A DNA stretch of 42,101 nucleotides, taken from contig CAIZNN010000080.1 of assembly GCA_903934285.1 (NCBI GenBank), positions 1 to 42,101 of the forward strand, read 5' to 3'. A program made the translations under genes and the position numbers. Numbering within the stretch: the stretch's first letter is position 1; every line of letters starts with the position of its first letter. The notes below the pieces were generated by a model. It saw nothing but the letters and a program-made list of their open reading frames with translations. It was not told the origin of the DNA and did no database searches. Positions 1-42,101 of this stretch are shown here, in pieces. Source of the stretch: Akkermansiaceae bacterium (GTDB taxonomy: Bacteria; Verrucomicrobiota; Verrucomicrobiia; Verrucomicrobiales; Akkermansiaceae).

Positions 1-129
1 GGCATCTCCACCTCCACGAACCGCTCATTGGCGGTCCGTCCGTTACGTCCCCGAAGCCGGGGTGCTTTTGCAAAAGACATGGCCCAAGCCTACCTGGCCG
101 CGCCGACTTGGCTAGGTGGTGAATTTTAG

Positions 130-363
130 GACGCTTACGAATCAGACGCCTTCCCGAAGATTGCGTTCAAGTTCCTTGAAGGCTCCGTGCCCCCCTTCCT
201 TCGCACCCCACCGCTCGACCTGTTCGAGATCGACTCGTGCAGCCTGTTTTCGGCAGATGAACACAGCCTGCCAAACCTTGGACCGCTATTACGGCAAATG
301 AATCCGGAGCGGGATTCTCCTCTGGAGCCCGGTTTTTGGCCGGCTGGAACACCGGTTGTCTTG
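130..363 (+). pseudogene. Open remnant of unknown gene
   Basis: This 78-codon open stretch has protein-like composition (for example FKFLEGSVPPFL and LDLFEIDSC). It has no ATG until its last third and is bounded by in-frame stops at 127 and 364. The same frame is also open from base 1 to the stop at 127 and again at 412-564, so one decayed gene running in from the left is possible. I do not recognise a family. It could equally be chance openness in GC-rich DNA. Confidence 0.2.
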
Positions 364-411
364 TGAGTGAGTAACGGGCAGAGGTTCCGCAGCTGCGAGC
401 TCGGTGGATGA

Positions 412-564
412 CGCTATGGACTTGTAACCCTAACGGAACGCTTCCAGGCCCGCTTCCAATCGGTCCGCCTCCAGCCACCGGAAAACGAGCATCTCGCGCA
501 ATTCCTCGCCCGGCGCTGGGGCGCTCCCATCACCATCACCCGCCAGATCGCGGAAGGGGCGTGA
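412..564 (+). pseudogene. Fragment of AAA+ clamp-loader-like ATPase
   Basis: The 50-codon frame reads LTERFQARFQSVRLQPP, then a segment ending RQIAEGA and a stop. The pattern (R-F-Q, a P-P turn, a helix with F-L-x-R-R-W-G, then Q-I-A-E-G-A) resembles the lid region just after sensor 1 in clamp-loader-type AAA+ proteins, where GGN-R normally follows. No Walker A or B motif, start codon or continuation is present, so this is a fragment. The assignment rests on remembered family patterns and is tentative. Confidence 0.35.
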
Positions 565-652
565 TTTTGAAAAATCGAACCAAAGTCCTTGAACCCCGTA
601 GGCATTCGTTAGAATGGGGGAGAGGAGTCCGTTGCCCGGTGAGCAACCTCGC

Positions 653-2185
653 CTATTTGCCCACTTGCAAGCGCATGAAGCGCTGCGACTGCCCGGCATA
701 CGGCACTGTGTCGCGCACAGTGATCAGCCAGTGGTCGCCTTGGTCGGTCTGTGACACCACGCTGGTTGCCGGAGCCCAAACATTGCCGGTTAGATCATCC
801 ACTGCCTGCACTGTGTAGGTCACATCCGTGGCGGTTTTGTTTTTCCGATAGGTCAGGGTGAGATAGCCATCTTGTTGCGCCACGGTGGGCATGTCACCCG
901 TGCCGCAAGTCAGGGGTTCGAGCGCTAGGGCATATTTCATCAGGTTGGTGATGCCATCGTGGGCGGGCGTGGCCAGGTCTCCGCTGACTGCCGGATCGCT
1001 CAAGTCCGCAGGATCGGTGAATGCACGGGCTTGCCATGCGTCGTAGCTGTCGGCTCGGGTGACCGTCACCGTGTACGTCGATATGGTTGTCCCATCCTGA
1101 GCGGTCACCGTAATGGGGATCACATTAGGTCCGACCGCAAGCGTGATTGCCCCGCTGGCCACTCCAGACGTTGCTGTCGTTCCGTTGACTTTGATCGTGG
1201 CGGTATCATTAGTAGCGGTCGGAGTCACCGTGATCGAGGTCGTGGCATTGGTGACGCTCGCCGTGTACGAGGTGGTTGCTGCTGCAAACGTCGGACTCAA
1301 GCTGCCAGAGGCGAGTATTAGACCCGAGAGCGTCGATATTGAGAGGGGGCGCGTCACGGCGACGGTGTAGGTCTTTGTTGTCGTCTCGTCCTGAGCCGTG
1401 ACCAGCACGGTGAGCGTGTTGGTGCCAATTACCAGCGGTATTGTGACGCTGGCAGTTCCCGAAGTCACTGCCACCTCGTTCACTTTAATCGTCGCGGTTG
1501 AATCCGCCGCGGTGGGTATAACAGTTACGCCGGTCGTGGCGTTGGATACCATTGATGTGTAATTCGTTGTCTCTGTGGAAAATGTTGGACTCAAAGTCCC
1601 CGCGTTAAGTGACAATGTCATCAAATTGGGAGATATACTAACTTTTGTTGCCCAGCTTAAAAAGCTCTGCGTAAAGCCCGTATTACCAGTTATATAAAAT
1701 ACTTTGAAAATTCCGGAATTTGGATAAAAGTTATACCCAGCAACATTTGGAGCATTTCCCAAAAAGGTTGCGCTCTTCAGTGAGTAGCATTGATAGAATG
1801 CATAACCATTGATGGTGGTGACACTGCTGGGGATCGTCACCCTTGTGATACTGCATTGATAGAATGCGCCTGCACCTATGGTGGTTACGCCCTCAGGAAT
1901 CGATATGCTTGTCACCCAACCCTGGTAATCATTGCCATTTGTGAACGCGTTGTCCCCAATGCTGGTGACAGGTTTGCCGATGATGTTCGATGGAATGACA
2001 AGCGCGCCAGTGGGAGGGTTTACATAGCCGGTGATGGTGATTGAGGTTCCGTTGTCGGTGTAAGTTAAATTTTCGAAGGTCGCCGACGACGCGGCACTCA
2101 ACATGCAGCACAGGATGGCCAGCGGTTTGAGCCAGTAGGATTTGTGGGTTGGTTGGATGATGGAGACGGTGGTGGTGATGTTCAT
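653..2185 (-). CDS. Secreted BspA-type leucine-rich-repeat protein with two cadherin-like domains
   Basis: Predicted surface or exported protein of 510 residues. After a signal segment (about residues 17-36, LKPLAILCCMLSAASS) come BspA-like repeats (LRR_5 type, about 50-160), with recurring I-P-x-x-V-T-x-I and A-F-Y-Q-C. Two cadherin-like beta-sandwich modules follow (about 185-270 and 275-365), each with L-S-P-T-F and ending Y-T-V-x-V-T-R. The last ~130 residues are a separate module with DPAVSGD, DGITNL, GYLTLTY and the end RFMRLQV. That module recurs at the end of the Kelch protein at 26637-32093. The start at 2185 places the signal peptide at the N terminus; a longer frame reaching 2335 would overlap the next gene. 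Such repeats usually mediate adhesion or binding; the ligand is unknown. Confidence 0.85.
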   Translation of the reverse strand: MNITTTVSIIQPTHKSYWLKPLAILCCMLSAASSATFENLTYTDNGTSITITGYVNPPTGALVIPSNIIGKPVTSIGDNAFTNGNDYQGWVTSISIPEGVTTIGAGAFYQCSITRVTIPSSVTTINGYAFYQCYSLKSATFLGNAPNVAGYNFYPNSGIFKVFYITGNTGFTQSFLSWATKVSISPNLMTLSLNAGTLSPTFSTETTNYTSMVSNATTGVTVIPTAADSTATIKVNEVAVTSGTASVTIPLVIGTNTLTVLVTAQDETTTKTYTVAVTRPLSISTLSGLILASGSLSPTFAAATTSYTASVTNATTSITVTPTATNDTATIKVNGTTATSGVASGAITLAVGPNVIPITVTAQDGTTISTYTVTVTRADSYDAWQARAFTDPADLSDPAVSGDLATPAHDGITNLMKYALALEPLTCGTGDMPTVAQQDGYLTLTYRKNKTATDVTYTVQAVDDLTGNVWAPATSVVSQTDQGDHWLITVRDTVPYAGQSQRFMRLQVGK

Positions 2186-2259
2186 GGTTTGTGAGGGGTG
2201 AGGCGGGGTGGCTTTTATGATGAGTAGGTGAGGCGATTGAATGAGCGTCTCCCAGTGGG

Positions 2260-3198
2260 TCACTTTTTGGTGTAGTCGAACCGAACACCCTCCAGACAGC
2301 CGTGCTTTCTGGAAAGATCCCGAACGTGCTTCCATGCTTGGAAAACCTCCGTTTTTGAAGCGTCCGTGACGCGTGGAGCGCTGTTCAGGTTGTTGGTGAG
2401 ATAGGGCAGGTCTTGCAACGGCACGCGAGAGAAACCCTTGGCTGTCTGACCCGCAAGACGAGCGGGCGCAAAGGAATACATGCCTTTTACAGGATTGGAC
2501 GCGGTTGCCCCAAAGTAGAGCCGGAGTTTTAGGTCGCTTGGAATGCTGGGATCGGGCTTGGAAAACAGCATCCGAAAGACCGCCTTCAAATAGTCGTCCG
2601 TGACGGCGGGGTGTTTCGGCAGCTTTGCAGGATTGCTAGGTGAGTATTCCAAGTAGTCCACCACCACGAATACGGTATCGAGTTGGAAAAACGCATCACT
2701 GTCAGGCCCATGCGTTGAGCCGAACAATATCATGGATCCGGGTTCCAGGCGGGATAATTTCGTGACCTGCCCGTTGGCCTTTTTCCACTGCTTGCAGACG
2801 AAATACTTGAAACAATCGCCAAACACAAAGGGGTCCGTATTTTGGAAGTGAGGCGAGGCGCAAGATGTCGGTGAACACGGTTTTGACACCGCCTTGGGCG
2901 AGCAGGCTGCGGATTGTCTTTGTGCAGGGATCACAGACGGCAGGTAAGGCGAGTGCAACCAGCGGGGATGCAGATCGTCGGACCGTGTTGCCAACTCCTG
3001 CACCTCACTGGGCGGCTCCCACTCGCCCCAAAACAACAGTTCACCCTTACCCAGACGGCCATTGCCCGCAATGTAGTCGCCCTCGGCACGCATGAACTTG
3101 CGGCGATGCTGCCCGGCATTCCACGATTTGTGATTGCCGCGGATTGAATCAGGGCCGTGTTCAGGGCCTGGATGTGTGAATTGGACGATTTGTGGCAT
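2260..3198 (-). CDS. Conserved protein of unknown function
   Basis: A 312-residue soluble protein, with no signal peptide or membrane segment. The start at 3198 is chosen because MPQIVQFTHPGPEH opens what looks like a conserved domain; the upstream open extension is low-complexity read-through of palindromic DNA. Conserved-looking patches are W-N-A-G-x-H-R-R-K-F, LLFWGEWEPPS (about 54-64) and NTDPFVFGDCFKYF (about 120-133). I recall similar uncharacterised proteins with these patches but cannot name a family. Residues about 88-117, rich in S, P, A and C, look like an insertion between two conserved patches. The gene lies 74 bases upstream of the leucine-rich-repeat gene on the same strand, but nothing shows a functional link. 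Confidence 0.7.
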   Translation of the reverse strand: MPQIVQFTHPGPEHGPDSIRGNHKSWNAGQHRRKFMRAEGDYIAGNGRLGKGELLFWGEWEPPSEVQELATRSDDLHPRWLHSPYLPSVIPAQRQSAACSPKAVSKPCSPTSCASPHFQNTDPFVFGDCFKYFVCKQWKKANGQVTKLSRLEPGSMILFGSTHGPDSDAFFQLDTVFVVVDYLEYSPSNPAKLPKHPAVTDDYLKAVFRMLFSKPDPSIPSDLKLRLYFGATASNPVKGMYSFAPARLAGQTAKGFSRVPLQDLPYLTNNLNSAPRVTDASKTEVFQAWKHVRDLSRKHGCLEGVRFDYTKK

Positions 3199-3334
3199 GA
3201 TGTTGGATGCGGTTAGATTGGGGAATGAGCCAGTGGCGATCAGTGGATCGCGGTGGTGGGCTGCCAGCGGGGTGCCGGGTGAATTGGAAGATGCCTCCAC
3301 ACGGAGCAGAGGCCAGGCAGGCCGTGCATTGGCA

Positions 3335-3694
3335 CACGGGCAAGCTGCCCGTGCCCCTCTTGTGGACGGGACTTGGCAAGTCCCGCTCCATGCCACCTCT
3401 GCCCCTCTTGAAGAGGCCTCGGCGTTGGCGAATCCGAGCATCGGCGAGTCCATGCGGGGACGCAGGCATGAAACGCGGGAAGGCGCCGGCACGGGTGCCG
3501 GGGGGGATTTGAGAACCGGGGTTCATGGCAGGAAGGACAGAAGAGTCCTTCCTGGTGGACGGGGAGTTGATAAGCTGGCAAAAGTCAGCCGCAACGGCCT
3601 TTAGCCGTCCCCGAGAGGACGGCCTGGACATGCGCCGCCGCCTCCCCGGCCGTTTGGTCGGTTTGGCGGCAATGTTGCGGTCATTGCCGACCGC
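3335..3694. repeat. Cluster of short hairpin repeats in a gene-free stretch
   Basis: The 772 bases between 3199 and 3970 hold no convincing gene but several near-perfect palindromes. These are arms 3335-3342/3346-3353 (cacgggca), 3367-3374/3378-3385 (cgggactt), a small one near 3407 (cctcttgaagagg), 3529-3538/3545-3554 (caggaaggac) and 3677-3682/3689-3694 (gcggtc). Stems differ in sequence but share a layout of 6-10 bp arms and a 3-6 base loop. This is typical of REP-like dispersed elements. Open frames across the stretch are by-products of these repeats. Confidence 0.6.
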
Positions 3695-3970
3695 TTTTGC
3701 TAGGATTATCAAGTCCCCATCCGCCGGAGCGGACAAGTGGAGGCAAGCGCTTTGGGAGCGCAGTGGCAAGGGGAAAAGCCGGGAAGGGCGAACTATTTTC
3801 AAACCTGCCCATGCTGCCCATCTGCAAATGGGGTAATAGGTCCCCACTTGAGACTGGGGATGAGACGGAACATCGGTGAGCCGCAGTAGCAGTTATTGGT
3901 AATTTCCTCCTCAATTTTCCTGCCTCTCCAGCATTTCATCCGCGGCGCAGATGGATGGATGCCGCAGCTT

Positions 3971-6514
3971 TCAGCGCCGCGCCAGGGTGCCTTCGGTGAC
4001 GCCGAGTTGTTCGAGGGCCTGGACTTGGTCGCGGAGGGTGGCGGCATCGAGGGTGCCGGCGAGGAGTTGCTGATAGGCTTGGATGGTGGCGGCGGCCTGG
4101 GCCGCGGTTTCATCTAGCAACTCGATGCGGAAGCGGCAAAGCCCGGCGGCGCGGAGGGCGTCGAAGTAGCGTGCGCCGGTTTGCGCCTGGCCATTGAACA
4201 GGGTGTTGCGGCAGCCGACATCGGCTTGCAGGCGGTGCCGCAGGCCGACGCGGTCGCGCAGGTGGACGATGTGGTTTTCACACGGGCGGCCACAGTCCTT
4301 GTAGGTGGTGCCGCTGCTGAGGAACGCGCAAAACACACAGTGCTGCATGTGAAACAACGGCATGTGCTGGTGCAGGGTCAGCTCAAACCACTCCGGCGGC
4401 GCGGCTTGCAGCAGGTCGAGCACCTGGGAAATGTTCAGGTCGTAGGAAAGGGTGAGGTGGTCGAGACCGGCGGCTTCCATGAGCAATTTGGCCGTGATCG
4501 GATTGGCCACGTTGAGCGAGAAATCCCCGATTTTGGTTAGGTCGCCGCGCTCCTTGTAGTGGTGCAGCGCGCCGAGGTTGCGCAGCAGCAGGCCGTCGGG
4601 CGCCGCGTGTTCGATGAGCTTGAGGTAGCCGAGTTCGCCGGGCTTGAGGATGCGCGGGGTGGCCAGGTGGATTCGGGCCTGGTGCGGGCCAATTTGCGAT
4701 CTAACGAGCTGGACGGCCGCGGCGTAGCGGCGGGGGTCCTCGAAGTCGCAGTAGAGGGTGGCCACGCCGGCGTCGAGGGCGGTGGCGACTTGTTCGAGGC
4801 TGCGGCAGAGGACGGCGAGTTGGGGCTCGCCGGGGACATGCGGCGGGCTGAAGCCCGCGCTCCGGGGGGCGAGATCGGGGATGTGGGAGGCGACGGCGGT
4901 GACACGCCGGCTGAGGCCGGCGCTCCAGGCGTTGCGCTCGGCGGTGGCCAGGATGGCGACGAGATCGCGGCGGAGTTGATTGAGGGCGGAGAGGGCGAGA
5001 TGGCAGTCGCCTTCGAGTTGGTTGTCGAGCGCGGCCAGTTCGTAGGACGAATCGCCGAGGCGGCCGAGTTGAGCGGCGAGCGTTTCGGTTGTTAGGGGGT
5101 GGCGGGCGGCCGGCTCCAGCGCGACCGGGGACGACACCGTGGCGAGCGGGCGGGCGGCGGCGGTGCCGTTAGATGAGGCGCTCAGGGTCAGTGGGGTGCC
5201 GGGTTTGCCGCTGACGGTGAGGTGCAGCGGGGATTTTTTTTCGGCAGGGCGGGCGTTTTGCCAGAACCGGCGGATCTCGGATTCGAGTTTCGGGTCGGAC
5301 GTCTTGTAGAGCGTGTGGCCGGGCCGGATGCGTTCGAAGTTGATGCCGCTGTAGGTGCGGTGAAACACCAGGATGCCGTCCTCGATTTTCCAGATGCGGG
5401 CACCTTGTTCGAGGTCGCGGTTTTCGCCGGCATCGAACACCACGCCATCGCCGGGGGCGAGCGGCACCCCGCTGGTGGCACCGAGTTTGATCCACCCGGG
5501 ACCACAGGCGGCGATCGTGCCTAACAATGGCCCGCGTTTCTTGCCAAACCGGCCGTGCGTTAGATAGGGGTGGTTCTCGCCGGCGAGCCAACCGGTGCTC
5601 AGGCCGCGCGAAAACGTCATTTCCAACTCATAGCGGTCGGCGGCGGTGATCGGGGAGGGGCGGTCCGGGGTGTTAGGTCCGGCGCTGCAGGCATCGATGG
5701 CTTTGCGATAGACGCGGGTGACTGCGGCGACGTATTCGGGCGATTTGAGGCGGCCTTCGATCTTGAACGATTGCACGCCGGCGCGCAGCAAGTCCGGGAT
5801 GAGGTCCACGGCGGCGAGGTCTTGCGGGCTGAGCAGGTAGCGGACTTCGCCGAGTTCGCGGGTTTCGCCATCGACGATGATTTCATAGGGCATGCGGCAC
5901 GCCTGGGCGCACTCGCCGCGGTTGGCGCTGCGTTGGCCGAGGGCTTCGCTGGTGAGGCATTGGCCGGAGTAGGCGACGCACAACGCGCCGTGGACAAAGA
6001 CTTCCAAGGGGGTTTGCGGGTGGAGCGATGAGGCCTGGAAACGCTGGATCTCCTTGATCGAGAGTTCGCGGGCGAGGATGACGCGGGCCAGCGGCACCAG
6101 CGATTCGACAAACGCCAGGCCCTCGGCTGAGGTGACCGTCATTTGCGTGGAAGCGTGGATCTCCACGTTGGGCGCCACCGCCTGCGCCAGTTGGGCCAGG
6201 CCGAGGTCCTGGATGATGACGGCGTCCACCCCGGCCGCGGCGAGCGTCCGCAGTTGGGCTTCGGCAGCCGCCAGCTCAGTGGTGAAAATGAGGGTGTTCA
6301 TCGTCACAAACCCGCGCAACCCGTAGCGGTGCAGGTATTCCATCAGCTCGGGCAAATCCGCATCAATGAAATTGTCCGCACGCAACCGGGCATTGAATTT
6401 CGGCAGCCCAAAGTAGATCGCATTGGCACCGGCGGCCACCGCGGCGCGGGCGCAATCCCAATTGCCTGCGGGGGCAAGCAATTCGGGCCGGGAGTTGGTG
6501 GCGCATCGTGGCAT
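3971..6514 (-). CDS. Peptidase U32 family protein, RlhA-like
   Basis: An 847-residue cytoplasmic protein. The start at 6514 gives MPRCATNSRPELLAPAGNWD, the usual beginning of the family (E-L-L-A-P-A-G). The U32 signature EVFVHGALCVAYSGQCL lies near residue 170, followed by the cysteines of RGECAQACR. A second cysteine-rich patch (QHCVFCAFLSSGTT...CGRPCE) lies near 725. The length and two-part build match U32 proteins with a DUF3656-type C-terminal region, such as E. coli RlhA, which is needed for hydroxylation of a 23S rRNA cytidine; some relatives are called collagenases. An RNA-modification role is therefore more likely than proteolysis. Two palindromic repeats sit in frame within the coding region (see 4843-4926). 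The gene is divergent from the amidase, with 103 bases between starts. Confidence 0.9.
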   Translation of the reverse strand: MPRCATNSRPELLAPAGNWDCARAAVAAGANAIYFGLPKFNARLRADNFIDADLPELMEYLHRYGLRGFVTMNTLIFTTELAAAEAQLRTLAAAGVDAVIIQDLGLAQLAQAVAPNVEIHASTQMTVTSAEGLAFVESLVPLARVILARELSIKEIQRFQASSLHPQTPLEVFVHGALCVAYSGQCLTSEALGQRSANRGECAQACRMPYEIIVDGETRELGEVRYLLSPQDLAAVDLIPDLLRAGVQSFKIEGRLKSPEYVAAVTRVYRKAIDACSAGPNTPDRPSPITAADRYELEMTFSRGLSTGWLAGENHPYLTHGRFGKKRGPLLGTIAACGPGWIKLGATSGVPLAPGDGVVFDAGENRDLEQGARIWKIEDGILVFHRTYSGINFERIRPGHTLYKTSDPKLESEIRRFWQNARPAEKKSPLHLTVSGKPGTPLTLSASSNGTAAARPLATVSSPVALEPAARHPLTTETLAAQLGRLGDSSYELAALDNQLEGDCHLALSALNQLRRDLVAILATAERNAWSAGLSRRVTAVASHIPDLAPRSAGFSPPHVPGEPQLAVLCRSLEQVATALDAGVATLYCDFEDPRRYAAAVQLVRSQIGPHQARIHLATPRILKPGELGYLKLIEHAAPDGLLLRNLGALHHYKERGDLTKIGDFSLNVANPITAKLLMEAAGLDHLTLSYDLNISQVLDLLQAAPPEWFELTLHQHMPLFHMQHCVFCAFLSSGTTYKDCGRPCENHIVHLRDRVGLRHRLQADVGCRNTLFNGQAQTGARYFDALRAAGLCRFRIELLDETAAQAAATIQAYQQLLAGTLDAATLRDQVQALEQLGVTEGTLARR
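4843..4926. repeat. Two hairpin repeat units inside the U32 gene
   Basis: Unit one is gcgggc-tgaa-gcccgc (4843-4858) followed by gctcc. Unit two is gccggc-tgag-gccggc (4906-4921) followed by gctcc. They have the same orientation, are 63 bases apart (21 codons) and are read in the same frame. On the coding strand they give S-A-G-(F/L)-S-(P/R). They fall at about residues 530-557, in a low-complexity linker between the N-terminal U32 part and the C-terminal cysteine patch. Confidence 0.7.
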
Positions 6515-6617
6515 GCGCGGACTAAAGCAGAGGCACCGGCGGAAAAACAGCGGGATTTTCCCTTGCGCAAAATCCTTTGGCTTTGCTTGGCGCGCGCTCA
6601 CTGGCAGCATCCCGGCC

Positions 6618-7334
6618 ATGACCGCCCTGCTCTATCCGGTTCTTGGCCTTGGTGTGCTTGCCTTGGTGGCGTCTTGTGCCGGACCTGCGGGCCGCGATGC
6701 GTTGGGCCATCGGCCGGGGCCGCGCGGCTTCAATACCGTGATCATCGATGCCGGCCATGGCGGACACGATCGGGGCGCCGCCAGCAAAGCCACCGGCCAA
6801 CTGGAAAAGGATCTCACCCTCGACATGGCCAAGCGCATCCGCAGCCAACTCGGCGGCAGCTTCCGAACCATCCTGATGCGCAGCGACGACACCTTCGTCG
6901 ATCTCGACGAGCGCGTGGTCCGCGCCAACCGTTACCGCGACGCCGTGCTCGTCAGCATGCATTTCAACAGCGGCCGCGGCCAGATGCGCGGCCCGGAAAC
7001 GTATTATTGGCGGGTCGACAGCCATGGCCTCGCCGTCCGCCTGCAACGCGCCATGACGCAGGTGAGCCCCCAGGAAAAGGCCAATCGCGGATTGGTGCGC
7101 CGCCGCTTGCGCCTTACCCGCAATCCGTTCATCCCCTGCGTGCTCATCGAAGGCGGTTACCTGAGCCAGCCGGCGGAGGCCCGCCTCATCGGCCAACCCG
7201 GTTACCGCCAGCGCCTCGCCGCAGCCATCGCCGCGGCCATCCGCACCCAGGCGGCCCTCGGCGATGCCGGCACCGGCCCGCTGCCGCCGCCTTTGAGCGC
7301 GCCGCCGAGTCGCGCCAGTGATCGGCGGGAGTGA
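6618..7334 (+). CDS. N-acetylmuramoyl-L-alanine amidase, lipoprotein
   Basis: A 238-residue amidase_3-type enzyme that cleaves the bond between MurNAc and the L-alanine of peptidoglycan, probably held at a membrane in the envelope. The N terminus is a lipoprotein signal with lipobox V-A-S-C and Cys at residue 20. All expected zinc and catalytic residues are visible: His in IDAGHGGHDRGA, Glu in GQLEKDL, His in SMHFNS and the catalytic Glu in LIEGGYLS. The start at 6618 gives the clean signal peptide; the upstream in-frame ATG would add an unrelated leader overlapping the divergent gene. The tail after about residue 215 is Pro/Ala-rich. Likely roles are cell separation or wall turnover. Confidence 0.92.
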   Translation: MTALLYPVLGLGVLALVASCAGPAGRDALGHRPGPRGFNTVIIDAGHGGHDRGAASKATGQLEKDLTLDMAKRIRSQLGGSFRTILMRSDDTFVDLDERVVRANRYRDAVLVSMHFNSGRGQMRGPETYYWRVDSHGLAVRLQRAMTQVSPQEKANRGLVRRRLRLTRNPFIPCVLIEGGYLSQPAEARLIGQPGYRQRLAAAIAAAIRTQAALGDAGTGPLPPPLSAPPSRASDRRE

Positions 7335-7476
7335 CTCATCCGGCAAGCAGAGGTTGCCAGATCGAATTGCAGCTGATCCTTACCGGGCAAGGGCGGGCCT
7401 GCGCCTGAGCGGGCGGGCCGGGCACCCCCGACGGCGCTCAAGGCCAGCCCCCGGGGCCGCGCTTCAAACCGGCGGC

Positions 7477-8838
7477 TCACAATACATGGGTGTGCCCGGG
7501 CAACGGGACTATCACTTCCGTATCCGGCAGCCGGCGGTTGATTTCCTGGCGGAACCATTCAATGGCCGGAGCATCGCCGTGCACAAGAATCGCCTTCTTC
7601 GGGCGGACTTTCTCGATGTACCCGACGATAGCCTCCCGCGTCGAGTGGCCACTGAAATCAAAGACGCGCATCTCGCAGCGCAAGGCCACCGGCGGATGGG
7701 CCGGATCCAGCAGGATTTCGTCGCCCGGCAGCGCGCTGCGGATGCGGCCACCCGGCGAGGCGGGATCCGCGTAGCCGACGAAGAACAACCCGTGACGCTT
7801 GTTCTCCAGCACCCCTTGCCGTGCAAAGTTGTTGGAAATGGTCTTTTCCGTCATCATGCCGCTGGACAGGGCGTAGATGCACCCGGACACAAACGGAATG
7901 GGGCCGCGGTTCTTGCGGGCCCCGGTTTCGAGCTCCATGTCTGTTAAAAAATCGAAGCCGGGCAGTTGGCGGCGCGACACCTCGCTGAAGTTATCGAAGA
8001 TGTGGGTCATCTTGGTGCTCAGGCCGCCGATATAGATCGGGGTTTTTTTGGGGATGAGGTGTTGGCGTTTGAAGCGGTGGAGCATGGCCAGGACTTCCTG
8101 GGTTTTGCCGATGGCAAAGACCGGAATGAGCACTGATCCGTTGCGGGCCAGCACCCGCTCGATGGCTTCGGCGAGGGCGTCCTCCTCGCTGGCGCGGGTG
8201 TAATCCGGCCGCCGGGCATGGTTGCCGCGGGTGGTCTCGACGATGATGGCGTCCACCTCTGCCTCCGGAAAGCGCGCGCCTTTTTGCAGCGAGGCATCCT
8301 CGAAATTCACATCGCCAGTGTAGAGGATGCGCTTGCCCTCGGCTTCGAGGGTGACGCCAACCGAGCCGAGGATATGTCCGGCATCATGGAAGGTGGCGCG
8401 GATGGAACCGCCCGGGTCCAGATCAAAGGGCCGCTCGATGCCTCGCCGCTCAAAGGACTTTTTCAGATCATCGAGCTCCCGGTGCTCGAACAACGGGTAC
8501 TCGGCAATCCCCAGTTCGACGCGCTTGGATTGCATGACGTTGACCGAATTGTGCAGCAGTGCCAGCGCCAGATCCGCGGTCTCCTCGGACAAAAACACCC
8601 TCGCTTGAGGTTGCGTTTCCAACAAAACCGGCAGGGTCCCCACATGGTCGAGGTGGGAGTGGGTGATGATGGCGGAGTCAATGCTGCCGTCCTCGACCAA
8701 TTCGTAATGGGGGATGGCCTCGGCGCCCTCATGTTTCGGGTGCATGCCGGCATCCAGCACGACCCGGGCGCTGGCAGTTTCGAGCAAATAGGAATTAGCG
8801 CCAATTTCGGCGTGGCGACAGAGACTCTTGAATATCAT
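7477..8838 (-). CDS. Beta-CASP metallo-beta-lactamase-fold RNA nuclease
   Basis: A 453-residue cytoplasmic nuclease-like protein. It has the metallo-beta-lactamase motifs THSHLDHVG, DAGHILGS and YTGDVNF, then a beta-CASP insert, and C-terminal FSGHSTRE and ILVHGD. This order matches the CPSF73/RNase J-like group of mRNA-processing nucleases, which use two zinc ions for endo- or exonuclease action. The start at 8838 (MIFKSLCRHAEIGANSYLL) fits the first beta strand; another in-frame ATG lies nine codons upstream. It is convergent with the amidase. Upstream lies the repeat region at 8997-9116. The RNA substrate cannot be told from sequence. Confidence 0.88.
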   Translation of the reverse strand: MIFKSLCRHAEIGANSYLLETASARVVLDAGMHPKHEGAEAIPHYELVEDGSIDSAIITHSHLDHVGTLPVLLETQPQARVFLSEETADLALALLHNSVNVMQSKRVELGIAEYPLFEHRELDDLKKSFERRGIERPFDLDPGGSIRATFHDAGHILGSVGVTLEAEGKRILYTGDVNFEDASLQKGARFPEAEVDAIIVETTRGNHARRPDYTRASEEDALAEAIERVLARNGSVLIPVFAIGKTQEVLAMLHRFKRQHLIPKKTPIYIGGLSTKMTHIFDNFSEVSRRQLPGFDFLTDMELETGARKNRGPIPFVSGCIYALSSGMMTEKTISNNFARQGVLENKRHGLFFVGYADPASPGGRIRSALPGDEILLDPAHPPVALRCEMRVFDFSGHSTREAIVGYIEKVRPKKAILVHGDAPAIEWFRQEINRRLPDTEVIVPLPGHTHVL

Positions 8839-8996
8839 GAAGGCTTGGTAGTGACGCCGGACCATGCAGGTGCCAGCCGAATCTGTCAACCTGCGCTTTG
8901 CATGGCTGAGACGATATGCGGCCCTGTTGGCATTCCGGAGCAGCAACCACCCGCGAAACGCGAAAACCCGCGGCGGCCAGCCCCTCCCCATGCCCG

Positions 8997-9116
8997 CCGC
9001 TGTCAATTACATAATGGCTGGCATTATGCCGTCATGCTCATTGAGCGGGGAAACCGAACCGGATGCAGTCCGGTCGCCCGGTGGCCGCTGTCAATTACAT
9101 AATGGCTGGCATTATG
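8997..9116. repeat. Pair of 32-bp direct repeats each carrying a hairpin
   Basis: The same 32 bases occur at 8997-9028 and 9085-9116, 88 bases apart start to start. Each holds cataatggctggcattatg, a perfect 7-bp inverted repeat with a 5-base loop; the second copy extends to 8 bp. AT-rich cores are unusual in this GC-rich region. The stretch 8839-9267 has no convincing gene, so the pair lies between the nuclease gene and the 3' end of the acetyltransferase gene. It could be operator sites for a dimeric regulator or a two-unit dispersed repeat. Confidence 0.75.
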
Positions 9117-9267
9117 TCAGAATATGGCGGCCCAGGCTCGGTGCCGAGAATTGCCGGAATTGCCGCAGGCGGCCAAACGCCCTGCCATTGCCGCGACAAT
9201 GGATCGGCGCTCCTGCACTCCCAGCCCCGCTGACCCATGGCTCCACTACGGGGGGGGCGAGGGCGCG

Positions 9268-9864
9268 TTAGGTGTCGTCCAAGATCAAGGGGGCGAGGGT
9301 AGCGAGCCACCCGGCCAGATCCGTGGCGGCGGGGGTGGCCGGCAGGGAGTCGAGAGGATCGAGTTGCCAGCGGAAAATCAATTTGTAGCCGTCCCAGGTG
9401 CCGGTGGCGCCGCAATCCTGCATCCACTGCGCTGCGGGGCGGTTGTCCTGCAGCGTGTAGGCCACCAGGTGTTTCACACCCGCGCGGAGGGCCGTCAGCC
9501 ACATCACCGCCAACAACAGGGTGCCGATGCCGCGGCGCTGGTCGGCGTCGAGGACCATTGCGGAAATTTCCGCTTCGGCGGGGGTGGCGGGGTTGCGCCA
9601 CCAACTGGCGCCGCCCACCCCGGGGAATTCGCGGGCCGGATCGAGCACCACCCAGGTCACATGGGATTGGGGGTTTTGCTCGATCAAGCGGTCTAACATC
9701 GCGGTGCCGAGCAAGTCGCCGATGGGCGTCCAAAACCGCTGGTACCTCGCCTCGGGGGAGAGTCGCCGGTACGCTTCGGCCACGGCCGGTCGATCCTCCT
9801 CGAGCAAGGGCCGCACGATCACCGGGGTGCCGTCGCGCAGCACAAGTTCAAAACGATCTTTCAT
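9268..9864 (-). CDS. GNAT-family N-acetyltransferase
   Basis: A 198-residue acetyl-CoA-dependent acetyltransferase. It opens MKDRFELVLRDGTPVIVRPL, a beginning common in GNAT domains like the one at the end of PatZ-type protein acetyltransferases. Motif A is DQRRGIGTLLL (the acetyl-CoA pyrophosphate loop), preceded by AEISAMVLD. The later D-N-R-P-A-A-Q-W-M helix and D-C-G-A are typical of the C-terminal half. The start at 9864 was chosen over one 15 codons upstream because the family begins here. It lies 60 bases downstream of a small membrane protein on the same strand, perhaps co-transcribed. The substrate is unknown. Confidence 0.82.
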   Translation of the reverse strand: MKDRFELVLRDGTPVIVRPLLEEDRPAVAEAYRRLSPEARYQRFWTPIGDLLGTAMLDRLIEQNPQSHVTWVVLDPAREFPGVGGASWWRNPATPAEAEISAMVLDADQRRGIGTLLLAVMWLTALRAGVKHLVAYTLQDNRPAAQWMQDCGATGTWDGYKLIFRWQLDPLDSLPATPAATDLAGWLATLAPLILDDT

Positions 9865-9924
9865 GGCGGCCACACCCGCAGCGTATTGCACACTGGGCGC
9901 GGATGCCACTGTGAAGTAGCGGCC

Positions 9925-10248
9925 TCAGATCAAGCCCTGTTCGCGGAGTTCGTCAGCCACTCCGTCGTGGTCGGGCAGGCCGTTGCCGCCGTCGCGGATG
10001 AGCTGGATTTTGCGGCGCACCCCGTAGCGGCTGCGCGGGCCGGTGACCAAGCCGGCCACGCCATCGACGACAAAGGGCAGGATAGCCAGGATGCCCAATG
10101 CGCCGAGGCCGAGGCCGACGCCGCGCCGGGCATTGCGATGCATCAGATCACTGAGCATGAGCCCGGCGGCGGTGCCCAGCAAGGCGGGAGCGGCCAATGC
10201 GCTGACTTCAATCCATTGGGGTGTTAGGTCCGGGTGGTCATCTTCCAT
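9925..10248 (-). CDS. Small two-helix membrane protein
   Basis: A 107-residue protein with two hydrophobic helices (about residues 15-35, LAAPALLGTAAGLML, and 43-66, VGLGLGALGILAILPFVV). These are joined by a short basic loop (HRNARRG) and followed by a basic cytoplasmic-type tail, then DGGNGLPDHDGVADELREQG. The tail suggests an interaction or regulatory segment. No family is recognised. The start at 10248 is divergent from the guanylyltransferase with 104 bases between; the acetyltransferase follows on the same strand. Confidence 0.65.
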   Translation of the reverse strand: MEDDHPDLTPQWIEVSALAAPALLGTAAGLMLSDLMHRNARRGVGLGLGALGILAILPFVVDGVAGLVTGPRSRYGVRRKIQLIRDGGNGLPDHDGVADELREQGLI

Positions 10249-10352
10249 GGGCGAGGTATAGCCACAATCCGAGTGGCCGACAACCCCGGAAAGCGAAATG
10301 GTTGAGATTGGGGCTTTTCGGCGCGGGTTTTCGACCTATAGTGCGGCCAGTC

Positions 10353-11435
10353 ATGCCCAGCCTGGACCACGCATATGCGCTCATTCTCGCCGGCGGTTCC
10401 GGCACCCGCTTCTGGCCGCTGAGCCGCAACGCGCGCCCGAAGCAGTTGCTCGACCTGTTCGGTGAGGGCACCCTGCTTGAGCAGACGATCAACCGGCTCG
10501 CGGGCCTGGTGGCGCCGGACAACATCCTCGTTCTCACCAATACCCTGCAGGAAGCGGCCGTCCGCGAAATTGCCACCATGCTGCCGGCCGCCAACATTGT
10601 GGCCGAACCGGCCAAACGCGACACCGCCCCGGCCGTGGCGCTGGGCATCGGCCTGATCGCCGCGCGCGACCCCGAGGCGGTGATGATGGTGCTGCCGTCC
10701 GATCAACTCATCCGCAACACCCCCGCCTATCAAGCCGTGATGCGCGACGCCCTGGCCACCGCGGCGCATGCCGACGGTCTGGTCACCATTGGCATCCGCC
10801 CGACGTGGGCCTGTCCGGCTTACGGCTACATTGAGCGCGGTGCCCCTGCCGAGATTCCCGGGCTTGCCTGCGCCCACGCGCCGTGGGAAGTGAAGCGGTT
10901 CCGGGAGAAACCCGACGCCGAACTCGCCGCGCAATTTCTAGCCAGCGGCAGCTTCACATGGAACGCGGGCATGTTTGTCTGGGCGCTGCCGGCGGTGATC
11001 GGCCAACTCGCCGCGCACGCGCCCGAGCTCGCCGCGTTTGTCGCGGCGCTGCGCGCGGCGACGGACCTGCCCGCCACCATCGCCGCGCAATTTCCCAAGC
11101 TCACCCCCATTTCCATCGACTACGCGTTGATGGAGAAAGCCGAGCGGGTGCTCAACATCGAGGCCAGCTTCGATTGGGATGACGTGGGCTCGTGGCTGTC
11201 CATCGCCAAATACCTCGATCTAACTGGCGTGGAGAACCGCGCCAACCAGCCATTGACTCAACTTGATTCCTGCAACAACATTGTCTTCAACGCCCGCCAT
11301 GGCACCCGCATCGCGTTGCTCGGGGTGGACGACCTGATCGTCGTCCAGACCGCCGACGCGCTACTCATCGCCAACCGCCACGAGGCCGACTCGATCAAGC
11401 AGCTCACCGAGCTGCTGCCGCCCGAGTTGTTATAA
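10353..11435 (+). CDS. manC: Mannose-1-phosphate guanylyltransferase
   Basis: A 360-residue nucleotidyltransferase that makes GDP-mannose from mannose-1-phosphate and GTP for surface polysaccharide or glycoprotein synthesis. The N-terminal signature LILAGGSGTRFWPLSR (about residues 9-24) with N-A-R-P-K-Q is characteristic of the GDP-mannose type. VLPSDQLI and FREKPDAELA follow, then FTWNAGMFVW and ASFDWDDVGSW. It lacks the second isomerase (cupin) domain of bifunctional enzymes, so it is the short form. The start at 10353 lies 11 bases after a possible -10 box (tatagt, 10337-10342); no clear -35 box is seen. ruvX begins 8 bases after its stop, so the two probably form an operon. Confidence 0.88.
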   Translation: MPSLDHAYALILAGGSGTRFWPLSRNARPKQLLDLFGEGTLLEQTINRLAGLVAPDNILVLTNTLQEAAVREIATMLPAANIVAEPAKRDTAPAVALGIGLIAARDPEAVMMVLPSDQLIRNTPAYQAVMRDALATAAHADGLVTIGIRPTWACPAYGYIERGAPAEIPGLACAHAPWEVKRFREKPDAELAAQFLASGSFTWNAGMFVWALPAVIGQLAAHAPELAAFVAALRAATDLPATIAAQFPKLTPISIDYALMEKAERVLNIEASFDWDDVGSWLSIAKYLDLTGVENRANQPLTQLDSCNNIVFNARHGTRIALLGVDDLIVVQTADALLIANRHEADSIKQLTELLPPELL

Positions 11436-11443
11436 GATGCCGG

Positions 11444-11902
11444 ATGCAAACAAAATCCTCCATTCACCCGGCGCTTGGCATCGATCATGGCGATGCGCGA
11501 ATCGGCATTGCGGCCACCGATGACTTCGGGATTCTGGCCTATCCGGTGGAGACCATTGATTGCGCGGCGCACGACCCCGTCGCGCGCATCGGCGAGCTGG
11601 CGGAGCGCCGCGGCAGCCGCACCCTGGTGTTAGGTCTGCCCTTGCGCATGGATGGCAGCGAAGGCACCGCCGCCGCCAAGGTGCGCGCCTTCGCCGCGCG
11701 CCTGGGCCAGCGCCTGCCCAACCATCCGCTCGTCCTCGTTGATGAAACCCTGACCACCTCCAGCGCCACGGCCAAACTTCTGCAAGCCGGCCGCAAGACC
11801 CGCAGCCACCGATCCGTCATCGACCAGGCCGCCGCCGTCGAGATCCTCAGCCACTGGATGGGCGAGAGTGAGCACTCGCCGCCGGACCGCGAGGATTGTT
11901 AG
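11444..11902 (+). CDS. ruvX: RuvX/YqgF-type Holliday junction resolvase-like nuclease
   Basis: A 152-residue RNase H-fold protein of the YqgF family, linked to pre-16S rRNA 5' end processing and possibly to DNA junction resolution. It shows LGIDHGDARIGIA (first catalytic Asp), LVLGLPLRMDGSEG, LVDETLTT (Glu) and IDQAAAVEIL (final Asp). Length fits the family (about 140-160). It starts 8 bases after the guanylyltransferase stop. Its frame crosses gtgttaggt at 11628-11636, one of the recurring CTAAC/GTTAG pentamers noted under findings. Confidence 0.88.
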   Translation: MQTKSSIHPALGIDHGDARIGIAATDDFGILAYPVETIDCAAHDPVARIGELAERRGSRTLVLGLPLRMDGSEGTAAAKVRAFAARLGQRLPNHPLVLVDETLTTSSATAKLLQAGRKTRSHRSVIDQAAAVEILSHWMGESEHSPPDREDC

Positions 11903-11970
11903 GTTCCCAGCGGCCGCGGCCCGAGCCGCCGTGTGGCAGGAAGCGTTCTTCCCGCGTTGCGGGATGCGGC

Positions 11971-12108
11971 CCAATACGGTTTACTTAAGACGAGACAGGG
12001 ACGAGACAGGAAGAGGCGGCGGGCAGGATGCCCGCGCCACAGGTGGCCCGGGCATCTTGCCCGGAGCCTCGACTCAAACCACCAAGGGTGCTAGGTAAAC
12101 CGTATTGG
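11971..12108. mobile_element. MITE-like non-coding element with target-site duplication
   Basis: A 138-bp element bounded by perfect 14-bp inverted ends (ccaatacggtttac at 11971-11984, its complement at 12095-12108). It is flanked directly by an 8-bp duplication gatgcggc (11963-11970 and 12109-12116). Inside are a short direct repeat (gacgagacagg, twice near 11989-12010) and two hairpins (12019-12035 and 12048-12064) resembling the dispersed hairpins at 3335-3385. There is no coding capacity. The structure is that of a miniature inverted-repeat transposable element moved by a transposase elsewhere. An 8-bp duplication occurs in several insertion sequence families, so the parent cannot be named. 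Confidence 0.8.
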
Positions 12109-12166
12109 GATGCGGCCGGGGCGGGGCGCGGATGGATTTGTTAGGTTAAATCCGCCGATGCCCGCA

Positions 12167-13450
12167 TCAGTGACAAAGCTTGTACTGGACGATATAGACG
12201 ATGAGGCCGCTGAAATAGCCGATCAGCGCCAGGCCGCTGATTCGCTTGACGTACCAGAAAAAGTGGATTTTCTCCAAGCCCATGGCGGCGACCCCGGCCG
12301 CAGAGCCGATGATCAGGATGGACCCGCCAGTACCCGCGGCGTAGGCCATCAACTCCCACAGGAAACTGTCGGTCGGGTACTGGGCCAGGCTGTACATGCC
12401 CATAGAGGCCGCCACCAGCGGCACGTTGTCGACGATGGCGCTGGCCAGGCCGATGATGGTGACGATGAGGTCGATGCGGCCAACGGTGTGATCGAGCCAA
12501 GTGGCCAAGGCGGCGAGGACCTGGGTGTGCTCCAAGGAGGCCACGGCGAGCAGGATGCCGATGAAAAACACGATCGAGCTCATGTCGATTTTCATCAGGG
12601 CATGCGCCAGGGTCAGATGGTTCTTGTCCTCGTCGTCTTTGTTGCGGTGGAGCAATTCGCCCACCAACCAGAGGACGCCGAGGCCAAACAGGATGCCCAT
12701 GAAGGGAGGCAGGTGGGTGACGGTCTTGAAGACCGGGACGCTGACCAGAATGCCGAGACCGAGGAAGAACATCAGATTGCGTTCACGGGAAGTTGACTGC
12801 AAGCGGCCGCTGTCTGCGGCTTGGGGCGGCGGGACGACCGCGCGGCCCTTGAGCATCCAACTGACGACTAACAGTGGGATAATCAGGTTGACCAGGGAGG
12901 CCAGGAAGAGCCCCTTCATAATCGCCAGGGAGGTGATTTGGCCGCCGATCCAGAGCATGGTTGTGGTCACATCGCCGATCGGCGTCCAAGCCCCGCCGGC
13001 ATTGGCCGCGATCACGATCATGCCGGCGAAGAACAGCCGGTCGTCCGCCTTGTCTAGCAGCTTCTTCATCAGCGAGATCATCACGATGGTGGTGGTCAGG
13101 TTATCGAGGATCGCGCTCAGGAAGAAGGTCACGAAGCCGACCAGCCACATCAGGGTGGCGAGTTTGGTGGTGCGGATGCGCGAGGTGATCACCTCGAAGC
13201 CATGATGGGCGTCGACCACCTCGACGATGGTCATCGCCGCCATCAGGAAAAAGACGATGCGGGCGGTGGCGGCCAGGGATTCGTTGAGCTGATGCCCCAC
13301 CAAGGCGTGGTCGGCGGTTGACAGGGAGTACACCGTCCACAGCACACCGGCCCCCAGCAAGGCCGAAGCGGATTTGTTGATGCGGATCGGATGCTCCAAG
13401 GCAATGGCGGCATAGGCGATGACGAAGATTACAACGAGAGTGGTGAGCAT
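12167..13450 (-). CDS. nhaD: NhaD-type Na+/H+ antiporter
   Basis: A 427-residue polytopic inner-membrane protein that expels Na+ (or Li+) in exchange for protons. About a dozen hydrophobic helices are visible. NhaD-like patches include FFLMAAMTIVEVVDAHHGF, FFLSAILDNLTTTIVMISL (the D-N-L-T motif), ANAGGAWTPIGDVTTTMLW and, in the second half, SAIVDNVPLVAA and GTGGSILIIGSAAGVAAMG. The two repeat-related halves each carry a D-N motif, as in the ion transporter superfamily. The start at 13450 has no better alternative. It is transcribed alone, divergent from the NfeD-FloA operon (211 bases between starts) and downstream of the MITE. Confidence 0.92.
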   Translation of the reverse strand: MLTTLVVIFVIAYAAIALEHPIRINKSASALLGAGVLWTVYSLSTADHALVGHQLNESLAATARIVFFLMAAMTIVEVVDAHHGFEVITSRIRTTKLATLMWLVGFVTFFLSAILDNLTTTIVMISLMKKLLDKADDRLFFAGMIVIAANAGGAWTPIGDVTTTMLWIGGQITSLAIMKGLFLASLVNLIIPLLVVSWMLKGRAVVPPPQAADSGRLQSTSRERNLMFFLGLGILVSVPVFKTVTHLPPFMGILFGLGVLWLVGELLHRNKDDEDKNHLTLAHALMKIDMSSIVFFIGILLAVASLEHTQVLAALATWLDHTVGRIDLIVTIIGLASAIVDNVPLVAASMGMYSLAQYPTDSFLWELMAYAAGTGGSILIIGSAAGVAAMGLEKIHFFWYVKRISGLALIGYFSGLIVYIVQYKLCH

Positions 13451-13661
13451 GGGAGGAGGCCGGGACGGATCTTATTAGAAAGGCGGGTTTGGAGGATTCA
13501 TTCACGAGCAGGCCCAAGGTGCGGGTCGCAGATGGCGGGTGGCTGGGGATGGCTGGCGGGAGTGGCGCGGCGCCGAGAATGCCCGGCAACGGCGCGATGC
13601 CAAGCAGATTGTGCGGAATGCTAGTGGCAGGCAGGACGGGCTGGCGAACGGGCTTGCCAGA

Positions 13662-15122
13662 ATGCTGGAAGTATTGCACAGTTGGTTTGTGAAGCGATGG
13701 TTGTATGGGATCGGGATGGTGACATTGCCTTGGCTGATGGCGGCGGGCGGACTTGGCGCGGAGGCTGCCGCGCCAACCCAGGGCCCGGCCAAGGTGGTGG
13801 TGATTCCGATCCGCGCGCAGATTGGCAAGCCGATGCTCTATCTGTTGCGGCGCGGCCTCAAGGAAGCCATCAGCCAGGGGGCCAGCACCGTGGTATTGGA
13901 CATGAAGACGCCGGGCGGCGAGCTGGATGTGACGTTTGAAATGTTGGAAGCGCTGGCGCGCTTTCCGGGCAAGACGGTGACCTATGTCAACAGCGAGGCG
14001 ATTTCCGCCGGCGCGCTCATTTCCGCCGGCACCGATGCGATTTATTTCTCGCCGGACGGGGTGATCGGGGCCGCGGCGCCGGTGAATGCCACCGGCGAGG
14101 ACATCGATAAGACGATGAAAGCCAAGGTCGTGAGCTATCTGAAAGTGCGCGTCCGCTCGATGGCGGAAGGCAAGGGGCACCGCGCCGAGGTGATCACCGC
14201 CATGATCGATACCGAGTATGAGTTGAAGATCGGCGATGAGCTCATCAAGCCCAAAGGTGAGTTGTTATCGCTTACCGCGCAGGAAGCGATGAAACTCTAC
14301 GATGACCCGCCCCAGCCCCTGTTGGGGGCGGGCATTGCCGAGAGCGTGACAAAGGTGTTGGACCAACTCCACGGCCCCGGCAACTACACGCTGACGCGGG
14401 TGGAGCCATCGTGGTCGGAGAACGTGGCGCAGTATCTAACTAGCATGGCGCCGTTGCTCATGGCGTTGGGGATGTTGTGCTTGTTCATCGAATTCAAGAC
14501 GCCGGGATTCGGGATTTTCGGCATCAGTGGCGGCATTCTGTTGGGCTTGGTGTTTTTCGGGCACTTTGCCGCCGGCCTCTCGGGGCACGAGCCGGCCATC
14601 TTTTTCCTGATCGGACTGGTGCTGCTGGCGGTGGAGGTCTTCTTCTTCCCGGGGACGGTGGTGATGGCCGTTGTCGGATTGGTGATGATGCTCGGCTCGC
14701 TGGTGTGGTCGATGGCGGACGTGTGGCCGAAAGAACCGTTGTCGTTTTCGAGTGATATTTTCCTGTGGCCGCTGGCCAATGTGCTGGCGGGAGTGGGGCT
14801 GGCGGTGCTGGGGTTTTTGGCGGTGCTGAAGTTTCTGCCGCAAGGCGGGCCGTGGGGCCAATTGGTGTTGGATTCCGCGGTGGGCGGCGAACCGGCGGGC
14901 GTGCATGCCCTGGCCGGGCGCGGGGCGGCGGGCATGACGATAGCCGCGCTCATCGGGCAGACCGGGGTGGCGGCCACGCCGTTGTTTCCCAGCGGGCAGG
15001 TGGAGATTGGCGGGCGGCGCTACGAGGCACGCATGGCCATGGGCTTTGCCGCGGCGGGCGCGCCGGTGAGGGTCACGGGCCGCGCGGAATTCAGTTTGAT
15101 AGTCGAACTAATCGCCTCATGA
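13662..15122 (+). CDS. NfeD1b-type membrane serine protease
   Basis: A 486-residue long-form NfeD protein. After a signal or anchor segment (about 15-30) comes a ClpP/crotonase-fold serine protease domain (about 40-250) with VVLDMKTPGGELD and NSEAISAGALISAGTDAIYF, the expected region of the catalytic Ser. Then follow several transmembrane helices (about 265-400) and a C-terminal OB-fold NfeD domain (about 425-485) with V-E-I-G-G-R-R-Y-E-A. Relatives act with SPFH/flotillin proteins in membrane quality control. The start at 13662 puts the signal segment at the N terminus. It overlaps the next gene by 4 bases (15119-15122), so the operon is translationally coupled. Confidence 0.88.
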   Translation: MLEVLHSWFVKRWLYGIGMVTLPWLMAAGGLGAEAAAPTQGPAKVVVIPIRAQIGKPMLYLLRRGLKEAISQGASTVVLDMKTPGGELDVTFEMLEALARFPGKTVTYVNSEAISAGALISAGTDAIYFSPDGVIGAAAPVNATGEDIDKTMKAKVVSYLKVRVRSMAEGKGHRAEVITAMIDTEYELKIGDELIKPKGELLSLTAQEAMKLYDDPPQPLLGAGIAESVTKVLDQLHGPGNYTLTRVEPSWSENVAQYLTSMAPLLMALGMLCLFIEFKTPGFGIFGISGGILLGLVFFGHFAAGLSGHEPAIFFLIGLVLLAVEVFFFPGTVVMAVVGLVMMLGSLVWSMADVWPKEPLSFSSDIFLWPLANVLAGVGLAVLGFLAVLKFLPQGGPWGQLVLDSAVGGEPAGVHALAGRGAAGMTIAALIGQTGVAATPLFPSGQVEIGGRRYEARMAMGFAAAGAPVRVTGRAEFSLIVELIAS

Positions 15123-15598
15123 CGCTCATCATTCTATTGTATAGCCTGGGAATATTGCTGCTGGTGGCCGAGGTGTTGGTGCCCGGCGGGGTGATTGGCA
15201 CGGTGGGTGCCATCCTCATGTTCATTGGCTGCGTGATCGCCTTTGTCGAATACGGCAGCGGCGGCGGGTTGCTGGCCCTGCTGGCTGGCATCGTGCTGGC
15301 GGTGGCGGCGTTTTTCATTGAATTCCGCGTGCTGCCGAACACCAGGCTCGGGCGGCGGGCGTTTCTAACCAAAGAGATGACCGGGGTCAGCGCGGCAATC
15401 GGCCAGGAGGCGCGGAATTTGATTGGCAAATCCGCCGAAGCGCTCACCATGTTGTCACCAAGTGGCTACGTCCGGGTAGACGGGCGGCGTTACGAGGCAT
15501 TTTGTCAATCGGGGCAGGCCCCGGTTGGATCGGCGCTGGAAGTCATCGGTGCTGATAGTTTCCGCCTGATTGTCATTCAAACACCTGTCGCGTCATGA
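15119..15598 (+). CDS. NfeD short-form protein
   Basis: A 159-residue membrane protein with two to three N-terminal helices (residues about 3-70, including [20 protein letters not shown]) and a C-terminal OB-fold domain ending [11 protein letters not shown]. This is the layout of short NfeD proteins without a protease domain. It begins inside the stop of the long NfeD gene and its own stop overlaps the floA start by 4 bases, so three genes are joined by two ATGA overlaps. It probably partners FloA in membrane domains. Confidence 0.85.
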
Positions 15599-16593
15599 AT
15601 CCATCCTACGTCATCATCATCGTCATCGCCATCCTCGGGCTGATCCTCTTTGGCATCATCATCTCGTTCTTCAATGTCTGGTTGCGGGCCTGGCTGGCCG
15701 GCGCCTATGTCGGGTTCACCGAACTGGTGGCGATGCGCTTGCGGCAGGTCCCGTATGGGGCGGTGGTCAATGCCCGCATCACGGCGAAGAAAGCCGGCAT
15801 TGAAATTCCCATCAATGACATTGAAGCCCACTATCTGGCAGGCGGCAACGTGTTGCCGACCATTCAAGCGCTGATAGCCGCGCGCAAGGCCGGCATCGAC
15901 CTGGATTGGGACCGCGCCTGCGCCATCGACCTCGCCACCAAGGGGTCCGGCAAGAGCGTGGTCGAAGCGGTGCGCACCTCGGTCGATCCCAAGGTCATTG
16001 ATTGCCCCAACCCGGCCTCCGGGCGCAGCACCATTGACGGGGTGGCCAAGGATGGCATCCAGGTGAAAGTGCGCGCCCGCGTCACGGTGCGCACCAATCT
16101 CGAGCGCTTCGTCGGCGGTGCCAAGGAGGAAACCATCATCGCCCGCGTCGGCGAGGGCATCGTCACCACCATCGGCTCGGCCGCCTCGTACAAGACCGTG
16201 CTGGAAAGCCCCGACAGCATTTCCAAGGTGGTGCTGCAACGCGGGCTGGACGTGGGCACCGCCTTTGAGATTCTGTCCATCGACATCGCCGATGTGGATG
16301 TGGGCGACAACGTCGGCGCGCAACTGCAAGTGGCCCAGGCCGAGGCTAACAAGAACATGGCGCAGGCGCAGGCGGAAATCCGCCGTGCCGCCGCGGTGGC
16401 CCTCGAACAGGAGATGATCGCGCGGGTGGCGGAGATGAAAGCCAAGGTCGTCGAGGCGGAAGCGCAGGTGCCGCTGGCCCTGGCCGAGGCGTTTCGCAGC
16501 GGCCACCTCGGCGTGATGGATTACTATCGGATGGAGAACGTCAAGGCCGACACCCAGATGCGCGGCAGCATCGCCAAATCCGAAGGCACCTGA
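15595..16593 (+). CDS. floA: Flotillin-like protein FloA
   Basis: A 332-residue SPFH-family scaffold of functional membrane microdomains. The N-terminal hydrophobic hairpin (residues about 4-37) is followed by [11 protein letters not shown] and [19 protein letters not shown]. Further on come [17 protein letters not shown] and [12 protein letters not shown]. The C-terminal part (about 240-310) is an Ala/Glu-rich coiled coil ([20 protein letters not shown]). Length and motifs match FloA/YqfA (about 330). It sits directly after two NfeD genes, the classic floA-nfeD neighbourhood. Confidence 0.95.
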
Positions 16594-16610
16594 GACCGGG
16601 GGGCAGTAAT

Positions 16611-17087
16611 ATGAACTGGCTTTTTGAACACATTCAACTCGTCATCGTGCTGGCGGTGGTGGGAGTGACGCTGGTGGGAAAAGTCCTGGAGGCGATCCGC
16701 GGCAGCAAGCCGGCACCTGACACGACCCTCGAGGAGATGTTAGGTCCGGAGGAGGATGCCGAACCGGTGACGGGACGGCCCACAGCGGAAGTGCCGCGGC
16801 GGGCGGCGAGCCCGCCGCCGTTGCGGCAGGTGACGCTGCCAGTGGACCTCGGGGCGATGGCCACCGAGATGGAGCGGCAGCAGGCAATGCAGGAGCGACT
16901 GCGGAAAATCCGCGCCGCCAAAGCGCCAGCGGCCACTGCCGCCGCCGCCGCGGTGGTGGAGGCGCCGATGGTGGTGAAGCGGCCGACGATTTCCAGTGGC
17001 TTGAAGGGGCAGTTGCGCAGCAGCAAGGAGCTCCGCCGCGCCGTGATCCTGCGGGAAATCCTCGGGCCGCCGGTGGGGCTGCGCTGA
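16611..17087 (+). CDS. Membrane-anchored protein at the end of the nfeD-floA operon
   Basis: A 158-residue protein 17 bases after floA. One N-terminal helix (LVIVLAVVGVTLVGKVLEAI, about 9-28) is followed by an acidic and Pro-rich linker. A charged helical segment (about 80-105, with MERQQAMQERLRKIRAAK) and an Ala/Val-rich stretch come next. It ends SSKELRRAVILREILGPPVG, an amphipathic tail that looks conserved and may be a binding motif. No domain family is recognised. Position and topology suggest an accessory partner of the FloA-NfeD membrane complex, which is inference only. Confidence 0.7.
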   Translation: MNWLFEHIQLVIVLAVVGVTLVGKVLEAIRGSKPAPDTTLEEMLGPEEDAEPVTGRPTAEVPRRAASPPPLRQVTLPVDLGAMATEMERQQAMQERLRKIRAAKAPAATAAAAAVVEAPMVVKRPTISSGLKGQLRSSKELRRAVILREILGPPVGLR

Positions 17088-17196
17088 GCCGGGAGTGAGA
17101 CAGGCGCAGAGACTTGGACCTGGATCTGGCAAATGATTCGCGCGCCTGTGACCCGCCACTTGGCACGTGCGGTGCCCCGGAGGCAGGGAGCGATGG

Positions 17197-19578
17197 TTAC
17201 TGCGGCGCCGTGCCTGCCGCGGCGGAAACCCGGAGGTCTTGGGCGCTGTCGATGGTGGAGCCGGGCACCGGCTGCAGGCCTAACAGCATGAGGGCGAGGT
17301 TGGCGGCGTCGCCGTTGCGGATCGGCTGCGCGCCGGTGTAGGGCGGATTGGCCGTCGCCGCGGGGGCGCTGCGACTGGTTGGATTGATGGCATAGAGGTC
17401 GCCGCCGGCCGGCACGCCCGCGCCCCAGACATAGAACGGGATGGTGTAATCCAGCGGATTGGTGGTGTCGCCATGGCCCTTGTCATGGCCACCGTGGTCG
17501 GAGGTCAGGATGATCGCGGTCTTGCCCTTGAGCGTGGGGCTGTTAACGACCATCTCGAGGATTTTGCCGACTTGGGTATCCACGCTCTTGAGCGTGGTGG
17601 CGTAGGCGCTGGCGGGATCGGCGGACCACCCCGCGGCGTGGCCGGTGGCGTCCGGGTCCCCATAGTGGAAGAACGCGAAGTGATAGGGGTTGGCAGCCAT
17701 CTGGCGGATGAAATCGTCAGTTAGATCCGCGGCCGGCGCGCTGGCGACGATTTTGTCGTAGTCGATTTTGTCGCGGCCATCGTCCGCGCCGGTGGTGTCC
17801 GGCGCGCCGCTGGTGGCACTGTATGATTGTTGGAACAGGCTGAACTTTGATTTGCCTGACCAGATGCCGGTGCGCAGGCCGTGGTCGTGGGCGACGTCGA
17901 AGCCGCTGGCGACATAGGCACCCTTGTTGGTGGCGAAGGTGGCGGTGGGACCCGGATCGGCGTTGCCGGACCAGTTGTGCCCGGCCGCGCCGACCACGCC
18001 GCGACTGGTCATCATGGTGGTGTGGTTGGGCAGGGTGATGGCATAGTTGGCATCGTCGCGGGCGTTGAGCGTGCCGGACCCTTCGGCTTGCAGCCGCTTG
18101 AAGGTGGTCAGCTCATTGGTTAGGCCGGCGGCCAGCAGCGGTGCGACGTATGCCGAGCCCATGCCATCGACGCTGATGACAATGACATACTGTGCCTGCG
18201 GCGGCGGCGGCGGGCAGGCCGCGGCAGTGGTGAAATGGCATGGCGCACTCGCGCCGGTGGCGGCTCCGCCCGCGCTGCACGCCACCCATTCGTAGCGTGT
18301 GGCGGCGTCCAGGCCGGGCCAGGTGAGGCTTGCCGCGGTGGCGCCGGCCGCGACGCTGACGGTGCCAAGCGGCGCCAAATCAGTTAGGGAGGCCTGCATG
18401 TCATACGGCAGGGTGAACTGGCTGTCGGCATCGGTCTCGAACCCGGCGGCAACCGGCGTGAGCGGATTGGCCACCTGATAGGTTTTGGCGGTGATGGTGT
18501 TGTGGGCCGGCGAGAAGACGAAATAGCGCAGCCAGCCGTCGCCGCCATTGGCGCGGCTCTGATAGTCCTGGAGCATGGTGTAGACGGTGCGCCCTGCGAA
18601 GGAGTCGGCGCGCTGGCCTTCGCCGGCGGCGTGCCCGCCGAGCAACAGGAACAGGTTGGGATTGTCCTTGAGGTTGTCGTAGATCGCCTGCCCCTGGGCG
18701 CTGAAACCCGCCGGATTGCCGGTGCCCACCATCCAATGACTGGTGACGATGGCGCGGCGGTTCGGATAGGCTTTGAGCAACGCGTCGGCCCAGTCGAGCA
18801 CTACCTGATAGTCGGCCTGCCCGCCGCCGTCGTATTGGAGGTGCAGACAGATGAAATCCAACCCGCTGGCGCTGAAAAGTTGATAGTTGTTAGAGTTGGT
18901 GGTGCCGCAGTGGCCGCCGTAATAGGCGCGCCCGGCGAAGCGGCTGGCCCCGAAGTAGCGCTCGAAGGTGCCGGTGCCGGTGGCCTCGCCGTACGGGGCC
19001 AAGTCGTGATTGCCCGGGGCGGCGCCCCACGGGATGCCAAAGGGGCGGGCTGGTTGCGCCGGGCTTTCGAGCTTGCGCATTGCCGCATCGGCCACCAGCC
19101 ATTCCGCCGGGGTGGCGCTGGCGTTGACGATGTCGCCCAAGTGGCTGACAAACGCGATGTTGAGGGAGTCGCGCTGGTCGACGATCCACTGGGTTTGGGC
19201 GGCATAGGTTGCGGCGCGCTGGCCATCGCGGTTCTCGGCGTAGAACTGGGTGTCCGGCAAAGTCACGAACGTGAAATCCGGGCCAGCGGTAGCGGGCGCG
19301 GCCGTGCGGCCGTAGAACGTCACGGCGGTGACGTGGTCGTGTGGGGCGGCCAGCGTCACACTCAGCGTCGTGGCAGTGCCGATGCCGCTTGCTTCATCGG
19401 CGGGGGCGGCCGGCGCGACAGTTGGTGCCGCTTGCTGCGCCCCCACGCCGCAGGTGAACACGCCGAGCGCGGTCAACAGCGGCAGCAGTTGCCTGTGGGC
19501 GGAGGGGGTTACCGGCGCTCCTGCACCAAGGCGTTGAGGGTGGTTCCATCGCGCGGTGCGGGCACACTTGTTGTTCAT
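17197..19578 (-). CDS. Secreted metallophosphoesterase-alkaline phosphatase fusion
   Basis: A 793-residue exported protein. A hydrophobic signal segment (about 28-48) follows a long basic leader. The first domain (about 100-340) is a calcineurin-like metallophosphoesterase with LPDTQFY (Gln where His is usual), HLGDIVN, PGNHD, TSHWMVG and LLGGHAAGEG (second His of G-H-x-H absent). A fibronectin-like spacer follows (about 395-455). The second domain (about 465-770) is of the type I phosphodiesterase/nucleotide pyrophosphatase group: SVDGMGSAY, LPNHTTMMTS (nucleophile Thr, about 518), HYGDPDATGHAAG and TSDHGGHDKGHG. Two phosphoesterase folds on one chain suggest extracellular phosphate scavenging. 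The start at 19578 is the first ATG that gives a signal peptide; the next gene lies 74 bases upstream. Confidence 0.85.
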   Translation of the reverse strand: MNNKCARTARWNHPQRLGAGAPVTPSAHRQLLPLLTALGVFTCGVGAQQAAPTVAPAAPADEASGIGTATTLSVTLAAPHDHVTAVTFYGRTAAPATAGPDFTFVTLPDTQFYAENRDGQRAATYAAQTQWIVDQRDSLNIAFVSHLGDIVNASATPAEWLVADAAMRKLESPAQPARPFGIPWGAAPGNHDLAPYGEATGTGTFERYFGASRFAGRAYYGGHCGTTNSNNYQLFSASGLDFICLHLQYDGGGQADYQVVLDWADALLKAYPNRRAIVTSHWMVGTGNPAGFSAQGQAIYDNLKDNPNLFLLLGGHAAGEGQRADSFAGRTVYTMLQDYQSRANGGDGWLRYFVFSPAHNTITAKTYQVANPLTPVAAGFETDADSQFTLPYDMQASLTDLAPLGTVSVAAGATAASLTWPGLDAATRYEWVACSAGGAATGASAPCHFTTAAACPPPPPQAQYVIVISVDGMGSAYVAPLLAAGLTNELTTFKRLQAEGSGTLNARDDANYAITLPNHTTMMTSRGVVGAAGHNWSGNADPGPTATFATNKGAYVASGFDVAHDHGLRTGIWSGKSKFSLFQQSYSATSGAPDTTGADDGRDKIDYDKIVASAPAADLTDDFIRQMAANPYHFAFFHYGDPDATGHAAGWSADPASAYATTLKSVDTQVGKILEMVVNSPTLKGKTAIILTSDHGGHDKGHGDTTNPLDYTIPFYVWGAGVPAGGDLYAINPTSRSAPAATANPPYTGAQPIRNGDAANLALMLLGLQPVPGSTIDSAQDLRVSAAAGTAPQ

Positions 19579-19652
19579 TTTGTTGGCGTTCAAGGGGGGA
19601 TAACCCATCCGGGGCACATCAGGCTGGCCGGCGCAAGCCGGCACACCGCATG

Positions 19653-20804
19653 CTACTTCGGGATCGAGGCATCGAGTTGTTCCAAGGCGAGGACGGTGTA
19701 GGCGGTGACCAACACCGGGTTGGATTCCATCCAACGGCCGTCGTTGTTGACCCAGGAGCCGTTTTCGCGCTGGCTGGAGAGGAGTTTTTGGCCGAGGTCA
19801 TTGCGCCAGTCCACTTCGCTGCCGTTGTCGAGTTTGAGGGTGTTGATGTTGGCGGCGGTGAGTGCCTTGGCCATGGTTTGGTAGTAGTAGTACAGCCCCT
19901 CGGGGCCCATGCCGGGGTTTTCGCTGACGGTGTAGTTCTTACCGAGCCATTCCTTGACGGCGACCACGCGCGGGTCATCGGCGCTGACTTTGGCATAGAT
20001 GAAGGAGAGCAGGCCGGCATAGGACATCGAACCGTAAGAGCGGAGGGCGCTGCGGTCGTTGGGGAGCTTTTCCTCACCGGCCTTGGATTCGGTGGGGGAA
20101 TAGACGAAGCCGCCCTTGTTTTTCGGATCGTTGGAAGCAAACTCCTGGTCATTGGTTTCCTCGAGGTTTTGGCAGCGCGAAATGAAGGTGATGGCGGCAC
20201 CCCAATCGAGGTCGGGCTGGGTGCCGAATTTGCCGTCCTCGATGATTTTCTTGGAGACGGCGAGGGCTTCCACGGCGAGATAGGTGTTGGACAGGTCGGT
20301 GTGGTCTTTCTTGGAGCCGTAGCCGATGCCGCCGTCATTGGGGTTGTCGGTTTGGCCCTTGACGCCGAGGTCCCATTGATTGCCGATGAGGTGCTTGCGC
20401 GCCTTGACGGCGGCGGCGTGGTAGTCGGTGCGCTCGGCCGCCATCAGGGCGGTGAGGGCGGTGGCGGTGTTATAGACCGAGAGGCCGCGGTTGTAGATGC
20501 CGCCGTCCTCCTTTTGCTGGGCCAGCAGCCAAGTGTAGCCCTTTTCGAGATACGGGGGGAGGCCGGCCTTGCGCTCCAGATTGGGATCGCGCACCGCGGC
20601 GGTGAGGGCCAGCGCGGTGAGGGCGGGCAGGCCTTCGTCATCCCACTGGCCGGTGGCCTGTTGTTGCGCCTTGAGCCAGGCATTGCCGCGGGCGATGGCC
20701 TGGCGCATCTCCTGTTGGAGCGAGAGGTAGCGGTCGGGGCTGGCCGGGGCGGCGGCGGCGAGGCCGGCGGCGGCGAGCAGAAAGAGTGCGGTGGGGGCTT
20801 TCAT
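19653..20804 (-). CDS. Exported prenyltransferase/squalene-cyclase-fold repeat protein
   Basis: A 383-residue protein with a signal peptide (MKAPTALFLLAAAGLAAAA) and alpha/alpha-toroid repeats of the prenyltransferase/squalene oxidase type. Repeated patches are GNAWLKAQQQATGQW, LEKGYTWLLAQQKEDGGIYN, YVVYN-like turns, DLSNTYLAVEAL, SYGSMSYAGLLSFIYA and NGSWVNNDGRWMESNPVLVTAYTVLAL. The DxDD motif of cyclases is not seen, so it is probably not a terpene cyclase; Verrucomicrobia and Planctomycetes carry many such exported relatives of unknown role. The start at 20804 gives the signal peptide. It is encoded 74 bases upstream of the phosphoesterase on the same strand. Confidence 0.8.
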   Translation of the reverse strand: MKAPTALFLLAAAGLAAAAPASPDRYLSLQQEMRQAIARGNAWLKAQQQATGQWDDEGLPALTALALTAAVRDPNLERKAGLPPYLEKGYTWLLAQQKEDGGIYNRGLSVYNTATALTALMAAERTDYHAAAVKARKHLIGNQWDLGVKGQTDNPNDGGIGYGSKKDHTDLSNTYLAVEALAVSKKIIEDGKFGTQPDLDWGAAITFISRCQNLEETNDQEFASNDPKNKGGFVYSPTESKAGEEKLPNDRSALRSYGSMSYAGLLSFIYAKVSADDPRVVAVKEWLGKNYTVSENPGMGPEGLYYYYQTMAKALTAANINTLKLDNGSEVDWRNDLGQKLLSSQRENGSWVNNDGRWMESNPVLVTAYTVLALEQLDASIPK

Positions 20805-21028
20805 GGTGGGTAGTGAGGTTGGGCGACGGGAGGGGCGGGGAATTTCAGTGGTTAAGCGCCACAGACGGAGACTCTCGTGCGTGATCCCGACGTGAGCGGG
20901 TGCACACCTGTTGCATTGCATGCGCGGTGGAATCATGTCAAGGGGCGGCTGTGGACAACAATTGCCCGCTGGTGCATGGCGTTGGCCGGTTTTTGCCCTG
21001 GGGATTGGGCATCCCCCTGGCCAATGGC

Positions 21029-21973
21029 TTATGGGGCGGCAGGTGGCGCGTTGAGCGCGCGGCCGAATTGTTCCCAATGGCGGCGGGTGATGTGGAATTC
21101 GAGGGCGTGCAGCGGGGGTTCGTCTGCGGCGGCGGCGATGATGGCGGGAAACGAAAGTTGGTGTTGAAGGTGGTTGCCGGCGAGGCGGAAAATCCTGCGC
21201 AGGATGTCGGCCTGCAGCGTGTCGGGTTTGGTGACGGCGAATGAGAGGGTCTCGGTGGCGGGGGATTTCGCGGCGGCACCGCTGAGCCAGAGTGCGACGG
21301 TGGCGGGGACGGCGGGGGCGCTGCGTTTCGTCTTGGTACGGGTGGTGGCGACCGTTACGGTGACTTTCAAGATGCCGGAGGAAGCCTGTTCGAGGCTGCG
21401 GGCGGCCTGTTCGAGGCTGGTTTTGAGGGGTTTTTCAAGTTTGCTGCCGGCGCTGGCGTGAATGACGATGGGGATGGCTTTGGCAGGGTCGCTGTTCCAG
21501 GCGGGCAGGGTCGGGCGGAGGCGTTGGATCGCCGCAAGGGCGGCAGTGGCTTGGGGCGGTTCCGGGGTGGTGGCATCCAACACGCGTTCCCAGGCCAGGA
21601 GCGTGCGCGGGGATTCGCCGGCGGTTTCCAACAATGAGGCGAGTTCGATGAGGTGGCGGGCGCCCTTGGGGGCGAGCTCGCTGTAGGTGCTGAGGCCTGG
21701 GTTGGGGTTGAGATCACCGATTTCAACGGCGGCTTCCGGCTTTTTCTCCGGCCCTGGGCTGGACGGCGCAGGCGGCGTTGGCGGAGCCTGCGGGGCAACG
21801 ATGGGCGGCAGGATTTCCGCACGCGGCAGGGCCGCGGCGGTTTGCTGGCGGATCACGCTGAGGGCGGCTTCCGACGGGGGTGTTAGAAAATCCAGCCGGC
21901 GGGTGCCCAGCCACCACCCGATGAGCGGCACGACGAGGGCCAGAAGAATCGAGATTGGCAAGGGAATGCGCAC
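21029..21973 (-). CDS. Membrane-anchored protein of unknown function
   Basis: A 314-residue protein starting with GTG (21973). One N-terminal helix (ISILLALVVPLIGWWLG, about 8-24) is followed by a Pro-rich linker (about 50-80). A helical segment (about 95-160, YSELAPKGARHLIELASLL) resembles a tetratricopeptide-like hairpin. A C-terminal alpha/beta domain (about 165-310) has IPIVIHASAGSK and VTKPDTLQADILRRIFRLAG. No family is recognised. It lies upstream of the cyclase-fold gene on the same strand with a 224-base gap. Confidence 0.65.
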   Translation of the reverse strand: MRIPLPISILLALVVPLIGWWLGTRRLDFLTPPSEAALSVIRQQTAAALPRAEILPPIVAPQAPPTPPAPSSPGPEKKPEAAVEIGDLNPNPGLSTYSELAPKGARHLIELASLLETAGESPRTLLAWERVLDATTPEPPQATAALAAIQRLRPTLPAWNSDPAKAIPIVIHASAGSKLEKPLKTSLEQAARSLEQASSGILKVTVTVATTRTKTKRSAPAVPATVALWLSGAAAKSPATETLSFAVTKPDTLQADILRRIFRLAGNHLQHQLSFPAIIAAAADEPPLHALEFHITRRHWEQFGRALNAPPAAP

Positions 21974-22108
21974 GGGCGGATACTGGCGTGCCCGGAGCCC
22001 GGCGCAAAGCCGAAAGCACTTGGGCCAGTCAGAAACCGGCCCACTCCGCCGCGGGGGCTGGGCGTGCCGGGGGCGGGCTCAATCGTCGGCAGTCATGTTC
22101 TTGCCGGG

Positions 22109-22597
22109 TCAGTCGGGGGTCGTGTTAGCCGGATTGTTACCGGCGGCGGTGTTGACGCCGACGCCGTGTTTGTACACGAGTTGGCCGCCGTAGTGTCCGG
22201 TCTCGGCGACGGCGTAGGCGGCCGCCCCAGCAGCGAGGGCAGTGGCGACGGCGAGGCTGCGGGCGACTTTGGGGAACCGCGCCAAGGCGGCGCTGACCAG
22301 CGCGAGGATCGCGGCGGCCAAGGCAATGGTTCGTGTGCGCTCACCCCATTCTTCGTGCTCATCGAGGACGAGTTCGGCGGAATCAGAGAGTTCGCCGACC
22401 ATTTCCGCTTGCTGGCCACCGGTCCGAGCGGCGACGAATGCCCCTGCGGCACCGGCGACCAAGAGGACTGCCGCCAGCCACGGAAGGTGCCAGCGACGCA
22501 GGACAATGGCCGCCACCGCCGCGATCGTCCCTAGCAGAATGAGGACAATCGGGAAGTGAACGATGGCCGGGTGAAGGGGATTGGGCAGGGGAATCAC
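22109..22597 (-). CDS. DUF2231-type small membrane protein
   Basis: A 162-residue membrane protein beginning with GTG (22597), reading MIPLPNPLHPAIVHFPIVL. The H-P-x-x-V-H-F-P motif at the N terminus is the hallmark of the DUF2231 group. Four hydrophobic helices follow (about 12-32, 38-58, 85-105, 112-132). The segment EMVGELSDSAELVLDEHEEW lies between helices two and three. The function is unknown; a redox or metal role is sometimes suggested because of the conserved histidines. Its start is 13 bases after the end of the rubrerythrin gene, so the two are probably one operon. Confidence 0.8.
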   Translation of the reverse strand: MIPLPNPLHPAIVHFPIVLILLGTIAAVAAIVLRRWHLPWLAAVLLVAGAAGAFVAARTGGQQAEMVGELSDSAELVLDEHEEWGERTRTIALAAAILALVSAALARFPKVARSLAVATALAAGAAAYAVAETGHYGGQLVYKHGVGVNTAAGNNPANTTPD

Positions 22598-22609
22598 GAA
22601 GGAGGTTGC

Positions 22610-23230
22610 TTAGGCAATCAGCTTGTATTTGTCCGGGCTTTGGCGGCAGGAACGGCACTTTTTAGCGGGCAGTTCGGTGACCGTCATGCCACAGACGCCG
22701 CACACGTAATAGTTGGCCTTGGCATTCTTGCCGAGGTTGTCGAGGGCGTCCTTGTAGAGTTTTGCGTGCTCTTTTTCAGCGGCGAGAGCGAACTCGATGC
22801 TGCGGATGGCGGCGGCGGCGTCATCGGCTTTCGCCACGGCGAGAAACTCGGGATACATCGTATCGCGCTCGTAGCTTTCGCCTTTGATAGATGCGCCCAG
22901 GTTGTCCGCGGTGCTGCCGGGGGCCACGGCGTCGAGCTCGAACGTCTTCGCGGTTCCGCCCAACTCGGTGATCGCCTTCTTGTGGGTATCACGATGGATT
23001 GCCTCAGACGCGGCGGCGGCGCGGAACAACTTGGCGACCTGGGCATGGCCCTCGGCATCGGCTTTTTCCGCGAATTTGGCGTAGCGGTTGGCGGCGTTGG
23101 ACTCGCCCTGGAAGGCGGTGTTGAGGTTCTTGAGGGTCTGCTCGGAGACCTTGGCGCTGGCAATTGCCGGGACAAGAAGGCCGGCGGCGATGGTTGCCAC
23201 TGCCACGATTTGTTGGAATGATGTTTTCAT
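22610..23230 (-). CDS. Exported rubrerythrin
   Basis: A 206-residue rubrerythrin, a diiron protein that reduces hydrogen peroxide. The ferritin-like four-helix domain (about 30-165) shows E-S-N-A-A-N-R-Y, S-E-A-I-H-R-D-T-H, E-S-Y-E-R-D and E-K-E-H-A-K-L-Y, matching the Glu/His ligand pattern. A C-terminal rubredoxin-like site has Y-Y-V-C-G-V-C-G and K-C-R-S-C. The odd feature is a clear N-terminal signal peptide (MKTSFQQIVAVATIAAGLLV, cleavage after A-S-A), since rubrerythrins are usually cytoplasmic. It is upstream of the DUF2231 gene and probably co-transcribed. Confidence 0.9.
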   Translation of the reverse strand: MKTSFQQIVAVATIAAGLLVPAIASAKVSEQTLKNLNTAFQGESNAANRYAKFAEKADAEGHAQVAKLFRAAAASEAIHRDTHKKAITELGGTAKTFELDAVAPGSTADNLGASIKGESYERDTMYPEFLAVAKADDAAAAIRSIEFALAAEKEHAKLYKDALDNLGKNAKANYYVCGVCGMTVTELPAKKCRSCRQSPDKYKLIA

Positions 23231-23380
23231 AACTTGGGGGTGATTTCTTCAGCTGGCTCCACCATGGCGCCACGGTCTGAACCAATCAGATATTTTTCCA
23301 CCCGAAGCAAGCAAAAAATTGCCATTGGCTGATCGGGGTGCGCCATTTGGGGCGGGGGCCCTGCGCCGCGCGCCACAACA

Positions 23381-23409
23381 AAGAGGCATCCCGGCGCGGG
23401 ATGCCTCTT
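23381..23409 (-). terminator. Hairpin terminator after rplS
   Basis: A perfect 13-bp inverted repeat (aagaggcatcccg at 23381-23393 and its complement at 23397-23409) with a 3-base loop, 48 bases past the rplS stop. On the minus strand it is followed by ctttgttgtgg, a weak U-rich tail. It may also block transcription toward the rubrerythrin gene on the same strand. Confidence 0.75.
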
Positions 23410-23456
23410 GAGAGGGAAGAATGGCAGGGGATGGCGGAGAGTTTCCGCGGTTCGGC

Positions 23457-23801
23457 TCAACCCTCGGACTTGACCAGGAGAGCGCGTTTACCGACGCGGT
23501 CGCGGAGGTAGTGCAACTTGGCGCGGCGGACCTTGCCCTTGTTGGTGACTTCGATCTTGGCAATACGCGGGGTGTGCACCGGGAACACGCGCTCGACGCC
23601 TTCGCCGTAGGAGATTTTGCGCACAGTGAACGAGGAGTTCACACCGCTGCCGCGCCGCGCAATGACGATGCCGGCAAAGATCTGTACCCGTTCCTTGCCG
23701 CCTTCGACGACGCGGGTGTGGACCTTGACGGTGTCGCCGGTATTGAATGCGGCCACGTCTTGCTTCAACTGCTCTTGCTCGATTTTTTTAATGATGTCCA
23801 T
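23457..23801 (-). CDS. rplS: 50S ribosomal protein L19
   Basis: A 114-residue ribosomal protein at the interface of the two subunits. It has full family length and typical patches: [47 protein letters not shown] and [13 protein letters not shown]. The start at 23801 is preceded on the coding strand by aaggaggac, a strong ribosome-binding site. The usual trmD or rpsP neighbours are not adjacent here; a strong hairpin terminator follows. Confidence 0.97.
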
Positions 23802-23912
23802 GGGGTCCTCCTTGGCGGGAAATAGATGCGGATTACGGCGTCCTGATCAGTGCGACCAGCGGCGCGGGGCGGGAGAGCTAGGGGATGCGCGACGAAATTG
23901 CAACTGCGAAAT

Positions 23913-24380
23913 TCATCCGCGGGGCGGAATTCCGTAAACTTTTTGCGGATCGAAGGTCAGGCCGGGGTCGGTGAACTCCAATTTAGCGCCGGCAGCGGCG
24001 GGTTGTGCGACCACCCGGCGGTAAAAACACGAGCTTCTGCCGGTGTGGCAGGCACCGGCGCCGATTTGCTCGACGAACAGAATAAGCGCGTCCTGATCAC
24101 AATCGGTGCGGATTTCCACGATGCGTTGGATGTGGCCGGAAGTGGCGCCCTTGTGCCAGAATTCCTGGCGCGAGCGCGACCAATAGACGGCCTCGCCGAG
24201 CTCCAAGGTGCGCCGCAACGATTCGGCGTTCATGTAGGCGAGCATCAGCGGCTCGCGGGTGGTCGCATCCATGGCCAGCGCCGGAATCAGGCCGTCACCA
24301 TCAAATTTGGGTGCAAACGCGGTGCCTTCCTCGATTTCGGCTTTGCCGCCGCGAGCGGCGAAGGGGGTGGGAGAGTCCAT
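23913..24380 (-). CDS. hisI: Phosphoribosyl-AMP cyclohydrolase
   Basis: A 155-residue enzyme for the third step of histidine synthesis, opening the adenine ring of phosphoribosyl-AMP. Family motifs are complete: PLMLAYMNAESLRRTLE, VYWSRSRQEFWHKGATSGH, the metal-binding D-C-D-Q-D and ACHTGRSSCFYRR. It has no fused HisE domain, so the pyrophosphohydrolase must be encoded elsewhere. The start at 24380 is chosen because the upstream open frame adds a low-quality leader. It is divergent from holB with 197 bases between starts. Confidence 0.95.
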   Translation of the reverse strand: MDSPTPFAARGGKAEIEEGTAFAPKFDGDGLIPALAMDATTREPLMLAYMNAESLRRTLELGEAVYWSRSRQEFWHKGATSGHIQRIVEIRTDCDQDALILFVEQIGAGACHTGRSSCFYRRVVAQPAAAGAKLEFTDPGLTFDPQKVYGIPPRG

Positions 24381-24577
24381 GCGCCAAGCATGCAAGGGCC
24401 GCAGCGCGCTGTCCAGCTTACAATCTGAGACGGCAGGGCGATTTGCGGGTGCCAATCGCTCAGCGCCCAACCCGCGGCGCAAGCAAAAATTGATAATTTC
24501 TCTGACACCCAGTACAATTCGCGGCGGGTGGGGATTTTTGGTTGCGCGGCGGGTGGCGGCAGGCACGATGGCGGCGC

Positions 24578-25591
24578 ATGGCGTACACCTCAGACCGGGC
24601 ATTCGAGTTGATTGCGGCAGCCGACCAGCGCGGCCGGCTGGCCCACGCGTTTTTGATCAGCGGCGCGGTGGGCAGCGGCAAGGAGATGCTGGCCGCCCGC
24701 CTGATTCAATTGGTCAAGGGCGCGCCACCAGCGGGCGGCGGCGTGGATTTGTTTGGCGAACCGGTGGCGGTGGTGGTGCCGCCACTCGATGAGCTGGAAA
24801 GCGGCTGGGTGCGGGTGCTGCGCCCGCGCATGAAATCGCGGCGCATCAGTGTGGGTGAAATCCGCGATCTGGAACACACGCTGCATCTGGCGGCACCCGG
24901 TGGGGCGTGCAAGGTGGGTGTGATCACCGAGGCGGACCGCATGAACGACCAAGCCGCCAACGCGTTTCTTAAGACCCTCGAGGAGCCGCCGCCACGCACG
25001 CTGTTGCTGTTGCTCACCGCCAATCCCCAGCGGCTGTTGCCGACGATCCTGTCGCGCTGCGTGCGCATCCCGTTGTTAGGCGGGCGGCCGCTGCTGGCCG
25101 AGGGGGGCGCCGAGTTGGTGGCAGCCTTGAATCTGGCGGCCACGCGCGGTTTTGGCACCCCGGTGGCAGCCTTGCATCTGAAGTCGGCCTTTGTGTCGTT
25201 TCTGGCCCAACGCCGCGAGGCTGCGGAAGCTGCGGCCTCGGCGGCCGAAAAAGAGGAAATCGCCGCCTATCGCGATGCGACCGACGGCACCTGGCTGAAG
25301 GAGCGCAAGGTGTATCACGAAGCGGCGGCGCAGGCGGAGTATCTGGATGCCCGCAGTCGTTTGTTCGATGTGCTGATGGCTTGGATGGCCGACTTGCTGC
25401 GCCTCAAGACCCGGGCCGCAGGCCTCGATTTTCCGGACTCCGCGCCCCAACTCCGCGCCATTGCCGAGGCGGAAAGTGAAACCCGCTTGCTGCAGCGGAT
25501 GGAGGCCCTCGATGTGCTGCGCCGCATCCTCGAGACCAATGCCTTCGAACCCCTCGCCATCGAGGTCGGCTTCCTCAAGGCATTTGGTTGA
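24578..25591 (+). CDS. holB: DNA polymerase III delta' subunit-like clamp-loader ATPase
   Basis: A 337-residue clamp-loader protein of replication. It starts MAYTSDRAFELIAAADQRGR, then LAHAFLISGAVGSGKEMLA (Walker A degenerate: G-A-V-G-S-G-K). Later patches are SRRISVGEIRDLEHTLHLA, KVGVITEADRMNDQAANAFLKTLEEPP and the SRC motif in ILSRCVRIPL. The E-E-P-P and S-R-C pattern is characteristic of HolB/DnaX. The C-terminal helical collar (about 190-337) is divergent. The zinc-binding cysteines of HolB are not seen. An overlapping ATG at 24568 is out of frame, so 24578 is used. Confidence 0.88.
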   Translation: MAYTSDRAFELIAAADQRGRLAHAFLISGAVGSGKEMLAARLIQLVKGAPPAGGGVDLFGEPVAVVVPPLDELESGWVRVLRPRMKSRRISVGEIRDLEHTLHLAAPGGACKVGVITEADRMNDQAANAFLKTLEEPPPRTLLLLLTANPQRLLPTILSRCVRIPLLGGRPLLAEGGAELVAALNLAATRGFGTPVAALHLKSAFVSFLAQRREAAEAAASAAEKEEIAAYRDATDGTWLKERKVYHEAAAQAEYLDARSRLFDVLMAWMADLLRLKTRAAGLDFPDSAPQLRAIAEAESETRLLQRMEALDVLRRILETNAFEPLAIEVGFLKAFG

Positions 25592-25645
25592 GGCTGGCAG
25601 AAATGGCCCGCGATAACCAGGGCGCGCTCCGTGGAGCGTCTCAAA

Positions 25646-26425
25646 TCAGCGGCCGAAGGCGGCGGCAAGGGCGGCGAGATCGGCGGGGGCGGCACGGTCG
25701 GCGGCGAGGATGGCTTCCTTTTGCAAGGCGATGAGGTGGGCGATGCCGTTGCCGGACAATTCCAACATGGCGGTCATTTCCGCGCCGGAAAACACCGCCT
25801 CCTCACCGCTGCCCTGGATTTCCACAAACTCCGAGCTTTCGGTCATCACCACGTTGAAGTCCACCGCCGCCGCCTTGTCCTCCAGATAGTTCAAATCCAG
25901 CACCGGTACGCCCTCAAAGACACCGGCGGAGACTGCGGCAACGAGTTTTTTGAGGGGAAAATCGCGGAGCTTGCCTTGGGCAAAAAGACGGTTGAAGGCG
26001 ATGGCCACCGCCACACAGCCGCCGGTGACCGAAGCGGTGCGGGTGCCGCCATCGGCTTGCAGGACATCGCAATCGACCCAGATCGTGCGCTGGCCGACCT
26101 TTTTCAGATCGACCACGGCGCGCAGGGCGCGGCCGATGAGGCGCTGGATTTCCGATGAACGGCCATCGAGTTTGCCGCGGGAAATGTCCCGCGGTTTGCG
26201 GTCGAGGGTGGCGTAGGGCAGCATCGAATATTCGGCGGTGAGCCAGCCGCCCTCGACCCGTTGCGTGCGCATCCAGCGCGGCACGTCGTCCTCGACGGTG
26301 GCCGAACAAATCACCCGGGTGTCGCCAAAGGACACCAATACCGAACCGGTGGCATGGGCCGCCACGTTGGGAATGAAGGAAATCGGGCGAAGCTGGTCGG
26401 GTTGGCGTCCGTCGGGGCGAGTCAT
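25646..26425 (-). CDS. rph: Ribonuclease PH
   Basis: A 259-residue phosphorolytic 3'-5' exoribonuclease that trims tRNA 3' ends. Patches include MTRPDGRQPDQLRPISF, TGSVLVSFGDTRVICSATVE, AEYSMLPYATLDRKPRD, GRSSEIQRLIGRALRAVVDL, TIWVDCDVLQADGGTRTASV and DLNYLEDKAAAVDFNVVMT. All match the family, and length is usual (about 240-260). The start at 26425 is the family start. It is convergent with holB; the 54-base gap holds a small hairpin (25625-25638, cgctcc-gt-ggagcg). Confidence 0.96.
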   Translation of the reverse strand: MTRPDGRQPDQLRPISFIPNVAAHATGSVLVSFGDTRVICSATVEDDVPRWMRTQRVEGGWLTAEYSMLPYATLDRKPRDISRGKLDGRSSEIQRLIGRALRAVVDLKKVGQRTIWVDCDVLQADGGTRTASVTGGCVAVAIAFNRLFAQGKLRDFPLKKLVAAVSAGVFEGVPVLDLNYLEDKAAAVDFNVVMTESSEFVEIQGSGEEAVFSGAEMTAMLELSGNGIAHLIALQKEAILAADRAAPADLAALAAAFGR

Positions 26426-26636
26426 GGCCGAGTCAAAGCCAGCAGTGGCCGCAGTGCAAGCGCCGAAAATGCTGCCTAATGAATGCCACAAGGCGGCGGG
26501 CGGGCGACATCTGAGGGGATGACCGCGCGAGTCAAACCCGATTGGGCGTGGCGGAAATTTGAAAAGAAACTGGAAAATCGTGGCTGGAACCGTAGAGCTA
26601 GTGGCAGCAATGGTTTTTTCAGATGATTCTCGCGCC

Positions 26637-29600
26637 ATGAACAAAATTCCCCACTCGCTCCGCCCCTGTGTCCTGGCCTTGGTGGCCGCGGTTTTCAGCA
26701 TGCAGGGGGTCCAACCGGCGCAAGCCGTCACTTGGGATTTTGCGGCGGCGCTGGCCACAGGACGGGATTCCCACACCCTGACGCCACTGGCCACCGGCAA
26801 GGTGCTGGTGGCCGGGGGGCGGAATACGGCCGGCACCGCCCTGGCGAGCGCGGAGGTGTACGATGCTGCCACCGACACTTGGACGGCGGCGGCAGCCCTC
26901 ACCAGCGCCCGCTACTGGCACACGGCCACCTTGTTGCTCAATGGCAAGGTGCTGGTGGCTGGCGGTTTCACCGGCTCCACGTCGCTCGCCAGCGCCGCTT
27001 TGTATGATCCGGCCAGCGGCGCGTGGACGGCCACCGGTGCCATGACGCAAGCACGCGACTCCTTCACGGCGACCTTGCTCGCCAGCGGCAAAGTGCTCGT
27101 CGCCGGCGGCTACACCGACAGCGGCATCACCGCCAGCGCGGAACTTTACGACCCGGCCACCGGCGTCTGGTCAAACGCCGGAACTCTAACCACTGCCAGC
27201 GCCAACCACACCGCCACCCTGCTTGCCAATGGCCAAGTGCTCGTCGTGGCTGGCGAACACAGTCCGGAAGTCGGCAGCGCACGGGCCGAGCTTTATGATC
27301 CGGCCAGCGCCACTTGGACGGCCACTGCGGCGCTGGACGCGCCCTGCTGCTATCACACCGCCACCTTGTTGCCCGACGGCAAGGTGCTCGTTGTCGGCGG
27401 GAAAGCCGATGACACCACGGCGCTGGCCACGGCGCAGTTGTATGATCCGGCCGCCGGCAGTTGGACCGGCACCGCAGGGCCGGGCGGCGGGCGCTTCGAT
27501 CACAGCGCGAATTTGTTGCCCAACGGCAAATTGCTGGTGCTCGGCGGGTATGACGACACCAGTGGGATGCTAACCAGCGCCGAACAATACGACTACCTCA
27601 CCGGCACTTGGAGCGAGCTGGGTTCACTTGCCACCGCGCGGATGGATCACACCGCCACTCTGCTGCCCAGCGGCAAGCTCCTCATTGTGGCGGGCTGGGA
27701 CGACAACAGCGGCTCGCTGGCGAGCTCCGAGATGCTCGATCCGGCCACCGGCTTTGCGGCCGCCACCGCAACCCTGCCGTCCGCGCGGGCGCGCCAAGCG
27801 GCCACATTGATGGCGAATGGCAAGGTGCTGCTGGCCGGCGGCTCTAACGGCTCGGCCCTCGCCACCACCGATCTCTACGATCCGGCCGCCGGCACTGCCG
27901 TCGCCGGCAGTCCGCTGGCCGCCGCACGCCATCTGCACACCCTCACCCAACTGCAAACCGGCCAGGTGCTGGTGGCCGGCGGCAACAGCGGAACCGCCAG
28001 CCTCACCAGCGCCGAAGTATACGACCCGGCCGCCGCCACCTGGGCCGCCACCGGGGCGATGGTGGGCAGCCGCGAACTCCACACCGCCACGGTTCTTCCC
28101 GATGGCAAGGTGCTCGTCGCGGGTGGTCAATCCGCCGGCACCTCCCTCGCCACCGCCGAGCTCTACAATCCATCCAGCGGCACTTGGACCGGTGCCACCG
28201 GCATGGGCAGTGCACGGCAGGAACACACCGCCACCCTTCTGGCCAATGGCAAGGTGCTCGTCGCCGGTGGCAAAAATGGCACAACCGCCCTGGCCAGCGC
28301 GCAGTTGTATGATCCGGCCACCGGCGCCTGGAGCGCCACCGCATCGCTGACCACCGCCCGCAGTGGGCACGCCGCCACCGTGCTGGCCGATGGCCGGGTG
28401 CTGGTGACGGGCGGCTTGGCAGGAACCACCTATCTATCAAGCTGCGAGATATATGATCCTGCCAGCGGCCTGTGGGCGGCCACCGGCGCGTTGGCCGGGG
28501 CCCGCAGTGCCCACACCGCGACCCTGCTGGCCACTGGCAAGGTGCTCATCGCCGGGGGTGCCAACGCCAGCGCCGCCCTGGCCACCATCGAGTTGTTTGA
28601 TCCGGCCACGGCAAGCTGGGCGGCCGGCGGCACGCTTGGCAGCCTGCGCAAGAATCACACCGCCACGCGGCTGCCGGATGGCCGGGTGCTCATCGCCGGC
28701 GGGGTGAGCGGTGCCATCTATCATGCCAGTGCGGAGTTATATGATAGCGGGCTGGGCTATCACAGCGCGTGGCAGCCGCAGCTCGATGCGTCGGCCGCCA
28801 CCCTCATGCTCGGCAACAATCTGGCGCTCACCGGCAGCGGCTTCCGCGGCATCTCCGGCGGCTCGTCCGGCACCACCCAGGATGCACCCGCCAACCTCCC
28901 CACGGTGCAACTCTACAACGTCGAAAGCGGCCGCAGCGTGGCGCCCGCCACCACCGGCTGGACCGACTCCTCGCTCGCCTCCGCCGCCTTTGTCGGCTTG
29001 CCGGCCGGCACCGCAATCCTCACCCTCACCGTCAATGGAATCCCCGGCGCCGTTCTAACACAAGTATCGAAGGCCGCCGCCGCCGTCAGCCTCAGCGGCC
29101 TCTCGCAAGCGGTGGACGGTGCCCCCAAGGAGGTGACGGCAACCACGACCCCCGCAGGGCTGGCAGTGACGGTCACATATACTGGAACGGGCTACCCGAC
29201 CTCGACCACGCCGCCCACCGCCGTGGGCACCTACACGGTGGTGGCCACCATCACCGACCCGAGTTACACCGGCAGTGCCACGGCCACCCTGGTTTTGAGC
29301 AACGCCACCCCGTTCATCGCCGGCACGGCGCTGGGCACAACCCGCCGCTATCATACCGCCACCTTGCTGAACAATGGCAAGATCCTGGTGGCCGGCGGGC
29401 ATAACGGCCTCGTTCTTGCCACCGCGGAGTTATATGATCCTGCGACCGGAGTCTGGACCACCACCGGCTCGCTGCTTGCGGCACGTTATAACCATACCGC
29501 CACCCTGTTGCCCAATGGCAAGGTCCTGGTAACCGGAGGGGCCGGACCCGCTTCGCTTGCCAGTGCGGAGTTGTATGATCCGGCCACCGGAACTTGGAGT

Positions 29601-32093
29601 ATTACCGGAACCATGCTTGTTGCCCGCACCAACCACACCGCCACCCTGTTGATCGATGGCAAGGTGTTGGTGGCCGGCGGCCAAACCATCGGCAGCGCCT
29701 TTCTCCTGAGTGCGGAGTTGTATGATCCGGTCGCCGGGACCTGGGCCCTAACTGGATCGATGCCCAACGCGCATTACACTCACGCCGCCGCCCTGCTGCC
29801 CGACGGCAAGGTGTTGGTGACCGGCGGCATGGGGGGGCCGTCCAGCATCAGCAACACCCTGCTGGCCAAAACCGAGTTATATGATCCGGCCACAGGCGCA
29901 TGGACCGCCAAGGGCGACATGATAACCGCCCGGCAATTCCACAGCGCCACCCTGTTGCCCAATGGCAAGGTGCTCGTCGCGGGAGGCTGGGGCGGCAACC
30001 CGAACCTGCCGTTTGTCAGTGCCGAGTTATATGATTCCGGCGCCGGCACCTGGACGGCAACCGCCGGCATGAAAAGCGGGCGCTACTATCACACCGCCAC
30101 CCTGCTGCCCAATGGCCGGGTGCTGCTGGCCGGCGGCAAAGGCGTTGTGCTCGCGGTTCCCGGCGCGCTCGCCAGCGCCGATATCTACAATCCGGCCAAC
30201 GGCACCTGGGCGGCGGTGACCGGTTCGCTCGTCGCCAAGCGCTACGACCACACCGCCACCCTCCTGGCCACCGGCAAGGTGGTGATTGCCGGCGGCTTCA
30301 GCGGCGCCAATCCGGTGCTGGGCACCGTCGAGTCATATGATACGGCGCTGGGCACATGGTCGGCCAGCGCGGCGGCGGGCACTGCCCGCAGCCGCCACAC
30401 CGCGACGTTGTTGCCGGATGGGCGGGTGCTGGCGGCCGGTGGCTGGGATGGCACCACCACCCATGCCGGCAGCGAGCTGCACAATCCGGCCACCGGGGCG
30501 TGGGCACCCGGCACGGCGCTGCTCACCGCCCGGCGCGACCACACCGCCACCCTTCTAACCAACGGCAAGGTGCTCGTCGTAGGCGGGCGCGACAGCGCGG
30601 CCCTGGCCAGCGCGGAGATCTATAATCCGACGGTGGGGACCTGGGCCGCGGCGGGCAGCCTGGGCAGCGCGCGCTACCTGCACACCGCGACGTTGTTAGC
30701 CGATGGCAAGGTGCTCATTGCCGGCGGCCACAATGCCGGCGGCGCGCTGGTCAGCGCGGAACTGTATGATCCGCTCACCGGGCTGTGGTCGGTTACCGGA
30801 GCGCTGGCCGTCGCGCGCGATTCCCACACGGCGACCTTGCTAACCAATGGCAGGGTGTTGGTTAGTGCGGGTGACCATGGCGGGGTGCTGCTGGCGAGTG
30901 CGGAGTTATACAATCCCGCCACGGGCCTGTGGACCACCACCGGCAGCCTGTCCGGCGCCCGCAAGGGGCACGCCGCCGCGCTGCTGCCGGGTGGCAAGGT
31001 GCTGGTGGCCGGCGGCATCAATGGCGCCACCTATCAGAACAGCGGGCAACTCTACGATCCCGCCACCGGCAGCTGGGCTGCCACCGGGAATCTTGGCGGG
31101 GCCCGGGCCTATCATGTCGCCACCTTGCTGCCCAATGGCAAGGTGCTCATCAGTGGCGGCAGCGGCGCTGGCGGCGTGACTGACACGGCGGAGTTGTTTG
31201 ATCCGGCCAGTGCCAGCTGGCAAGCCACCGGCATGCTCGGCACCAAGCGTGAATCCCACACCGCCACGCTGCTGGCCAGCGGGCGGGTGTTGGCGGTGGG
31301 CGGCAGCGGCAGCGCCGGCGCCGGCGCCTTGAACACCGCGGAGACCTATGAGGTGGGCCTGGGGTTCAGCGCGGTATCCCAGCCGGTTCTCACCAGCGTG
31401 CCAGCCTCACTGGTGCCGGGAGCAAGCCTGACACTCGGCGGCACCCGCTTCCGCGGACTGTCCGGCGCCTCCGGCGGCAATGGCGCCCAGAACTCGGCGA
31501 GCGATTTGCCGGTGGTCCAGTTGCGGGCGCTGGACAGCGGCCTGACCACCGTGCTGCAACCGGCGAGTTGGTCGGCCAGCGCGTTATCGGTCGCTGCGGT
31601 CACGGGTTTTCCCGAGGGTCATGTCTTGGTGACGGTTTTCGTCAATGGCATTCCCGGCAGCTCGGCGATCATGAAAATCGCGAAGATCGATCCACCGCCG
31701 TATGAGATTTGGAAGCGGAGCAAATTCAGCACCGGCGAGCTGGCAGACCCGGTGATTAGCGGCGACACCGCCGATTCCGACCACGACGGCGTCATCAACC
31801 TGATGGAGTATGCCCAGGCGCTCGAGCCCAAGCTCAGCGACGCCGCCGGCCAGCCCGCTGCCGGCCAGCACGATGGCTATCTAACCATGACGTATCGTTT
31901 GAACAAGCAAGCCACGGATGTGCTCATCCTCGTGGAGGCGAGCAGCGATCTAACTGAAGGCTCGTGGTTCCCGGTGGCGGTGGAGACCGGCCGCCTCGAC
32001 ATGGGTGGCTACTGGCTGGTGACGGTAAGGGACGGCGCGTTGCTCACCAGCGCCCCGCACCGCTTCATGCGCCTCCAGGTGAAGACACTCTAG
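26637..32093 (+). CDS. Giant secreted Kelch/galactose-oxidase-like protein
   Basis: An 1818-residue exported protein with a signal peptide ending Q-P-A-Q-A (about residue 30). Block one (about 30-700) has 14 Kelch motifs of ~48 residues, each with a form of LPNGKVLVAGG. A galactose-oxidase C-domain-like sandwich (about 700-810) and an MBG/Ig-like domain (about 813-890) follow. Block two (about 891-1570) has 14 more Kelch motifs, then a second sandwich (about 1571-1685) and a C-terminal module (about 1686-1818). That module has DSDHDGVINLMEYA, GYLTMTY and the end RFMRLQV. Seven Kelch motifs make one propeller, so four propellers are expected. The Cys and Tyr copper ligands of galactose oxidase are not evident, so a binding or structural role is likelier. 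The start at 26637 gives the signal peptide. Confidence 0.9.
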   Translation: MNKIPHSLRPCVLALVAAVFSMQGVQPAQAVTWDFAAALATGRDSHTLTPLATGKVLVAGGRNTAGTALASAEVYDAATDTWTAAAALTSARYWHTATLLLNGKVLVAGGFTGSTSLASAALYDPASGAWTATGAMTQARDSFTATLLASGKVLVAGGYTDSGITASAELYDPATGVWSNAGTLTTASANHTATLLANGQVLVVAGEHSPEVGSARAELYDPASATWTATAALDAPCCYHTATLLPDGKVLVVGGKADDTTALATAQLYDPAAGSWTGTAGPGGGRFDHSANLLPNGKLLVLGGYDDTSGMLTSAEQYDYLTGTWSELGSLATARMDHTATLLPSGKLLIVAGWDDNSGSLASSEMLDPATGFAAATATLPSARARQAATLMANGKVLLAGGSNGSALATTDLYDPAAGTAVAGSPLAAARHLHTLTQLQTGQVLVAGGNSGTASLTSAEVYDPAAATWAATGAMVGSRELHTATVLPDGKVLVAGGQSAGTSLATAELYNPSSGTWTGATGMGSARQEHTATLLANGKVLVAGGKNGTTALASAQLYDPATGAWSATASLTTARSGHAATVLADGRVLVTGGLAGTTYLSSCEIYDPASGLWAATGALAGARSAHTATLLATGKVLIAGGANASAALATIELFDPATASWAAGGTLGSLRKNHTATRLPDGRVLIAGGVSGAIYHASAELYDSGLGYHSAWQPQLDASAATLMLGNNLALTGSGFRGISGGSSGTTQDAPANLPTVQLYNVESGRSVAPATTGWTDSSLASAAFVGLPAGTAILTLTVNGIPGAVLTQVSKAAAAVSLSGLSQAVDGAPKEVTATTTPAGLAVTVTYTGTGYPTSTTPPTAVGTYTVVATITDPSYTGSATATLVLSNATPFIAGTALGTTRRYHTATLLNNGKILVAGGHNGLVLATAELYDPATGVWTTTGSLLAARYNHTATLLPNGKVLVTGGAGPASLASAELYDPATGTWSITGTMLVARTNHTATLLIDGKVLVAGGQTIGSAFLLSAELYDPVAGTWALTGSMPNAHYTHAAALLPDGKVLVTGGMGGPSSISNTLLAKTELYDPATGAWTAKGDMITARQFHSATLLPNGKVLVAGGWGGNPNLPFVSAELYDSGAGTWTATAGMKSGRYYHTATLLPNGRVLLAGGKGVVLAVPGALASADIYNPANGTWAAVTGSLVAKRYDHTATLLATGKVVIAGGFSGANPVLGTVESYDTALGTWSASAAAGTARSRHTATLLPDGRVLAAGGWDGTTTHAGSELHNPATGAWAPGTALLTARRDHTATLLTNGKVLVVGGRDSAALASAEIYNPTVGTWAAAGSLGSARYLHTATLLADGKVLIAGGHNAGGALVSAELYDPLTGLWSVTGALAVARDSHTATLLTNGRVLVSAGDHGGVLLASAELYNPATGLWTTTGSLSGARKGHAAALLPGGKVLVAGGINGATYQNSGQLYDPATGSWAATGNLGGARAYHVATLLPNGKVLISGGSGAGGVTDTAELFDPASASWQATGMLGTKRESHTATLLASGRVLAVGGSGSAGAGALNTAETYEVGLGFSAVSQPVLTSVPASLVPGASLTLGGTRFRGLSGASGGNGAQNSASDLPVVQLRALDSGLTTVLQPASWSASALSVAAVTGFPEGHVLVTVFVNGIPGSSAIMKIAKIDPPPYEIWKRSKFSTGELADPVISGDTADSDHDGVINLMEYAQALEPKLSDAAGQPAAGQHDGYLTMTYRLNKQATDVLILVEASSDLTEGSWFPVAVETGRLDMGGYWLVTVRDGALLTSAPHRFMRLQVKTL

Positions 32094-32137
32094 CGAGGCG
32101 GCGCCTCAGACCCAAGACCACAAGACGGCTCGGCTGA

Positions 32138-32407
32138 GCTCGCCGCACGCCCACGACGCAAGACGCCAGCCTGGAGACCAGCGAGGCTTGGCGGCTCAAG
32201 GCAAGCTTCGCGGGCTTCCGGGACTACAGCTACATTGGAGCTGCCAGAAAATGCTTCGACGACTGGTGCCTGCCGGTGGCTCTTTCCGCGCTTGAAGCGA
32301 GGGGAAAAGTCGCCCGGAGGCTTGAGGACAGGCTGCAAGGGCTGCTCAACTATCTGAAGCACCGGATCACGGAAGCAGTTATATCAGTAACATGCCACGT
32401 GATGTAA
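32138..32407 (+). pseudogene. C-terminal remnant of ISL3-family transposase
   Basis: The open frame from 32138 reads A-W-R-L-K-A-S-F-A-G-F-R-D-Y, then K-C-F-D-D-W, then ARRLEDRLQGLLNYLKHRIT, and stops at 32405. L-x-G-L-L-N-Y-x-K-H-R-I-T is the hallmark C-terminal stretch of ISL3-family (DDE_Tnp_ISL3) transposases; S-E-G-x-N normally follows but is lost here. The N-terminal and catalytic DDE parts are absent. A palindromic repeat (gaggcggcgcctcagacc) touches its left side, right after the Kelch stop. It marks old insertion-sequence decay. Confidence 0.75.
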
Positions 32408-33095
32408 CTAACAGACTAACAGCCGCCGTCAGATCCTACCTTGTCACCCGGCATTCACCCCGTCCGAACCATTAACCAAAGCGAATCTTCGCACGAATTC
32501 TCGCATCGCACATGAAATGTTCGCATGAATCCTCTTTGTGCCTTCCATCTACCAGCCCCGCCGCCGTCATCGGCAAGGTTTTATGCGGGAGCCAGCTGGC
32601 GGGCTTGAACCGACTACTTGCTGATCCCGGATTTTGGCGGCAAACCGGTTTATCCTAGAAAGGTGTGGAATGTTGAGTAACTGCCCAATCCTCACCGCAA
32701 AGCCGCAAAGGTCGCTAAGGGACGCGGAGCCAGACAGGATTTTTCTCGATAACCCATTCCCCTTTGCGCCACTTTGCGCACTTTGCTCTCCGAACCGCCC
32801 TTTAGCCCCTCATGCGCAGCAACCGCGAAAAGCAATATTCCGGAGTCGGGGCAAATCGGATAAAGGGACAGAGATACAGTCCGAACGAACAGACCGGCAA
32901 CGGGTATTTCCTGGAAAAGGGCTTTGCTAAATCACTTGCCGATGCTAGACCCTTCTTCAACACGGACTGCCATGCTCAAGCAAATCTCAAAACGTTCGTT
33001 AATGGATTTTCGCAATAGGAAATCCGTGTGGAAGGATTGCGGATTCGAGCAAAGGATCGATGCCGTGGTAGATATTTCCCAAGCTGGAGACAAAC
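32408..33095. other. Gene-free accessory stretch
   Basis: No convincing gene is seen in these ~690 bases. Composition is less GC-rich than the core. The only structure recognised is the pair of GCAAAG-type arms at 32691-32790. Short open frames here lack protein-like patterns. Confidence 0.5.
32691..32790. repeat. GCAAAG-type imperfect inverted repeat
   Basis: The left arm near 32691-32721 repeats gcaaag-like units (ctcaccgcaaagccgcaaag). The right arm at 32761-32790 holds their complement (cctttgcgccactttgcgca). The arms pair imperfectly over about 25 bases around a ~40-base loop. Similar GCAAAG strings are dispersed in many bacterial genomes; the function is unknown. Confidence 0.5.
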
Positions 33096-33212
33096 ATGGA
33101 GAAGCTCAACCAAGACTTCCGCGAGTTTATCGGATTACTCGAAAAACATGCGGTTGAGTATCTAATAGTCGGTGGCTATGCGGTGGCGTTTCACGGGTTT
33201 CCCCGTCACTGA
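33096..33212 (+). pseudogene. N-terminal fragment of MNT-like nucleotidyltransferase
   Basis: A 38-residue open frame reads MEKLNQDFREFIGLLEKH, then Y-L-I-V-G-G-Y-A-V-A-F-H-G-F-P-R-H and a stop. V-G-G-Y-A-V-x-x-H-G-x-P-R is the start of nucleotidyltransferase-fold proteins in the MNT/AbiEii-like group, where T-x-D-L-D-x-W-V should follow with the catalytic Asp pair. That part is missing, so the gene is truncated and inactive. Such proteins often belong to toxin-antitoxin modules. A HepT-like fragment lies 5.6 kb downstream (38773-38955) but is of a different partner type, so they need not derive from one operon. Confidence 0.75.
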
Positions 33213-33438
33213 GAAAGCTGCTTGGCAAGGATTGATCCTAAATGCAAGAATGGAATTGGCTGGCGGCTGGCTCGCTGGCTCACTGCCAATCCATTCATTC
33301 CGGGTCAGAGTTTTTCCGCGCATAGGCGCAAAGTTTTTCAGAATCAAAAAATCCCGGTTTTTGGCAAAACGCTTTATTCGCGATTGCCAAGTATGGCTTG
33401 CCCGTGGACATGCTGAGGCAGCCGTCGGGCCCGCCGGT

Positions 33439-33520
33439 AACACAACCAACCGGCTTCGCAAAGGGCAATTGAAACATCCTTGAAATTGCTAGAAAAATAT
33501 ATTTTATTTTTCTCGACTCG
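33439..33520 (+). promoter_or_regulatory. Shared upstream element of PEP-CTERM genes, copy A
   Basis: Bases 33439-33475 match 37457-37493 with one mismatch; the common core includes aacacaaccaaccggc and tcgcaaagggcaattgaaac. An AT-rich stretch (ttgaaattgctagaaaaa, then tattttattttt) and the shared cgactcgggg (about 33514-33523) follow. The downstream ATG at 33568 is also preceded by the same words (actcatgaaac) as in copy B. It probably contains the promoter and untranslated leader; no classical -10 box is certain. Confidence 0.6.
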
Positions 33521-33567
33521 GGGGCGGGGGGGTGGCTAAAAAGCGGTTTTACGCGATTGTGATACTC

Positions 33568-34359
33568 ATGAAACTCCTAAAACCCCAAGCATTGATGAAA
33601 TCGAAAAACCCCACGAAACGGCCTAAGATGTTGCTCAATCAAGGACTGCTGACCGCGCTTGGCTCGGCCGTCGCGGCCACCCAGGCGGAGGCGACCTTGG
33701 TGGGTTTGGGAGGCTTCAGCGTTAGCGGCACCGACAACACACTCCTTGTAGCAGGCAGTGGTGTGCTGACGCTGAATCACCGGTCTTTTAGCAACTCAGG
33801 ATCCCCCGGAACCTCTGACGGATACGGGAACTATAGTGGTGGAAGTCCTGGGTCTCGAAATCGCACCGGTTCGGCCGTTGGACAGGCGATGGCCTCTGCA
33901 CGGAGAGGTGCGGCAGCATTCACGGTCGGCGCTGGGTTATTTACTAGCAGTGGCCCTCTGTCGAAAATCATTTTTTCTACCTATAATAGCAATAGAGGTA
34001 CTAACTCCGGTAACGCGGTGGACGGGAATGATAACTACATTCCAGTGAAATTCAGCGTCCCGGGCCTCAATTTAGGGAATCCTCTCTACGGCCTGGCCCA
34101 GGTCGGGTTCAACCAGGGAGACACGACGCTTCTCAACTTCTGGTATTCGGACAACGGCTCGGGAGTCCAGTGGGATGGCGCGCAGGCGTCGGAACTTGCT
34201 GCCATTCCGGAGCCCGGCAACTTGCTGGCTACCGGGATGTTGCTGAGCATGGCGGCCTTTGTGCGCAAGCGCCACCGGCGGCCGGACGCCCAATCGTTAG
34301 GCGCGCTTGCCGCCGGAGTGGGCGGGTTGATCGCCCGCGAGGATGAATCCGCCGCTTGA
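33568..34359 (+). CDS. PEP-CTERM surface protein with unusual C-terminal tail
   Basis: A 263-residue exported protein. The hydrophobic signal region (about 25-45, LLTALGSAVAATQAEA) follows a basic leader, and a Gly/Ser/Asn-rich beta-type middle is without known domain. The sorting signal starts near residue 213: IPEPGNLLATGMLLSMAAFV then R-K-R-H-R-R. PEP-CTERM proteins normally end a few residues after the basic cluster and are processed by an exosortase; here 24 more residues follow, including LGALAAGVGGLIARE. The last 17 bases overlap the phosphodiesterase gene, so the tail may have arisen by fusion. The start at 33568 is preferred because the same atgaaac context follows the upstream element at 37572. 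Confidence 0.8.
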   Translation: MKLLKPQALMKSKNPTKRPKMLLNQGLLTALGSAVAATQAEATLVGLGGFSVSGTDNTLLVAGSGVLTLNHRSFSNSGSPGTSDGYGNYSGGSPGSRNRTGSAVGQAMASARRGAAAFTVGAGLFTSSGPLSKIIFSTYNSNRGTNSGNAVDGNDNYIPVKFSVPGLNLGNPLYGLAQVGFNQGDTTLLNFWYSDNGSGVQWDGAQASELAAIPEPGNLLATGMLLSMAAFVRKRHRRPDAQSLGALAAGVGGLIAREDESAA

Positions 34360-37198
34360 AGACGAGGTGAAAAACCGCCGGGTGTTGTTGATCGGCTGGG
34401 ATGCGGCCGATTGGAAGATGATTCATCCCATGCTGGATGCCGGCAAATTGCCGGCCTTAAAAGGGCTGATCGAGGGCGGGGTGATGGGCAATCTCGCCAC
34501 GCTCACGCCGATGTATTCGCCGATGCTGTGGACCTCGATTGCCACTGGCAAGCGGCCCTACAAGCACGGCGTGCACGGGTTTTCCGAAGTGGACCCGGCG
34601 TCGGGTGACGTGCGTCCAATCTCCGGCGCCTCGCGGCATTGCAAGGCGCTTTGGAACATGCTCAGCCAGGAGGGCAAGCGCTCGCTGGTGATCGGCTGGT
34701 GGCCCAGCCATCCCGCGGAGCCGATCAACGGGGTGATGGTGTCCAACCACTATCAACGGGCGGGCGGCAAGAACATCGCGGAGTGGCCGATGGCGCCCGG
34801 CACCGTCCATCCGGCGGATCTGAGCGAGCCGCTCAAACAACTGCGGATGCATCATGCCGACATTGGCGAAAATCATCTGCTGCCATTTGTGCCGGAGGGG
34901 GCGACCATTGACCAGGCCAAGGACCGCCGGCTCCAGTCGCTGGCAAAGATTGTGGCAGACTGCGCCAACATCCAAGCGGCAGCCACCTTTCTCATGCGCC
35001 AGGGGCCGTGGGACTTGATGGCGGTGTATTTCGATGCGATCGACCACTTCGGTCACGGGTTCATGAAATACCATCCGCCACGGCAGGATCACATTTCTGC
35101 AAAGGACTTCCAACTCTATCAAGGAGTGATGGAGGCCGGCTACCGGTTTCATGACATGATGCTCTCCGCGCTGCTGCGCCTGGCCGGCGATGACGTGACG
35201 GTGGTCCTGATCTCAGACCATGGCTTCCACCCGGACAATCTGCGCCCGACCGCACTGCCCGCCGAGCCTGCGGGGCCGGCCCACGAGCACCGCCCGTATG
35301 GGGTTTTCGTGGCCAAGGGGCCGGGAATCAAACAGGACCAAACGGTGTTCGGCGCTTCGTTGTTAGATGTTTGCCCCACACTCCTGACCCTGTTCGGCCT
35401 GCCGGTGGGCGAGGACATGGACGGGCGGGTGCTGACGGATCTATTTGAAGACGATTTGGAACCGGAGACGATTCCGAGTTGGGAGGCCCGCGAGGGCCAT
35501 GCCGGAATGCACGGCGATGCGGCGGCGTTGGATCCCGCCGCGATGCGCGCGGGCATGGACCAACTGGTGGCGCTTGGCTATGTGGAGGCCCCCACCGGGG
35601 ATCGTTCGCAGCAGATGATGGCCACCAACCGTGAACTGGACTATAACCTGGCCAAGGCCTTCATGGATGGCGGGCACTTCGCGGAAGCACTCGGAATCCT
35701 GACCGGCTTGCAGCAAGCCAGCCCGGAGGATTTCCGCTTCCATCTTGCCCGGATCGACAGTCTTGCCGCCTTGGGCAACCGGGCGGAGGCGGCACAGGCA
35801 ACCGATGCGTTGATCGTCCTGCGCGAGAGGGTGGCCGAACGCAGCAAGGAACCGTTAGACCGGCTGCTCCGGCGGATCAAGCGGCTGAAACAAGCGCTCG
35901 ATGTGAGCGCCCGCCGCCCGGATCTTCACCCGCGGTTTGAGCAACGGATGAGGCGGGCGCGGGCCCGGCTGCAACACCTCGCGCCCTTGGCGAATATCCC
36001 GCAAGAGGGCATGGCCCAGTTGCGGATCCGCGCCGCCACCATGGCCGGGCGCATTGACGAAGCACTCGCATTGACCGGCGAAATGGGTGAGCAAGCCCGG
36101 AACCGCACCGACTACCATTTGATCCGCGCCGACTTGTTGGGCCGGAAACAAGCAATGGATGAAGCAATCGCGGCTTACCATCGGGCGTTGGAAATCGATC
36201 CCGAGTGCCGGGCCGCCTGGTCGGGGCTGGCGCGGGCGCTGATGAGAAACAAGGATTGGGCCGGTGCCGAGGACGCGGCGAGGCGGGCGACGGGGTTGCT
36301 ATTTCAGCATCCCCAGGCGCACTATCTGATAGGAGCCGCCTGCTGGTTCCAAGGCAAACCCGCAGAGGCCTGCGTGGCACTGGCGCATGCGGTGAAACAA
36401 GCCCCGGGCTTCATCCGCGCCTTCCGCTTGCTGGCCCGTATCACGCGCCAGCATCATCCCGACCCGCTGTTTCACGCCGTGTTTCGCTCGCGGGCCGAGC
36501 GCTTGGTTTTCATGGCCCGCTCTCGCCAGGGCGGCTTGGCGCAGCTCGGCGATTTCGACCGTTCCCGGGTGCTGCCGTTTCCGGCGGCAAGCGCAACCAC
36601 CGAAGCACACGCGGTCATCACCATCGTCACCGGCCTGCCGCGCAGTGGCACCTCCTTGATGATGCAGATGCTCGCTGCGGGCGGCTTGCGCCCTCTAACC
36701 GATGAGGCGCGCCAGGCGGATCCGAGCAATCCGCGCGGATATCTGGAATACCAACCGGTCATGGCGATTGCCAGGGATGCCTCGTGGATGGCCCAGGCAC
36801 GCGGCAAGGTGGTGAAAATCGTGGCTCCGCTGTTGGTGTTTTTGCCGGAGCAGGACGCCGATGGGCGGGCATTTCACTATCGGATTGTGTTCATGAACCG
36901 CGACTGGCGGGAAATCCACGCCTCCCAGAGCCGCATGATCCAGCGCCGCGGCGAGGCCGGCGCCAGCCGCAGTGTGACCGGCTTGAAGCATGCCTTTGAA
37001 CAGCAATTGCAGCGCGTCCGCTCGCGGATTGTCCAACAAAACATCGCCGCACTCGACATCCACTACGCCGAAGCAATCGCCAATCCGGCAGGAGTGGCCG
37101 CGTCCCTGGCGGCGTTTCTGCCAGGCTTTGATGCCGCCGCCGCCGCGTTGTCCGTCGATCCCGCGCTGCACCACGAGCGGGTGGCTGGTAGCGGATAA
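34343..37198 (+). CDS. Phosphodiesterase-TPR-sulfotransferase fusion protein
   Basis: A 951-residue protein without signal peptide. Domain one (about 12-380) is of the alkaline phosphatase superfamily, type I phosphodiesterase group: VLLIGWDAADWKM (metal Asp), YSPMLWTSIATGKRP (region of the nucleophile), YFDAIDHFGHGFMKYH and LISDHGFHPD. The middle (about 445-720) is tetratricopeptide-like helices, clearest at AIAAYHRALEIDPECRAAWS. Domain three (about 755-940) starts with VTGLPRSGTSLMMQML, the PAPS-binding P-loop of sulfotransferases, and has VFMNRDWREIHASQ. It may act on a sulfated or phosphorylated surface glycan or protein. The start overlaps the PEP-CTERM gene by 17 bases; GTG at 34368 is an alternative. 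Confidence 0.85.
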   Translation: MNPPLEDEVKNRRVLLIGWDAADWKMIHPMLDAGKLPALKGLIEGGVMGNLATLTPMYSPMLWTSIATGKRPYKHGVHGFSEVDPASGDVRPISGASRHCKALWNMLSQEGKRSLVIGWWPSHPAEPINGVMVSNHYQRAGGKNIAEWPMAPGTVHPADLSEPLKQLRMHHADIGENHLLPFVPEGATIDQAKDRRLQSLAKIVADCANIQAAATFLMRQGPWDLMAVYFDAIDHFGHGFMKYHPPRQDHISAKDFQLYQGVMEAGYRFHDMMLSALLRLAGDDVTVVLISDHGFHPDNLRPTALPAEPAGPAHEHRPYGVFVAKGPGIKQDQTVFGASLLDVCPTLLTLFGLPVGEDMDGRVLTDLFEDDLEPETIPSWEAREGHAGMHGDAAALDPAAMRAGMDQLVALGYVEAPTGDRSQQMMATNRELDYNLAKAFMDGGHFAEALGILTGLQQASPEDFRFHLARIDSLAALGNRAEAAQATDALIVLRERVAERSKEPLDRLLRRIKRLKQALDVSARRPDLHPRFEQRMRRARARLQHLAPLANIPQEGMAQLRIRAATMAGRIDEALALTGEMGEQARNRTDYHLIRADLLGRKQAMDEAIAAYHRALEIDPECRAAWSGLARALMRNKDWAGAEDAARRATGLLFQHPQAHYLIGAACWFQGKPAEACVALAHAVKQAPGFIRAFRLLARITRQHHPDPLFHAVFRSRAERLVFMARSRQGGLAQLGDFDRSRVLPFPAASATTEAHAVITIVTGLPRSGTSLMMQMLAAGGLRPLTDEARQADPSNPRGYLEYQPVMAIARDASWMAQARGKVVKIVAPLLVFLPEQDADGRAFHYRIVFMNRDWREIHASQSRMIQRRGEAGASRSVTGLKHAFEQQLQRVRSRIVQQNIAALDIHYAEAIANPAGVAASLAAFLPGFDAAAAALSVDPALHHERVAGSG

Positions 37199-37456
37199 GG
37201 GGCAGTGGAAATGAAGATCGGATTATGGGACTGAGAAATTATCCACTTTCGGGGTGACAAACCTTGTGAATTCGAGCTGGCAAAACCACGGGGCATCGGC
37301 GAGAGTTTGCTTGCCATGAGTTCCATGCCTATTCATCTCAAGCTCACCGCCACCTATGAGCCTGCAGCGGAAGGCACCTCACATCGCCACCTTTGAAGAG
37401 ATAGCAAACCCAAGACGAATGGTCTGGCACTCTTCAGGGCCGTCAGGCCCGGCGGC
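37199..37456. other. Gene-free stretch after the fusion gene
   Basis: About 260 bases with no open frame that looks like a protein and no strong hairpin. It separates the fusion gene from the second copy of the PEP-CTERM upstream element. Confidence 0.5.
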
Positions 37457-37541
37457 AACACAACCAACCGGCATCGCAAAGGGCAATTGAAACGCTTGAA
37501 TAATGTTAGAGAAAACATTTTGATTTATCCCGACTCGGGGG
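37457..37541 (+). promoter_or_regulatory. Shared upstream element of PEP-CTERM genes, copy B
   Basis: Second copy of the element at 33439. Identity is near complete at 37457-37493, then partial, with shared gaaaa-rich and tttatt words and cgactcgggg (about 37531-37540). The ATG at 37572 follows 79 bases after the core, against 93 in copy A. Two independent PEP-CTERM genes sharing it suggests co-regulation. Confidence 0.6.
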
Positions 37542-37571
37542 GGGAGCGTGTGTCACACGATTGTAAAACTC

Positions 37572-37909
37572 ATGAAACATCCCATCATCCCCCCCTCGGG
37601 CTGGCCGTTCTGGCCGGCGCTTCGCTCGTCACTCCGGCTTTGGCCTCGCTCAGTATCGACTACGTCAACGTCGGCGACGCGGGCAATACGGCGGACCCGG
37701 CCACCGGCAGTCTTTACGGCTCGGTGGGATACGCCTACAACATCGGTAAATACGAGGTGACCAACGCCCAGTATGTGAATTTCCTCAATACCACGGCTCA
37801 AACTGACAACTACTCGCTCTACAATGCGAACATGTCCAGCTACGGCATCACTCGAGCAAACTCATCCAGCGGCTTGCTGCTGCGGAGACGTGGCAAGGTT
37901 TCCCTTTAA
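37572..37909 (+). pseudogene. Truncated, frameshifted FGE-like PEP-CTERM gene
   Basis: The start of an exported formylglycine-generating-enzyme-type (SUMF1 fold) protein. The first codons (ATG at 37572, M-K-H-P-I-I-P-P) lie in one frame. After a run of seven C (37589-37595) the protein-like reading continues in another: L-G-L-A-V-L-A-G-A-S-L-V-T-P-A-L-A, a signal peptide end, then YAYNIGKYEVTNAQYVNFLN, the typical start of the SUMF1 domain. One extra C would restore the frame. The frame also breaks off after about 95 residues (SSSG, then unrelated codons to a stop at 37907). So it is disrupted twice. Either a decayed gene or, for the C run only, a phase-variable tract or sequencing error. Confidence 0.75.
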
Positions 37910-37933
37910 TCCTGTATTCCTTTGTCCTTTGAA

Positions 37934-38025
37934 TTGTAGCGGCGGTCTATGACCGTCGTTGCTTTTGTGTGGCAAAGGAGTTTCTTCTTCTCATGGGCTG
38001 CGACGCTCACAGAGCGCCGCTACAA
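37934..38025. repeat. 92-bp palindromic repeat element
   Basis: The outer arms ttgtagcggcg (37934-37944) and its complement (38015-38025) are perfect. Inside are two smaller hairpins: cggcggtc-tat-gaccgtcg and cgctc-aca-gagcg. It resembles short non-coding palindromic elements dispersed in Verrucomicrobia-type genomes. Confidence 0.6.
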
Positions 38026-38064
38026 CACGCCGCCGCAGGCGGTCGGTTTTTTTTTCTCACGAAA

Positions 38065-38370
38065 ATGAAGCCACCCGGAGCTGAAGCGCCCATCGTACTG
38101 GTGAAGTGGTATGCCTACGCCAAATGGGTGTTAGAGCGGGTGGCGGGTTTTCCCAAGAGCGAGGCGGATGAGCCGTTTTACACAGGGATGACTTCTGACC
38201 TGAGACGACGATTCGAGGAGCACAATGCCGGGCAAGTCGCCTCAACCAAACACCGGTTACCATTCCGACTTGTGTATTACGAAGCGTGTGTGAGTCAACC
38301 CCCTTTTCCCCGCCCTCCGGTCCGGCCACCGGCTCTTTCAACGGCCCTCACCTCAAAAGCTATTTCCTAA
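38065..38370 (+). pseudogene. GIY-YIG nuclease-like fragment
   Basis: A 101-residue open frame whose core FYTGMTSDLRRRFEEHNAG, followed by Q-V-A-S-T-K and P-F-R-L-V-Y-Y-E-A-C, matches small stand-alone GIY-YIG endonuclease domain proteins (Y-x-G-x-T-x-D-L-x-R-R-x-x-E-H-N). After Y-Y-E-A-C the expected C-terminal helix with E-K-x-L-K is replaced by codons of the dispersed repeat at 38299-38342. The N-terminal strand pair is also interrupted by an extra ~20 residues (WYAYAKWVLERVAGF). The gene is therefore truncated by a repeat and probably inactive. Confidence 0.7.
38299..38342. repeat. 44-bp dispersed repeat, copy 1
   Basis: It is nearly identical to 39303-39346, beginning cccccttttccccgccctcc and ending tttcaac, with an internal ccggtccggccaccgg palindrome. 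It lies inside and cuts off the GIY-YIG reading frame. Confidence 0.7.
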
Positions 38371-38458
38371 CGAGGCGGTGCCTCAGACCAGGCGAGATGT
38401 AGGTTGGCAGCCTGGGACGGTTGGGATCCATGGTGGCGTTGAGGCACCGCCTCGTTAG
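38367..38458. repeat. 92-bp element with perfect 19-bp inverted ends
   Basis: Arms are ctaacgaggcggtgcctca (38367-38385) and its exact complement (38440-38458). Each arm is itself a small palindrome (gaggcggtgcctc). The total length, 92 bp, equals that of the element at 37934-38025. A single half (gaggcggcgcctcagacc) follows the Kelch gene at 32095. No target duplication is evident. Confidence 0.7.
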
Positions 38459-38613
38459 TTTGTTGTTACCACCGGGGCGGCGACACTTCCGCGGGCGGGT
38501 GGTGTCCGGCTGGAGCTGCAGAGCGGCAGCCTTTGGCAATGCCGGATTGAGCCGTCGAAGCGGCTGGAATTCTCCGGGTTCGGAGTGTATCAATAGTCCA
38601 ACCAGACACCGCC

Positions 38614-38768
38614 ATGAACCTACCCCATTCCGTCGCCGAAATTCAAGCCGAAAACGTCACCCTCGAACTGGAAGGTATCGCCCGCATGTGCCTCAACTGC
38701 TACGTGCCGCAATTGACCAGTGCCGGCGGGGTGGCGGCCTATTTCCGCAACTACAAGGGCCACCGCCG
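38614..38768 (+). pseudogene. N-terminal fragment of an uncharacterised protein family
   Basis: From ATG 38614 the frame reads MNLPHSVAEIQAENVTLELE, then G-I-A-R-M-C-L-N-C-Y-V-P-Q-L, then GGVAAYFRNYKGHR. I recall a widespread uncharacterised family that begins this way (I-D-R-M-Y-L-N-x-Y-V-P-x-L, F-F-R-x-x-x-G-H) and runs to several hundred residues. Here it stops being recognisable at about 38768, where the opposite-strand HepT-like fragment begins. It is truncated. Confidence 0.55.
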
Positions 38769-38772
38769 CCAT

Positions 38773-38955
38773 GATCAATCCGGCCACGTCATCATTGTAG
38801 GTGTGGGACGACTCGTTGCGATGCTCGATCATCTTCATCCATGCCTCGCCGTCCTGGAGCAGTTCGGCGGCAAAGGCCGCGCGGGTGGCGTCCCTCGATC
38901 CATAGAGCTTCGCCGAGGAACCGCGGGCGCTAAGAAAATCTTTACAGTGACGCAT
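38773..38955 (-). pseudogene. Fragment of HepT/HI0074-like nucleotidyltransferase partner
   Basis: The minus-strand frame reads C-K-D-F-L-S-A-R-G, then KLYGSRDATRAAFAAELLQD, then GEAWMKMIEHRNESSHTYND. Y-G-S-R-D-A-T-R-x-A-F, W-x-x-M-I-x-x-R-N-x-x-S-H-T-Y is the core of the HI0074/HepT-like (NTase_sub_bind) family, whose R-N-x-x-S-H-T-Y motif belongs to the active or AMPylated site in related toxins. The N-terminal helix pair and the C terminus are missing. It abuts an IS630-like fragment on one side and the 38614 fragment on the other. Confidence 0.75.
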
Positions 38956-38957
38956 AA

Positions 38958-39203
38958 GATATATGCTTTCCCGAAAAAGTAGCTCATTATCCTTTGAGGG
39001 TGCTTCTGAATACTGTGCATAAACGATGCCATGTTAGCTTTTGGTTGTGCGATTGTTCCTGGTGTCTTCTCTGAGTTTGCGTTTTTCTTTAAATCCCTGT
39101 TCAAGTATTCGTCAGCATTAAGTTCCGGCGAATAGCTTGGGATGAACTCCAATTCAATAGCCCCGTTCTGATCAGTCACCCACTGTCGACTGGTGATGTT
39201 CCG
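38958..39203 (-). pseudogene. C-terminal remnant of IS630-family transposase
   Basis: The minus-strand frame reads IELEFIPSYSPELNADEYLN, then R-D-L-K-K-N, then T-I-A-Q-P-K-A-N-M-A-S-F-M, then H-P-Q-R-I-M-S-Y-F-F. P-x-Y-S-P-E-L-N-x-x-E with a following K is the third catalytic block of IS630/Tc1-like DDE transposases. The upstream frame is closed by a stop at about 39204 and the first two catalytic Asp blocks are absent. It is a truncated insertion-sequence remnant. Confidence 0.8.
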
Positions 39204-39246
39204 TTAGGTACGATGGCGGCGGGCCGCCGTCACCACGGCCTGCGGA

Positions 39247-39267
39247 ACGACACTTGCCGAGTGTCGT
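39247..39267. repeat. Short hairpin repeat
   Basis: Perfect arms acgacact (39247-39254) and agtgtcgt (39260-39267) with loop tgccg. It follows another small palindrome (cggcgggccgccg). Same layout as the hairpins at 3335-3385. Confidence 0.55.
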
Positions 39268-39302
39268 ACGAAGAAGTGAGGAAGCGGGCGCATATGAGGC
39301 AC

Positions 39303-39346
39303 CCCCCTTTTCCCCGCCCTCCGGTCCGGCCACCGGCCCTTTCAAC
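39303..39346. repeat. 44-bp dispersed repeat, copy 2
   Basis: Second copy of the repeat at 38299-38342, 1004 bases further on in the same orientation. The two copies bracket the HepT and IS630 fragments, so recombination between them would delete that interval. Confidence 0.7.
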
Positions 39347-39423
39347 AGCAGCCCCCGAAAGATTTTTTGCAAGAATTTGCAAGAACTTGAGAGCTTAGGC
39401 AGCATCGGTATATTCCCGGTCCG

Positions 39424-39968
39424 ATGGCCAAGCAGTCGCTCACACTCGAATCACTGGAACGAATCGTTGCTGCGGGTGATGATCGGCGGTTGGCGATGGC
39501 TGCGTTGGCGGGACTTCGGGAAGTGGCGGCGGGGGATCACTATTCCGCGATGTGGTTCGACGCCACGAACTGCAAGATTGCGGACTATTTCCTGGATCAA
39601 AGCTGGCTGGCTGCCGATCACACATTTTGGAAGATTGCTCAACGAGGGCTAGCCGAAAGTTCAAAGACGATGAAATTGACACGGTGCGGGGCTACCACCG
39701 GGTGTTGGCGGGCCTGGCTCCATTCCAATCTCGCGCCCCGCGACCAACATGCGAGCCTTCGGTGGCACCCGGTGTCATCGATCCCATGGTGAGGCTCGCC
39801 GCGCTCACGCTGCGCGAGCGGGAAGTTCACCAGTGGTTGAGGCAGGGCAAGCGGGATTTGGAAATCGCCATCCTCCTGGGGATTAGCCAGCGCACGATCC
39901 ACCATCATGTGGCGAGGGTGCTGCGCAAGCTGGAAGTGGACACCCGCACCGCCGCCGCGCTCTATTGA
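39424..39968 (+). pseudogene. LuxR-family regulator, split by a frameshift
   Basis: The N-terminal part (ATG 39424, MAKQSLTLESLERIVAAGDD) runs in one frame to about 39660. The C-terminal part continues in the frame one base back: K-D-D-E-I-D-T-V-R-G-Y-H, then LTLREREVHQWLRQGKRDLE, then ILLGISQRTIHHHVARVLRK and an end at 39968. The latter is a GerE/LuxR helix-turn-helix (L-T-x-R-E-x-E-V, I-S-x-R-T-I-x-x-H). A single lost base near 39655-39665 would explain it; programmed slippage or a sequencing error are alternatives. It is directly upstream of the palindromic promoter and PEP-CTERM gene at 40112, so it is probably their regulator. Confidence 0.75.
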
Positions 39969-39983
39969 GCCTGAAAAACTGGC

Positions 39984-40028
39984 TTGAGAGCTCAAAAATA
40001 GGCAATCCTGCCTATAGACGGTTTTGCC
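39984..40028 (+). promoter_or_regulatory. Palindromic promoter region of LuxR/PEP-CTERM unit 1
   Basis: Just after the LuxR stop lie ttgag-ag-ctcaa (39984-39995), then ataggca-atcc-tgcctat (39998-40015, a perfect 7-bp inverted repeat), then gttttgcc (40021-40028). Unit 2 conserves nearly all of it at 41006-41050. Its place between a LuxR-type gene and its neighbour makes it the likely operator; the start codon is 84 bases on. Confidence 0.6.
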
Positions 40029-40111
40029 CGGGTAGCACAGGATCGCCTCTTGCCGGACAGAGTTGCACCTACGCACGTCACGCCGGAATTCAAATGATCA
40101 CAACCAAACAG

Positions 40112-40792
40112 ATGAAAATGACACTGCCCAACACTTGCCGGTCGCTTGCTTCAATCTTCCTGCGCCGATTTGCCGGACCAGGAATCCTCGCCGCCCTCAC
40201 GATCACCGCAGAGGCGGCGCAAGTCCTGAATCTATCTCTTCAATTCAATCAATCGTCCATCCCAGCAGGAGGCACCGGTTCCGGAACATTCCTGCTGAAC
40301 GGATTTTTCACATGCAACGGCATCGGTGAATCGCCCACTGATTGGTTCCAAAGTTCTTACCAAACCCTCGTAACATCCCTAATGCCTAACGATTGCTATT
40401 TGGATTTCACCCTGGTTCCGGAATCCGGCACGGTTACCTATGATGGTGCACCCTACACCCCGACTTCGGCAAAGTTCTTGCTCAACATCGATACCTCGAT
40501 GGGTTTCCCTATGACCTACGCGGCAGTGACAGTCGGGGGTGACACACCAGTCGTAATCGAAAAACAAGCAGGCTTTTCTGATTTGGCCGGAACATTCACT
40601 ATGACAAACTTCGCTAATGAGTTTATAGTCAGTGATTTGACCAGCGAATTTACGAATGATTACGGAGCTGCGCTTGGGATCGAATCAAGTGAGATCACTG
40701 CGGTGCCGGAACCGGGGAATGTGGTGTCGCTTGCCGCCCTGCTAAGCTCGGCCGCCCTGATCCGCAAGCGCCGGAAAGCCGTAGCCGCTTGA
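40112..40792 (+). CDS. PEP-CTERM surface protein, cargo of unit 1
   Basis: A 226-residue exported protein. It has a long basic leader with a hydrophobic segment (GPGILAALTITAEAA, about 24-38), then a beta-rich middle with two Cys (FFTCNG, NDCYL) and no known domain. It ends VPEPGNVVSLAALLSSAALI followed by R-K-R-R-K. The sorting signal is directed to an exosortase, not in this window. The start at 40112 (MKMTLP) matches the position of the start in unit 2; an in-frame ATG at 40094 is an alternative. Apart from the sorting signal it is not obviously related to the unit 2 cargo. Confidence 0.85.
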   Translation: MKMTLPNTCRSLASIFLRRFAGPGILAALTITAEAAQVLNLSLQFNQSSIPAGGTGSGTFLLNGFFTCNGIGESPTDWFQSSYQTLVTSLMPNDCYLDFTLVPESGTVTYDGAPYTPTSAKFLLNIDTSMGFPMTYAAVTVGGDTPVVIEKQAGFSDLAGTFTMTNFANEFIVSDLTSEFTNDYGAALGIESSEITAVPEPGNVVSLAALLSSAALIRKRRKAVAA

Positions 40793-40794
40793 AT

Positions 40795-40834
40795 CGATGC
40801 TGAGGTCGCGCGATCGATGCTGAGGTCGCGCGAT
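40795..40834. repeat. Tandem 20-bp repeat after the first cargo gene
   Basis: The 20 bases cgatgctgaggtcgcgcgat occur twice in tandem (40795-40814, 40815-40834), 2 bases after the PEP-CTERM stop. The internal word aggtcgcgcga recurs at 41891-41901, 19 bases after the stop of the second cargo gene. Confidence 0.8.
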
Positions 40835-40861
40835 CCACTCATTAAAACACATGTTATCTTG

Positions 40862-40990
40862 CTGCAGGGCAAGCGGGATTTTGAAATCGCCATCCTCCTG
40901 GGGATTAGCCAGCGCACGATCCACCATCATGTGGCGAGGCTGCTGCGCAAGCTGGGAGTGGACACCCGCAGCGCCGCCGCGCTCTATTGA
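40862..40990 (+). pseudogene. LuxR C-terminal fragment, unit 2
   Basis: A 42-codon piece begins GKRDFEIAILLGISQRTIHH and ends AAALY plus stop at 40988. It is almost identical in DNA to the last ~130 bases of the LuxR gene at 39424-39968 (few substitutions). No start codon is in frame and the rest of the helix-turn-helix domain is missing, so it cannot make a regulator. Its left edge near 40862 marks the duplication break point. Being kept so similar, it is either a recent duplication or has been converted by the intact copy. Confidence 0.85.
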
Positions 40991-41005
40991 GCCTGAAAAA
41001 CTGGC

Positions 41006-41050
41006 TTGAGGGCTCAAAAATAGTCAATCCTGCCTATTGACAGTTTTGCC
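41006..41050 (+). promoter_or_regulatory. Palindromic promoter region of LuxR/PEP-CTERM unit 2
   Basis: Copy of 39984-40028: ttgag-gg-ctcaa (41006-41017), then tag-t-caatcctgcctattgac, where gtcaat (41023-41028) pairs with attgac (41036-41041), then gttttgcc (41043-41050). The inverted repeat is shifted relative to unit 1 but tcaatcctgcctat is kept. The start codon lies 91 bases on. Confidence 0.6.
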
Positions 41051-41140
41051 TGGGTTGCACAGCATCGCACCCGTAGCCGATCAGAGCTGCACCTGTGCAC
41101 ATTTCGCCGGTACCGTCATTCCAAACAACAAACCAAAAAA

Positions 41141-41872
41141 ATGAAAAAATCGTATGTCGCAACAATCGTCTCACTGATCGCTGGTCAGGCTTTCGCAGCT
41201 ACAAGCACAACCTGGATTACTCCAACCGGTTCAAGCAACAGCAATGCCAATCTCCCTGCAGGAACTACTTACACGTCGAACTTCGGCATTGCGTTTACAA
41301 CCGGGTCAGACGGTCCGTTCAATATGGACTGGCTGACTCTCGGACTGAGTACTTCCACTGTAACCGCAGGGACGGCTTCGTTAAAGGTGGCCTTGCGCAA
41401 CACGAATAACACCACTGCATACTCCGCCGTGGCAGGAACCACGGAATACGCAATGGACACCGTGACATTTTCCATGCCGACAACTACGGCCACAAATTTC
41501 AACCTTGAACTGGATGCGGCTGAGTTCCCAAATATCTCCGGGTACGTGATGGCGGCGAATACAACGTACGCGTTGATTGTTTACAATCCCACCCAAAATA
41601 TCGGATTGCAGCGCCATACTGGATATGCCAATGGTACGACCAACGACTTCTACACAGTTACCGAAGGGTTTACCGTAATCGACACGTTTCGTAGTAATTC
41701 TGCCAATTACTCTAACAATTCTTCCAGCTTCCCTACCCTTGCGTTCTCATTTGGAGAGATGAGCGCTATTCCTGAGCCGGGGAGCTTGGTATCGCTGTCT
41801 GTTCTGGTAAGTTCAGCCGCATTTCTGCGCACCCGCCGTAAGGCTAGTGCCGCCTCAATCAGCGGCTGTTGA
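41141..41872 (+). CDS. PEP-CTERM surface protein, cargo of unit 2
   Basis: A 243-residue exported protein. It opens with the signal peptide MKKSYVATIVSLIAGQAFA, followed by a Thr/Asn/Ser-rich beta-type middle (for example TWITPTGSSNSNANLPAGTT and YALIVYNPTQN) resembling choice-of-anchor domains. It ends IPEPGSLVSLSVLVSSAAFL followed by R-T-R-R-K. The start at 41141 is clear. The composition is richer in A/T than the core genes, consistent with accessory origin. It is transcribed in the same direction as unit 1 and the next DNA holds a possible IS21-like end. Confidence 0.88.
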   Translation: MKKSYVATIVSLIAGQAFAATSTTWITPTGSSNSNANLPAGTTYTSNFGIAFTTGSDGPFNMDWLTLGLSTSTVTAGTASLKVALRNTNNTTAYSAVAGTTEYAMDTVTFSMPTTTATNFNLELDAAEFPNISGYVMAANTTYALIVYNPTQNIGLQRHTGYANGTTNDFYTVTEGFTVIDTFRSNSANYSNNSSSFPTLAFSFGEMSAIPEPGSLVSLSVLVSSAAFLRTRRKASAASISGC

Positions 41873-41961
41873 CGCGTTCAAGATTATGTTAGGTCGCGCG
41901 AGGTGTTTTGGAGCGGCCTAATCCGGAAACATGGTGGACGACACGCCGCGCGAACTGGGCT

Positions 41962-42101
41962 GTGTGACGACAATTAAAGCTGGTCGCCGACGACAATTAG
42001 AACTGTCCAGTTGGGAGGGCGGTTTTTTGGGGTGATGCAGCATGCTGTTTGACACCGGTTGGGGCGGCGGGTGCTGCTCTGGGGTTGTGGTCAAAAGAAC
42101 C
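41962..42101. mobile_element. Possible IS21-like element end, cut by the window edge
   Basis: The word gacgacaatta occurs at 41966-41976 and again at 41989-41999, 23 bases apart, in similar contexts (aagctggtcgcc and gaactgtccag). Multiple short terminal repeats spaced like this are typical of IS21-family ends, whose tips begin with TG (here tgtg from 41963). No istA or istB sequence is visible before the window stops. Confidence 0.35.

Follow-up and report, generated by a model that had tools for sequence, protein, structure and literature searches.

The end of a 42,101-nucleotide contig from an Akkermansiaceae bacterium carries what is probably a decayed and rearranged accessory locus, operated by a LuxR-type regulator, whose PEP-CTERM cargo has been replaced through homologous recombination between conserved arms. 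The window, by which we mean this whole contig (C80), belongs to a 4.80-Mb draft genome of 282 contigs (G000, the own genome below), whose family is placed in the Verrucomicrobiota. The first and second repeat units are called W1 and W2; positions are those of the window, and features lie on the + strand unless stated otherwise. Comparisons draw on the own contig C5 (5.9 kb), on a congener, G019 (Akkermansiaceae bacterium, MAG Umea1p3_bin-495; contigs C366 of 5.5 kb and C340 of 7.7 kb), and on G057, a relative that carries the LuxR gene (MAG Loclat_bin-20621); all contigs compared are small and metagenome-derived.

W1 and W2 are linked by a direct repeat: positions 39837-40046 match 40859-41068 over 210 b, ungapped, at 94% identity and an offset of 1,022 b, and chance is no explanation for such a match. 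Within the repeat lie the 3' end of a LuxR-type gene, the dyad TTGAG-N2-CTCAA (39984..39995 before cargo 1, 41006..41017 before cargo 2), a TAGGCA-N4-TGCCTA dyad and a leader. The tandem units described in the original prediction are thus real, although “almost identical” is slightly strong: a gapped alignment over the LuxR tail, intergenic region and leader gives 211/229 identities (92.1%). In W1, the LuxR tail and leader (39843-40072) are identical to those of G019 at 230/230 positions, and W2, being less similar to W1 than that, is no fresh copy of it. The proposal that a control region was copied and joined to new cargo survives in part: one control region precedes different PEP-CTERM genes, without W2 being newly copied from W1.

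Neither LuxR-type gene in the window is intact. The W1 copy, originally taken as a gene, consists of an N-terminal part in frame 1 (39424..39650) and a C-terminal part with a GerE/LuxR helix-turn-helix (HTH) domain (39651..39968), which lie in different frames because 199 b of the intact G019 gene are missing; the open frames run from 39424 to 39792 and from 39552 to 39968, and in G019 an AGCCGA repeat stands on either side of the deletion point. W2 retains the last 42 codons, as had been predicted, in a piece of 126 nt that includes the stop (40865..40990); the codon differences between the two tails are nonsynonymous in 4/4 cases. The HTH exceeds the Pfam GerE cut-off of 23.5 bits in the window frame (51.2 bits), in G019 (52.1) and on C5 (57.1). 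C5 encodes an intact LuxR of 248 aa, in a row with a PEV-variant cargo gene and a phosphodiesterase-TPR-sulfotransferase gene. With both window genes damaged, regulation would depend on a protein acting in trans.

Full-length relatives of this LuxR (E<=1e-18) occur, in a search of 386 genomes with about seven candidates scored per genome, only in the own genome (C5), G019 (three) and G057; G029 has a broken piece of the family. G057 carries an intact LuxR yet no operator match, which weakens the link between LuxR and operator. At 21 loci of distant LuxR relatives in other families (L141-L157 and L160-L163), a simple script that looked up to about 1.5 kb into the flanks flagged neither a PEP-CTERM open reading frame of at least 100 aa nor the strict dyad, and these loci give no ground for extending the pairing. 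An origin from a virus or plasmid was considered and rejected: a LuxR relative was confirmed in none of 26 candidate stretches from viral_contigs, and plasmids gave no match at E<=1e-8. Of the NCBIfam families, EpsA (TIGR03020), an XrtB/PEP-CTERM-associated LuxR-type regulator whose name ties it to PEP-CTERM systems, matches the HTH domain best. The likeness is confined to the HTH: scores of 51.0 and 62.3 bits are far below the whole-protein cut-off of 170 bits, and LuxR residues before about 184 have no match in the model. An AlphaFold model of the regulator is poor (mean pLDDT 45.7, pTM 0.29).

Dyad scans place a candidate LuxR operator in front of each cargo gene. In W1 it is a perfect dyad, TAGGCA-ATCC-TGCCTA (39999..40014), abutted by a putative -35-like hexamer, TAGACG (40015..40020); in W2 one arm is altered, TAGTCA-ATCC-TGCCTA (41021..41036), and the abutting -35-like element, found in a pattern scan, is TTGACA (41037..41042). 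No strand is assigned to either dyad. Untranslated leaders follow at 40021..40093 and, as delimited by leader comparison, at 41043..41140. The TTGAG-N2-CTCAA dyad is found only in the LuxR-linked copies (W1, W2 and G019 C366). Sequences upstream of the candidate operator are of different kinds, the LuxR end, a family A type and a family B type, an indication that more than plain copying has kept the dyad.

The exact TAGGCA-N4-TGCCTA dyad is not enriched when taken alone: among 145 related genomes, 13 carry it, with 18 occurrences in all, and the reversed control occurs 34 times in 25 genomes; with two mismatches the own genome gives 284/293 against 307/340 for the control, no excess. All seven exact dyads in G000, G019 and G029 precede PEP-CTERM-type genes or 5' pieces; for the 11 in 10 other genomes a script found no PEP-CTERM gene nearby, and one of these, in G004, adjoins a LuxR gene. 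When the dyad is joined to its abutting -35-like hexamer, the composite operator (TAGNCANNNNTGCCTATWKACR) matches at nine sites in the order (386 genomes), eight of them being the source of the pattern, and the reversed control at none. PEP-CTERM genes or broken 5' pieces follow eight of the nine matches; eight composite operators lie 79-106 b upstream of start codons, which were chosen in the analysis. Of the genes behind the eight pattern-source operators, five (W1, W2, C366, G029a and G029b) have a PEP-CTERM end according to at least one scan. The gene on the own contig C5 encodes a PEV variant without a TIGR02595 match, 59% identical to the G029b protein, and the two remaining operators precede 5' pieces, the truncated family A piece C340a and the broken C340b, whose leader is of the family B type. 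The ninth match, in G004, was known before the pattern was composed but was left out of its derivation. There the operator overlaps the stop codon of a LuxR gene that is only distantly related, and downstream, reading the same way, follows a 704-aa ORF whose product looks secreted. A slightly stricter form of the pattern matched only the own genome in a 387-genome sample of the phylum that lacked G019, G029 and G004. Ten stretches from viral_contigs carry the pattern; a script found no PEP-CTERM-like frame in the 1.5 kb that follow it, and they were taken as chance matches. A PEP-CTERM search at E<=1 gives 29 matches in the own genome, the limit being a loose one (7 of 14 control genomes match as well, 2 of them over the cut-off), against 3 operators; the element is therefore no general PEP-CTERM switch and would serve a small regulon at most.

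The spacing of these elements fits class II activation by a LuxR-type protein at the predicted +1: if transcription starts 7 b past the best -10-like hexamer, the dyad would be centred at -42.5 or -43.5, a position near -42 being where class II activators of the LuxR type bind. The -10-like hexamer agrees at 5/6 positions in three family-B-type leaders and, weakly, at 3/6 in the LuxR-linked and family A leaders; a promoter scan flagged neither window leader. Scored against the sigma-54 consensus, a single -24/-12-like match stands before cargo 1 at 40039 (7/10, GG and GC present, no chance control), and no such match with GG/GC was seen before cargo 2. No Rfam family of structured RNA reached its gathering score in 33000-42101.

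The two cargo genes encode different PEP-CTERM proteins that are similar mainly in the sorting signal, just as the original prediction had it. Cargo 1 (40094..40792; start codon chosen in the analysis) specifies 232 aa with a family A core and cargo 2 (41141..41872) 243 aa of another family, as judged by sequence comparison; they align significantly only over 39 C-terminal residues (22/39 identical, E 4e-7), and their sorting-signal DNA agrees at 66/99 positions. Against the TIGR02595 cut-off of 16 bits, the sorting domain scores 19.1 bits in cargo 1 (23.4 in the genome scan) and 15.3 bits in cargo 2 (19.5 in the genome scan), whose C-terminus shows by eye the motif IPEPGS, a hydrophobic stretch and a basic end. 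A repeat scan found 2.2 copies of a 20-nt tandem repeat, ATCGATGCTGAGGTCGCGCG, past the cargo 1 stop (40793..40835). Past cargo 2, positions 41928..41960 hold an apparent sulfotransferase remnant, a 33-b match (93.9% identical to L073 2926-2895, E 1e-6) in the same direction as the G019 gene that follows the PEP-CTERM gene there and is a sulfotransferase by Pfam; this match suggests that W2 once belonged to such an operon.

The argument for replacement rests on the G019 allele. Contig C366 holds, in this order, an intact LuxR gene (247 aa), the same leader, a PEP-CTERM gene, a sulfotransferase gene and a phosphodiesterase/TPR gene. The search of relatives for the LuxR-tail/leader sequence that the original prediction called for thus found the same LuxR and leader before a different cargo; the outcome named there as contrary, with no further copies and the same two cargo genes always adjacent, or with cargo genes paralogous along their full length, is not what the comparison gave. 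A third copy, sought in the own genome, is absent, and what turned up instead is a 22-b piece with the dyad on C5 that precedes another PEP-CTERM-like gene. As far as sequence comparison goes, the G019 allele therefore supports the idea of a single control region whose cargo changes. W1 is 98.2% identical to C366 over 436 b of LuxR and leader, the identity stopping near the start codon, and similarity resumes at the PEP motif and stop: the sorting-signal arm from ITAVPEP to 19 b past the stop (40694..40811) is 97.5% identical over 118 b. Between the arms there is no BLASTN match at E<=1e-3. Against this, the background between window positions 1-20000 and G019, with 40 of 200 candidates scored, consists of seven matches of at least 500 b at 71-81% (five at 78-81%), and shorter matches among the same 40 of 200, repeated elements included, reach 94%. 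With identity so far over the 71-81% background, the arms look recently shared and the core does not, unless C366, a 5.5-kb MAG contig, is misbinned.

The W1 core has its relatives elsewhere. It is 42% identical to the family A protein of G029 (G029A; 232 columns) and to the truncated C340a of G019 (134 columns); G029A, the full-length relative, has another tail, its tail DNA agreeing with W1 at 66/101 positions (65%). The family A relatives in G029 and on G019 C340 carry the operator and a leader of related sequence, with no LuxR gene directly upstream, and leader 1 itself, identical to G019 up to 40072, is G019-like at first and becomes family-A-like close to the start codon. The W2 core has a relative of 31-35% identity in G029 with another tail, and the end of the W2 leader agrees with G019, not with W1. 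Shared arms around a different core, together with a core relative that bears another tail, make the W1 copy a mosaic with junctions at the leader and the PEP motif. Both switches fall at sites conserved among PEP-CTERM genes, as would fit homologous recombination in conserved arms, the exchange mechanism we infer; the exchange is seen in this one locus pair only.

The history that probably accounts for these data begins with an accessory locus, present in a few Akkermansiaceae, in which a LuxR gene, an operator/promoter, a PEP-CTERM gene and sulfotransferase/phosphodiesterase functions would have followed one another. Its activator, an EpsA-like protein of the LuxR type that in this genome probably comes in trans, with C5 as one possible source, would bind the TAGGCA-N4-TGCCTA dyad abutting the -35-like hexamer and turn on PEP-CTERM proteins that are exported. 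Leader and sorting-signal end would have served as conserved arms, within which recombination between PEP-CTERM genes may have swapped the signal peptide and outer part and kept the switch and the anchor; the direction of exchange between loci we infer from the sequences. The locus would be shared between species, and regulator copies would decay in the own genome.

An unlikely alternative to replacement by recombination is ordinary tandem duplication followed by decay, in which the cargo genes diverged by fast evolution, the LuxR copies became pseudogenes and parts were never exchanged. The tandem layout, the LuxR remnants and the solely nonsynonymous differences in the second tail are in its favour, as is the fast evolution of PEP-CTERM proteins noted in an earlier survey (PMC1569441). 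Divergence in place, however, accounts poorly for an unrelated core that lies between an identical leader and a tail of 97.5% identity, and poorly for a core whose full-length relative bears another tail. An artefact of assembly or binning is less probable still: MAGs can mix strains or species, and either the mosaic gene or the G019 allele may be chimeric or misplaced, the loci lying on short contigs or at contig ends (C366, C340, C5 and the window end, where there is also repeated IS-like DNA). Yet the junctions have only short matches past the arms and the repeats on either side of the LuxR deletion measure 6 b, both too short for the joins that assemblers usually make, and if C366 came from the window's own species there would still be two alleles with different cargo.

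Least probable, and indeed doubtful, is a dedicated exchange of cassettes, whether site-specific or by gene conversion from silent copies, that would diversify a surface protein at one expression site. Operator-bearing broken 5' pieces on G019 C340, a tandem array of related PEP-CTERM genes on the own contig C3 and a second leader pair in the window that precedes different exported proteins would suit it. Against it, no recombinase or pair of recombination sites was noticed beside the units, the site scan covering integron core-site strings (2 and 4 single matches on the + strand of 39001-42101, with no clear pair around a unit); no swapping machinery was noticed among the selected ORFs compared with family libraries, and the junctions match ordinary recombination in conserved arms. 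The cassette system of the original prediction, swapping surface proteins under one LuxR-type regulator, is as worded unsupported.

Exchange of the outer part of a surface protein between conserved arms is familiar from bacterial antigen loci, and the window and G019 likewise differ in the outer part between conserved ends. Unlike those loci, this one has no silent store with demonstrated conversion and no known immune selection, and the bacterium is apparently environmental. A second parallel is the Proteobacterial PrsK-PrsR system, in which a conserved DNA element stands before many otherwise unrelated PEP-CTERM genes with fast turnover; in the 2006 survey, that element, a sigma-54/PrsK-PrsR promoter element, is reported from Proteobacteria only (Haft et al., 2006; PMC1569441). 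There the element combines a -24/-12 promoter with an upstream motif (PMC1569441); here a dyad abuts a -35-like hexamer and a LuxR gene lies beside some copies. In the literature on PEP-CTERM, LuxR and Verrucomicrobiota, subscription papers being mostly outside its scope, no description of a TAGGCA-N4-TGCCTA operator or of this locus was found.

PEP-CTERM proteins are numerous and mostly without assigned function; a small Verrucomicrobiota set now has a candidate operator and a candidate regulator, and the dyad and LuxR together give a concrete binding test, LuxR binding to the dyad and cargo activation being so far predicted. The locus also exemplifies how PEP-CTERM proteins may swap the outer part and retain both switch and anchor, a change that could help to explain why they turn over fast. 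More speculatively, and with little confidence, PEP-CTERM expression sites in some Akkermansiaceae, with a LuxR operator upstream and a conserved sorting signal downstream, might recruit outer domains across species and so form a regulated, exchangeable surface coat with an attached operon for modification (sulfotransferase/phosphodiesterase).

Elsewhere in the window, a dispersed repeat of 74-80 nt near 38296 and 39295 was considered as attC under an integron reading and rejected, since clear attC cores were not seen in the copies inspected and the repeat occupies many unrelated sites. Most inspected copies of this repeat have the right end TTCCTA|GCA.

At four loci, a phosphodiesterase-TPR-sulfotransferase gene comes after a PEP-CTERM gene: in the window (34343-37198), at L072, another locus with a PEP-CTERM-type gene (1728-4376), at L183, contig C3 of the same genome (3487-6207, judged by eye), and at L073, the LuxR/PEP-CTERM locus of the congener genome G019 (700-3491). 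The gene is split in G019 and otherwise fused. Together with the PEP-CTERM gene, it perhaps forms a modification operon acting on the exported protein or its polysaccharide.

The window also carries a second leader, distinct from the LuxR-linked one, in two copies (33421-33475 and 37439-37493) that match at 93% over 55 nt and, in a longer alignment of 110 bases, at 84.5% identity. Downstream of one copy lies a PEP-CTERM gene (33532-34359), and the other precedes a short, frameshifted FGE-sulfatase-like remnant, a pair that repeats within the window the pattern of one leader with different exported proteins. Elsewhere, PEP-CTERM genes occur in tandem at L183 (1-3009), where two full copies, 80.5% identical as DNA, accompany the end of a third. 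Contig C340 of G019 (L074, 837-1616) holds a head-to-head pair of 5' gene pieces, both of which bear the candidate LuxR operator and both of which are broken.

Upstream of the LuxR unit, a dispersed repeat of 74-80 nt, whose right end is mostly TTCCTA|GCA and copies of which are found in many genomes of the genus, occupies 38296-38369; a second, truncated copy (39295-39349) coincides with the start of homology to the G019 LuxR unit (39341). The window terminates in an IS-like end with repeated GACGACAATTA motifs (41961-42101), which we would guess to be of the IS21 type; these 141 bases are 100% identical to the end of contig C107 from the same genome, and several contig ends in the genus are similar. 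A 1844-aa ORF (26559-32093) is built from many Kelch repeats with a unit of ~144 nt and also has an MBG domain.
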